Source of the DNA: Volvox africanus
Taxonomy: Eukaryota; Chlorophyta; Chlorophyceae; Chlamydomonadales; Volvocaceae
Reading direction: 5' to 3'
NCBI GenBank assembly: GCA_030268105.1
Contig: BSDZ01000008.1
Coordinates: 5,146,001-5,210,000 of the forward strand
DNA: 64,000 bases
Shown here piece by piece: positions 1 through 64,000 of this stretch. Below the pieces are notes generated by a model. The model did no database searches. It was given only the letters and a program-made list of their open reading frames with translations, and was not told the DNA's origin. A program made the translations under genes and the position numbers. Positions within the stretch are counted from its first letter, which is position 1, and each line of letters starts with the position of its first letter.

Positions 1-224
1 GCCCTTTCACCTTTACCCAGATGCTTTGACGGGCTGGTCCGCGGGGTCCGATGTGGGTAGCAACCTCCCCTGTAGCAGCCAGAGCGAAGGCGCTATGTGA
101 GTAGAGGAGGGAGAGATCAGGCTAGCAGGTCACGAAGATGAACCCTGTAGCGAGCGCCTCTATGGGGGAAAGCTAGGTTGGCTGTCACAGGGACACGAGG
201 GAACGTGTAAGGAGGGGTACCCAC

Positions 225-1819
225 TTGCAGGCGCCCACTGAAAAGCGCCTTTTCGTGTGTATCCATATTCTCAAGAATTGTCCTCCTTAATGAAATCCCT
301 TCCATCATCATTAGCCGCTCACTCACCGCAGGGGTTTGCTGGTTATAGCGGCCCCCTCGATCCATGAGCAAGCTGAAAGCCTCCTGCGCCTCCTCTCCCC
401 TGCGACGTAGAGTAAAACAACAGCCGGAGGGGAAGCGTATTTGGGTCGGGACGTCTACAGCAGAAACTAATAGCAATTAGTCCGCACCGGCGACTTGCAA
501 CCGAAGGACACGGGGCCTACGCAACAAAGTTTTTTGGCAATATTAACGTTACCTGGTTCGATCGTCGTTTCCTGAATTTATAACTTTCTTTTTACCAGAA
601 ATAATTTTTATTCGTTCACTTAACCGCTACGTACACCCAAGGTATCCCCCTTCAGAGTATCAGAGACAGTGCGAGCGATTATGTAAAAAACACATAAGAT
701 ACACAAAGACCATTACAACTACCATTTCCTACTACGACCTGCTGCTACTTGCTGCTGCAACCGACAACTGAGGCTCAATTGTTGGCTCCGTCCCCACCTC
801 TGCAGAGCCAGGAAGACTGGGGTGAGTCCGAAAAAGTCGGGTTGGTTGACCATTGTCTCCTGCTCTGAGGAAGACCTCCCATCTAGCAACAGCCGCAAGA
901 CGTCTGTACGGCCGGCACGAGCGGCGAGATGGATAGCGGTCCTGATGTGAAAGAGGAAGAAACGGATTTGGATGGGATTGCTGAGAGGGTAACAGACACT
1001 CATCTCAGTTTGGACATCAAGACAAAAGAGAAGTACCGTTTTATTGCAATGGACCCCGGTGGTTGCGGTCGTGGTGGTAGTTGTGGATTGGTGGCGATGC
1101 AGGTACGAAATAAGGTACAAATCTGGGGCCAGGAGTCCAGAGCAAAAAGCACAAACACGCCTTCTCCGGGGGCGTGCACGTGTTGCATATCGGAACACTA
1201 CAAATGCTTCGATTGCTTGTCAGCAGGTCAGCAGCGGGAGCCGATGCAGTATGAATTGGGCAGGCTCTCTTAACTGAATCTATTGACAATGAGCTGCGCA
1301 GCTTTGGTATCCTATTCGGATATTCGTCTTGCCCCTCCCATTTGCTTTATTCCCCTGCTCCGTCAGGGAAAGCAACTTGAAGCGGCACGGGCAATTAGTA
1401 GTCGGAGCTACCGACGAGATGCCCGACCTCTCCGAAGCCACACACTGACATTGAATACGGCCAATAACCTTATTTAGCATTTTCCTAACCTGCCATTGCA
1501 TTCTGTAGCCAGAGGATCTACTCCGTAATCCAACAGGCATTCCGCAGCTTCCACCTGACCGGCCTCGGCCGCCCAGTGGAGAGCTGTTCGTTGATACTTG
1601 TCACGTATCTGCACATTAAGTGCTCCATTAAGACCATATGTCTTGCCGACTTTTTTCCGCATTCGCCGTGAATGTGCTGTGCACCGGAATGCGGCTTACG
1701 TTGATGTTAAATTCGATTGCCCGCTCAATCGTCTTCGTGATATAGCCAGCAAGACCTCTCTCAGCTGCTTCAAAAATAGTTTTTGGAGGGTCAATCGCTG
1801 AAGTCTTTGGGGCAGCCAT
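225..1819 (-). CDS. Ankyrin-repeat protein, four exons, 3' part missing
   Basis: A spliced gene read on the minus strand. The proposed exons are 1700-1819, 1490-1608, 798-941 and 225-399, and every junction keeps phase (558 nt, 186 codons). The start is the ATG at 1819, beginning MAAPKTSAIDPPKTIFEAA. Joined exons give consecutive ankyrin motifs: RTALHWAAEAGQVEAAECLL, then GRTAIHLAARAGRTDVLRLL, then TPVFLALQRGEEAQEAF. Two of these repeats only become continuous across the introns, which supports the model. Donors are GTAAGC, GTTAGG, GTGGGG and GTGGGT, and all acceptors are AG. Ankyrin repeats bind proteins; no catalytic domain is visible, so the role is unknown. No stop follows exon 4, and a further exon should lie in 1-224 or beyond the edge. 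The family call is firm; the exact ends are not. Confidence 0.72.
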
Positions 1820-3204
1820 GCTCGCTTGCTGTGTGAGTTAGCGCCACCAATTGCCAGCGCGTAGCCGGTTGATTTAGATTCAAACAAGTGAGGGGTTTCC
1901 AAGGATTAACTTCTTGGAGACCGACGCGAGTGCACCGTCCCGCGAACAGGACAGCCCGGAAGTAAAATATGACTGTTCTTTGAAAAACAATAAAGATATG
2001 TTGCACAGTAACTTAGATAACATGAGCGGAGGTGGCCGCCGCAGTATACTGGTAGCGTGCAGTCTGGTCTTCAATTCGGTCCTACATATAAGAATAGCGT
2101 CACTCAGACTACATATAACCCTCAGAGATTATAACTGCGCAGCACTTGGAGGACTTGATGATTAGTCGACGAAGTACCAATATGAATTGCACAACCTTGT
2201 ACGAGCAGTCACATCTTTTAGTCGAGATTTTCTATAAATCCAAGACGTCGGACAAAACCTGGTATACAAGAAATAAACATTCATACTACATACAAAATGA
2301 ACAAATTTATTGGATAAAAAAAGAAACATGGTGATCTGGAACTTGGGAGACAGTTACGTCACGACCCACTCCAACTTGGCTTGCATAACTTTTTCATCAA
2401 TGCATTCTTGAGGCTTAAAAAAGAGATTATAGTTAAGTAACCCTCATGTTATCTCATGGGTGCGGAAATGAGTGAAATCACTGTAAGCAGCACTTTTACG
2501 GCACCCAGAAACGCATTTTCATATCACATGCCGGTTCCCGTAACGACGAAGGTTTTCAATACAGGTTTTAAGTTCTTTATAGGTCAAATCACCCATTGTG
2601 TAGCTCAGGTGCAGAGAAAACAGAGATGGGAGGCGAAAGGTCTAACCTTGATGGACCGCGACCTTTGCAGTGCTCATCCTTTATTTGCTAGTGTATCTCC
2701 CATTCCAAGGCTCGCTTTTCCATGGTGATGTAGTTTGGCTTTATAATATACACGAAACCCTCCCCTTGTGCTCAGTAGACTCAAAAGGTACCCTAAGGGT
2801 AAACCCTTTGTCAACATAGTTACGCACTCCAAAGGCAATTGCTCATTCCTGAGGCCCCTTCATATTTGAATTGGTTATGGAAGTCATAGCTTTAAATTCA
2901 AAATTTTGGATTGGATGCGGGAAGACTTCAGAAGATTTCAGCTTCAGATTTACGCTGTAGCTGACACCAACGACTCCATGAGCAACTTACGGGGTACAGG
3001 AGCAGCCAGTTTGCTGCGCTCCGTACAGCAATCAATCCCAAACTGAGGCCTTTAACTACGCCCAGTTTCGTTGCGCCCCAATTGGGAGGTTCAAAGCGAT
3101 AATTCGCATTATGAATCGCCTACTTATTTCCTAGGGCTCTGTTCACATGTCCTCCTAATGATGTCCTAATTGGAAATCTGATTTTAACGAGTTTTACATC
3201 CCGT
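1820..3204. other. Intergenic stretch, nothing recognised
   Basis: AT-leaning sequence upstream of the ankyrin gene start. Short open frames occur (for example 2456-2728 plus) but none shows a motif, repeat or splice-supported continuation. The promoter of the minus-strand ankyrin gene should lie just above 1819, but no clear TATA box stands out. Confidence 0.4.
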
Positions 3205-3479
3205 TCATATGCAACTGCTGGCAGCTGCAGCTTGGTGGGCACCGTGAGCCGCGCGCGACCTTACTAAGCCGAGCGACGCCCCACGACTATTTCCCTTATT
3301 TCCCTTACTAACCAAGGCGGGACAACATCGTTTCAAAATAATATGTATGGCATCGCTGTTGTGAGCAAAGTCATTCACTGGCTTGTACATACATAGCGCA
3401 AGTGACTGGCAAGACATATATACGCAGCTCGCTATATAAAAGAGGTCAAAATCATTAACCATTACACTTCTCACACTGT

Positions 3480-4013
3480 ATAATATGCTATATGTAAAAG
3501 AGGCTCCAGACTCTAAGTCGACGTGGGCCGCATACTGCCGTAATGTCGAAGATCCCAGTATATATGTCGCAGCATCAGTGAGCTCACGCAACCCATATGG
3601 TCGGGTCACAACACGCAGAGGACCTATTCCAAGGCGAAGGGTGAGCCTTCCCAAAATGGGATGCTTCCCCCCATCCGCGAGAGAAATCTGTGACCATTCT
3701 GATGACTGTGGGGTCAGGCCCAACGCATTCAGCTCTGCCGCTGAGATGAAGTTGTCACCGGCGCCGGTATCAACGAGCGCCTTCAGTGTACGACCAGCTA
3801 GATCGACCTGAATAACTGAACACGGTTGCCGGCCGGAGTCGGCTCTGCTCCCAGGACGGGTTCGAAACAATCGGCAGAACACTCAGTATGGGGTGCGGGA
3901 GATTCGTGCCAAACGTCAACAGTGTAGGCCAGTCCTGGCAACGGAACTGGTGTACCTGCTACATCCACACCGTTAAATATAATGGTGCCCGATTCGGATC
4001 TGAGATATGCCAC
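3480..4013 (-). pseudogene. Ty3/gypsy retropepsin fragment
   Basis: Minus-strand reading gives a retroviral-type aspartic protease with the active-site motif ALVDTGAGDNFIS near 3740-3780. The flap side and the closing ILGSSTLRQYAAHVDL segment follow, the latter near 3510-3560. In LTR retrotransposons this domain cuts the Gag-Pol polyprotein. It follows the Gag fragment on the same strand (5085-5684) after about 1 kb of unassigned sequence, so both probably belong to one decayed element. No reverse transcriptase or integrase follows downstream, and the reading frame then runs into unrelated sequence. DTGA is intact, but the element as a whole is dead. Confidence 0.7.
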
Positions 4014-5084
4014 ATACCCACTAGCAAAGCTGCAGCATTACGCCAGCTAAAAGCAGGTAAAAGGACACATGCAGCAGTACCCGGACATTAACACCTACAT
4101 CTCCGATAAAAGGTTATCTGCACTGACAGCTCGTGAAGAGATGAGGGGAGGAACAAAACGGTGTGCCCTAACAAATCGAGAGATGACAGCGGGCAACACG
4201 GTGCAAACACATTTTACAGCGAGTCAAAACCTGAATGTCCAGTGCGACCATGGAACGTTATTCGATGTTCAGTCAAACGTTCGATTTGTTCAAGGATTGA
4301 AGGGAACAATTCCCTCACATCTGGTCGCACTGACTACCACCACCCATGCGTTAGTTCCGAATTCCCAGGTGGAGTCCCCTCCAACCCAACCTGGGCAATC
4401 CCCTACTTTGGCTGCGGAGCCAAAGGCGGAAAAACAAAGGGCACTCCCTTGTGGGATGTTGTATAGGGAACCCAATGAACATGCGGCGGTCAGTGCCAAC
4501 GTGGGCGTCTGGGTCGTTGCACAGACATGCTCTACCCAGCCTTGTAAGAGACCTGCTGTTGTATAGGGAACCCAATGAAGGGTGGTATCCAAAGAAAGAT
4601 ACCGGTTGTTGTGCCAGAGCCCGATTATATAGCATCAAAGACCAAGTCGTACTTGGGATGCCGTAGGACCTTAAATCGGGCGTGACCTTCAAAAGTCACT
4701 CTAGAGTGAGTCAGATCTGACAACCAGAAAATCAGTGAACCAGGAACCAGGTGTTCCACCTTTTACCATTCAGTCAGTAAAAGGCCCACTCCATACAGGT
4801 TATGGACTACTGACAGGTTCGGTATTTGGGGAGGATGGTTAGTAATGGTGGTGTAGTATCCTGGGATATCTACGGGCAGTGTCAAAGGATCCTGGACCTC
4901 AGTTGGTCATCCTTCCGATCGGGCCTTTGTTGGCCAACACAACAGAGATACAACAGGTGGCTGGCGGCTGCCGCCAAATCCGTAATCCTGATTTGCAATT
5001 GGATTATGGACTGGTTTCAAGCAATGAAACTTATAATTAGTTAAATTATGATCTCTTAAGCACTTACTGAAATGCATTAAGTAT
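4014..5084. other. Unassigned stretch between two gypsy fragments, with a 23-bp direct repeat
   Basis: No coding motif was recognised. A 23-bp sequence starting TGTTGTATAGGGAACCCAAT occurs twice in direct orientation, at 4457-4479 and 4557-4579, exactly 100 bp apart. It may be an insertion or a rearranged part of the surrounding retroelement. Confidence 0.45.
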
Positions 5085-5684
5085 ACAACAGATGTCCCAT
5101 TGCACATCTCAGGCAAACCTTTTCTTTTCTCTGACATGCAAGCTCGGATTGAGTGCAACCCCGTTTTGTCAGCCATGTGTCATTGGTGCGCAAAAACTTT
5201 GGCTCGTTCTTGACTTTGTGTGCAGCCGCTGCAGACGCCAAACCTCCCTTCTCTTGCCTCGCAACGGACCTGCGCTCGGACCTGCGCCAGTCAATCCTTG
5301 GGTTCCCGGACCGGGAACACCACGAGCACCGAGACCCAGGTTGGCGTGCATGACCGTCGCAGCAGCTGTAGGTAACCTGACGTCAGTTCCCCGATCGACG
5401 GCTTCAGCATCATAAGCCGAATCTTGCATTCGCATGGCATTAGCACAAGAAACAGGCCTCAAAGCACTTTGCCTTGCGAAGATACGCATCTCATCCCCAC
5501 GAGTGAATTGCTCATAAGACTGAAACTTCCTCCCCATCAAGTCAGTGGCACATTCACCCGCCAAAGCCTCCGAAAGACCTCGCTGAAACCAGGTGATGCG
5601 ATCCCCTTCAGGAAGATCAGCAATAGGTGTCACAAGAGCCTCAAAACGTGATTGATACATGGGTATCTTTTTGTTCGAGCACAT
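5085..5684 (-). pseudogene. Ty3/gypsy Gag fragment with zinc-knuckle remnant
   Basis: The minus strand reads MYQSRFEALVTPIADLPEGD, then a WFQRGL segment and FTRGDEMRIF. This is the conserved pattern of the retrotransposon Gag capsid domain. Downstream, after a frame change near 5170, a piece with CQRKEKVCLRCAMGHLLYT (about 5085-5150) looks like the zinc knuckle that binds element RNA. The final cysteine is lost to a stop codon. Gag forms the particle of the element. At its upstream end this fragment meets the plus-strand protease piece at about 5640-5690, so two elements lie head to head. It is broken by a frameshift and a stop. Confidence 0.65.
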
Positions 5685-5841
5685 GTGATGCGAACCCAGG
5701 GCTTATGTATGACGTGCCTCAATCACATGACCCAGGTATTGACATCATCCTGGGTAACGACTGGTTGGGAAGCCGCAAGGCCACCATGTGTTGGGCAACC
5801 CATACACAAACGGTGTGTAAATTGTTGTATCCCTCTTAGCT
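5640..5841 (+). pseudogene. Chromovirus protease C-terminal fragment
   Basis: The plus strand reads VPQSHDPGIDIILGNDWLGS (about 5726-5785), followed by RKATM. The IILGxDWL motif marks the end of the Ty3/gypsy protease domain just before reverse transcriptase. No reverse transcriptase follows; instead the integrase end and chromodomain appear about 400 bp later on the same strand. The element has therefore lost its RT, RNase H and most of its integrase. Confidence 0.6.
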
Positions 5842-5867
5842 GCTCATGCACTTATCTGCACATCTGA

Positions 5868-6110
5868 ACGTTAAGTGCCAAGTGCTGATGCATTCACACA
5901 ACAAGCCAAACACACCAGGATGAGATTCAGGGGCAGCAGAACACTTCAGGAGTAAAAAGGTTACAATGTACGGTCCAGAATATGAGATGCGGGTGTGTTG
6001 GCTATCAGAACCGATTCCAGGCGATCAACATCTAACCGGCTATCATAGCTCAGGCTTGGCTTAGGCCAAACGTAGTGTAATTTAGCTTAATATAATGATA
6101 TTCATGATTG
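5868..6110 (+). repeat. Inverted-repeat block A, left copy
   Basis: This stretch matches the reverse complement of about 9290-9475 with many substitutions and small indels. Both copies share an AGTGCCAAGTGC core, a GATGAGATT..GGGGCAGC segment and a GCTCAGGCTTGGCT..AGGCCAAA segment. It is non-coding, lies between the protease and integrase remnants, and is probably part of the same decayed retroelement family. Confidence 0.6.
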
Positions 6111-6255
6111 TCATATTCGAGCTCACAAAAAGCTTACATTATTCGAGGGCAGATGGTTTTGTTGAGTACTTAATACCTGCGCTACTTTGTTGAAAGGTCC
6201 CATAAGCTTTTCCCCTGCTGGCTTGGACTGTATCCCATTGTGCGCATGATCGGGA

Positions 6256-6600
6256 ATGTGGCTGTCAAGCTTGCCTTGCCCCTATAATATGAGCATGCAC
6301 CCTACGTCCCATATTTCATTTATTCACCCTTATCATGGCACTGAGCCCGTCCCCAATACCACTACCACCCCTGCAGCGGTGGAACTGGGTCCTGAGATCT
6401 GGATCACAGGAAAGCAGAAGGTGTATGATGTGGAGCACGTTCTGATCTATCACACTTGTCATGTAGGTTGGCAAATACACAGGTTTGCATAGACGGTGCA
6501 TGAATACTTGGTTAAGTGGACTGGGTTTCCTAGAAAACATAACTCTTGGCATAACTCTTGGGAACCGGCATGTAACTTCTTGCTGGCATGAAGCCCATCT
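6256..6600 (+). pseudogene. Chromovirus integrase C-terminus and chromodomain
   Basis: The plus strand reads MSMHPTSHISFIHPYHGTEP (6292-6351), the C-terminal signature of Ty3/gypsy integrase, followed by AAVELGPE. A chromodomain then follows: VYDVEHVL, and after a short break EYLVKWTGFPRKHNSW and WEPACNFLLA. Chromodomains in chromovirus integrases bind methylated histone H3 and steer insertion into heterochromatin. A stop and a frame change interrupt the domain near 6490. A 12-bp tandem duplication at about 6540-6562 doubles the HNSW residues. The element is dead. Confidence 0.72.
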
Positions 6601-6974
6601 TAAACAAGTAGGGTGTCGGCTTCCTCGAAGCCGGAGAAAAAGGGCAGGCCCCCCACAATCCGTACAGGCCGGTTACTTCACAATGAAACGGTTTGAAGTT
6701 TGTGAGGTTGAGATGATGCCGGCTCATGACATTCAGCAGGCAAACGACTGCAAACACAAGGGCAGGGACCTCACGTCCCAACGGACACACGTGCGCTCGT
6801 GGAGGCCAATCCGCGCGCGCGTGTTGGCGGAGGCCTTTTGAAAGCGAACTGCGAGGACGTCAAGTGTTAGAGTGTCGCCGGTAGTACTGATGGAAAGCTT
6901 TAAGCTGTATCTCCGAAATGCCTGCGGCTTCAGCAATTCACCCCACAGCATCGAGCTCCATGTCGGCACTGTGT

Positions 6975-7225
6975 GTAACAGGGCGAATGGCGCAGAAGCG
7001 CCAGAAAGAGCGAATCTGAGTTGTCGTAATTTGGCTTTTAGGACAAATAACATAATTGCGTAATAATAGATTAATTACAATAGATCTAACGCCTAGAATA
7101 TGGACAAGTCGCATGGAACCACTTGCATGCGAGCATTCGTACAACGGTGTCGGTTGTACAATGCGCGCCAGTTTTGAATAGGCCCCCTTACAATCCAGAC
7201 AGCCATATTTAAGGCGCCTGTTACA
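6975..7225 (+). repeat. Inverted-repeat block B, left copy
   Basis: It is homologous to the reverse complement of 8353-8580. Shared landmarks are TGTAACAGGG, GGCGCAGAAGCGCCAGAAAG, CATGCGAGCATTCGTACAACG and TTTAAGGCGCCTG. With block A it makes a collinear but inverted pair around 7226-8352. Confidence 0.65.
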
Positions 7226-8352
7226 CTGTGGAACTCTTCTGCCCCAAGAATTGGCTTATATTAATTATGCACAAGGTTACATTCTTTGTAGATAACTTTC
7301 TTCGACCTGCTGGTGGCAAATCGCCATGCCTGTGAGGGCAGCTTAGTCACCCAAACTGGTTGTTCGATTCATTTCACGCCGTCATGCCGGAATTCCATTA
7401 TGAGAAACGCGTCACCTTTTGGAATGAAATTTAGGCCGATAGGCGTTGATGTGACCTTGACCGGTGTCAAAGGAGACTGACAAACTTGCTTGTACTCATA
7501 CGATTGTTATTGGCCACAATAAAGATACCTTGCAGTATAGAATGTAATATGTGACAAATATCGCGTTTCCGCCGGGCGAGATATTATGTTTGGTCCGTCA
7601 CATCTTTCTTACAGAGAGACAGAGAGACCGACGGACATGGGCAATCCCACAGGGCAGGGCCCCCCTGAGCGCTTCACGGGGCCCCGCCCAAAAAGGCTCG
7701 ATTGCATGCCGCTCAGTCTCAATGATCCCTGCAGTCAATGCTGAGCGATGCAGTGAGGACGCTGCAATGGGAGGGGAAATAATTACGGCTGTATTACGGC
7801 TCATTTCTCGTCAATGCATTGGTCAATGCGACCTGACAAGATGACTGCTTACCCATAAATGAAAGCATTATGATTATTGTATAATCCGTATATATTTGCA
7901 TGTTTTTGTATTGATAAATACGTGAGACCTGTATTAAATACGTGGTGCTGAGAGGCGTTGGGGCTGAGAGGTCGTGTGTGCATCGTACGAGTAGACACAT
8001 AGGGAGGGTGGGTGGGGAAAAAAACTCCTCAAGGCGACTTGATGACGCGACGATGGCTTGGTCAAGCAGGTGCGTGATGTCGCACGCACAAATGCCAAAG
8101 TCAACCTGCAGGCGCGGGTTGTGTTGACTTGGATGGCTTGGGGCTCGAGCGACTTGGGAAGCTCGAAAAACGAGGGCTCGGATCTTCAAGGTCTCGATCC
8201 AGTGTAACAGAGGCTTCGCCTAGCTGATAGGGGTAGCTATAAAGGCGAGCTCCGAGTAACTGTGCCGTAGGGCACGTGGTGCAGGGGTGACTCCTCATAG
8301 TTTACATTATAGTAAGTTATTTACAATGGGTGAGGAAGTGTCTGTCTCAATT
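7226..8352. other. Unassigned core between the inverted block-B copies
   Basis: 1.1 kb without a recognised coding motif. The longest frames (7551-7844 plus, 7794-8189 minus) show no family signature. It could be the interior of a decayed non-autonomous element or simply host DNA caught between two inversely inserted copies. Confidence 0.4.
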
Positions 8353-8580
8353 ATTCAGGCGCCTTAAATAGCTGGCTCGTAAGGGGGCCATACGTCTATT
8401 CAAAACTGGCACCGTTGTACGAATGCTCGCATGCAAGTAGTTCCATGCGACTTGTTCAAGTTCTATGCGTAATGTAATTAATCTATAATTACGTAATTGA
8501 GTTATTTGTCACAAAAAGGCCAGATTACGACAACTCAGTTTCGCTCTTTCTGGCGCTTCTGCGCCATTCACCCTGTTACA
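8353..8580 (-). repeat. Inverted-repeat block B, right copy
   Basis: Reverse-complement counterpart of 6975-7225, with about 80-85% identity by eye and several indels. It includes the GGCGCTTCTGCGCC palindrome near 8551-8564. Confidence 0.65.
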
Positions 8581-9289
8581 GCCAGCTTTTACCACTATTG
8601 CGGCAACTGACAAGGCGCCGACCAAGCTGGCATACGTAGTTGTTTAGCAATAATTATTATAATTTAATCATATTTGCTATATTACTTCATCAATGCTTGC
8701 ATGGTTGATGCATAAGTGTGAGAAGTGTGATCTGGGTGTAAAGTATTGCACAAAGGCAAGTTCACGTACGCATCACATAAATAATTATCTAAGAGCGCAC
8801 TTAGACTCATACTGACCAATATTGCTATCTACACCATGGTTACAAAGGCATAAGTGTAATGATGTGAAATAAGATCTGAGCGACAACCATGGCTATTACT
8901 ACACAACCAAATATTGATATTCGGCCATTCACACTGCATAAATACCTGGAAGGCTTGATATTGGCAAGATACTACGTGCGAATATCAGTGATACGCTTGC
9001 TAGGGTTTAACACACTTGCAGATTGGGGATCTGGTGTGTACCGCGGAGCTCTAATAAAAGGCCGAGCTCTAATTTTATTTCCGGTGCAAGCTTTCTAACT
9101 TTATCAGCTACACTAAAAGTAAAACCGGGAGAATCAATTGTTGTAGAAGTAAGGAGTATAAGAATAAAAAATTAAGTGTGAGTAAGAAAATATTGGATAT
9201 ATATTCAGAACCAATATCACGAATATAAGACATGTGCGGACGGCCAGATAATGTAGGCTAATTGCCTAATAATAATAGGACTTTCCCTG
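8581..9289. other. Unassigned, between right copies of blocks B and A
   Basis: AT-rich. It has no chromodomain or protease similarity, so the right-hand element copy lacks the coding part seen on the left. A short plus-strand frame at 8889-9098 has no motif. Confidence 0.4.
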
Positions 9290-9475
9290 ATATTATCATG
9301 TTGAACTGAACTACGCTACATTTGGCCTGAGCCAAGCCTGAGCATTGATAGCCGGTTAAATGATGATGGCCTGGACTCTCATAAGTTGAATATGAACTCT
9401 TTCACTCCCAAAGTCTTCCGCTGCCCCTCAATCTCATCCCAATGTGTGAGCACATCGGCACTTGGCACTTCGGCA
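9290..9475 (-). repeat. Inverted-repeat block A, right copy
   Basis: Reverse-complement counterpart of 5868-6110. It marks the right end of the gypsy-derived region. AT-rich, bacterial-like sequence begins just after it. Confidence 0.55.
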
Positions 9476-10059
9476 AACAGAGTATTTTAAATCCATGATA
9501 CGAAACCATTAATCCAGGACCTTCATGCTGAATTCTCTCTGCATTAACACGTTTTGGAGCGATCCTTTTTTACTAAATAAATCTTGTCAAGAAGTCTTAC
9601 GATAACAATAAAGATATCGGAAAATTTTTCATACCTTGATTATGAATTTAACCTCGATTGTCTTAGAAAGGAAGCGTGCAGTGGAACCTGAATTTGTTTG
9701 GGAGCTTCTATAAAACCTAAAGCTGTTACAAGGGTAGCTAGTGTACATGATTATGCAGAAAGGTGTAATCCTAATAGTCTAGTTCTTTTTTATAGCAAAA
9801 CCAATTAACTTGAGCAATCTAAAAGTAAAAAATACCGTAAGAAAGCTGCCAAGCAAAAACCCAAATGAGATATTTAGCAATGTCCCATTATAACTCATAA
9901 GTGCTATAAATAATACACAATGTAAGAATCTAGTTGCCATTATGGTTGATGATGCTGTACCTCTGATCCCCGGAAAAATATCTTAGGATTTAGTACAAAT
10001 GACCAGATACATTATAGCTGATCCGATTGGATATACCGTCATGAAGCTTGTGGTTAAAT

Positions 10060-10345
10060 AATGTGATTTGGGGAATAAAAATTCTATAAGAATGTTTTGG
10101 TCTCTGGTAAGTCGTAATGCCCCATAACATATTGCTGTAGCTAAAATAATTCTGTTAGGTGGATCTCCATAAAACTCGTCCATAAGAGAAATACTTTATG
10201 CAGCGGTTTCTGGTGGGATACCTTTAGTAAATAAGCCATTAATATTAGCTATAGATCTTAGAAGGTCTCTTACAGGTTCATAAATGTTAATACGCTTTTT
10301 AAATTTATGCATAGCAATTTCCCATAGAGAAATTGATCTCAGACA
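10060..10345 (-). pseudogene. PIN-domain (VapC-family) ribonuclease toxin fragment
   Basis: The minus strand reads SISLWEIAMHKFKKRI, then an acidic/leucine-rich middle, then, after a stop, EFYGDPPNRIILATAICYGA and LRLTRDQNIL. SLWEIA, GDPxxRIIxATA and TRDxxIL are the conserved segments of VapC-type PIN domains, the RNase partner of bacterial toxin-antitoxin pairs. An in-frame stop near 10199 and loss of the N-terminal third make it inactive. Its start is fused directly to the end of the parA remnant, as if a deletion joined the two genes. No antitoxin gene is visible. Confidence 0.62.
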
Positions 10346-10841
10346 AATATGAGTTTGTAATAGATCCATTTCATAATGGACCAATGGCACTTTATATATA
10401 TCTAACTATGGCAGTTTTAACTATTTCTCTATTTAACAAAAAAGCACACTTGATGGTTTTAATATCTTATAAGGGTTCTTATATTTCCTTAATTTATATG
10501 AACCGCTTCACTGGCTGCCCAGATGTTAAAAGGGGGGGTGGCTGTACAGGCATTACCACTAGATCACTTGTAACAATAGCAAACTTAGCAACATCATAAA
10601 TACTAGGAGGTCCATCTATGGCGATATAATAATAATTTTTAGATAGCTATGTTATTTCTTTATGTATAATTGGTTTTGTTATACGAACTACTGTAAAAAG
10701 GCTTTCCTTTTTCCTTATAGCAGCCCAATCTAAAGAACTCCCTTGAGGATCGGCATCAAATAGTAATAATAATGTTTTCAGCGATAAACATGTAGCAACA
10801 CTTATAGAGAGCGTCCCTTTTTTATTAAAAGAAATAATCAT
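10346..10841 (-). pseudogene. parA: ParA/Soj-type partition ATPase, degenerate
   Basis: Minus-strand reading begins MIISFNKKG and contains LLFDADPQGSSLDWAAIRKK, ITKPIIHKEI, then after one stop AIDGPPSIYDVAKFAIVTSD and LVVMPVQPPP. These match the Walker A', Walker B (IDGPP) and following segments of the ParA family, ATPases that segregate plasmids and chromosomes. The P-loop between NKKG and TLS is deleted, so the KGGxGKTT motif is missing. Further frame changes follow toward 10400. Codon use is strongly AT-biased, unlike algal genes. This is a bacterial relic with no function as it stands. Confidence 0.72.
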
Positions 10842-10894
10842 ATAAACATTGAGACGTGCAAATTAGTGCATGAGCAGCGAAGAGGGATACAACA

Positions 10895-11192
10895 GCTTTA
10901 CCCCGACCGAGAGCGGGCCAAAGACCCTAAGTTGAGGGCAGGGTGCCCCCATGTCGATGGACGGTAAAGACCCCAATTAAAGTGACCTGCGAGCTGACCA
11001 GGAGCGGAGTTGACGCCTTAGTTGATTCGGCAGATTCGGCTGGATGCCGGCGGTGGGTGCTGAACCTGGGAAAAGCACTGATTTCGGAGAAGTCGGCATG
11101 GGAGACTGGATGAGGGTGCCCCGAAATACCGGGGAAGGTAGGGACTGCCAGGTTAGTGGCCACGGGTGATGTACCCCCCTATCCCACACACA
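10895..11192 (+). repeat. 300-bp dispersed repeat, copy 1
   Basis: Shares about 300 bp with 12950-13250 (same orientation) and 29517-29812 (opposite). Landmarks in this orientation are GTTGAGGGCAGGGTGCCCC, GTGACCTGCGAGCTGACCAG, CGAAATACCGGGGAAG and GGGTGATGTACCCCCCTATC. Read on the other strand it holds an open frame starting MATNLAVPTFPG. Possible ACAACA duplications flank it. Confidence 0.8.
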
Positions 11193-11204
11193 ACATCTCA
11201 CTCC

Positions 11205-11800
11205 TTGACCAGCAGGGAGGGAGGGAAGCAGGGAGGGAGGGGGGGGAGCAGGGAGGCAGGGAGGGTGTCAGGATGGGAGGAGGCAGGGGAGGCAGGGAGG
11301 GAGGAAAGGAGGGGGCGGGGGCAGGAGGGAGGGAGGGCAGGAAAGAATTGAGGGCAAGGGGGGGGAGGGGAGCAGCAGGGAGGGAGGGAGGGGGGAAGCT
11401 GGTGGCCATTCCTCTTCCGACCCACCTTGCTCCTTAATGGCACCAAGATAACCAAGTACAATCACTGCACGGCCGCGCGGGAGTTCTGAGCGGGTCTGCA
11501 GGAGGGCGCAGAGCAGGAAAGGGGCGGTTAACGGCGCTGACAAAGTCACCTCACTGCCGATGTGGAGGGAGGGATGGAACGAAAGCTAAAGGGGGAGCAA
11601 GGATGGAGGGAGGGAAGGAGAGGGGAACCAGACAGTGAGGAGCATGGAGGGAGGAAGGTAGCAGGGAGGAATGGAAGGGGGCCAGCAGGGAGGGAAGGAG
11701 GGCAGGAGGGTGAGAAGGCAGCAGGGAAGGGGGGGGATGGAGGGGGGCAGATAGAGAGGAAGGGAAAGGAGGGCAGGGGTGCCAGGCTGCGCAGGGCAGG
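11205..11800 (+). repeat. Polypurine G-rich low-complexity block
   Basis: Two stretches (about 11211-11400 and 11560-11790) consist almost wholly of GGGA/GGAA/GCAGG units on the plus strand, separated by ~150 bp of ordinary sequence. Long reading frames across it on both strands are artefacts of the repeat. Runs of three or more G recur every few bases, so G-quadruplex or triplex formation is plausible. Confidence 0.85.
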
Positions 11801-12290
11801 GCAGGGCAATAGGACAAGAGACCAGCAGAGGTATACTTAAAATTTCTCGGGCTAACATCACATTCTATATCCCTTGCTTCAAACAAGCACCTACCTCTGA
11901 GCCTTGCTGTTTGTCATGCCCACCCTTGCCAGAGCTTATGACACAGAATGCATTTGTTGTTCTAGGACTGCAAGGTTCTGACCCACCTCACACAGAAGCT
12001 AACCTACCACCACTAGCTGCTGGAGCTGCCAGGCCTCACACTTCCCTCCAACAGGGGTCATCTGCACTGGCTGTAGTCTTAAAGGTCAACCACAATGCCT
12101 GAAAGAAAAGGAATGCAAACCCATACCTACAGGCCCAATGAAGTTAGCCACTGCTAGGAACATACGGTCTCTTTGCCATCAGGCCCCCCTGACAGCATTC
12201 TCATTATCATGGATTACACCATCCTTTTCTTTGACAATGTACTGAAATATGTGAAAGGCAGAAGGTGTGAGTAGTTAACAGCCGCCGACG
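11801..12290. other. Unassigned stretch between low-complexity blocks
   Basis: Moderate base composition. A plus-strand frame (11779-12102) shows no known motif. Nothing else is supported. Confidence 0.35.
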
Positions 12291-12453
12291 CCGCCATAAT
12301 GTACGAGAGATTTGTATGATCTAACTTTCATCCGCCGGGTTCCTCTTCATTATGGTTAATATTATAGTAATGACCAGTAGGCAGTTTGTCAAAAGGTTCC
12401 AATTCATAATCAGTCATGGTGGCAGCTGCTGGCACCTCTAAACGGCCAGGAAG
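12291..12453. other. Unidentified sequence left of the TAA microsatellite
   Basis: The minus strand has a short frame reading MTDYELEPFDKLPTGHYYNI and on to a stop at 12328, which is not recognised. It may be a further bacterial or algal scrap. Confidence 0.3.
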
Positions 12454-12741
<288 letters not shown>

Positions 12742-12949
12742 GTTACCGCCGCGATTAATATATTTAGTAAAGTTTGCCAAGAGTTATAGGTGTAATCGGC
12801 TAAATCAATAATTTTATTTATTTCCTTTTTAAAGATTTCTATAGTTTCCTTATTAATACTTCCAAGAGCTATAAGAAGTACATAATTTCGCAAATTTTGT
12901 GTTTAGGCACGACTGTTATGGCACAATTTATATGCCCCTGGAATATCAG
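12742..12949 (-). pseudogene. AT-rich fragment, probably bacterial, unidentified
   Basis: Minus-strand frame from 12893 reads MRNYVLLIALGSINKETIEI, continuing with lysine/isoleucine-rich sequence until it enters the TAA array. The composition resembles the rickettsial fragments nearby. I do not recognise the family. Confidence 0.35.
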
Positions 12950-13250
12950 GTTCGACCCCGACCAAGATTGGGTCAAACACCTTACATAGGTTGAGGGCAG
13001 GGTGCCCCTTTGTCGATGGACGGTGAAGGACCCGATTATAGTGACCTGCGAGCTGACCAGGAGCGGAGTTGACGCCTTAGTTGATTCGGCAGATTCCGCT
13101 GGATGCCGGTGGTGGGTGCTGAACCCGGGAAAAGCACTGATTTCGGAGAAGTCGGCATGGGAAACCGGATGAGGGTGCCCCGAAATACCGGGGAAGATAG
13201 GGATTGTCAGGTTAGTGGCCACGGGTGATGTACCCCCCTATCCCACCCAC
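12950..13250 (+). repeat. 300-bp dispersed repeat, copy 2
   Basis: Direct copy of 10895-11192 with scattered substitutions. It opens with GGTTCGACCCCGACC, which resembles a tRNA-type B box (GGTTCGANNCC). The end CCCCCCTATCCCACCCAC matches copy 1. The opposite strand keeps the MATNLTIPIFPG reading frame open. Confidence 0.8.
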
Positions 13251-13519
13251 ACCAATAAATAGTGATTCCCTTGATGCTTCTTCACCAGTCGAAACAACAT
13301 CAATGCAATTACCGTTTTTATCTCTTTTAGAAAAACCACCGAATGAAACGTAAAAATAGAAAAAAAGGATATATGTTAACAAAACAGAGTCTCAAGGATT
13401 AATAAATAGACGAATTTCTGAAATTAAACTCTTTACTCTAGATTTCTAAGTGTTGTTTTATTATTCTGGATATTTTGAATATTATTGATACCGTATTTGC
13501 TCAAAAAAATACGTTACGT

Positions 13520-13884
13520 ATTAATTCCAAGGTACCACAAAAGCCTTTGATGAAAATTTACTTGAATTAGGGCTGGAAAGAAAAATAAATAATATTGTTA
13601 TCATTCGCTTTGAGCAATTATTTCCATTTATAGAAGAAGATGTCGTTAACATTATAAAAATACATCAGGCCGCTTCAAAATTTGTCTGGTGCCAGAAAGA
13701 AACCCGGAACATGGGCGCATGGAAGTTTATACGCCATCAGTTAGATTCGTGCGTGGAAAAAGCAGGAATTGAAGTGCAAGTGACTTATACCGGTCGGGAA
13801 AGGTCTGCATCTCCTGCTGTTGGTTATTTGTATATTCATAATAAACAAGAGGAAGCTTCGGTGCATGAAGCTCTTGAACTTTAA
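13520..13884 (+). pseudogene. sucA: 2-oxoglutarate dehydrogenase E1, C-terminal fragment
   Basis: Plus-strand reading gives INNIVIIRFEQLFPF, FVWCQKETRNMGAWKFI, YTGRERSASPAVGYLYIHNK and a terminal HEALEL stop at 13882-13884. These are the conserved last hundred residues of SucA, which decarboxylates 2-oxoglutarate in the TCA cycle. Everything upstream is missing or decayed; about 13380-13520 is AT-rich with stops. The normal C-terminus is followed 54 bp later by the sucB start, the usual operon order. Bacterial, alphaproteobacterial-like and not functional. Confidence 0.82.
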
Positions 13885-13938
13885 ATAACCCAAACGGGAA
13901 AAGATCGTTTATATTTTAGAGATTATTGGAGAATTTTA

Positions 13939-14000
13939 TGAATGTAGAAATTATAGTGCCAGCTTAAGGAGAATCGGTTTCTTGCCACCCAGTCCGTTAC
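13939..14000 (+). pseudogene. sucB: Dihydrolipoyl succinyltransferase E2, N-terminal scrap
   Basis: Starts ATG at 13939, reading MNVEIIVPA, a stop, then GESVS. It is the opening of the lipoyl domain of SucB (MxxEIIVPxLGESVxEAT). The stop replaces the leucine codon, and the match ends within about 20 codons. A GGAG ribosome-binding-type sequence lies a few bases before the ATG, another bacterial trait. Its place right behind sucA confirms both calls. Confidence 0.78.
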
Positions 14001-14214
14001 GGGGTTAGGAGCTGAATCACTTGCTCCTCAAATATATTTTTCAAGTTCTGATATACCAATTTTTACCGTACCTTTACCTTTCATAACTACCTTCTAGGTT
14101 ATATTACAATAAAATATCACATTAAAGTTATGTGTAACTAATAATATATGTCCTTGCCTCTATTAATTTCATATATTTATTTTATATTTAATATTTATAA
14201 CGTTAGACCGCCGA
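14001..14214. other. AT-rich junction between the suc and pcc fragments
   Basis: No family recognised; stops occur in all frames. The suc pair points right and the pcc pair points left here, so this is probably a rearrangement junction within the bacterial insert. Confidence 0.4.
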
Positions 14215-14620
14215 AGAAAAGAAGGTTAAAATAAATATTATTACGGGAAACCCTATTTGTTCAGCGATTTTTATAGCTTGTTCTACATCATCAATAGAAC
14301 CCATGTAACCTGGAACTGTACTAACACCGGAAGCAACGGCAATTTTTTTGCTTCAATTTATCACCCATAATCTTGATTACTTTGGCACTTGGTCCTATTA
14401 AAGTAACACCTCCTTTTTAAGACATTGGCAAAATTTGCATTGTCTGGTAAAAAAACCATATCCTGGGTGAACAGCATCCGCTCCACTTTCTCTAATTGTT
14501 GTAATAATGTTTTTATTGATAGGTAACTTTCTGTCGCCGGTGAATTACCTATATAATAAGCTTCGTCTGCATATTGTACATGTTGAGCATTAGTATTTGC
14601 TTCCGAGTAATTAGTGTGTT
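14215..14620 (-). pseudogene. pccA: Propionyl-CoA carboxylase alpha chain fragment
   Basis: Minus-strand pieces across several frames read VQYADEAYYIG, TIRESGADAVHPGYGF, GPSAKVIKI, KIAVASGVSTVPGYMGSIDD and VEQAIKIAEQIGFPV. These are, in order, the N-terminal and start of the ATP-grasp part of a biotin carboxylase subunit. Several single-base indels break the frame. It follows pccB on the same strand, as in Rickettsia. The enzyme carboxylates propionyl-CoA to methylmalonyl-CoA; this copy cannot. Confidence 0.8.
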
Positions 14621-14798
14621 TTTTTCATGGCTTCTTTACTGACTTAGTGCGTAAATGTTTTAAAGATTTACGTATCCTCCACCTAGTATTTTGCGGTTTC
14701 ATAACATCATCAACATAACCTCTTGAAGCAGCCACAAAAGGAGGAGTAATAGTTTCTTTATAATTAGCTATTATTTCCTTTTTTCTTTGAGGATCTTT
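14621..14798 (-). pseudogene. pccB: Propionyl-CoA carboxylase beta chain, C-terminal part
   Basis: The minus strand reads KDPQRKKEIIANYKETITPP, FVAASRGYVDDVM and LKHLRTKS, the C-terminal carboxyltransferase segment of PccB. It continues exactly from the codons at 19100-19125: the lysine-aspartate pair is split by the copia element and its AAAGA duplication. It is separated from the rest of pccB only by that insertion. Confidence 0.85.
14794..14798. repeat. Target-site duplication, left
   Basis: TCTTT directly outside the left LTR, matching 19095-19099 outside the right LTR. Five bases is the usual length for copia-type integrases. Confidence 0.85.
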
Positions 14799-14889
14799 TG
14801 TTGAAGTCTGCAAAGCGCCCGGCCCCTCACTGGGCCGTATTCCTTGGTCTGACATTCTTTCGTACATGAGTGTTGCTCACATTTCATCA
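14799..14889 (-). repeat. Copia 3' LTR, 91 bp
   Basis: Read in element orientation it starts TG (TGATGAAATGTGAGC) and ends CTTCAACA. It is nearly identical to 19004-19094, apart from changes including the first eight bases and a few single substitutions. A purine-rich GTGGGGGTGA just upstream in element sense (14890-14900) is a fitting polypurine tract. Confidence 0.88.
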
Positions 14890-14976
14890 CCCCCACATGA
14901 GCGATACTCCTTCGAGCTTCACGGTTACATGACGGCTGCCTCGTCCCGGCCTCCCTGACCTGGTCAACAGCCAGAG

Positions 14977-15003
14977 GGATTTGAACCGGCGACCTCTCGG
15001 CCA
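14977..15003 (-). promoter_or_regulatory. tRNA-like box pair in the copia 3' region
   Basis: On the minus strand, TGGCCGAGAGG (14993-15003) resembles a pol III A box. It is followed after 5 bp by GGTTCAAATCC (14977-14987), a perfect B box with T-arm-like flanks. The spacing is far too short for a real tRNA, so this looks like a collapsed tRNA or SINE piece rather than an active promoter. Confidence 0.35.
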
Positions 15004-15389
15004 GCCGCGCATGTGCGCTCGGGGACCATAACCTATTGAGACGTAGACTATCAGAGATTAGGAAGCCTCACATAAATACGAGAAAGTAAAATTACATATT
15101 ATCTGATAGTAAGGAGTCCGAATAGTTCGTTCTGGAGTCGGCACATATACTTGTGCGTATAGCACTACAAACAGTACGAACGCGGGTCGATAGCTTACCG
15201 CCGAGTACAGCTACAACAGCGGGATTGTTGCTAGTATGGATCGCTATATCCAACTGATATACCATTTTATAACACGCCCCCTCGAGACATGCCTAGCAAC
15301 AAGTGAAAGAAGATAATTCCAACCAGGGATTCTTCTTGAAACCGAAAAGCTAAAGCCAAACGAGTTCGCCCCAAACAAACTTAGAAAGC

Positions 15390-16600
15390 TTACTCGGCCA
15401 ACCCCATCGCCGTAATGCACTTCTTAAACTTTATCTCTCCAAGTGCCTTGGTTAGCACATCTGCTACCATATCCTCCGTCGAACAGTGCGATAAGGCAAC
15501 TTCCTTCAGCAGGACTCGTTCTCGCACTAGATGATGTTGCACGTCGATGTGCTTAGAACGAACCGACATTATCGGGTTATTCCCAAGGCTCATCGATCCC
15601 TCAGAATCCGTTCGAATCTGAATAGCCTGTGTCCTCAGACCCAAGTCTCTGGTCAGCTTGCAAAGCCAAAGTGCCTCCCGCACTGCAGCTGCCGTGGCCT
15701 GGTACTCTGCCTCCACTGTTGAAGCTGCCGACGTGCGCTGCAATTGGCTGTTCCAGCTGATAGCTGCGCCGTTTAGCAAGAATACGTAGCCAGTTGTGGA
15801 CCTCCGAGTGGCTGGATCTCCAGCCCAGTCGGAATCACTGTAGCCCACCATGGTGAGATCGCCATCTCCGTCATAGCATAATCTGAGCTCCTTGGTACCC
15901 GCCAGGTATCGCAGCACCCCCAAAGCCAAGCCCATGTGAACCTTAGATGGGTTGCCCATGAAGCGCGCCAGAACGCTCATTGCCTGCGCGATATCCGGTC
16001 TTGTGCTCGTCGCCAGGTAGTTCAATTCGCCGACAAGCGCCCTGTACTTGGTGTTGTCTACGAGCTCCTTGTTGTTGTCTTCTGCTGGCAGGGCTCTAGT
16101 ACCAGGAGGTAGTGGGGTCTTTCGAGGCTTTGCATTGACGAGTTGATGTCGCTGCAGCAGCTCCTCAATGTAGCGTCGCTGCGATAGTTTTACCTCCCCG
16201 TGCGCTCCCCGGCTGATCTCCATGCCCAGGAAAACTTTTGCCTCTCCAAGATCTCGAATCTTGAAGGCTTGTCCGATTTCTGTTTTCACTCTCCTAATCA
16301 TTGCCTCGTCTTCTGAGGTGATGATGATGTCGTCCACGTGCACCAGCAGGTAGACGATCTCCTTCTCGTCCTTTTTGATCAACAGTGCTGGGTCCGCTAC
16401 TGACGGTTTGAACCCCAGCTTGTCCAGCTCCGCCGCTAGCTTCATATACCAGCAGCGTGGGGCCTGTTTCAGCCCGTAGATTGAGCGTAGAAGCCTGCAC
16501 GCCTGCTCTGGATCTGCTGACTCGTAACCAGGCGGCTGCTGCATCCAGAGCTCCTCCTCTAGCTCCCCGTTCAGGAAAGCTGTTGAAACGTCTAGCTGAT
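15390..16600 (-). pseudogene. Copia reverse transcriptase and RNase H
   Basis: The frame from 16544 runs 384 codons to a stop at 15390. RT motifs are QLDVSTAFLNG just upstream in a neighbouring frame, IYGLKQAPRCWY, and the catalytic LLVHVDDIIIT (a V-D-D version of the usual YVDD). RNase H follows with YSDSDWAGDPATRRSTTGY, VEAEYQATAAA and IRTDSEGSMSL, so all three acidic residues are present, and it ends with ADVLTKAL. In the element these copy RNA to DNA. The N-terminal side of RT is damaged: DYGE at about 16618 jumps straight to HQLDVS, missing the usual 25-30 residues between them. Confidence 0.92.
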
Positions 16601-17424
16601 GGATAGCTCCCCATAATCAATCCCCGCCCGCTGCTCGTAGCCCTTCGCCACCAAACGTGCCTTGTAGCGCTCGATCTCGCCATCCTCTGCACGTTTGACC
16701 TTATACACCCACCGACAAGGCAGAATCCGCGCACCTGGCGGTGGTTTTGCTAGCTCCCAGGTCCCATTTGTGAGCTGTGCTGAGATTTCCTCATCCATGG
16801 CACTTCTCCATTCCTCAGCATATGGGCCGTCAGTGGCCTCCTGGTATGAAGCTGGCTCTGGTACTTCTTCCTTGATTGCAGCATTGATCCGCCCGAACGT
16901 AACCCTTCCGTTGGGCTCATGCCTCCATTCAATCAGTCGCTTTCGCTCACGTAGCGGATAGCGACGTTCCTGCATATTAACGTCTGCACCGTCGTTGTTG
17001 TGGTTTTGCTGCTGCACCGGCCCTTCGCCTGTCATAGCGTCTCCACCATTGCCTCCGCGGGACTGCGCTGTATTTTGCGTCCTGGGAAACTGTGCTGCTG
17101 GTATGCCTGCGTGCCTCTGTGGCGCCGCTGTCTGGCCGCTGCTGGTGGATGCACCATGGTTCACTTCAGCAGCTCCCTGGTCCATGTCGGTGTTGACCGG
17201 CGTATCTCCGCCGCCCCCTGGCGACGGAACGCCACCAGACTCCTCGACATCCTCCTCGTCGGAATCCTCATAGCGATCTCCAACTGTTGACTCGTCGAAC
17301 TTGACTGTCGAGTGGGTGCTGATGAGATTGTTGATCAAGATGCGGTACTGCCTCCCTTGCTCGTATCCAACCAGCACTCCTTTTTTACTCACGGGTTGCA
17401 GTTTGTTCCGCTTCTCCTCGGCAC
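16592..17424 (-). pseudogene. Copia integrase C-terminus, linker and start of RT
   Basis: The frame reads KKGVLVGYEQGRQYRI, the conserved C-terminal motif of copia integrase. A long acidic and Gln/Asn-rich linker follows, then YPLRERKR, EWRSAMDEEISAQLTNGTWE and CRWVYKVKRAEDGEIERYKA, then RLVAKGYEQRAGIDYGE, the opening of RT. It is one frame away from the upstream integrase core, so a single-base-type frameshift at about 17425 splits Pol. A deletion near 16610 then separates it from the rest of RT. Confidence 0.85.
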
Positions 17425-18612
17425 GTGTGCATATGCGGTACTGCCGAAAACTCTCAGATGGCTTATGTCCGGCTTCACCCCCATGAACGCCTCATGGGGC
17501 GTTACTGATGGCCCCACGACCGGCGAAACGTTGCGCAAAAGATTCGCCGTAGCCATGGCTTCTGCCCAGAGCTTCTGCGGTAGTCCTGACTCCACCAGCA
17601 TTGCCCGGGTCTTCTCCAATAGGGTCCTGTTAAGGCGCTCCGCCGCCCCATTCTGCTCCGGCGAATACCCAACGGTCGTACCATGGATAATCCCTTTTTC
17701 GCCGAAGTAGGCGCTCATGGCTGAGTTAAGGAACTCGGTCCCACGATCCGTGCGTGCCTCCTTCACGCGACGGCCAGTCATATTCTCCAGCGCCTCGATC
17801 ATTGTCTTGACCTTCTTTCGAACTGCGTCCTTGGTCTCCGTGAACGCAACAGTAGAAAATCCCGTGCAGTCGTCCAGCAATGTAGTAACGTACCGGGATC
17901 CACCTATCGAAGTCTCAGGCATAGGTCCACAGACGTCCAGGTGTATCAGGCCCAGAGGTTTCGCCGCCTTGTGTCCAGTGGACGGGAATGGTCCACGTGT
18001 TTGCTTTGCATAAATGCAGGGCTCGCAGATCCGCGACCTGGCTGCTTCCAGACTCGTGTGATCCAAATCCATGCCGGTTACCATGTGTTCCCGGCACATA
18101 CGTTCCAGGCTCTTGTAGCCCAGATGCCCCAAGCGCCGATGCCACAGCGCTGCCTTTGAGCCTTCTGACACGGCCGCCGCACATGAGCGGCCTTTCTTGG
18201 CTAAACGCCCTGCTGTGTGATGGCGAACAACATAGAGGCGTCCCACTTTGTCTGCGCGTATGATCGTCCTCCCCTTTGCTTGCACGAGTGCTTTGTTGTG
18301 GCCCAGCTGAATGGTGGCGCCACGCTCATCAAAGATCCCTGCTGAGATCAACTTCACTGTCGCCTTGGGCACCACATAGACGTTCTTGAGCTCAATTTGC
18401 AGCCCCTTGACGGTGTTACTCCACATGGTGTAACGGCCCACGTGGGTCGGCTTATACCTGGAGCCATCGTAGCCAACCACCGTGAACATTTCTTCTGGCT
18501 GCACAGCTCTCACGTCCTCCAGCTCTGTCGCGTCGTAGGTGATATGCCATTCTGACGCTGAGTCCAGGTGCCAGGCGTTCGACCGCGACTCGTTTCCAAC
18601 TGCATACGCCAT
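17425..18612 (-). pseudogene. Copia protease and integrase core
   Basis: It begins just after the Gag remnant. The protease active site reads WHLDSASEWHIT (about 18550-18575); copia proteases normally have DSGAS, so the glycine is missing. The GAG-pre-integrase zinc region has LWHRRLGHLGYKSLERM and CEPCIYAKQ (HHCC). The integrase catalytic triad is LIHLDVCGP, EARTDRGTEFLN and SPEQNGAAERLNRT, with all three acidic residues present. Integrase inserts the DNA copy into the genome. The frame then shifts near 17425. Loss of the protease glycine suggests that this copy could not process its own polyprotein. Confidence 0.9.
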
Positions 18613-18639
18613 TTTTGTGGGCTCCCTGTCGTAGTGCTA

Positions 18640-18916
18640 CCTTTCTCGTGTTGCAGGTTGATGCGAACGTAGCCGCCAAAGCGTCCCAGGCGGTCTTCAC
18701 ATTTGCCGCCCGAACAATTGTTTGGAGGTGATGGTTCTTTACGTTCTTGGCCATCACACTCTTGACCTTGTCGGAGATGATGACATCCGCCTCTGCAATT
18801 GGTGCTTGTAGCAGGGCGCGACTGTATCCAAGCTCCGCGCAGAACAATTGGAATCGTAGTTTCCAAGTTGAGTAGTTGTGTAGGTCCAGCGGCTCGTCCA
18901 GCCTATCCTTTCCCAT
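18640..18916 (-). pseudogene. Copia Gag, truncated
   Basis: ATG at 18916, 87 bp inside the 5' LTR boundary, reading MGKDRLDEPLDLHNYSTWKL and DKVKSVMAKNVKNHHLQTIV, then AWDALAATFASTCNTRK. This is the N-terminal Gag (UBN2-type) domain of copia elements. The usual continuation, including the CCHC zinc knuckle, is absent. After about 95 residues the homology jumps to the protease frame beginning at 18612, which indicates an internal deletion at about 18610-18650. Confidence 0.8.
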
Positions 18917-18985
18917 TGTGAAGACCTATAAACGCGAAGATCAACACTAGAATGGGCAAAAGATGTCAGGCTCCGCGGTCAACAA

Positions 18986-19003
18986 TGACCGGGGCTCATA
19001 ACC
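18986..19003 (-). promoter_or_regulatory. Copia primer-binding site for initiator tRNA anticodon arm
   Basis: The plus strand here reads CCGGGGCTCATAACC, ending right at the LTR. GGGCTCATAACC equals the anticodon stem-loop of plant-type initiator tRNA-Met, with the CAT anticodon in the middle. The element would thus be primed by a 5' half-tRNA ending just past the anticodon, as known for Drosophila copia. Confidence 0.7.
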
Positions 19004-19094
19004 TGTTGAAGTCAGCAAAGCGCCCGGCCCCTCACTGGGCCGTATTCCTTGCTCTGACATTCTTTCGTATATGAGTGTTGCTCACATTCCAACA
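19004..19094 (-). repeat. Copia 5' LTR, 91 bp
   Basis: In element sense it runs from TGTTGGAATGTGAGC to GACTTCAACA, with TGTTG/CAACA inverted ends. It matches 14799-14889. Confidence 0.9.
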
Positions 19095-19099
19095 TCTTT
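19095..19099. repeat. Target-site duplication, right
   Basis: TCTTT, the partner of 14794-14798. Confidence 0.85.
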
Positions 19100-19485
19100 G
19101 CATTTTTGTCTAAAAATAACTTATGCTGCACCGTCAGCCCCCATAACTGCAATTTCTGAGTTAACCCAGACATAACTAATGTCTCCCCGAAGGTGTTTTG
19201 AATTCATAACAAGATAAGCACCGCCATAAGCTTTTCGAGTGATAACGGTGATTTTAGGAACAGTAGCTTCTGCGTAAGCATAAAGCAGTTTTGCTCCGTG
19301 CTTGATTATACCACTTGTTTCTTGCTCAACTCCTGGAAGGAAACCAGGGACATCTACTAATGTTTCTATCGGAATGCTAAAAGCATCGCAGAACCTAACA
19401 AAACGAGCAGCTTTTCGAAAAGCATTTATATCCAAACATCCGGCTAGGTGAAGAGGTTGATTTGCCACAAACCCTAAAAATATTT
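19100..19485 (-). pseudogene. pccB: Propionyl-CoA carboxylase beta chain, middle part
   Basis: The minus strand reads [79 protein letters not shown] and [17 protein letters not shown], ending [11 protein letters not shown], a stop, then VIFRQKCKD. This is the acyl-CoA-binding carboxyltransferase half of PccB and very close to bacterial sequences. The stop sits where Val-Glu is expected. The N-terminal half is missing upstream. The copia element starts immediately after; the remaining C-terminus resumes at 14798. Confidence 0.9.
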
Positions 19486-19637
19486 TAGATAAACACCTAA
19501 ATAATTATAGTAATTTAATCAATACAACACAGATTTATGCTGTTTCTATACTTTATTGTTTAGTCCCCAAATTATTAATTACAGAAAACTTTGATCTACG
19601 TATTCTTACTCATTATATTTTAAAATTTTGAAACTTT

Positions 19638-19860
19638 TTATACAAAAGTTGGTAAATGTCCGTCTATTTCTCTGGTAGAGGCAATAATCATTCTATCAGC
19701 AGGATCTTTATGGTCAAAATCCGGTAAATTACATTCAACAAACGTTATAGCAACTAACGTTTTTGCTTCGCAGAAGGAATTCTTATAATATTTTTTATTA
19801 ATTGTGCTTGAATTTTGAAAGTATTTAGCAATTGTGATTTCTTTTATGAAAAACATATCC
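19638..19860 (-). pseudogene. Second PIN-domain (VapC-like) fragment
   Basis: The minus strand reads LPDFDHKDPADRMIIASTRE followed by IDGHLPTFV. KDPADRMIIA is the conserved C-terminal block of VapC-type PIN ribonucleases. The N-terminal part is isoleucine/lysine-rich and poorly matching, so the gene is truncated or rearranged. It differs in sequence from the PIN fragment at 10060-10345 and no antitoxin is seen. It is a relic only. Confidence 0.55.
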
Positions 19861-20490
19861 CTAATAACCTCCGGGTACTGTAGAAAAACCTACCAGATTT
19901 TTCCAATTATCCTGCCAGGATTTTGCTGAAATATGGAGGAATACTCATGAATGAACCTTGACTATCGCTTATATCTAGTATGAATTGTATATGAATTATC
20001 GCATGAGAGGGATTTATCAGGTTTAGGTAGAATATTCTTAAGCTTAGCGAATTATTGATTGGTACAATAATAATGCATACCTCTTGCTCTATTAACTCAA
20101 TTTTAATTCAGTTTTCTAGCCGTTAGGATTTTAACTTCCCTTTCATTCTAAATCATTGCCTCGGCTAATACCAATTTTTTGTTATCTACATCTTGCTTTG
20201 AAGACTAAAACCACTTTTCATGAAATAGTAAAATTTTAAAAGAAAACCATAAATGGCCCACAAAATAATTTATTAAAAAGTAATATACATATATCAAAAA
20301 TCATACTTTTCTTCTGCCTTCGACGATTTATCCATTTGAAACGGAAAAAGTGCTTTCGGAAACTTTCCCGAAAGAACAGGACAGCATATTGCTGCTTCTG
20401 CTGATTCTCCAAATAGTGCTGATAAGTTTGCTATTCAGGTTTTTGGTGACTTTGGTAAGAGCCATACCGGAGTTATTGATTTAGGCAAGC
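19861..20490. other. AT-rich end of the bacterial insert, unidentified
   Basis: At 20350-20480 the plus strand reads ERTGQHIAASADSPNSADKF and AIQVFGDFGKSHTGVIDL without a stop. It looks like real protein, but I do not recognise the family. GC content rises sharply after about 20490, taken as the insert's right edge. Confidence 0.35.
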
Positions 20491-22839
20491 GAAGGGGTTC
20501 GACAGGCGCATGGAAATCCAGACCACAGGTCTCCTGCAGCATTCCACCAACCGTACGGGCGTTTCCAGCTACCTCGCATACACAATAAGCCAAGGGCCTC
20601 GTACGATCAGAAGCGATCTCGCATCATTCGTTCCCCCGTCACGGCAAGGTGCGGGATCAAGAGGCGGGATCAAGGGGCGGGATCAAGAGGAAGGTCAGCC
20701 ACTCTGGAGCCCGGAGCTGAACATGAGTGCATGGACCTGCTCTCCCTTCCTCTCGCAGTGACAAGCCAGAACACAAATGGCAACGCCGAAAGTCGCCCTT
20801 CAATTGGACGGAAATCTGGCAAAGCAGCTTGGGAAAGGGATATGGATTGTGTGGCACCCCAAAAGACGTTGTGTGGCAGGCAGGGCTGTCACCACATGCT
20901 GTAGATTGCCATCTTCCCCTCACCGCCGGCCAACTAGCAATAGCCAGTTGCTAATACGCCGAGCTAAGACTAGCAACAACTCGCAACTATCAACGATCCG
21001 AACCTGCAAGTATTTGCATGTGATCTCGGGATTGCTTGCCCAGCTGCGAAGAGCCACCAGGGCCTCCAGGCGGCTGCTGTAGCCGCTACAAATCCATCAG
21101 CCAATCCGTCAGTTGACGAGCCGTTCGTTCGTCCGTTCATGGGGCAGAAAAAACCGGGTTTAGTCGCCTGTTGCTGTACGGCAACATGGTCGGTTATTGC
21201 CGTGTGGACGACCGGCGTGAAGACATCAGATTACAAGGGTGGGCAATATGAGGCCGCGCCAGTGGCACCAACTGGGGCCGTGCCCAGTCTGGCTCAAGTG
21301 CGGGAGGGCCAGATCCTGGGCAGGGCAGCTAGCAGAGTTTTGAAGGCTGGTGGTCCTCCCATGGGAGGGAAGAAAGGGGGCAAGGGCGCTGGAGAGCAGG
21401 GACACGGGGGATACGCGGCCATTAAGAACCTCTACCCAACCCCGGAGGTTTTGGATCGGCGAGTTGCAACCCCTTTCAAGGAATGTAAGCGGCTGTTTCT
21501 CCGTCCCCGTGGGGAACGTTTAATGGGTATTTTTACCTCTCCCGAATCCCGAATCCCCTTTTTCGATGTGTGAATCCGTATACAATGCTTCCATGCGCAT
21601 CGGCAAGCGTACGAATTCCGAACGGCCTTACCTGTACTGCAGAAGTGATTTAAGTCGTAATAACGCTTCGCGGGCGCCAGCCATGTCCCCGCATTCCAGT
21701 GCAAAAAGACCTGTGATGCAGTTATCGACAACCCCTGCTTGCAGGTTCATCTTGTGGCGGTACTACTTGCAGGCGAAACCATGGCTACTCCCGGCTCCAC
21801 AACCATAACAGAAGTCCTGAGATGCACGTGAGCATCTGTGTGCGCACATCAGTATCTACATACTGGGTGGCATACCTAACCCAGCAAAACCCCACGGTAA
21901 GCTGCGCCGCCATAAATGGCCTCGCCAGGATGCAGCTTATTTCAGGAAGCTCACGGAATCGTCCTCTACCCCCTGTATGTATCCGGCCATTTATATCTTT
22001 TTCACGGGTCACCGTGCTGCTTTTAAAAACTCACGTACCTCTGAGGAAGGCTTGGCCTGGGTTTAGGGATGACAACCCGACGGAGGAAGTCGAAAGCAGC
22101 TGACGCCGCTCCTCAGTGTCCTTTGCCAGCGCGTAGCGCTCAAGCGTATCCCGATCGTCATAATCGAGCATCACGCCTGGCTGTGAAAACAGCTTGCAGA
22201 AACCGTACTCTTTGCGTGCACCAGTCCGATACTTTCGGAAGAATGTATTGGTATATTATTGAAGAGTTAGGAAACAAGCCAAGACCTGATCTAGCTCGAC
22301 AACCCTCGGTCTCCGTAACTACCGGAAACGTCAGATAGTGTCAGACATATTCAAACGGATAGTGACGGACTAGGGAACGGGATTATACAGGATATATTAC
22401 AAATTATATAATATTCCGGTGATCCGGACTAGCACGCACGAGAGGTGATGAAAGAGTGACATTAACTTGCAGTACCGTTAGGGACAATGACCGCCGTACT
22501 ATCAAATATAGTAATATAACTTCTAGTTTTTAAAACCTCGAATATATGAAGGACGTATTCTTGTATTCCCGTACATCCCTCTCTGTTTACTTTCATTTGA
22601 GTCTTTCCTCCAGTCTTTACGGTCAGTAACCACCCTCCCTTCCTGTCTTGACCTCGCGGTCCTAGAGCCTCCTGGATCGTTCGGGCCTTACAAGCTCTTT
22701 GATTTTGTAAGAATATCAGATATGTTCGCATCCAAAACTAATTCATTCCGACGATTTACATACAACAAAGGACCTAACGGTAACCCATAGAAAAACACAG
22801 CGGTAACCCAGGGAAGCTCTGATCGTAATGCGGGCTATG
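20491..22839. other. Algal-composition sequence, no gene assigned
   Basis: Three tandem copies of a GCGGGATCAAGAG-like unit lie at about 20648-20690. A plus frame at 21139-21573 (144 codons, Gly/Lys-rich centre) has no recognisable motif. Nothing else is supported. Confidence 0.35.
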
Positions 22840-23144
22840 CGTAGCTTAAGTCGGGTTAGCTAAGGCGCAGGGCCTTACGGCCGTTGACTGGTACGACTCG
22901 AGGCGGGCGATCCGTGTCCTCAGAATCGCTATATGTAACGCTTGCTGGCATTATTGCTCGCGCTGAACAACTGGACAGGTCTCGCGCCTTCTCGGCGCGC
23001 TTTCCGTGAGTAGCCGCTGTGCCTTCGGCTCTTCAGCTAGACTCTTCGAGTTCTGTGCCCGCTTGTGGAGCATTATATATTTCGTTGTCATCGTCGGTGG
23101 CAAATATGGCGCTTAGTTTCCTCATCGTCGTGTAGGCGGGAGTT

Positions 23145-23855
23145 TTGCTCGTTGGGGTCGCCGCTATGACCCCTGGGCAGTATTTCTCGCAGCATTCTGG
23201 GCTGATGAGCGGCGGTAATACGCCTCAAGGAGCTGCGCATCCGGGCCTGGCGCCCAGACCTATGACGACTCAAGGCGCGCCTGCTGGACCGGACATCGTC
23301 GCCATGCTGTCTCAAATGCAGAAAGACTTAGCCAGTGTCAGTGCGCGGCTTAATAGTCAAGGTGTGACATCGGGTCCCGATTATGATCTTCGCGCGTTGT
23401 TGAAGGATTATGCATCACCACAAGTGCAACGGTCGCCTAACGGCGCTCGGTTCCCGTTTCCCGACTACATCCTGCATAATTTGCCGGGAACCATGTCTGT
23501 CAATAATTTGGTGTTGCACAACTACCGTGGTATTCCCGAGTGGCAGGAGTTAGAGCATGCTCAGAGAGGTCACCCGGATCGTGCCGGGTCTCTCGTGTAC
23601 GAGATGAGCATTCTGCTCACACTGCTCAGTGTGGTCGAGTTAGTGCGTTCAGGGTTGTCCATAGTCCGGCGTTTCTTAGGCTACTGCAACCTTAGGCAGG
23701 ATTGGTTGGTTGCGTTGTCCTGCACTTGTGACACCCTGTTATATGATGTTGCCTGGATGTATAACCTTATTACGGCCCGTATCAATTGCCTGGTGGAATT
23801 TAGCCGTAGGGGCCCTTATTCGGTCAGGCCATTAGAGCACAGCCAAACTCTGTAA
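23145..23855 (+). CDS. Unrecognised 236-residue frame, possibly retroelement Gag-like
   Basis: Open for 236 codons; an ATG at 23166 (MTPGQYFSQHSG) is an alternative start to 23145. The first 60 residues are Gly/Pro/Gln-rich. A short predicted coiled coil follows (IVAMLSQMQKDLASVSARLN), then RALLKDYASPQVQ and two leucine-rich helices with cysteines. That layout (disordered lead, coiled coil, helical body) fits first-ORF/Gag proteins of DIRS- or gypsy-type elements, but no zinc knuckle or polymerase follows before 24 kb. No introns are needed. Family unknown; a single-copy algal gene is also possible. Confidence 0.35.
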   Translation: MLVGVAAMTPGQYFSQHSGLMSGGNTPQGAAHPGLAPRPMTTQGAPAGPDIVAMLSQMQKDLASVSARLNSQGVTSGPDYDLRALLKDYASPQVQRSPNGARFPFPDYILHNLPGTMSVNNLVLHNYRGIPEWQELEHAQRGHPDRAGSLVYEMSILLTLLSVVELVRSGLSIVRRFLGYCNLRQDWLVALSCTCDTLLYDVAWMYNLITARINCLVEFSRRGPYSVRPLEHSQTL

Positions 23856-24915
23856 CAGAAATAGCAACAGTTTCGTAGCATGAGCTAACCATCTGTGGTT
23901 GACAGGAGACGTATTTTGCATTTCGGATGGGCTTAACAGGGTTTGCGATGCCGCGCTGTCATCTGCCACTCCAGTCCCTCTGGAATTAAGCTGCATTTCA
24001 GCGTGAATTGCGTCAAGAACCAACATGGACACGACGAAATATGACAAAAAACAGTATCTTGGTGCCGTACCTCTTGTGGTCGGAAAATAAGAGGTAGAAG
24101 GCCATAATTGACGGTGGTAGTGAGCAGCAAAAAGTGGTGTGCTGCCAGGGAGTGCGCACCGCATCGACGATGAGTGGCAGCAGTGCCTGGCATGGGAGGG
24201 TGTGGGAACCATGGGGCAGACAGGATTTAGGATAGGTACAAAACGGATCCTTAAGACACGACTGCTAAAGATCATCGGTTAAAGAGATAGAGCTCGTTCA
24301 CATGGAACGATCGCTAGCTTTTGGGCTGCCTGCTTCCACGAACTGGTACGTTCCCACACGGCCCACATGATCCCAGGGATACATACAGGCACACGACCGT
24401 GCAAACGACTTCTTCACATTTGTGAATATGAAATACGCATACGCAGAAATACCTACAAATATGGTATGCCGTATGAGAGTGAACAAGGGTGGAGAAAACA
24501 ACCGAGCTGATAAGACGTTCTAGCCTCAGGATCCTTAGCCCATGACCACCGGGACGGTATATCAACGGTTGCTCCAACCCTCCTTAATGCACCGTGCCGT
24601 TCCCAACCGCCATCTTACCGACCCATCCAACCTTTCCTACCGTTTATTTATTTGCATCTGGTTGAGTTCTTAAGTCAGCTCGGACATACATCACATGCAT
24701 TTGACCTCAGGATCACGCCCTTCACGCCCAATCCCCCCTTCATGTCAAACGTGGAATCCATCTCCACCCGCACCCGCCATGTTGGCAACCCCCGGTTGTA
24801 TCTGCAGGCCCAATTTGTCCAGATCTAATCCCAGACGGGGAGCAACACGTGGTAGGGCCGCAGACAGCAGCTTATCAGCTGCTGCGTATGGGGCCCTGGC
24901 ATTGGCAGCCCAGTA
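23856..24915. other. Unassigned; short coding-like frame at 24745-24927 minus
   Basis: The minus frame reads AADKLLSAALPRVAPRLGLD and looks protein-like, directly next to the edge of the inverted duplication. It may be an exon of an unknown gene cut by the rearrangement. The remainder shows nothing. Confidence 0.3.
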
Positions 24916-26770
24916 AGGAAGGCCCACAGAGGTTATGGGATGGCAAACAGCGGCCCACTGCTGTGAATCGTTTTATAATGGGGACCGACTCATATCTGTG
25001 CCCTGCTGGCAAGCAGGGGAAGAAACGACAGATGTCCCTGATATGCCATGACATGCTGAATTCGGAAGGTCCAGGCCGCCGCGGATCCCACGAGTTGAAA
25101 GGTCGTAGGGATCTTACGCAGGGATCTAAATACTCCCGCCAAAAGAGAACGACCCTTTCAATCTGGTCGTTGACAACTCGCAGTTGCATAAGGTGATCCA
25201 AGGAGGCATTATCCATATGGTGAAGATCCAAGCTGGTTATCAGCAGCCAATTCAACATGCCATTCGAATACCAAACAGGCTGATCTGGATGCGGCATATT
25301 TTGCTGCTGCGACCACCATTGCGGTCGTTGCCACCCGCTGAAACGGCGGTTGCCAGTTGCCCGGTCGCTTTCACTTAGCGCCCAGCGCATGACCTGTCAC
25401 CAGCATACCGAAAACTGCCCAAGGACAACCCAGCACAATGTGCTTTAGCCCTAGCCCCACAATGCACTTTGGTCTAATGGTGCAATACCCACTGCGAAAC
25501 CCACCCAAGCCGTGCATCGCAGCCCGCCCACCCAGCCTGCCCGTCCAGCCCGCCTGTCCAGCCTCCCAACCCACACGATTACCGTTTGGCGGTCAAACAC
25601 TTCTACCCACCGGTGCAGCCCTAGCGTCACGGCTCCAACCACCTCGCCACCCGACATGTGCGGCAAGACTGCAAAATCAGTAAACGCCCCTCCAGTCGCC
25701 GCCGCCAGTTCGGCAAGGTCATGGGGCAGCCGAGACATGGCCGTAGAGGCAGGGTTGGTGGTTTCGCTACCACCGCCGCCAAGGCTACAGGCTGTGACGG
25801 CCCCACCGCCAGACCCGAAGGGCATTCCCGCAGGGGCCACCCTGGAGCTGTGCGGAGACGAGGCGGCTATGGACGCGGCCTGGCGATCGGCTCCCTGTGA
25901 ATTTCCTAAATACTGATGGCAGTTCAGCGGGTCAACGAGGCCTGCTGGCGCTCCTGCTGGCGCTCCTGCTGGCGCTCCTGCTGCCGCTGCGGCGGGTGTC
26001 CCTTCGTTGCGGCCATCTTCAATACACGAATACACTGTGATCATCTGCGATGGCGGCATGACGGTAACTACGGAAAGACTTTCCAACTGACGCACAAACC
26101 AATGCTCGTGCCAAGCAAACAACACTATGCCAAAGGAGGGATAGGAGAAGGATTGGGCAGGAGCCTGAGGCCCTGTCGGGCACAGCGTTTGAGGGCCGGC
26201 GCCGAGCGCTACTTCACAAGAGGGAACGACAGCTGCGAATACCAAGAAACGCATTCAGTTGGACAGCCGTCATCCACCGCACACCAAGCATGTGGCGGAA
26301 AGCCAAAGTGGTCAGGTGAGTGATTTCTGGACGTCTGGACGTCTGGGCGTCGCTCACGGCACAGATCGCCATCGGTCGATGTTACCACTACAACCTTCGC
26401 AGCGAGAGCAGCTCTGGCCAAGGCCTTTGCGTCCCAATCCTGACCTAATCTGGCTCAACCATGTATGGCTGACGCCATGCAAGGCTGATCCCTGGCTGTC
26501 ACTGATCCTGATTCCCCGTGCCCCTTTTCCCGGGCTCACGGCGCTAATGTGAGGGCTCCTCCCCTTACATTGATGGCATGGGCCCTCGCAAGCACGCACG
26601 CACGCACGCCTGGACCCGCTGCAGGCTGTTGGCCTGGCGGTCACCCAGTGCAGTGCGTGCCGCCGCGTGCCTCCCGAGGCCTGAACTACAAAGTAGGTTC
26701 CGTCGCTAGAGAGAGCCCAAAGCCTGCGTAGTAAGGGAGAGGCCGAGTGTGGAACAAGGCTATGGTCCAC
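24916..26770 (-). pseudogene. Inverted partial duplicate of the GAF/kinase gene front
   Basis: Over 1.85 kb this is the reverse complement of 32104-33898 at roughly 95% identity by eye. It keeps the exon reading [20 protein letters not shown] with its acceptor and GTGAGC donor. It also keeps a 267-codon open frame (25451-26254) equal to the GAF-like region, with [13 protein letters not shown] and [12 protein letters not shown]. The kinase domain itself is not duplicated. It differs from the right copy by indels, including about 85 bp present here (25070-25155) and absent there, and 24 bp missing near 26650. Truncated at both ends, it is most likely non-functional. Confidence 0.8.
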
Positions 26771-29516
26771 AGCATACGTAAATCGTTTGTACGGACTATT
26801 GGTCGGCGTCCGGATACATGTAAGGAACACAACATCACCTTGGCCGTTTTCTTCAGGATGGATCTGTTCATTGACTGCTATCATGCCGGCTGAAATACCG
26901 TGATATACCTACGGCCCCACAACCAAGAGGCCCGCGGGTCCCCTTCCTCTCCTCACCCATCTCTGTCGCTCGCCCCGGTGTGTCTATTCCCCGTCGCTCC
27001 TTATGCTGCAGGGGTCATCTGTTGAATAGCCCGTTCGAGGACAACACGATCCATGTGGTTTACGTCCTCCACAGCGGTCGCTGGAGGTCTTCGATTGCAT
27101 ATCCGGAGGTACCGCGCAGAGACCTTGACATCCAGGCCGTGCCATCACGCGCCTGACATTTGGGATAATGAGACAAGATGCATGGGTGCCGTCGACGGGC
27201 TTTGTGACGAAAGCTTGGGCTTTCATTATGGAATTACCATGCAAGGTGTTGCCAATTGACATATATTGCAGGATTCATATCTGCCACGTGCGTGTGTCCA
27301 CAGGGGAGCTGTGAGATGTTTGGACGACCCCCTTGAGGGCCTCCTGTTCATATCCGCCAAACCGTTGAGGCCCGATCGATCGGAAGATGTCCAGTTTCGT
27401 GGTCGTCCCGGATGTTAGCCGTAGATGCTATATATACCCCGTCAGGATACTTCAGACCTCTAACACTAATGAAGCAGGGCCACGCAGCATGCGTACGTGA
27501 CATATACATGTATACATCTTGTCATCTCTGTGTCGGCTTGTCTGCGGGCCTCGACCCTGAACAACACAAAACGAGCCTCCATCTTGTGGACCCCGTCCAG
27601 GCAACTTCTGTAAGACCGTCCTGGGCCCTGATCCTCCGGGGCTCCAGGTGCGTGGGTGGTGCGATGGCTGGGGTCCTGGTTAGGCTGGGTGGTGCACTGA
27701 GAGGCGCATAGCAAGCACGGTAAGTCGTACAGTACCCTGTCTTAACGAGTAAGTTGTCACTCCGCAGCTATTCGCCGTGTTGTGACACATGATGGTTTAC
27801 GAATTACCGTCATGTCTAAGAAACCCGCCACCCACCCTGTCGCAGAATAACTAGGCTGGATAACGTAAATCCCGACTTACAGAGGCTTCTTCTCGGCAGT
27901 AGCTTCGTCAAGCAGTAGCCACAACGGTGGCGTCTATCGGTGGCTTCTAACAGAATGTGTCGTGGCCGGCCACTGGTCCAACTTGAAACAATTTGCAATT
28001 CACTGGCCCTCAGGAGTTTCAGGTCTTGCAAGCAGGAGTTGCAGGGTTTTGCGGGTTTCTGGTGGAGTTAGGTGCCAAGCCGATCAGCGGGGCGGCACAG
28101 AATATGGGGAACTGCCAAGCTGATCAGCGGGGCGGCATAGGGTTAAGGGTTTTGAGCCCGTTCAGCAGGGTGGCATGCGGCGCTGCTGTTCATTTGGTGG
28201 CATGCGGCGCTGCTCTCTCTGATTTGGCAGCGCTTGGGCAGTTGGGGTTCAGCTGAGCAGCTGCCGCAAATGGCAAGCTGCAGAGATGGGAGCGTGAGTC
28301 ATCGGTAACAGCATGTGCAGAACGTGATGTCATCGCCGGCAGCGACAACGGTTCTGCTGATGGAGGCGATAGTGGTGGTGGTTTCCGCGTGCTCGCCCCA
28401 GGTCCTGGACTTTTGGAATCAACTCGATTCACATCTGTCCGCGGTGGACGCGCTGCTTGGTCCGGTAGAGACGCGTCAGCCCAGGATGGACACTGTGATT
28501 CCAGTTTGACGAGGGGCTGTTGGGGACGTTGGTTTCGGAGCTGCGAACCCGCAATTAGGCGGCAGTCGCGACAACGGCGCTAGTCTCAGCGACCCCACAG
28601 CGACAATGACCACAATGACCACAATGGCAGCAGCGCCAGGATGGAGTTGCAACCGCCGGGTCATACGAGGCCTTTGCGTTGTACGACACATATCGTACAT
28701 AGCTCTTCGCGCGGCTGGAGTATAAGCGCAGGTAGCTGAGGTGTTTGTGGCATATCGGCAAGTTGTGGAACATGCGCTGCCTTGTTCGTTGGCGTGCATG
28801 GTACTTGTGCAAATTATGCCCTTCCATGCGATCATGCCCTTCCGTACGAGCGGTAAGGGCCGCATGATTGGACTGGGCATTTAGTGTATCCTTGTAATCC
28901 TGTGATAATGCATTATGAGGGGACCATAGAGATGTAGAGTACCGGTTACAACGGTTGCCCGTTGTCAGTCTTCCTACCGTAGCTTAATTAGGCATGACAT
29001 AAAAAGGACACTTCTAACCCTTTATTGTGATGTACAGAAGCTGACTCCAGGGAAGTTTGAAGAGCTCTACTACAGATTCAAAACCCTGCGTAATGACATA
29101 TACTAGTGGCCTTTCATTTGCGGGATGCACCTTCTGTTGGATAGGATGCTGGATGGATGCAAAAAATGGCCATCCCCCGTGTATCTCAGAGGATCTCGGT
29201 GACCAAACAAGGTGTAACATCAACACAGCAGCACCAAGCTTGCACACAATCAACGGGTCCAACAATTCCCGACAATCGACTGGGGCTGCTGTGTAAAAGG
29301 CAGCGCTAACATGCCCTCTTCAGATTCGTCTGCAAGTTAATTGTTGCAGCAACGACGTTTAATTAGTTCGTCTTGTAGGACTCGGAGTGGCTATTACAGA
29401 GACCGGTTGTTGTGGTAGTATGGATGGATATGGGGGTCTGTCTAGGCACTCCTGGAGAGTGGTGAGCAGGCGATTGAACAACAGCTATGCAGGCATATCT
29501 TTAGTTGTGTGTGTAG
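26771..29516. other. Spacer of the inverted duplication, no gene assigned
   Basis: Small local duplications only. A 27-bp unit with GATCAGCGGGGCGGCA occurs twice at 28075-28140, GGCATGCGGCGCTGCT twice at 28170-28215, and GACCACAAT tandem repeats at about 28606-28626. No protein family was recognised. Confidence 0.4.
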
Positions 29517-29812
29517 GATAGGGGGGTACATCACCCGTGGCCACTAACCTGGCAGTCCCTACCTTCCCCGGTGTTTGGGGGCACCCTCATCCAGTCTCCC
29601 ATGCCGACTTCTCCGAAATCAGTGGTTTTCCCAGATTCAGCACCCACCACCAGCATCCAGCGGAATCTGCCGAATCAACTAAGGCGTCAACTCCGCTACT
29701 GGTCAACTCGCAGGTCACTTTAATTGGGGTCGTCACCGTCCATCGGCATGGGGGCACCCTGCCCTTAACTTTAGGGTCTTTGACCCGCTCTCGGTCAGGG
29801 TAGAACCTAGAA
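29517..29812 (-). repeat. 300-bp dispersed repeat, copy 3 (inverted)
   Basis: Reverse-complement match to 10895-11192 and 12950-13250. The plus strand holds the 88-codon frame starting MATNLAVPTFPG. TTGTGT-type sequences flank both ends and could be a target duplication. The repeat ends with GGTAGAACCT on the plus strand. Confidence 0.8.
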
Positions 29813-30771
29813 CTTGTGTCACGAGCGGCGCTTAGATCGGTGTTTCATCCACGGATTCGTCAGCTCACAGTCCATTTTGTCATTGAGCTCCACAGGTAAG
29901 AATTCAAACTTCTGGCGCGGGTCCCCGCACCTCCTCCGTCCCTCCTCCTGGTTCCTCTACACTTTGTACACTACTCAGCAAATTGTTAGACAGGAATTTC
30001 TACAGATTCTATTAATCATTTATATCATGACAAAATGAGTCATTAAACTTGCGAAGTAAGGATGTTGACGAGCACCGTGTCATGCCGTACGCATGCTACG
30101 TTTAACGCCGAGCAACTGGATATTTACAGACTAACCGACAGAAAAGTCCATATTTTTAACTCCCATTAAATCATAAACATGGCTCATTTGATGAAGATAT
30201 TTTTTGCACCGTCCGGCCTAAGTAGCCCGGTACTTCCATGATAATGTGCGTCAGACGGATAATACTTAAGCAAGCGTGTATTCATATTCTCAAAGAAAAC
30301 ATGTTTAAGTGAATCGCAAAAATGTGTGCTTCTGTGCCAGCCGGAGCGGTTCGTTTTCCAGACGAAACCCATCGTACCTTCCCGTACATGACAGTTTATG
30401 CCCCAAACCGACAGCCTAAACATTGCTGTTTGCATCTGTAGATCGTGGCGTAAGCTCATACTGTAATGCCACAACTTGATAAAGAGCAGAGGGCCTGCGC
30501 ATTTGCGAGCAAAGCCTTTACTGTAATATGACGAATGTGTGCTTGTGAATCATACTGCGCTGTGAATACCCTTGCGTTCTATGAAGAAAGAATTTTTATT
30601 TTTTCGGACATCTTAACCCACTGACTGGTCGTAGACGGAAAACCTATGTAGGCTGCCCAAACTGTAACGAATGTTGGCAAAAACGGAATTATTCTTTTTA
30701 TTAATTCTATAAAAAAAGTAACTTTATTGTAGGGAGTTATGCCTCAGGGATTGTAGGTCTGCTCTCAACTC
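29813..30771. other. Intergenic, upstream of the kinase gene
   Basis: AT-leaning sequence with no motif beyond short frames. It probably includes the promoter of the plus-strand kinase gene. Confidence 0.4.
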
Positions 30772-32298
30772 ATGTTACTTCTTTGTTGTTTCACCGGAGG
30801 TACAGCGGTACCACAGTATTTACAGGCCCAACAGCAAGATGCCCATCTGGAAAATACTCCGGAGACAACTTCTATTACGGCTGGGCGTGGGACGCCGGTG
30901 GCGCCGCTACCGTCACTCATTCCAAGCCTCGGCGTCGTCGCAAATGGGGCAAATGACTGTTTGGAGGAGGACAGACGCAGTAGCCCTGTGACGTCTCGGA
31001 ATTTACTTAAGCTGCCAGTCGGCGCTCCTCGGGTTAGTTTGGGCGTGACGTCGACGTTAAGCATGTTACAGGGATTTTTTACACTTCATCTTTATGAGCT
31101 TAAGGCAACACTTCTCTGTCTTGCGTCGTAACACAAAGTCGTCCGACTCGGGCTCCGTTCAGGCTTGCTGCTTGCACCCGTTCAGCGATGCGCCGCCGGT
31201 TTCCACAATCTTGGTTGGCTGTACCTATCACATTTCATCATATGATTGCAACGTTAAAAGAAGGATGTCTGCCATCATTAGCGCTCGTCACATTCATACA
31301 TGCCGCCGATACTAGCCAATGAGATGCCATAAAAAAATGGCTTTTATCCTAAGCTAATAAACCCATGGCATTTTCATCTTTACAATGCAGTTTTCGGAGT
31401 TGTACGCACGTCTGAGTCACATCCGTGGAAGTTGGCACGCCCGAGGAGTTGCTGCCATGCACGTGTTATCTCAGCAGCTGGGCTTGCAGATTGCCACGTA
31501 AGCTAGCTTACGCTGATTAAGTTGGCGGGACGCATATGTACGCGCTGCTAGCTTCGTTGGTTGCCCGCTGCTTGACCGCCCGGAGCGATGGTCCTGTGTG
31601 GGGAGTGGCAGTCTGTGTGGATGGTATCGGGACCCACCCCCTCCCGCGCGAAGTGTCCAACCCCGCCAGGTTCTCAAACCCATTTAGCTTGACCAAGCGT
31701 ACCAGGCGCCATGACGCAAAAGCATTAGAAAGCAGGCGAAGGGTGGCAATGGCGACCCACCCACAGGTGGCAAAAAGCGCATATATTTACCGTATTGTGG
31801 CATTGTAACGTACAGGGTTTGTTAACGCGAACCAAGCAATACGGAAATGACAGAAATCAACGTAGGAACTGAAAGAGGTGGTCGGCAAATTGTTATTTGT
31901 TCCGTCTTAAGTCCTCGTTGAGTGCTACAGACGTTCACGAGGTAGTGATCTCTACCGTCCGACCTCTGCAGCCCTTCTTCCCCAAACCCAATGTCGATGT
32001 GTAACGCATGAGGCCCGAACGACGTGAGCAGCGCACGCCGGTCCAAAACCAAACTAATGTGAAATCCACCCTGCCCTAGCCCGGCAAGCTGTGGACTGTA
32101 GCCGTGGACCATAGCCTTGTTCCGCACTCGGCCTCTCCCTTACTACGCAGGCTTTGGGCTCTCTCTAGCGACGGAACCTACTTTGTAGTTCAGGCCTCAG
32201 GAGGCACGCGGCGGCACGCACTGCGGCCGGGCGCCTCCACACCCGCTGCACTGGGTGACCGCCAGGCCAACAGCCTGCAGCGGGTCCAGGCGTCCAAG
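30772..32298 (+). CDS. Tentative 5' exons of the GAF/protein kinase gene
   Basis: Three coding-like segments precede the supported exons. About 30797-31070 carries a Thr/Pro/Ser-rich frame (TSITAGRGTPVAPLPSLIPS). 31391-31497 reads FSELYARLSHIRGSWHARGV and is bounded by a CAG acceptor and a GTAAGC donor. 32150-32298 reads LWALSSDGTYFVVQASGGTR and ends at GTACGT. Only the third lies inside the duplicated region. Phases between them could not be fixed, and the true start codon is unknown. They could instead belong to a separate upstream gene. Confidence 0.4.
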
Positions 32299-32462
32299 GT
32301 ACGTGCGTGCTTGCGAGGGCCCATGCCATCAATGTAAGGGGAGGAGCCCTCACATTAGCGCCGTGAGCCCGGGAAAAGAGGCACGGGGAATCAGGATCAG
32401 TGACAGCCAGGGGTCAGCCTTGCATGGCGTCAGCCATACATGGTTGAGCCAGATTAGGTCAG

Positions 32463-35400
32463 GATTGGAACGCAAAGGCCTTGGCCAGAGCCGCTCTCGC
32501 TGCGAAGGTTGTAGTGGTAACATCGACCGATGGCGATCTGCGCCGTGAGCGACGCCCAGACGTCCAGACGTCCAGACATCACTCACCTGACCACTTTGGC
32601 TTTCCGCCACATGCTTGGTGTGCGGTGGATGACGGCTGTCCAACTGAATGCGTTTCTTGGTATTCGCAGCTGTCGTTCCCTCTTGTGAAGTAGCGCTCGG
32701 CGCCGGCCCTCAAACGCTGTGCCCGACAGGGCCTCAGGCTCCTGCCCAATCCTTCTCCTATCCCTCCTTTGGCATAGTGTTGTTTGCTTGGCACGAGCAT
32801 TGGTTTGTGCGTCAGTTGGAAATTCTTTCCGTCGTCACCGTCATGCCGGCATCGCAGATGACCACCGTGTATTCGTGTATTGAAGATGGCCGCAACGAAG
32901 GGACACCCGCCGCAGCGGCAGCAGGAGCGCCAGCAGGAGCGCCAGCAGGAGCGCCAGCAGGCCTCGTTGACCCGCTGAACTGCCATCAGTATTTAGGAAA
33001 TTCACAGGGAGCCGATCGCCAGGCCGCGTCCATAGCCGCCTCGTCTCCGCACAGCTCCAGGGTGGCCCCTGCGGGAATGCCCTTCGGGTCTGGCGGTGGG
33101 GCCGTCACAGCCTGTAGCCTTGGCGGCGGTGGTAGCGAAACCACCAACCCTGCCTCTACGGCCATGTCTCGGCTGCCCCATGACCTTGCCGAACTGGCGG
33201 CGGCGACTGGAGGGGCGTTTACTGATTTTGCGGTCTTGCCGCTCATGTCGGGTGGCGAGGTGGTTGGAGCCGTGACGCTAGGGCTGCACCGGTGGGTAGA
33301 AGTGTTTGACCGCCAAACGGAAATCTTGTGGGTTGGGAGGCTGGATGGGCAGGCTGGGCGGGCTGGGTGCGATGCACGGCTGGGATGGGTTTCGCAGTGG
33401 GTATTGCACCATTAGACCAAAGTGCATTGTGGGGCTAGGGCTAAAGAACATTGTGCTGGGTTGTACTTGGGCAGTTTTCGGTATGCTGGTGGCAGGTCAT
33501 GCGCTAATTGCGCTAATTGAAAGCGAGCGGGCAACCGGCAACCGCCGTTTCAGCGATTGGCAACGACCGCAATGGTGGTCGCAGCAGCAAAATATGGCGC
33601 ATCCAGATCAGCCTGTTTGGTATTCGAATGGCATGTTGGACTGGCTGCTGATAACCAGCTTGGATCTTCACCATATGGATAATGCCTCCTTGGATCACCT
33701 TATGCAACTGCGAGTTGTCAACGACCAGATCTAAACTGCCTGGACCTTCCGAATTCAGCATGTCATGGCATATCAGGGACATCTGTCGTTTCTTCCCCTG
33801 CTTGCCAGCCGGGCAGAGATATGAGTCGGTTCCCATTATAAAACGATTCACAGCAGTGGGCCACTGTTTGCCATCCCATAACCTCTGTGGGCCTTCCTCT
33901 CATACACGACATCTCCAATCTCTTTCGCATGACTCCCGCACATCCAGGGCGCAAATTCCACCGCAGCGACGCTCCGGCAGTCGGAAGGACGATGCCTCAC
34001 GCCGTAATTCGGCCCCAAATAGCACCGTCCCTGTCGCCACTACTGTGACCGACAGCGGGATTGCGACCACCGGCGGCGGTGGTGGCGCGGTTGTTTCTGC
34101 GGTCGCAGCTACCTTCACGGGTGTTCAGCGCTCTCCGTCATCGCTTACTGACCGCATCCGCCGCGCCCTTACCCGGGATAGGGACAAGGACCGGGAAGAC
34201 GAGGACGCCTCTGGGCCCATCAGCCGCGCCGGTAGCGCCACAGCAGGCGGTCAGAAGCAAAGCGGCTGTCGGGTGGTAATGTCCGCAACCGCACCTGCTG
34301 CCGCCAGCTCCCCTCCTCCTCTACCCTCGATCTGTTGGCTGCATTCTGCTGCGAGCGTGTACCAGTTGAGCCAGCTGGCGCATTTCCTTGGGTATGGCTT
34401 TTTCTCGGACACGGAACAGTCATCGTTTGTGGCGCAGAGCTGCAGCTTGGTCAGCGGGGTGTCGGCCGCGCCGGATGTGCAGGTGGGCTGGGGAAGGCAA
34501 GGTGGGGCTGGAGGACGCCAAACGCAAATATTAGCAGTGGCTGACCTGTGACTGAGCCCCCAGTTGCCTAGAGCACACAAATGAGCCTCCTGATGTCGTG
34601 TGAAACTCCAATGCTGTCAGTGTGGGCTGCTGCAGTGCCGTTGTGCTACAGGCTGAAGATGGGAGCATGGGTCGCCGTTTTGCACACGGGGCCTTTGCTA
34701 CGGGCCAGGGACACACAGCTCATGTTGTCATGTTATGAATATGAAAGCAACATGAAGGGGAGCTATTTGAGTCGGGCACGCATGTGCTGTAGCCACCTGA
34801 ATGAGTTGGCCCTACGCAGTCTGTGCAGCAAAAGTGGGTACCCCAACACGCCCACAAGTCCGTCCGGTCCGCGCCCGTCTCGACCTCGGACTAACTACGC
34901 TAAATCTTGACCTACCCTCATTGTACCTTGTCAATCAGAACCTTGTCAATTGCCTCATTGGGACGTCCAAGAGCCTTATATACCAGCGCTTCCGGCTGCA
35001 GGTACGATCCCTTGCATCCCAGGTTCATCATTACGCAGTCCTCAGGCTGGGGACCTGGAACATCAGGGATCTAATCAGGGAGGGCTCGGAGTCGGGGTTC
35101 CAAGGGGGAAGGGGGCGCAGGTTGGTTACATTAGCACGGGTACCCACACCCCACGTAGCAGTAAGTACTAGCCGCACGGCCCCTTCAGACATACGGTAGA
35201 CTTTCTGGTTTGATGTGTAACGCGCTAGCTATCCGTATGGATAGCGCCAAATTGCAATGGTCTAGCACGCAACGTGGCGTGCCATAATGTCATGCTGCGC
35301 CCCACTGGGCCTCAGGCCCAATGCCTTGTGGCACTGGTTCACAGCAGCGGCACCACCGCCGCCTTTTTTAAGCAGCAACGCACACCGCGCGGCTCTACTG

Positions 35401-38400
35401 CCCGCGCGGGAGGCGTGGTGGGAGCCGCAACATCTACCATGACAGTGCAGGGCCGCGCCCAGTCGCAGAGAGACATGGCCTCGCAGCCGAGACCGTTGAC
35501 GATCGGTGCAGCGGCGGGCGCCGCAGCGGCAGCTGGCGGAGGGATTGGTGTCAGTAACCCCGCCGTTGTGGCCAGCGCGGGTTATTGCGGACCCGGAACG
35601 GGGGGAGCGCTGCCGGCTGCTGCTGCGCTGCTGCAAGCCAACCTGAGCAATACCTCTGGTGGGGCCGGGGGCGGCGGGGCTGGAGGCGGTGGTGGGGGCG
35701 GCGGCGTGTCCTCCAGCCTGCATGGCCTATCCGCAGTCTTGCTGGGCCGCAAGACGCGCAGCCAGTCGCAGATGCGCACGACGCGGAGTATCCCCCTGCA
35801 GGTGCGTGCTCTTCACAGGGTGAGGCGTGGAGTTCAACAGGGATGGGTAGCAGAGCGATGGGGACACCAACAGGCAACAGCCATCAAGCTGTTAGACAAA
35901 ATTTACGGGGTCTAGTATACCGATGGATGGTCCATATGCAGCTCCACTCGCCGGTGGGTATTCGCCCTCTTGAGGTGCCTGGCACGGTAAATAGGTCTTC
36001 TCTTCCATCTAATCGCCTGAATCTGTGGTTCCATGGGGTGGAACAACAAGTTGAGGCAAGGATTCCCATTACCCTAGATCCGCAGTCTGGCCCTCTTGTG
36101 TATCTGTGCACCGGTGTGGATGAAAATTATTCTTTTCATGTTGGCACTTGGGTTTTTCCCAGATTGCGTGCTTGCTACCTGACTGACTGTATCCTACTAG
36201 TCCGTGCCGCTCTATTCATCACCACCCTTTCCCCACCCACTACCGTACCTCACCCCGGGCACATCCGGGCTCGTCCTTTCCATGCCTCCGGGGGGTCCAG
36301 GATCCTGACAACTTGATGGGCTACGTCTCCGAAACCCTGTCCACTAGCGTGACGGTGAGAGGGCGGCAGCTGGTTGGTTTTGGATGGGTAGTGGGTGGTA
36401 AAGTCTTGGCAAAATGACAATCAATGGAAAGGGATTACACAAATCCACTGAGCATCACCAGCCCCCACCCACGGTTGCAGGCCCGCAATTTGCTAGGTGG
36501 ATTGGACGCTGCTACCACCTGTAAAACTTCCCTTTGAGTCCCTTAATCGTGTGTTTATGATGTCCTCTTGTCCTTTTCCGTTTGCGCATAATACGCAGTC
36601 ATGGTTTTTCATCCCCTGACCTTCCTCTCCCCTTTCCCCGTATTCGGGGCTCTGTATGCAACGTACCTGACCGTCATTCCTTCCTCCATCCCGTACTTGT
36701 CGTCCCGCGTGCCCACGCAGGCCACCGTCATCTCCCTGTCTCATACGTTGCTGCACGATGCACTTCACTCGCAACCGCCCGCGGGCACAGCTGTGCGCAG
36801 CTGTGCGGATACACTGGCCCGGGACGGGGCGCCCATCCGAGACATTTCGCTGGCTTGCAGGCTATGCGACTCCAGATTTGGAGCAGGTAGGGGGAGCAAT
36901 CGTACAGTCCGCAGCACAAGATTAGCAGGAAAACGACGGAGCCACACTTGCAGCCCCGTATGGGCGTTGCGTATTGAAGGGAAAGAGCACAAAGGATTGA
37001 GCGCAGATCGGCAGCCCGACATGACAGCATCAAGTGACTGAACATTGGCCTCATTTACAGCCAAACTCGATAGGGAAGATAGGACACCACGTGATAGGAA
37101 CCCAATGCCCGTGGGTTCCGTCTCCAAGCTAAGCTGATGGGAGTGGTGGGGACGAAGGCATCGGATGGGGTTCCAATTTGGGTAGGTTGCACGACCCATA
37201 GTTTCCCGTTCATCCATCCACACGGGTACAGAATTTACAATTCACAGCGCGATCGTAAAGGTCTACAATACATGAATCCATGCCTTATCCTCTCAACGGC
37301 AACCCAGCTGTCCTTTATCACTTCGATGTTCATCGCAGCGCCTCTCGCTTCTGGCGCTGCCGTTCTGCTCCCCTGCCGTTCTGCTGCCGTTTTCTGTATT
37401 GTGTTCAGTTCCTTATTGGCTCGTCGCCCTTAGACCGGGTTTTCGCCCCTCACCTATGCAGGATTGGGCGGCGCCCTGGGTGAGGACTCCGTAAACAATA
37501 GCGGCGCCTTCGCAGGCCATTCTGCCAGCCACGCCCCCCCTTTATCCGCCTCCCCGTCCATGCTACGCAAGAGCACCTGCGGCAGGTATGCCCCGTTGGG
37601 CAGCCTGGTCATTGCGTTGGGGTTGGGCTTTGGCGCCGCAGCAGTCGGAGCTGGCACGGGCAGCACACGCGTCAGTGGCGTGGGGGTCCGGTCCAGCCCC
37701 GATGTCGGCCAGTCGAGGGGCCTTATGGAGGCACATCCTGTCAGCATGGGCGAGGAAACCAGCTTCCAGAACACTATGGGGGGGCAAGTCGCAGGGGGCA
37801 TCGGTACCGGTGTTGGCGGGAGCGGTCTTGGCGTTGGCGTTAATGCTGGCGTCGGCGGCGGGGTCATGATAGGCAGCACCGGTAACGAGCCTATCTTAGC
37901 TTTGTACGTGGGCTTCCGCGAGGTTTTGCAAGAGTCTGTTTTGGAGCGGGTGCTGGAGGAGATGACGCAGGTGGCGGAGGTAAGGAAACAGAAAATATGT
38001 GTTTGTATGCGTCTGTGAAGATGGAGCTGGGGAAAGGGTAATTGCGGATCTAGACGGTGACTTGCATTTGGAATGTATATTTATGAATGAGAATATATAA
38101 GTGCGCATTAGGGGTACCAGGGGAAAGCAGAAATGGTCGTGGTGTTGCAGGTGTTGATCAGTGCAAGTGTTGTTGGTGCCAACATCCTGCAGAAAAGGTG
38201 CTCCTGAACGAGAAAGAAAACAGCTGTTTCGCAAGAATGTGTGAATGGGTCTATGACTCGGTTGACACGCGAGCATTCATGGCGCTGGAGGTCGTGTTTA
38301 TTTGGCAGCTGACGATGTCGCAAGATGCGAAGCACTTCCCTGGTGCCTCTCCCTGCCATACTCCCAACCCCAACCCCGTTCTCAAGCGCTATACTTTGGC

Positions 38401-41400
38401 GTCCATTCGATGGCCATGGTCATTCTTGCAGACAATTTCTTCCATACACCCAGAACTCGTAGCCAGCTCGCCGTTCTTTATACAGCCAATAACCTTCTTC
38501 GTTCGCCATTCGTTACTTACCAAATATGTAGAGTACTGCAGGCTTCCAGTTTCAATCCTTCCGCCTTCCCCCCTTTTGTTTGCCCCAGCTCGTTGCCCCC
38601 AGTGTTCAGCAGCGGCTGCTGGGCTCGTTATTGAGTGAATGGGCCCAGATGAGCAGCCGATTGATGCACCCCTCCTCCTTCATAGGGGGCCAGTCGGTCC
38701 TATCTCAAGGGGCGGGAGGGGGGGGATCTCGGAGGGGACGGCGGAGGAGCTCGCATGAATGGACCGGTGCGGTACAGCGTGGGATTGAAGCGGTGGCGTG
38801 GGGATCTTGACATTTGCACCCAGTCCGGTCTGCACCCAGTCTGTCAGTCTGTCGTCATGTTGCCATGCACGCGCGGGGCCCCCTCACCTCAGCTGCCTCG
38901 TCCCCTGACCCACTGCCATTCTGCCATGGTGTGTGAGTGTGTGTATATGCTTGTCCCTCCCCTCTGTTGGGTCCTATATATTTTTTGTGGGCGCGGTTTC
39001 GCGGCTGCGTCGGTGGATAGGTGATGGTTTTGGCATTGCATCCACCATTGCATGCACCAGGGCCTTGTGGCGCGAATAGGCATGGTGGAAACGTCTTGGC
39101 AGACAGCCGGCAACCGCAGCGTAAATCCATGTAGCACAACTTCGAGAAAGAGATGTCCAAGAAAAGAAAACTATGGGTAGCTGTTGCTGACCGGGCTCTT
39201 TCAGTGAAGTCATCCGTTATAACATCTATCCCTAGCTTTTCCTTTCTTGGGATGATTTTTTCTGCCCCTGATCTGATAGCGATTATTACTAACAGTCGGA
39301 TTCTTCCGTTACACACGTCCTTAACCCTATGTTTTCATCCCAATGCCCACTGGAGCTCCTGGGCTCCTTTGACCAGAAACCAGCTATACTTAAGTCTATA
39401 CTTACTTCTCTCCATACCCCTAACCCTGATCCCCCGGGCGCCGCCTCCGCCCGCAGAGGCCCTAGGTACTGTGGAGTTGTGGGCCCCCTCCGCGTCCAAC
39501 CTATCTTTTGCACTAGAGGACCCTGCACCGCTCAGCCACCTGCAGGTGAGTTGGGGGCATGGCAGCGAGAACAATAGGGGGCGTCCGGGTGGGGCAGAGA
39601 GGAGGGATGGGGTTCTCATAAGTACAGCCAATCTTCCAGTATCCAGAAGCCAGGCTACGTGGCCCCTACATGCGGTTTCAGTGATTTACGTCCCCATCCT
39701 CCCCAGTTACTTGATGAATTAGCAACTCACCCACCTAGGTTAGCGCTGACTTAGGCTCGCGTGGTCCAGTGCTCAACACCACTGGAGGTCCATTCTACCT
39801 GTCCATTCTGCTTGTCCATTCTACCAACATGCCGTAACTAGCTCCCGTTAGCCAGCTGGCTCCATTTGTTTCAATACCAATCGGTTCTTCTTCTCCTTCT
39901 CCTTCTTTCAGCCTCCTTTAACCGTCCTTGGCTCAACCGTTCAAATCATGACACGATTGTGCTGCAATCCACGTCCCAAGCTCTTCAGCCCTCTCTATCA
40001 GTTCTCCCAAGACCCGCTTCGTCCGCTGGAATGAATCCCTGTTCCCTTCGGCCCGACCCTTCAGGTGCTGGTCAATTCGTTGCACTCCACCTTGTCTTCC
40101 ATACAAGTAGAGCGAGCGCTTGAGGAGGGGTGAGCAGGCGTACATGGCCCGTAGGCAGAGAGTGGAAGTAGTATTAGAGCAACAGGTTGGGGAAATGGGT
40201 TGGTTGGGGAAAAAAGGGTGGTTGGGGAAATGGGTTGGTTGGAGAAAAAAGGGTGGTTGGGGAAAAAAGGGTGGTTGGGGAAAAAGGGTGGTTGGGGAAA
40301 AAGGGTGGTTGGGGAAAAGCGTATGCGAAGAAGTGGCTGTGTCAAGCTTTTGTCGTCGCCGTACAATCGAGGGGATAACCTCAGTATCACATTACATTAT
40401 TCGCTAAATGTGTTGCGATGAAGGCGGCCAGCCATGAAGGCAGTGCCGTGTATTTGTTCTCATCCCATTGGATTTCTGTTCCCCACCCCCGCCCCCTTGC
40501 GCATTCCCAACTCCCCGCGCCGGATCCGGACTTTCAGTACCGACTCTCCACTTCTGGCCAACGACATGCGGGGCTTGGAGCTGCTGCAGCAGATTGGGCG
40601 GGGGGGCCAGGTGGGTTGGAGGTCGGGGATTGAGAATTTCCAAGGTATTCAGTCGGAGGAGGAAGTGCCCTCATGTCAACTCTCCCTCCCTGACTGCATA
40701 TGAACGTGATCGGCGGCAATTCTATTCCCTGTGGTGCTTCGGGTTATATGGCGCATTTTGCTTTATGAAATGCCCGTTCTAAGCTGCGGCGGTTCCCCGG
40801 TGCTGCCCAGGGTGTTGTGTACCGTGGTCGTATGCACGGCATCCACGTAGCCGTCAAGGTCATACCCACCGCGGAGGGTGAGTGAGGCGTGTGACAGTTA
40901 AGAGTTGGAGTTTGGGAGGAAGTATGCAAAAGGGTATATATATGCAAGGACCTTGATATTGGGGGATTGGGGAGGGGGCTGGGAGTCAGCGATGGAGAGG
41001 AGGGGACGGGAAGGGGCGGGAGAGGACCAAAGAGAGGGCAGAGGGAAGAGCGGAGCGTGTCGGGGAATGTACCTGTGAGACCCATCACCACCTGCGCTGC
41101 CAACTGTGCGCATTTTCGTTCATGATTTGTCTTCTCCTTGGCCAGGCGGGGGCGGTATGGGCCCGGTAGATCGCGATGTGGCGTTTGAACCCGACAATGT
41201 GGAGGCCGCGCGGCGGGCGGCTCGCCGGCAGCGGGCTTTACTGAGAGACGCGCTGGAGGTGGCCGCCAGTGCGGCGGTGGCCCATCCTCACCTGGTGCAG
41301 GTGGGATGGGGGCAGGATGAGGAAAGGGTTGTGGAAGGGGAGCACTGGCGATAAAGGATCAGGCTCCTGGGGAGGTTGCAAGTCCCTCGAGTGCTTGCGT

Positions 41401-44400
41401 GCCGAAATGTTGCTTTTGGGCTTTACATAACGAGTCGACATAACATAACGAGTTAACGATAGCTTTCTATGCCTGGCCTTGCAGCTGCATACCTACTTTA
41501 CGGACGTCATGGTGGTGGAGTACGAGGGAGACGAAGGAAGGTTCCGGTGGGTTTGCGTGTCTAGTTAGTCTGTGTGTATGTCTAGAGGAGAGGGAAGATG
41601 GGTGCAGGTGCAGCTCCCAAGCAAAGTGCGTGCTGTGGGTGCTATGTGCTTCGGTGTCCGAACTGGTGAGGGGCACTGTATTCCGCAGCGTCGAAATCTG
41701 GGACGATGAAGGGAGGGGATAGGCACCAGGAAACCGCAATCTTGGATTGGGTTGGGGGCGACGTACTACACACACATATATTTATATTTATATTTATATT
41801 TATATTTATATTTATATTTATATTTATATTTATATTTATATTTATATTTATATTTATATTTATATTTATATTTATATTTATATTTATATTTATATTTATA
41901 TTTATATTTATATTTATATTTATATTTATATTTATATTTATATTTATATTTATATTTATATTTATATTTATATTTATATTTATATTTATATTTATATTTA
42001 TATTTATATTTATATTTATATTTATATTTATATTTATATTTATATTTATATTTATATTTATATTTATATTTATATTTATATTTATATTTATATTTATATT
42101 TATATTTATATTTATATTTATATTTATATTTATATTTATATTTATATTTATATTTATATTTATATTTATATTTATATTTATATTTATATTTATATTTATA
42201 TGTGTGTGTGTGTATTACGTAAATATAAAAACCGGTTGTAATGGGACGATAGCAGATAGGACTGGCTTTATGATGCTGGAATCACGAGGATGGTATGCGT
42301 GTATATGTGTGTGTGTGTTTGGGCAAGGGACGAGGTGTTGGGAGCAGCTGCAGCTGTACTCCAGCAGCCCTAACAAAGTAATAGCCCTGGGATATCACAG
42401 GGCGGGTATCTGAACGGCAAATTCAGCAGTATTATATGGGCCCTGGCACGACCACCTCGCCCGACCATTTTGGGGTTATAGCCCCCAAATGTGCTAAAAA
42501 TGGTTGCCACAATGGTACCATACGTTGAAATGTTCAATACGGTGGTTACCGACGTGCGCTTCCCGTTTATCCCCATCCTGCCGACCCGCGGGTCAATTTC
42601 TTCACCCAGGCTCATGCACGTGGCGGACACTGCCCCCGGGGATCCTACGGGTGCCATCAACTTGGTACTAGTGCTGGAGTACTGCGACGGAGGTGGGGAG
42701 GGTGGAGGGATTGGTGGAAACGGAAGAACGACAGTCGTCCGGAACGACAGTCCTACGTGTCGGTGGTTGGGAATTTGGAAAAAAATTAAACACAATGGCG
42801 GACCGGCAAGTTCCAGAAGCCCAGATACTTCGAGTCACAGACGGGTGCTCGCCTCACCCTTTCGGCGCTCGCGCTCTGTCCTCTGCCAACTCCTCCTCTG
42901 CCCGACCAGGTAACCTGCGTCAGGCGATGGAGCGCGGAGTATTCTTCCGCAAGGATGCCCGACTCGTTGCCAGCCCCGCCTCACTCCCTGCTGCCAGGGC
43001 TGAGGCTGCGGGGGCAGGGGGAGCCGCGGCGGCGCTGGCGGCCGCTGCCGAGCTGCACCCCAACTTTGAGGTAGGGTGGGGACTGGGGTGGGGTGTTTAC
43101 GTTGATGTCCATCGCGACGGCAGGACGGATTGAATCGGTTATTATTATTTGGGAGTGGTTAATATTAATTGGGAGTGGTTATCATTTGGGTCACGGGGCC
43201 ATGGTAAAACTTGAATATGTGGTAGTATAGAGCATCATGGCGTTGTGCGGCACGATTTTAAAGCGGAGTATGCGAACCAGAACCAGGACGCCGGGTTGTC
43301 CACTCCGCCGCCTCCACCCGCGAGTAGGTAACTGGGGGGAAGAGAAAATTGTCGCGAGAGGTAGGGCCAGTAAAATCGGCGCCGTCGGTAAGTATCAACG
43401 GCTGTTGGGAGCCGCGAATCTGGTATGGAATCATTAAAACTTTTTTGTTGAATTTCAGATTTAACAGTAGGGTTTCTTTCTACCTTACTATTTGAACAAT
43501 ACCTAGCTTACGCCATTTCTTTAAGACTTTTATGTCAGATTAAATCTCAACTACTCCGAATCTATATTAGTAGTTAAATAAGTTTTGTACCTTATCCCAT
43601 GATGCTCATTCTAATTTGTACAGCTGTACTACTTGTATAGCCGTACAGGTAAATCGGGAGTGGTCTTCTTGGATAAAATAACTGGCCACGTCATATAATT
43701 TTGTTTGGCTTGGTCCTAATCCCGCGTCTGTGTTGCTGCGCCCACTGCCCGCATTCAGTTCATCTACCTGACGCTGCTGGAGGTGGCGCTAGCCATTCGC
43801 CACATGCATGCAATGAGGCTGGCGCACTGCGATGTGGGACACGAAAGATGGGAAATGGGTGGGAGTGAAACAGTTGTTGGGAAAGGGGAGAGCGAGGGAG
43901 AGGGAGAGGGTCCTTTGCAATATGGTTGTTTTGGTGCGTTAGCTAGTTACATGGTTTGGTGCCAATAGAACCACCACACCAAAAGACTTACCCTTGGTTT
44001 TACGTTTACGTTTACGTTCTGAAGCCCTTCACCCCCCCTTTTCCTGCTTTGGACGACGTCAGCCATTATCCGACCTTCGGGGTTAGCTAGTCCTCGTTCC
44101 TTCAGTACCAGCACCAGCACCAGGATTCGTTTAAGTCGGCCCCCCCCTCCCCTTCCATTTTTCCTCCAGTACTCACTGAAAATCACCTCATACTAAACCC
44201 ATACTTGCGTGCGTGCCACTGTGTTCCTCCGCTGCACCGCAGCTCAAGCCCTCCAACGTCCTGCTTCGCTCCGCCCCGCATGACCCACGGGGCTTTACCT
44301 GCAAGCTGTCAGACTTCGGTTGCGTGCAACTGATGAGGGACGTGGCCACAACCGCGGTCTCATCAACTGGAATGGAGGCAAACGCTGTCAATGGGGCCAC

Positions 44401-47400
44401 CGTGATGGCGGGCGTACAGAACAACTTCGCCGCCGCCGTCTCTCCAGCGACCTCAACTGCAGCCGCGACCTCCGCAGCCGTTGGCGCGACGTCTGGGACG
44501 TCGGCGGCATCCGGCTCATCTCCCCATGCTGCCCCTGGCCCTGCCTGCGCTGCCGAAGGACTCCGCCTGGGCTTCCTGTCGGGTCATGTTCTCGGCACCC
44601 CCTCACATCTTGCCCCAGAGGCCTTCCTGCCGGGCCAGGTGCTGGATGGTTCTGTTGACATTTACAGGTGGGCAGATGCATCATGTAGACCGTGGGTTGG
44701 TGGGCTCCTGGCAATCGGCTGGGACGGCCAATCCGATTGCACGTCCCGCTTCCATCCATCTTCACCTCAACCTAGCCTGGGGGGGGAAGAGGGGAAATCC
44801 TATTCTCATGCAGTCGGAGCTCACATACCTGAGCAAACTCCTTCACTGTCGCAGACACAGACACAGACAAAGACAAAGACACAGACACAGACACAGACAC
44901 AGACACAGACACACAGACACACAGACACACAGACACACAGACACACAGACACACAGACACAGACATGTACGCCTACACATCAAATCGCCAACCCCTGCTC
45001 TTCGCTTTCGTTTTATGCGTTCGCTTTATGCTTTTCGTATTTTTTGCCTTTTTCGCTTTCTCTTTTCCTCCCATTCCCTCAGCTTCGGAATGTTAATGTG
45101 GGAGGTGCTTGTCGGGATCCCGGCATTGGCGGGGCTTTCGGCAGCCCGGGTTCACTCGTACACCAGCAGGGGCCTGCGACCCCAATTCCCGCACAACACC
45201 CCAGAGCACTACCGCAACCTGGCGCACGCCTGCTGGGCACAGGACCCCAGGAAGCGGCCTAATGCCTCGGCGCTGGTGGTGGCGCTTCATAAGGTAGGGG
45301 TATGGGGCAAGAGTGTGGGGTGGGACACGCGGCTCGGGCGGGGAGGAGAGGTCAAACGTGCGGTGCACATGGGTCATTATCTAGCGAGGGACAGATCCGG
45401 CCTCCATGAGAAGCAATGACGCTGGACCGCGACCGGTAATCAATTGTTGAATGTGACGAGGAACAGGCGAGAGGACTGGAAGTGGCGTGGGAAAGCTGGA
45501 GGTGTCGCCAACTACCTGCAGTTGTACCGTGATCCAAGTGCAGGTAGTTGGCGGCACAGCCAGTCAATGGAGCTCAACCGTCTGGCCAGCAATCCTGACC
45601 ACACCAACCGGCTTGACGGATGACGTGGCCTTGTTCGAGACGGGGTAGTTGACGTAATTGTGGGAGAGCCAAGATTCGGTCCCAAGAGTTGTCGGCCGAG
45701 GGATCTATAGCATGTTGATGTGTGATATCTTGGCGCTTCTCAGGGTCTTGTCCTCATTGCTTTCGCATGTCTCCAGTCCCCGACCCCATTCCTGTCCCCG
45801 ACCCCATTCCTGCAGGCGTTAATGCAGGTTTCCCCGGCGGCTGCGCTGGAGGTTCGTTCCATGGTCATGGTCCACGAGTCCGGGCCGGTACCGTACGGCG
45901 CTGCCTCCGTCTCTCCAGCCCCCCCTTCGGCCAGTAACCTGCACGCCTACCTGCATCCCCACCCGCACCATCCGCAGCATACACCCAGCTTGTTCGGGAG
46001 ATCCCCGGTTGCGTCGGATGTCCCCATTGGGGTGGCAGCTGCAACGGGAGCATCTGCCAGCGCACTGGTATCAGCGGCGGCTGCGGGCCACGCAACTTCG
46101 GCTGTGGCCGTGACCGGCCCGTTGGACGCCCAGCACCTCATTGGCGGTAGCGCTGTCGTCGGATCTCTTGGCGGATCGAATGGCGCCGCTGGCAGTAGCC
46201 AGTCATGTCGCCAAGCATTCAATCGGCCGTCCAGTCTGGGTCGGGGACAACATCGTAGTGTCACCAACAACACGGACGCTTCAGCCTTTGGCAGCGGCGG
46301 CGGCTGTGTTGCTGGTGCGCCTTCAGCAGCCGCGGCCGTGTCTGCCACAGCGGCGGGGGCGGCGCACATGCCGCAGACGCTGTGGCCCTCTCGATCTTTT
46401 CGGAGACCTCAGGGCAGCGGGGGTAGCGCACGTCGGCGGTCGCTGTCTGCGTATCACGGCATCGGGGGCGTCATCTCAGTCACCGCAGCTGCTGCCGCCA
46501 GCGTGGGAGTCGGTGTCGGCAGCGGGGGCGTTCCCTTACCTGGATCTGCTCGTAGCAGCATCGGCGGCGGCTCACCTCTACTGCTACACCTGGCGCAGTC
46601 CCGCATGAGCCGCTCGTCGAGAAGTCCGGAGCCGCTGTCCCCTGGCGAAGAGAAGAACCTAAGTCCCGGGCAACAGGGTGCAGACCAACATCGCCATCAG
46701 TCGACCTTCTCAGGGTCACCGCTGATACATATGCCATTTGCTGCAGGCCGTACGGAACCTGCACATGGCGTACCATCGTACGGCGGCATAATGGGCGCTG
46801 GCGCGGTCGCGGCGTCCGTCTCTGGCCTGCCCACGGCGCGCCCAGGTTCAAATGGCTCGATATCCCTTGGCGGCAACGGCAACGGTGTCAATGGTGGCGG
46901 CTACGGTGGCGGCGGCCGCGGCGGCGATGCCAATGGCGGCGGTAGCGGTCACGCTACTGAGGTGTGTCTGGCCACTGCCGCAGACATGGTGGACGTCGCA
47001 CTGGTGGCGGCAGGGCGGATCGGCAGCGGCACAGAGGGCCGCGGTGGCAGTGGCGCCGGAATGCTGCTGACGCGAGGCTCCCTCAGCGATTTTGGCATCA
47101 TGCACGGCGGACCCAGCAGCGTCGCATCGGGGAGCTCGGCGGGCACCCAAACGGGAGGTGGTCAGGCGGGCGCAGTCGGGACTTCCCATCCCTTCCAGCA
47201 CTCCCACCTTGCCCACCACCATCAACAAATGTCGCACCAGTCGTTGCTACCAGGCGCCCGGGGTGGATCCGCCGCGCCTATGGCGGCTACCAATGGCGCC
47301 ACTGGCAGTGCTGCTGCAGGCAGCCGTGTCAGTAGCCGCGGCAGCCGAAACAGCCGCGGCAGCCGTGGCCTCGGTAGCAGTAGCCGCAGCATGGAGGGTA

Positions 47401-47801
47401 GCACCGGGTCAGGAAATAACGGAGGTGGCGGCAGCAGTGCTATAGCCGTCCGGCGTATTGGGAGACATACATACGGCACGGCAGGCGCCACCGCCACCCA
47501 TTCCCCTGCAGCCGCGCCTGTAGTCGAGCTGGTGGAAGGGGGGTCCGTCCCTGTCCACGTTTCCGTCTGCCCTCAGGCAGGAACCTCCGCGAACTCACCG
47601 CGCACCGCCGTTTCATGTCAGGGCGCGCGAATGGCTCCAATTGATTATTACGGGGAGGGTGCTGGCAGCGAGAGTACCTTTTACACCGCCTCAAACAGCA
47701 TAGCGCGGAGCTCCTCCAGCGCCGCCAACACGGCAAACACGGCTGTACTAACGGAGCTGTTACCACCGTCGCGGGGCCAGTCGGCGGTCGGCACTTTCTG
47801 A
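32463..47801 (+). CDS. GAF-domain protein kinase, TKL-like, many exons
   Basis: Exons: 32463-32544, 32670-~33327, one ending 34482, 34939-35001, 35316-35801, 36301-36354, 36721-36886, 37462-37979, 38589-38766, 39457-39545, 40065-40129, 40538-40610, 40811-40877, 41146-41300, 41485-41546, ~42482-42692, 42910-43070, 43759-43833, 44243-44667, 45083-45293, 45816-47801. A GAF-like region comes first ([23 protein letters not shown]). Kinase: IGRGGQGVVYRG across an intron, HVAVKV lysine, LVLEYCDGG hinge, [12 protein letters not shown] catalytic loop, [34 protein letters not shown] and AQDPRKRP. Cysteine replaces the HRD arginine (non-RD type). The last exon encodes a 660-residue Ser/Gly/Ala-rich disordered tail. 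Phases agree at nearly all junctions; the 41546/42482 junction does not fit, so an exon edge there is wrong or the gene is damaged. Phosphorylates Ser/Thr of unknown targets. Confidence 0.8.
40185..40318 (+). repeat. Minisatellite in a kinase-gene intron
   Basis: Seven or so imperfect units of 16-18 bp, GGTTGGGGAAAAAAGGGT, between the exons at 40065-40129 and 40538-40610. Frames across it are artefacts. Confidence 0.85.
41776..42213 (+). repeat. (TATTTA)n microsatellite in a kinase-gene intron
   Basis: About 71 perfect hexanucleotide units (41776-42200), preceded by ACACACACA and followed by TGTGTGTGTGTGT. It lies in the intron where the exon phase model fails. Confidence 0.97.
44852..44964 (+). 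repeat. (ACAGAC)n-type repeat in a kinase-gene intron
   Basis: Tandem CAGACA/CACAGA units between the activation-loop exon (ending 44667) and the exon at 45083. Confidence 0.95.
45506..45553. ncRNA. Hairpin with 15-bp perfect arms in the last kinase intron
   Basis: CGCCAACTACCTGCA (45506-45520) pairs perfectly with 45539-45553 around an 18-base loop. It lies between the last two kinase exons. A structured intronic RNA or a small decayed inverted-repeat element are both possible. Confidence 0.5.
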
Positions 47802-48880
47802 TTGCGCGTGTGTGTATGTGTGCAGATGGAAGCCTTTCCTTTGCACCGTACTTCCTCGTATAACATAATGACATAATGGATCCAGGCGGCGGCGGCGGAT
47901 TTGAATTGGGGATGGCAGGTGATGAAGTCGGCAAGGCGGCTGACACACGCTATGGCTGGCTGGAGTTGCGACGCGTTTTTCCTTCGGAAATCTTGGCATA
48001 ATAGGGTACAGGCTTTTGATCGTAAAGCCGTGCATTTTGGAAGCGCGCAAGCGAACTGCGTATATGGGTACTTGGTCAGTCGGTTGCAATGTTGGATGTG
48101 TGGGCGGTGGCGGTAGCGGCACTATTTTCACCATGCAGAATGGCAAGCATGGAGTCCTGGCTAGGCTGGTATTGTGTGCGTATAATCGTTCGTGCATTTG
48201 TACGGTTCAGCGCATAGAAATGTGCCTGGCTGTCCCTCGGCTTGTGTTTGGGCTAACGACAAACAGATGGTAATGCGATGGCTTGTGGGAATAACAAAAA
48301 GGCGTTTTTCGGTACCGATCGCCGTCCGTCTGATCGCGGAGAGAATGTAGCGGAGCGCTTTACGGCGGTGTGCCTACAGAATAGGGCGGTAGAGTGGGCT
48401 GATGTGGACGAGGTGTGACATCCTCCAGCTGCTTAACATGCAGATAAGGGCAGGCTTGTGCTTGCTGCAATTCTGGAGGCCTAACCCGCCAAAGCCGGGA
48501 CGGCATTCATGGGATAAGGACCTGTATGCGGCGCAAGAACTGCGATTGACTTCGTGACGCCGAATGACACGATTGCTTGGGGCTCTTCGCCGTGCCATCA
48601 ACGACGTGAACACGACAAATATCAACTTGGATTTCAACACGAACAAAAACCCAGTCCTTAACCTTAAGAGCAAGGTTCGGTCGATGCAAAACATATCTCC
48701 GCCGCCGGACCGCAGTCATGACCGCTGAAACCACCCGTACGACAGTGCCGGATCTTGCTCCTGCCTATAGGAATAATAGATCCGCACGTCTGGGACTGCC
48801 GCAACTGGATGCTGCAACACGACTATATTCCCCCTGGGTTGCAGCTCCCCTGGGTTCCCCCTGCTTATCGTTACCATCGC
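47802..48880. other. Downstream of the kinase gene, no gene assigned
   Basis: Should include the 3' untranslated region of the kinase gene. A clear TGTAA polyadenylation signal was not found in the first few hundred bases. Short frames show no motif. Confidence 0.4.
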
Positions 48881-48884
48881 TATA

Positions 48885-49625
48885 GATTTTTGAGTTCTTG
48901 CTGACAGGGTCGCGTGCAGACTGTGAGGTTTTTGTGTACGTCCACGTCTGTACTCTCCTCGTCCCATTTTCGGATTTGGGTTCCGGGAAGGATTCAGTCG
49001 GGACCGAAGGTGAGGTTCGGATCTGGATCTGGGTCTGGGTGGCCAACATCTCTTCTCCTTACACACAACGAAGCAGTGCACTGGATGACGCGCTCCCATT
49101 GACGCGCGCCTTGTTCCGCTCGGCCGTACGGTTGAACCTGCAAAGGCTATGCTTGGTCTGTACTGCAAAAGGTAGCGAAGTTGGGGCGTTCGTGGCAAGT
49201 GTGAGGCGGCGGTATGGAAGGAAGCTTGGACTGGGGTTTGTGTGGGCGAGTGGGGATGTCAATACAACGGAAGAAACGAGGGGAGAAGCGAGGGAGCATG
49301 GAATCAGACAGGCAGCGGCATGGAGATTGATGACAGAGAGACGGACAGACAGAGAGATAGGCAGACAGACAAATGTTCTACGGGATCTTCCCTGTACCCA
49401 ATAGCTGTTGACCCCGTGCAGGGGCTGCCTGACGAAGATTCTGTGCGCGTATGTGTGCCTGCGCTGAATCGCAAGGCAGTAGAAGCGCGTCTGTGATATG
49501 TATCTAAGCCGATGTGAGAATATCACATCCGTTGGCTTCGGATCATTGTAGTCCAGACCTGGGCTGACAACCACTGGCGACTTGCAGGTGTTCGTGGACA
49601 TTGGGCCCGTTGGGGGCACGGGTTA
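48885..49625 (+). CDS. Candidate exons of an unidentified gene
   Basis: Plus-strand segments look coding and are bounded by plausible splice sites. The first, near 48908-49008, reads DCEVFVYVHVCTLLVPFSDL and ends at GTGAGG. The second, near 49076-49172, reads ALDDALPLTRALFRSAVRLN. The third, near 49423-49470, reads LPDEDSVRVCVPALNRK. The fourth begins after GCAG at 49589 and reads VFVDIGPVGGT. Phases were not resolved and no family is recognised. Confidence 0.3.
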
Positions 49626-52600
49626 ATGGAAAGAGTGCAATTCCATGACCATGGAATGCCGCTGCTAGTTCATATCTTATTTATTAAGTTGCCCATCTGC
49701 GAGCGCATGGATAGAAGGCAAGGGTCACGATGTTGCGGGAGGGGATGTGCCTCTCCTACAACAACACAAAGCCCAATCAATTTGCAACCAGGATGTCTCG
49801 CCAGCACGCGGTTAGGTTTTGGTGGAGTGGGACTGTACATACATCCCAGTCCGTCTTTCTGCTCGCCTCATCTACCTTCAGGCATTGCTGTGTCTTACCC
49901 GTCTATCTATCCAGGTGGTCAGGGGGCGCCAAGGCGCTCGCACTCATAGTGTCTGCGCCGCAATTAGCTGTTGTTTGTTTCTGGTTTGGATCGTCTGTTG
50001 ATGCTGGCTGCCTTACTCGGATTAGTGTTTTATGTGAAAAAGATACCGGATTCTGAAGCGCGTGGGAGACGTGTCTCCAGGTATGTGGCGATCCTAAGGG
50101 GTCATTGTATCCCTTATCCTGCTAGCCCATTAGGTCAGGCCCTTGCCTGTTTAGCCGACCTATCCTAACCAAAGAGGTGGGATGTATCATCGTCTCTGCT
50201 TCGTGGCATTTCAAAGAAGTGAGATGTGCTATCTTAGGTTTTGCCATGTAGCCACGATGATTCATGGGGTTGGCCTGTAGCTGCTATCGCCACTTGGCGT
50301 ACGACGTATAAGATGCTTTTCCACTGCCTTCTGACAGGATGTTGAAACAGCGGGAAACGCCGTTAGCGGTGCAGGGAATGTAGGGTGGTCATGTGGACCT
50401 TCACTCGCACATGCACCCAGGAAACACGTGTTGACCTAGATCGTCGCCCTACAATGTTCCTTCATGACGGTTAGAGGGGCCTCAGCTTCAAACGAATTTT
50501 GCAGATGAATCAGTGAAGGCCAGGTAGGCATCGCGACTATGTGTCAGATATGGCTGAGGAGCGCGTCATCCTATGCAAGATACGGAATAAGGCAAGCTGG
50601 ATGGGGTCAGCGCTCCCATATCATGTGAGGTATGGCTTCAGGCACACAGCTTAATGCCAGCCCAATACTCCAACCACAGGACATCTGCGATGACCTCGTG
50701 TGTGGGTTGGCCATTCAAGATGCTGGCCCCACTCATGATATGAGAGGGGCCAGCATGTTGTATTCCATTCTCGGCCGCGGCGGCAAGGTAATGGCCCTTT
50801 CCATTCTGTGAACATTATTCATGCCGAACTTAGAGCTAACATGTCATGTAAGGCTGGCCAAGCGCTGCTGATGTACGAGAGAGAGAGGAAAGGGATCAAA
50901 CCTGGTTCAACCCTCGGCACGTACTCACGGGACGCAAATGCAATGAATGAGCTCACCAACGACATCCAATCCCCGGAAGTAAGGCCATATCAGCATGGCA
51001 AATCGTAGATATAAAAAGTGCGGACTCAAATGGCTTTGTGCACAGCGATAGTTTAGTAGCGATGGTTTCAAGAGATAGGTTTTGGGTTGCTCAGATAACA
51101 CCGAGGATAATTATCATCTCCTAGCAAAGCAACGCATGCACTCTTCAATATAAATGTTTAGAGAGATGGGGTACATCATTTATGTTACCTAATGGCGGCA
51201 GCACCCAAACACAAGTTAAGTCCTCTTCTGCTTGGTCAACGAACGCGCTGGGCCCTCTAACAACTTGCTGCTGCATTATTTAAGTCGCAGCCGAGCAGCT
51301 GTATGTATTTGCAAGCCAGTGCCTCCACCTACCATAGCATTCGAGCACCGGCAAGGTTAAGCCAATAAGATACCCTGGCGGTGCTCACATCCACCCACGT
51401 CATCAATTACTCCCGTCTTCCATTCGAAAAATACATTCCCCATCATGTCTGGATAGTGGACCTGCCGGGACCACTGCCTCTTCCATGTTCTCATCATGAG
51501 AAAACACGTGGTCCGGACCGCACTTAGGGCTTAACTGTTTAACTACATTGCAATCCGAACGCACATTGTTATACCTTAAGTTGTGTGTCCTCAATCAAAT
51601 TCCTGTCCTGAGGTCAATTGCTGCTCCAAGAAGGGCCCGGTCCACGCCCACGTTATCCCAGAGTTGACACTCATAAAATTCCTAAACCTCCCTTTGGGAA
51701 GTACGTCCATGTTATGCGACCATAGGGTCCGGAATGCACAAATACAAGACGATCACAGGGATGCACTCATGCAGGATTGACCCTAGGAACTTCTGCACCG
51801 AAACCTGAGGCAGACACGTCTGCGTGGAATCGCAGCCTGGCTGGCACACGAATATTCTACCGTGGTTTGCGAATCGGCGCACCTTCACGGTGAGCCTCAA
51901 AGAGGTCCCCGTTCCCGCAGCGCCCATGCCTAGGCCCTACTTGAGGGCCTAAGCAGTGCCCTTACCTTGCGGTCCTCGATGATGCTTGGTTGCCCTGACC
52001 AGCAACTTCATTAAGAATGTAATTAATCCGATTGGCAGCAAACCAACCGGTTACCTAACGCACAACACATCTACTGCGTAAGCAACAGGGAGCCCTACTG
52101 CGGCTGTTGCATACGCAACAGTAAATGAAACGGAAGGCAGCAAATCTGACGCACACGAAGTCATATCCAGCAGAAATCCTGCGGGACTAGGTTGCAGCTC
52201 ACATCCGTAGCCAAGGGCATTAGTCACAAAACGATGTGTCAAAAAGCTCCCCATCCGCGCATGTGCCGGATGCCTCTCAAGGCTTACGTCCATCCGCTGT
52301 GTCAGACAATAGCGGCTTGTTCTCAGGGTCGGACGGCGCCGGCTGCTTAGGGCTTGACTGCGCGCCCTGCAACACGGGGATAATGGGACGGCGGACATTT
52401 CCTAGTCGACTGCAAGGGGGAAGCGTTCGCACGCGGGAGAAACTAGGGATTTTCAGGTGGATTGAACACGAAATTCATCCAGAACTCAGCTTCTCGGACC
52501 GCACGCTAGGTCCGACCAAACTAAATGGTACATAGTCGAAATGTACGCGCAACGTTTGCAGCGGCAACGGGATGCGCTGGTATGGGCATCAGGGGCCAGC

Positions 52601-53364
52601 GTTTCACACCAGCAGCATCCCACATGCTTGTACCCAAACCGAAACAATCAAGATTGGCCATCCTTCGGATGTTGGGCAACTGACACAAGAGATGGCACTT
52701 CATAACGAAACCTGTGCTCCGCTAACAAGGAATAAGGACGCATGAAGGCCACAACGGATGAAGCACGGATGCCGGGCAGATACGCAGGCTTCTTACGTGG
52801 CTGCGCCGTCCACGGTATCAAAGTTCCATTTATGAGGCATTTCTAGGAAATGGCACGCTATCTTCGCACCCCATAAAGCCGCAATATTTAAGCACCGACC
52901 TGGAGTTTCTGATAGTTGTACCAGCATACTCCCGCGAACGCAATTCCGTATCCAAATATCTGCAAGCTTCCGACAGGCGTCCTATCAGGGAATTGAGCAA
53001 ATTGAAACGGGATTATGAATGCAGTGAGGACACACAGGCCCACGGATTGGGGACGTCCGAGACACATGAAGGCGAAGGGAAAGGAAGATGCATTTGACGG
53101 CTATTCCATGACGAATCCCAAGACGATATCGCTATGAATATCGGACTACCTGGTTAGGAGATCATTAATGAAAGTTCCGATAGAGCCAAACGCAAAGCTA
53201 CTGACGCAGAGGGGAAAACATCGGATACGTAAGGACAACACGGATGTCGAGCAAGGATGAATGTCTAGCGATTACCCGGTCTTAAGGCCTCCTGCGCTGT
53301 GTTCAATCCGCCTCCTCTATTCCAACATCCACAAAGCACGCGCCGTTCGGGACGCCGTTCTTAC
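49626..53364. other. No gene supported; one strong hairpin at 50720
   Basis: Many short frames, none with a motif. The transporter gene (53365-56031, minus) lacks its last membrane helix, so its final exon should lie somewhere below 53365. A segment near 52195-52235 minus (FVTNALGYG) is a weak candidate. Confidence 0.35.
50720..50756. ncRNA. Compact hairpin, 11 + 5 bp stem
   Basis: ATGCTGGCCCC (50720-50730) pairs with GGGGCCAGCAT (50746-50756). After an A/A mismatch, CTCAT pairs with ATGAG, leaving a GAT loop. It resembles a terminator-like or small-RNA hairpin in a stretch without genes. Confidence 0.45.
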
Positions 53365-56031
53365 TGGTATAGCAACACCGATAAAAGAATGAGCAGCCAG
53401 TCCTTGATGACGCCCGCAACATTCATGGTCAGCGCCGAGCTACGGCCGATGAGCAAGAAAACCGACATATTGAGCGCTGCCAACGCGTGGGGAAAGCGCA
53501 ACAGAGCAAATTCGAGGGTTGAGCCAGCAGATGGTGCACCGTGCAGGGCGATCGGGATTGAGGGGGCCCAACGTGAGTGGCAGAGACACAGGTCATTTAC
53601 CAGAACAAGTGCCTCCATAGGGCCCCACAGTAGCGATTCTACTAGGGCGCGGCCCACGTAAGCCCGCGAATAGTTGAACATGAACATTCTTTGAGCGCAG
53701 CAGCTGCATAAGAAACGTTCTGTCCTGTCAAAGCTGAGCACTTTATCGCCCAGGTACGGTAGCCATACACGCTCACGAAGACGTACCCGTGCAATATTCT
53801 ATTCCATGGTCACCGGCACACACAATCATCCAGGTTGTCGTGGCTACTCGGTTCTCAGTCCCGACCCCAACACGCACCAAAGGCGCTCACGGCGCTGATC
53901 AGCAGCCACGTCACGGGGAAACCGACCAGCTCGTTTGAGTTGGGGTCGGGGTGCATGATACGGGGCAGCTCCAAAAACGCGAAGGGTACAAACAAGAAGG
54001 CGAAGCAGGCGGGAGCCACATAGTACAGCGTGGTCACCGGGTTGAGCTTAATGCCGCTGGCCTGAGGGATGGGTGGCAGGAGGAACACACTTGTAAGTGT
54101 TGAGAAGGCGCAGTGCGCCGCTGGGCATACAAACACGGCGTTCGGCGTTCGGCGTCGAGTTGGAAGCACTGACCGAAATTAGTTCCACCAAATAATCGCG
54201 ATTTTACTCATCATGATCTATTTCAAAAATTCATCATGCACGAATGCGTTCGCATTTAGCTTTGGATTTTCCATGCTATCCATGCACTTGTGATGTCTTG
54301 CTCTTAGAGGACACACATTCGCAGTTGGCCTCGAGGAAGCGAGGGAAGGACAAAGCGGGGTTGAAGGCAAAACGGGAAATACAAGGTAAGTACCAATGAA
54401 AAGGAGCAGCCACCACTTGCAACTGTGGACGACCGGAACCATTTCTAAAGCAGGGAGCTTGTGTAGTGAGCTTGCGTAGCGCCGCCCGTAGCGAACGACA
54501 CCCTGGTTCCCCTCCTGATGCAGTGGCCTTCTCCTGACCACCTGCTGCGTATTCGAGGACTACCCTTAGCTTGCTCTGTGCGAACTAAGCTGGGTTTGAG
54601 GAGAGAGCTTCGACGATGTTCCGGTCATCCTACCTTTCTGTTCCTGAATGCTTTGTTATGCACTCAAGGCACCTAACAGCCTCAACACACGTCCTTGGGG
54701 CCTTACAAGCAAGTAAAACATCTATAACTTTAGTTTTCAGCTACAGGTTTCATCAGTTCATCAGCCGTTCCTTTACACTGACAATTTTTCACCTCAATGG
54801 ATATCCTGTTTCTCGCAGGTCGGTTTTGATAGGCACATACACAGATCAAAATACGCACGCACCTCCACTTCACGCAAACCGCTTATCAACCCTCCAAATC
54901 CGAACTTGCCTGCAGCAGCAGCTGGATAAGGCATAGCCGAAAGGATTCGGTGAAGATGGAGCTTATTTGGAAGACCACACCCACAACGTTGAAGTTCAGC
55001 TCACCTGTGCGCCGGGTGGGGAAAACGACATAGATGAAGGGTAGAAGGTTACGGGGAAATGGTCTGGTGCGGACAACAGAAGGGAAAGACGAATTCAACG
55101 CGGAGAGAGACATATATGGGTAACTTCGTTGCTGAACAATCTCAACATTGGTGTTTAGGGGATCTTTAACGCAGTGCATCCCTTACGGAACATCTTAACG
55201 CGTATGGTATCAACGCTCGTCCCTGCCTCCTAGCTTGGCCGTTTTGAGAGAGACGATGGAAAGCTGGGTATCTACACGAATCAATGCTCCGGTTACTCAC
55301 CGTAAGATGCTGTCGCAATGCCCACTGCCACGACGACCATGTTAAGAGCGTATAGAAGGGTGTACTTTTCAGTGCCCAACAGCACCCCCACAAAGAACAC
55401 CGTGACGGGCATTTGCGCCTGGTGACCGAGAAAATGTTGCAAGTTGGAGGGAGGGTGATGACCGCCGGAACAGTCGGGGGGCCGGGGGCAATGCGCAGCC
55501 AGGGATTCAGAGACCATGCAAAGCCGTACCTTCAGCATCTGGATAAATGCAACGGACAGGTAGAGGTAAGCAGCGTTTCCAAGCCACAGCGTGCCCGAGA
55601 AAAGAGCTGCAATCGGGAGGACATTCCTGCAACGAATACGGGCTAAATATCGCACAATTGCCGCAGGTGCACGATGCCGCTTGCCCCCCTACATACCGGC
55701 AATACGTTCGTAAGTCCATGTTGACAGGGGCAACAAATCCCGTTTTTATTAACACAAAAGCAATAGCCGAACAGAAGCCCATATGCGTCAACGTGAGCGC
55801 AACAGGGAAGGGGAAGCCGGCATATGCAAGGACATATTTGTTGACCATAATCACCAACGTTGAAAGGAAAATCCAAAGAATGGTGTACCTGCATATCATG
55901 TTTCAGGCAGGTGCTGAAGTACCTGTCGATCGAGACCTTGCAAATTGACCGCACAAGACACACCCATAAGTAATCGCAGCCTGCAGCCAAAAGTCCGAAG
56001 ACACATTTTTCCCTTTTTCCAAAGCCGTCAT
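53365..56031 (-). CDS. Sugar-phosphate/nucleotide-sugar transporter (TPT/DMT family)
   Basis: Seven exons on the minus strand: 55964-56031, 55697-55888, 55530-55626, 55301-55418, 54910-55004, 53878-54061 and 53365-53476. All phases agree (866 nt). The joined protein reads [19 protein letters not shown], then [82 protein letters not shown] and [20 protein letters not shown]. This follows, helix by helix, the plant 'probable sugar phosphate/phosphate translocator' group in the Golgi or plastid membrane. Start: ATG at 56031, or in-frame at 56094. The intron after exon 5 uses a GC donor (CAG/GCAAGT). The frame ends LLYQ with an adjacent GTAAGA donor, so one more exon with the last helix is expected. 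Substrate unknown. Confidence 0.88.
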
Positions 56032-56389
56032 CCTGCCTTTACAAAATGGTGCCTTCAGATATGGGCCAAAAAAAGATACGAAACGCGTGGCCAAAATTGA
56101 GCCTGTTAAAAGAGCCGTCGCTTGTAATCTATCGGGAATTAGTAAATGATCGCGTAGCTCGGTGAACGGGACATTGGACGCAGCAGTGCCGTACCTTCTG
56201 CTAAAAGTGATTTCCTTCTTTTTGCCTATCCTTGCTCGCTTTTATGCAGTCAGACCCTGCAATAAATCGAGAAAGTTTAATTGATTGTTTTGAAACTAAC
56301 TAATATGGTGTAAAAGTCAATTTCTCATAACGAGTTTATGGACATATTCGTACTGCCCCCTTATTTGACGGTCGGGGATCTACCTGGCG

Positions 56390-56477
56390 TGCTATGGTCC
56401 TGCAAGGGTTGAAGCGTCTAGATCATTCGGCAAATGTCAAATGATCTAGACACTTCAACCCTTGCAGGACCATAGCA
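56390..56477. ncRNA. Near-perfect 38-bp-arm hairpin
   Basis: Arm 56390-56427 (starting TGCTATGGTCCTGCAAGGG) pairs with 56440-56477 with a single mismatch (C against A opposite position 56415), around a 12-base loop CGGCAAATGTCA. It is not in a gene, and the sequence outside the arms is not complementary. The size and near-perfect pairing fit algal microRNA/siRNA precursor hairpins or a tiny foldback element. Confidence 0.6.
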
Positions 56478-57025
56478 CTCTTCGCGGATCAATTTCAGTT
56501 CCACCATGTATAATATGGGTACGGGCTCCAAGGAACATTGGTTGAGACCGCGTTTGCTTGCTCAACCGCGTGAGTTAATATCGGGCGGTGATAAACCTGC
56601 TTGCAAGGTATGGGTATGCCAAGAAGTGTAGGCATACCCATGGGATGGGTAAGCCGCAGCATGGCGCTAGTTACATGGAGATAGCAGAGTACACGTCTCG
56701 GCTTCGTTTCCAGCTTGATACTTGGGCACTAAAAGTAAACCGATCTGACAGGGTCGCCCGAGGAAGCAACCTTGGAATTTTGTTTGCATCAACGCGGATG
56801 CTGTGGAAGATGATTACCATATGCGGACGGATATCCTGATTATGCTGGATTTTGCTGGTTTAGGGATAGATCCGAGCTAACTCTTCACCAACGAGGTGAA
56901 AGACCAGCTAGGCCTTAGTCGTAGCATCCCTTGAAGACGCATGCCGATAATGGGTATGGTGTTTGGCATTTTATCCATAAATACTTCTTTCCTCGCCTAT
57001 TGTTTGGTTGACTTCCTCGTTCAGG

Positions 57026-57082
57026 TATAAAATGCTGCCGAAAATTGTGTTGAGAGCTATAAAAACTATAAAAACTATAAAA
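57026..57082 (+). promoter_or_regulatory. Cluster of four TATAAAA boxes
   Basis: TATAAAA starts at 57026, 57058, 57067 and 57076; the last three form a 9-bp tandem repeat. It lies about 460 bp before the F-box gene's first ATG on the same strand. A promoter role is plausible, but an initiator or transcription start cannot be seen. Confidence 0.35.
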
Positions 57083-57540
57083 TATACGACATTGTAAGCT
57101 CATTAGCCTTGACCTGTTTGTGAGATTATTAGGCGCTGATAACTCTATATTTTGGAAAGGCAACTGGTGATGGTGATTGTCTTCGGGACTAGTTTCCCTG
57201 TCTCCAAGCATTCAGTGCAAATTCGCTAAACCTTAAGTTCACAAATCTCATAAGGCTCTTATTGGAAAGTGCTGCGATACGGTTTCGCGGGACTTCCATT
57301 TACAAATTCCGCCTTGCAGTCAATGGTTCCGGAGCAATTAGCTGAGTTGGAGTTGTGCATTTAGGCATGCCTCTGCACTACAAGATTACTTGGAAGGGAA
57401 AGATATCTGGGAACCGCGTGTTTTCATGAATACGCATTATTTCATCATTAAGGCATTGAATGCAAATATGTGAATGATTATAGGGTTCAACAAGTTGTTC
57501 AAAGCCGTGCAAAAATTGGCTTGCTTCTTGTAACATTTTG

Positions 57541-60500
57541 ATGAAGGGCTGGAATATGGACGCAGAAGGACTTCTGGGCAAAGTGCCGCTGGATGCAGCT
57601 GTCGAAGGCAAAGTAACCACGTGGAGGGACCTTCCAGATCATTTATTAGAGGTATTCGTTTGATATTTTAGAGGGTCCGTAATGCATGGTCTATTGCAAT
57701 GCGGCGAAGCGCGCTGTTCTGCCCGAATTTTGCTGTTTCGCTTTATCTTAGCTTTAAAATGAGACGCAATAAATTACTCATTATCTGGCCCTACCTGTTC
57801 GGAGAAGGACGACTTTCGGGAGCACAGCGTAGCATCAAGTATGCAACCTTGATAATTGACACCCAAAGCTGCAAAATTATGGAGCCGCTGATTACGGCGG
57901 CTCGGTGCCTATGTAGAATCATTTCGGTTCTAAACCTGCGTTTTGGCTCTTGCTGAAAGAGAAACCCAGCCACGTTTAGCAACCCTTTACGTTACCCGTT
58001 GCCTTTCAGGCCATCGGCTCTCACGTGTACGGCAATGACTATCTGACCGCACGCCTCGTCTGCCAAGTCTGGCGCCGTGCGCTGTCTCCTGTGACCCGGA
58101 CCGTCAAGGTGTGGCGTCTAGGGTAGGGTAGGGGGGATCTATTTGTTGGGCCATTGCACCGACGCAAGTCTGGGGTCGTGGACTGGGCCAAGGGTCCTGT
58201 AATGCCTGCAGGGAAGCAGAGCATTAAGTCCTTACCTTGCCTTCATTTGATGATGCAGCTTCATCTGATATCCTTGGCTTCTTTGTACTCCAGGTACATC
58301 TTCATCATAGTCAGCTGGATCCGGCGACTCGGTTGCTAGCAATACAGGATGCGTTTCCTAGGTGAGAGCAGTGGCGTAAGCGCCAGGGTGAGTTCAGGGT
58401 GCAAATGAGATTAAGGCTTCCTGTTCACGGAGGATTAAAGCCTAACTCATCCAAGTATTCGTCCCATGGGACGCGAAATTCACATAACGAGTTTAACAAA
58501 CGGGTTGAACAAGAACGGCTACTGAACATGATGAAAGGTGAAGCTTTGCCTTTCTCAAGGACTTCATTAACGTTAAGGGTTGCCTGCAATAACAAAATTT
58601 AGTGGATGGCAAGATTCGGTAGATGCCAACATATGTGAAAGGTAGTCAAGCAATTGCGCTTAACAAGCAATTAAGGGCGCGTAGGTTCCTCTTGAGATGG
58701 TTCCTTTCAATTAGCCATTGACGAGAGTTGCGAGTGCGCTAGGCCGTATGAGCACCCGATCAAACCCATATATATACACATATATATACTACCCATATTT
58801 TATGTTGATGAACCTCCTATCTCCCTCACAGAGCCTGCCGAATGGCTATCTACGTTGATGCGAATACAGAGCGGGCCGGGTTCGACCTCACGGTACGGGG
58901 TACGCGGTCGTGTCGTCCCGGGCAGGTATCTGCATGCAAATGTTTTTTCCTGAGCGCTTCCAGCCTCAGCAAGTTCGTTACAAACATGCAGGGACCTAAG
59001 GAAAGCTTTGTGAATGCTTATCAATTGCGCTGTTTGAACAGTGCTTGGGGGCGGCGTGTGTTTTGGTTCCAAGTCCCTAGCTTATATAATATACTTGGTT
59101 TCACTGTGCCGAGCTCCCCGTTTCGAGTTTCATTTCTTTTGTGAAGCTAATACGCAACTCAAACTAGGTACTGTCAATCTGAAACGTTAACGGAAAAGCA
59201 CGTCGACGTGCCAGCCATTAAGTTCGCACACCCATGGGTGATTGGTTCCTTAACCCTACCCTCGCCCGGCCGCATCATGACCAGGCCGTATGTCGTGAGA
59301 CCCTGCGCGCCATGGCGTACACCACAGCACCAGAGCCAGCGGCTTGCCACCACTTATCTAATCAGCAACGGCAGCCTGGGCCCCGGCAGCAGCAGCGGGG
59401 AGGAGACTGCGGCGTCATCACCACCGCGGCGAGAGTGGCGGTGGATTGCCATATGCCAGACGGCGGCAGCGACGGTGGCCCGGGTCCGCCAGCTATGTCG
59501 GGAAGCGACATGCTGGAGCATCCTACGAGAGGAAGTTGCACTGGGCGCGTTGGCACAGGGAGTGACGGCAAAAGTGGTGATTTGTTTGGCTGCGGCAAGC
59601 TTATGTGGCAGTTCATGTCGGTTACTGTGGGGGCTTCGGTTTTGCCCCTCAATCGAGAACAGGTGGATTTCACTACGCATCGCTTGATGTCCAGCGGCCA
59701 ATGGGTCGGGCGGCAGGTGGGTTGGTGCGTGCGTGGGTTGAAGGGAAGGCTTGCGATGTTGCAATGGGCATTGGCCATCCAAAGGCCACCTTAAGTGGGA
59801 GCAGGCTTGGATAAGATCTTTGTATATGATCACAGTGGCACAGATCACGCATGGCACGCAAGCTCCAGGGGGCTGCCCTGGTACGAAAGCGCGTATCCCG
59901 TGAAAATCCATGTTAAAATACTTGAATTCTCGAGGATTAGTTAATGCTGTTCCCGCCTCTTCCTTGTGTTCTTATTGTGGGCATTATTAACCAATCTTGC
60001 AGTAACGTTCCTTTCACATTTGCCATCCATCTTTCAGCTCAATACGCCGTTGGCTGTCTCCTCTGCATGGACGTCCCGTTCCACACGCCCCTTGCTTTGT
60101 TCGGGCCCCGGCTTTCATACACAGCTGGCCGCCGCCTTCGCGGCCTCGCAGTCTGCCCTCTGCAACTTCCGCCATCTTACGACGTTGGAGCTTACGTCTG
60201 ACACTTCGTTATTCGCGGCGCTGCTGCCCCACCTGGCCCGACCGGGAGTGACGCCCAGCCTTACGGAACTGAGGTTCACGCGGGCGGAGGCGTCGCGGGG
60301 CACACTTGGCAGGTGGATGGTTGTGGCTGGTGCCGCAGACGCTGGGGCTCGGCGGGGCGGCTTGGGGGAGGAGATGGCCGAGGCGCTCGATGCACTGGGA
60401 TCGCTGACGGGGCTAAGGTCCCTGGCGCTGAATACAGGTGAGGTCACAACGGGCCGGTGCGGAGAGAAGCCGTAATGGATGTTTGGGGACAGGCCAGGTG

Positions 60501-63500
60501 AAGAACGAACAATAGTGGGGCCTGATGGGCTGGGGGGTGTCGCGGTGTTTTCAAGGAATCATATTGCTTTCTGCATATGGGAAAGGTTAGAAAATGAGGA
60601 GAAAAGGTGCCTCGGGAATGTGAATGCTACCTTCCAAAGACGCTTCCACCGGCCGGCGCTTCTTGTAAAGCCTCTTCAACCACATGCCGTGCATGAAAGC
60701 AAAGGCGAAGAATTGCTACCTCTAAAATCAAAAAATTGCTGGACGACGAGCAGCGCGCGGTACACGGTTGCAACGGAAGCGGTGTTGCAGAAGCAGCATG
60801 ACAGGTACTATTTGCTGTACATGGCCAGTTGCCTCTTTGATGCCTGTGGTGAACCTCGTCGCGCGGCGTCCTCATATGGCCCCTGAACGCATCGAGCCCA
60901 CCTCAGGCAGGCCGAGTATATTTTAATGTCTATACCAGCTGCATGTGCATTCAGCGGTTTTTTCCTCCAGCCTGCTTCTTCCACACGTGGGCAGCTGTCC
61001 TCGCCGCTTTCCCTGTTACGCACTCAAACCAACCGCCCCCGCGAGATCCCCTGGATTACGGGCCCTCGGGGATTGTTTTCTTAATTGCCGCGATGGACTG
61101 AGGACACTACAGCCTTCGGTTAAATCCTGACCGGTCTGTGTTCGATGGATTCCAGGCCTTCCTGGACTTCCCGCGGCTGTGTCACGCCTTTCACATCTGG
61201 GATTCCTGGAATTGCACCACAGCGGTCGGGGAGTTGCAATGGTGGAGGATGTGGCCCCGTTGGAGGCCCTTACGGGGCTTACCTCGCTCAAGCTTCGGTG
61301 AGACGAATGGGGTCAGACTTCAGTCTGCACGCGCTTCCCGGGTCAGAGCCACATCACGTTCAGTGAATACAGGAAAACGTAGCAGGGTTGGACAAACCAC
61401 ATTTTGCGTTCTGAGGACGTAGAAAATGGATGGAGCATACACCAGTGGCTGATCGCTGTTACCTGGAGGCCAAAATGACGCGTTCATGTGGCTGGTTTCG
61501 CACGAATGCCGGGCATATTATAGTATAGTGCCTTGATCTGGGAAGCCACCTTCAATTTGTTTAACGTATTCGAGGACTGCATGCTGCATAATCTTTTTCC
61601 TTTTGCCTGCCTTTCGCGGAAGCTGATATCTTCCTCGCTCCATTCCATGCATGTGCCACACATACTTGGCTCCCCTATTGTGTAAATTGTGTATCGCAAA
61701 CGTGTGGTTTTCCAACTGCTTGTCAGATACGTGGCTCTTCGACACACGTGGCAGCTTACCCGCCTCACAGCTCTGACCGGCCTCGATCTCACCCTGCGCG
61801 CCTTCTGTGCTTCTGACGGGGCTGCGGACGGAGACAATGACCTGGGCGACCTGGATGTTATGGACGCAGTGATGGAGGATGGGTGGGCCGGGGCCCCGGC
61901 TCAGGTGGCGGCAGCGCCCCCGGGCATGGACGACCAGGGTAATATCGGAGCGGCTGCTGTCGCGGTAATTGCACCGCCAGGAGGGCATCCTGCAGCGGTG
62001 GCCGCCGCGCCCCCGCCGCCGCAGCAGCTTCAATTTGAATTCATCCTTCCACCAGGGCAACCGCCGCAGCCGCTTGGTGGCGGCGCCAGTGTGGCACCTG
62101 CGCCAGTGCAGTTCCTGCATGAGCCGCCACACATACTGCTTGCCCCAGGAGCACAAGGCCCGCTCGGAGCACTGCAGCTGTTTCAGGCTCAAGCACAGCA
62201 GCAGCAGGCAGCGCAGCAACCCACTGTTCAAGCGGGTGCCCCCGCGGTGGCGCCTGCAATGACGCTGCCGAGCATTGGCCACCATCCCCAAGTACCTGGC
62301 GCGTGGCTAGAGCCCCCGTTTGAGCTGCTGATTCACGAACATCCACCTCACACACATAGCCATAACACTAGCCCTAATCAGGCACAGCAACAAGCGCCAA
62401 CGCACGGACCCCACCAACAAGCGCCGCCAAATCGATATCTGCTGGAGCCGCCACTGGAACAAAGTTCAAATGGCATTTCACAGCAACCCCAGCAGCAGCA
62501 ACAACAGCAGTTCTCGCACTTGCAGTTTCCACAACTGCAACAGCTTCCAATATTTAGTTATCACGAGCAGCAAGTGCCATCGGAGACTCCATCATCAACA
62601 CCCGTTTCAACCGACTGCCTGCTGCAGCGGCTTTCGCCCGGGAGTGCTGCGTCTGTATCCCTCTCTGCGACACCACCCCCAACCTCTTCCGCCAACCTCG
62701 GCAACGCCCCATTTAGCGTTAGCGGCGCAGCTGAACACGTGGGCGCAACGGCAGCAGCAGCAGCACTGCCACCGCTGGTTTCCATGGCCCCCTCCCCGAC
62801 CTTCAGGTCTTCCTCCCAAGAACCCGGTAGCATGTTGCTTAATTGCCTGCAAACAGCAGCGGCCGCAACAGTGAACAAACAGAATGGAGGCGGCGGCGGC
62901 AGTGACATGATGGCTGGTTCGAGAGCAACGCAGCTACCTGGTTCCTGGGCGACACGAGCAGCGACCATGAGTGCAGTAGATGACGTATCCGGCCGCCGAC
63001 CGGCCTGCGACGGGGTAGTGAATGAGGCTGGGGCCGGTGCTAGCAGTGGAAAGCACCACGCTGGTTTTGGATCCTGGATGTTTGGGGACTCAGGGCGTGA
63101 GAGTGACTCGGATGGTGCCATCACCTTCAGCCTGGCGTCATCAGCCGCTGGTAGTGACTGGTTAGTCGATGACGACGGAACCGGAAAAGAAGGCGGTGGT
63201 GGCAACGGTAGTGCCAGCATCGTAGGCTCCATGGGGGACCGGCTGGTCAGGCGTGGCGGAGCAGACGAAGGACGTGCAATTCATACGAATGTTATGACCA
63301 GCGATAATAATGCTGCGGCCGGTGGCGTTGGATGCGCTACGGGCAACGAGGTTATAGGCAGGATTTCGTTTGTCTCATCGCTCGGCGCCGGAACCTCCAC
63401 TCAACTCGCCTCAGTGCCCAGCGAGCTCGCTATGTCCAAAGTGGGACCAGCTCTTCGCACGGGCGATTCTCGAGGAGAAACTGCTGCGATAAGGACATGC

Positions 63501-64000
63501 GCCCAGGTCTCGATCCCCCTGTCTGCGATATCGCCGCCGTCATCATCTACACGAGATGCAGGAGTAGTTTCAGCTGCAACCGTCTTAGCGGGAATGATGG
63601 CCCCGGTGTCAAATGATGTCCCACAGGGTGTTGATGACCGGCTGCATATCTCACCAGGATCTGACATCCAAACTTCGGCTTTTGCCGGGCCACTGGGAAG
63701 CAGCTGGGGCTCGGGTAGTAGCGGGGACAGTGGCAACGGTGGCGGGGTTGTACCCATGGAACTTGGTGCGTATGATGCAGAGGCTCAATACGCGCCGTGT
63801 CGGGCGGTGGGAGAATCTTTCACTGGTACTATGATGGGTAATGAACACGCCGTTGGTGATGCAAGAGCGGCGGAAACCCTACAAATGGTTCAGCCCGCGG
63901 CTGTGACTGCCGCTCTTCAGCCCCCGGCCGCACTGATGGAGCCTGCAATCGAGCCTGCACCCCCCATTGCAGCCCCTATCGCCGCTACCAGTGCAGCCGA
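57541..64000 (+). CDS. F-box/leucine-rich-repeat protein, continues past the right edge
   Basis: Supported exons: 57541-57651 (ATG at 57541, or 57556), 58010-58108, 60038-60437, 61156-61297 and 61727 to beyond 64000. Exons 1-2 join to DLPDHLLEAIGSHVYGND and ARLVCQVWRRALSP, a clear F-box, which docks to Skp1 in SCF ubiquitin ligases. The later exons give leucine-rich repeats: FRHLTTLELTSD, LGSLTGLRSLALNT, RLSHLGFLELH, LEALTGLTSLKLR and LTRLTALTGLDLTLR. The last three junctions agree in phase (1, then 2). One or more exons between 58108 and 60038 are unresolved; a frame at 59440-59687 is a candidate. The final exon is open for about 2.27 kb and encodes a Gln/Ala/Gly/Ser-rich low-complexity region without a stop. 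The LRRs should select the substrate; the target is unknown. Confidence 0.78.
58109..60037 (+). other. Unresolved middle of the F-box gene
   Basis: Probably introns plus at least one missing exon. Near 59440-59600 a frame reads LCREATCWSILREEVALGAL, protein-like but with an uncertain phase. TATATACA-rich sequence lies at 58768-58793. No other gene was recognised. Confidence 0.35.

Follow-up and report, generated by a model that had tools for sequence, protein, structure and literature searches.

A mosaic of rickettsial DNA pieces in Volvox africanus: a probable complex nuclear insertion from 'Candidatus Megaira'

A rickettsial insert (16S-murB-ddlB-ftsQ) has been described in Volvox carteri EVE, as four genes at one 9 kb locus (PMC4324946); S1 Table of that paper (Kawafune et al. 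2015) comprises hits at E <= 1e-50 (PMC4324946). Transfers of Wolbachia DNA to host nuclei are described as ranging from fragments up to whole genomes (PMC4299567, PMC3849323, PMC2882956) and, according to one of these sources, at least 115.4 kb (10.6%) of wBm lies in the nucleus of Brugia malayi. Complex numts and nupts, as well as numins, are reported to contain several non-contiguous fragments per insertion and to bear the hallmarks of end joining (Portugez et al. 2018, PMC6215612). In Chlamydomonas transformation, DNA from lysed cells may, according to PMC6952782, be cut by endonucleases, concatenated and inserted at a single site, or the cut fragments may be inserted at independent sites. 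Here we describe a block of rickettsial DNA in a 64,000 nucleotide stretch of V. africanus (the window), which lies on contig C8 (5.68 Mb) of a eukaryotic genome totalling 141 Mb.

Bacterial gene fragments and their donor

The original prediction placed fragments of parA, sucA-sucB, pccB-pccA and a PIN domain in AT-rich sequence. The assigned donor pieces are indeed 34% GC, against 53.1% for the window outside 9069-20471. The C-terminus of SucA was recognized at 13525-13881 (+; Pfam E 2e-27); by blastn, similarity to the 3' region of the donor sucA extends to 13982, the start of sucB being recognized by eye. PccA was found at 14206-14352 (-; Pfam E 2.8e-5), and PccB at 14628-14876 and 19124-19504 (both -; Pfam E 1.5e-8 and 3.3e-53). 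A ParA partition ATPase fragment (10497-10862, -) consists of two pieces, 10497-10646 and 10650-10862, matching NCBIfam ParA_partition with E-values of 2.9e-8 and 2.3e-10; both score far under the curated whole-protein cut-off, as fragments should. The PIN domain was not upheld, since neither Pfam nor NCBIfam gave a match at E <= 1 for 19641-19889. No convincing DNA match to the ParA fragment was found in the Megaira DNA searched. Against plasmids, the best match of one piece (52%) was to a non-rickettsial ParA and the second piece had none; the fragment is bacterial and possibly plasmid-borne. A 36 bp match to a Megaira chromosome (G023) lies inside it (10751-10786, E 0.004) and was omitted from the piece list as weak. 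The window had no match in Rfam, nor one of its ORFs in PDB.

Four genomes, G023 (MegNIES296), G024, G025 and G026, served as donor references, with mapping mainly on the G023 chromosome (1,448,425 bp). The SucA piece shows 78-79% amino acid identity to G023, G024 and G026 and 67% to G025, and at most 54% to the remaining matched Rickettsiaceae genomes (75 of 85 were matched). PccB is 90-92% identical to G023-G026 and at most 88% to the 13 others matched (17 of 18 genomes). In the SucA tree, built from 15 of 16 loci with the incomplete L087 left out, the window piece falls in a single clade with G023-G026 (support 96/99, the bootstrap not being settled). The PccB tree, which holds all 16 loci of the main set and five of the 80 loci of another, likewise groups the piece with these four genomes (95/90). 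The pieces are thus closest to, and in one clade with, Megaira genomes; the rickettsial origin originally proposed is borne out and, judged from sequence similarity and phylogeny, the donor is 'Candidatus Megaira'.

Structure of the block

The block spans 9069-20471 and is pieced together as a mosaic from about 20 donor fragments, mostly 35-430 bp long, of scattered donor origin and on both strands. Blastn of the window against the G023 chromosome (E <= 0.01) returned 23 matches, 22 of them within the block; the reversed window returned none. On the 1.45 Mb donor chromosome, their positions range between 50 kb and 1.44 Mb. Donor DNA begins at 9069, not at 9476 as predicted. The leftmost piece, 9069-9142 (-; G023 756098-756025, 96%, blastn), exactly abuts 9143-9209 (+; G024 1439863-1439928, 84%), which has no G023 match. 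There follow, with G023 coordinates, 9468-9519 (+; 1306645-1306696, 81%; short, E 8e-5), 9521-9618 (+; 599951-600076, with a 24 bp deletion) in exact abutment with 9619-9699 (+; 50047-50129, 82%), 9707-9762 (+; 1425717-1425772, 88%) and 9772-10086 (-; 805931-805611, 83%), a donor region with more copies on contigs C4 and C122. Beyond the ParA fragment, non-donor DNA (10863-12750) contains a repeat of about 300 bp (10899-11192; second copy at 29508-29802), a purine-rich stretch and a long TAA array. A contiguous donor piece, 12751-12877 (+; G023 548124-548250, 86%) continuing in 13254-13359 (+; 548246-548355), is interrupted by a 376 bp insert (12878-13253) carrying the host repeat of about 300 bp.

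The sucA 3' end with its following sequence (13556-13982, +; G023 1399069-1399496, 87%) abuts 13983-14149 (-; G024 925285-925119, 86%), for which window 13984-14157 offers an alternative match (+; G023 965388-965561, 83%). After a weak match at 14201-14235 (+; G026 contig 167, 89% over 35 bp, E 1e-4) come the pccA fragment (14236-14610, -; G023 438310-438688, 90%, five indel events) and the pccB 3' piece (14609-14798, -; 438866-439055, 89%), between which 177 bp of donor are absent. A Ty1/copia retrotransposon (14799-19094, -) precedes the pccB middle piece (19094-19476, -; 439050-439432, 90%, no indels), whose first base is common with the end of the element. Thus the pccA-pccB piece, about 0.95 kb, carries an internal deletion and a copia element. 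To the right lie 19535-19583 (+; G023 909041-909088, 88%) and 19733-19859 (-; G023 606498-606371, 77%), the latter abutting 19860-19927 (-; G024 1025938-1025872, 90%; alternatively, from 19856, - strand, G023 1439037-1438964). The last pieces are 19998-20104 (-; G026 contig 8, 85%), 20104-20199 (+; G023 1186845-1186943, 82%, G026 87%; overlapping the former by 1 nt), 20204-20282 (-; G023 1208101-1208023, 92.5%), 20294-20340 (-; G023 1214415-1214369, 87%) and 20386-20471 (-; G023 890807-890722, 95%, G024 86%). The block includes 1,269 bp with no donor match, and a separate scrap is found at 43420-43486 (+; G023 1000498-1000565, 93%, G024 94%).

The original prediction cited sucAB and pccBA as adjacent in Rickettsia. 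In G023 they lie at 1,399 kb and 438 kb, about 0.96 Mb apart; it is the patchwork that has brought them close together in the window. Seven of the 19 joins in the block show an overlap or gap of 0-3 nt; the other 12 are not tight, having gaps of 4-11 nt, longer stretches without assignment, or host DNA. On C122 the figure is seven of ten, with donor references that are diverged. For a blunt join, chance alone would give an overlap of 0.76 nt. Joins were read from the assembly and tight ones counted with whichever donor reference matched best; given a divergence of about 12% in these references, the ends of the pieces may be off by a few bases.

The retrotransposon possesses gag_pre-integrase, rve and RVT_2 domains, with the integrase before RVT_2, TG...CA LTRs of 91 bp (5/91 sites differ between the two copies) and a 5 bp duplication, TCTTT, on both sides, all features of Ty1/copia. 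Its predicted location inside pccB is confirmed: the two pccB pieces abut on the donor (...439055 / 439050...), neither has an indel, and their 6 base overlap contains the duplication. These positions support the suggestion that the halves would rejoin in frame. Among 10 long window ORFs, Pfam revealed retroelement domains in four and nothing in six. The chromosome-sized contig, together with a host copia element and a host repeat within donor sequence, argues for nuclear residence, and the same two elements, one in pccB and the other splitting a donor piece, for the later invasion by host elements that had been proposed. Decay of the inserted DNA is likewise evident. Relative to G023, the window pieces differ at 8.4, 4.8 and 20.8% of codon positions 1, 2 and 3, with 12 indel events, whereas G024 differs from G023 at 1.4, 0.3 and 4.0%, with no indels.

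Donor scraps elsewhere in the genome

Four 20 kb tiles of G023, representing 5.5% of its chromosome, gave 39, 42, 45 and 48 matches in the V. africanus genome, or 174 on 40 contigs, while 20 kb of Wolbachia gave two, one of which was the window pccB. Distinct donor intervals account for 148 of the 174; 28% of the 80 kb sampled has a counterpart in the genome, and the distinct pieces have a median length of 110 bp. A rough extrapolation from these matches would put the genome-wide total near 3,000 fragments and 0.6 Mb of donor DNA. Structural RNA was rejected as a source of inflated counts: the tiles are free of rRNA matches and contain four tRNAs plus a single tmRNA (hit by two models), with one sampled match inside the tmRNA and one overlapping a tRNA by nine bases. 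In the first tile, 10 of the 39 matches fall in one 255 bp stretch which adjoins an ORF and reaches 30 bp into it; by eye, the ORF resembles a recombinase or transposase, and the stretch is probably a multi-copy donor element.

Non-colinear neighbours within 3 kb number 28 pairs at 12 places (11 belong to one cluster on C5), against a random expectation of 0.65 (maximum 5 in 2000 trials). Within 0.7 kb, C122 carries eleven donor pieces, each 31-86 bp long, and C4 has three, separated by 12 and 276 nt; these too are non-colinear, and the window, C4 and C122 have no piece order in common. Pieces as long as 1.9 kb, and clusters that are nearly colinear, occur on C23 and C100, so fine shredding is not universal among the inserts. 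Some pieces have been amplified in the host, one of 172 bp to at least 13 copies and one of 252 bp to at least nine on C98. In a comparison bearing on repeated transfer, which covers 72 bp, the copies of one donor stretch at three loci in the nucleus depart from G023 at 10/66, 10/67 and 3/72 sites.

Origin of the block and comparison with known systems

Most likely, the block arose by complex insertion into the nucleus of DNA from 'Ca. Megaira' that had been shredded, the scraps presumably being end-joined and captured, repeatedly, at nuclear breaks. Endosymbionts would lyse within the host cell and their released DNA would be cut to short fragments, which could then be ligated by end joining and captured while nuclear breaks were repaired. 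Capture may have been repeated, or two or more donor strains may have contributed. Decay of the inserts would follow, as would insertions of host elements, among them the copia element in pccB.

The original prediction had a single endosymbiont fragment entering the nucleus. Donor order is kept within some pieces (pccA-pccB, the sucA 3' region), but one contiguous segment, later rearranged and decayed in place, is a very unlikely source, barring a donor strain with this gene order, of some 20 non-contiguous, non-colinear scraps that change strand and origin (donor positions between 50 kb and 1.44 Mb) at a scale of 50-100 bp, and C122 displays the same scattered pattern. Perhaps shuffling took place once, before or at entry, and a single concatenated molecule subsequently spread through the nucleus by copying, as the 172 bp and 252 bp repeats might suggest; the preponderance of distinct donor intervals and the differing piece orders of the window, C4 and C122 make this quite improbable. 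That the joins rest on the assembly would favour an artefact of assembly or library, or contamination by live Megaira. Against this stand the copia element with its TCTTT duplication and the host repeat within donor sequence, the lack of indels between live strains, unlike the window pieces, and the spread of matches over 40 contigs, and we regard such an origin as highly improbable. Contamination, said originally to be excluded, is better called very unlikely, given the host elements inside donor DNA and the indels. A whole Megaira genome in the assembly is also opposed by the MurB_C profile, which is assumed to detect Megaira murB; it was positive in 10 of 14 control genomes and had no match in V. 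africanus.

Shredding and end-joined capture would suggest that the nucleus of an alga can take in DNA of bacterial endosymbionts much as it does that of organelles, in the form of very many ligated scraps. If true, it would become possible to measure how often, when and by what mechanism endosymbiotic DNA is transferred in a non-phagotrophic host, and the scraps would form a fossil record of lost symbioses. More tentatively, the algal nucleus might be a long-running recorder of Megaira infection, in which scraps by the thousand, left by several waves or strains of the symbiont, lie ligated in mosaics and are sometimes amplified as host repeats; past symbioses could then be read from them, and dated, even where no symbiont lives on. 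As a caution, short bacterial matches in algal assemblies may be other than contamination.

We found no report of genome-wide mosaics of endosymbiont scraps in the literature searched. The V. carteri EVE insert, as described, resembles the block in its Megaira (hydra group) donor, nuclear location, adjoining truncated gene pieces and inserted host repeats; that account reports one locus, whereas here the block has about 20 pieces of other genes and many loci exist, and murB-like sequence such as it describes (PMC4324946) was not seen in V. africanus. Wolbachia transfers, in the sources cited, likewise place Rickettsiales DNA in a host nucleus. For B. malayi the share given is 10.6% of wBm; here it is 28% of the sampled 80 kb, in pieces of median 110 bp with mosaic neighbours. 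Like the complex numts, nupts and numins described in PMC6215612, the block unites several non-contiguous donor fragments in one insertion; the fragments there derive from organelles, those here from a bacterial endosymbiont whose chromosome measures 1.45 Mb.

Mosaic structure of the block

The whole chromosome of G023 (1,448,425 bp), the rickettsial genome used as our main donor reference, was compared with the window at E <= 0.01. This gave 23 matches, 22 of them inside 9069-20471, here called the block; at the same threshold the reversed window gave none. The remaining match, at 43420-43486, is a lone Megaira scrap (68 bp, 93%) about 23 kb away from the main block. With additional matches drawn from the related genomes G024-G026 (G024 being compared over its first 1.2 Mb and some loci), the block can be divided into some 20 pieces of donor DNA, nineteen of them with lengths of 35-430 bp. 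The exception is the pccA-pccB piece of about 0.95 kb, which has lost 177 bp internally and is interrupted by a copia element. On the donor chromosome the pieces map anywhere from 50 kb to 1.44 Mb, in both orientations; sucAB and pccBA, which the original prediction had placed on one rickettsial fragment, are separated there by about 0.96 Mb. Among the 19 joins between neighbouring pieces, as assembled, seven are at 0-3 nt (9142/9143, 9519/9521, 9618/9619, 13982/13983, 14235/14236, 19859/19860 and 20104, the last overlapping by 1 nt). At four others 4-11 nt separate the pieces, and at eight, longer unassigned or host DNA intervenes; the end position at two joins varies by 1 and 4 nt between references G023 and G024.

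Reading frames and profile searches bore out the predicted ParA, SucA, PccA and PccB fragments, while the predicted PIN domain gave no profile match (19641-19889, Pfam and NCBIfam, E <= 1). The Ty1/copia element (14799-19094) was likewise confirmed, with 91 bp LTRs, which show five differences between them, and TCTTT at either side. The assigned pieces total 3,575 bp at 34% GC (ParA counted in both figures), and the 1,269 bp of unassigned block DNA has 32.3%, against 53.1% in the remainder of the window. Some of the DNA that separates donor pieces consists, by eye, of a TAA array of great length (12458-12741) and a purine-rich tract (about 11200-11800). Outside the block, two long frames at 25454-26254 (-) and 32648-33412 (+) are almost equal over their first 60 residues and form an inverted duplicate. 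The window's contig, C8, is 5.68 Mb long, in a genome of 141 Mb in 126 contigs.

Donor identity and age

The SucA piece matched 75 of the 85 genomes searched, all members of the same family as G002 (a MAG of Rickettsiaceae, L005), with 78-79% identity to G023, G024 and G026, 67% to G025 and at most 54% to the others. Eighteen genomes were searched for PccB, which shows 90-92% identity in G023-G026 and at most 88% in 13 other matching genomes. In both trees, in which several other forks are weak, the window piece groups with G023-G026, with support of 96/99 for SucA (bootstrap not settled) and 95/90 for PccB. We infer that G023 is 'Ca. Megaira' MegNIES296, which comes from the alga Mesostigma viride (PMC9098888).

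Within reading frames, the pieces differ from G023 by 8.4/4.8/20.8% at codon positions 1/2/3, with 12 indel events, and G024 differs from G023 by 1.4/0.3/4.0%, with none; this covers 11 of 14 chosen pieces, those with G024 sequence. At one of these 11, piece 20386-20471, the G024-G023 distance exceeds that between window and G023. Set against each other, the values attribute most of the window-G023 difference to donor-strain divergence. By our own arithmetic on the codon-position rates, nuclear decay accounts for roughly 3-4%, similar in magnitude to the divergence between the LTRs. Three loci carry copies of one 72 bp stretch of the donor; these differ from G023 at 10/66, 10/67 and 3/72 sites, and mutually at 9/67 to 12/61 sites. 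The sample is small, but it suggests that there was more than a single transfer or donor strain.

Donor DNA elsewhere in the genome

A search of the alga's own genome with window 9476-10476 revealed two further loci, each with several non-colinear donor pieces. C122:330-333 kb holds eleven (31-86 bp) within 0.7 kb, seven of ten joins being at 0-3 nt, and C4:538-541 kb holds three, spaced 12 and 276 nt, the longest about 0.9 kb. Loci beyond these and the window are described by match coordinates only.

Four 20 kb tiles of the donor chromosome (80 kb, 5.5%) were then compared with the genome and gave 39, 42, 45 and 48 matches, counts to be read as "at least" in three tiles, where 40 of the 60-72 candidates were scored. 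For comparison, a 20 kb stretch of Wolbachia wStur that includes pccB gave two, one being the window's own pccB. The tile matches, at least 174 on 40 contigs with the window's sucA piece counted in, cover 28% of the 80,000 donor bases (22,382, each base counted once) and represent 148 distinct donor intervals (median 110 bp, maximum 1.9 kb). Matches at most 3 kb apart in the genome and more than 3 kb apart in the donor formed 28 non-colinear pairs at 12 places, 11 of them in one C5 cluster; random placement gave 0.65 on average and five at most (2000 trials). Seven pieces at C5:744-750 kb are drawn from all four tiles, and four pieces lie at C25:1246-1248 kb. Multiplied by 18.1, the sample corresponds to a rough genome total of 0.63 Mb in about 3,150 matches, an estimate that presumes typical tiles (one was picked for its known sucA piece) and counts in host-amplified copies and a multi-copy donor element.

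The longest sampled fragment (1.9 kb, 82%) is at C77:5024121-5026003, and one at C16:3345895-3346147 matches the Megaira tmRNA gene. At C98:116436-146712 there are nine or more copies of a Megaira piece of 252 bp, at spacings of mostly about 2.0 and 3.75 kb; these copies are donor DNA within a host repeat array. Another donor piece, of 172 bp (tile L190:9946-10117), has at least 13 copies, on C125, C55, C45, C3, C10, C122 and C11.

Possible origin and known systems

According to a review, in Chlamydomonas transformation an endonuclease can cut DNA taken up from lysed cells, and the resulting fragments can either be concatenated and enter the genome at a single site or integrate at several independent ones (PMC6952782). 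DNA of lysed endosymbionts, cut, concatenated and inserted in this manner, would yield the observed pattern. Known systems for comparison are complex insertions of organelle DNA (PMC6215612) and transfers from Wolbachia (PMC4299567, PMC3849323, PMC2882956). Among the papers listed in searches of open-access journal articles, none described mosaics of bacterial endosymbiont DNA spread through an algal genome. For Volvox carteri EVE, an insert of 9 kb that carries pieces of 16S, murB, ddlB and ftsQ has been described (Kawafune et al. 2015, PMC4324946). A MurB_C profile search of the present genome gave no match, and it therefore belongs to an alga other than V. carteri EVE, or to one without that locus. 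The EVE insert, as described there, has a truncated 16S adjoining murB, which looks like the product of the same process.
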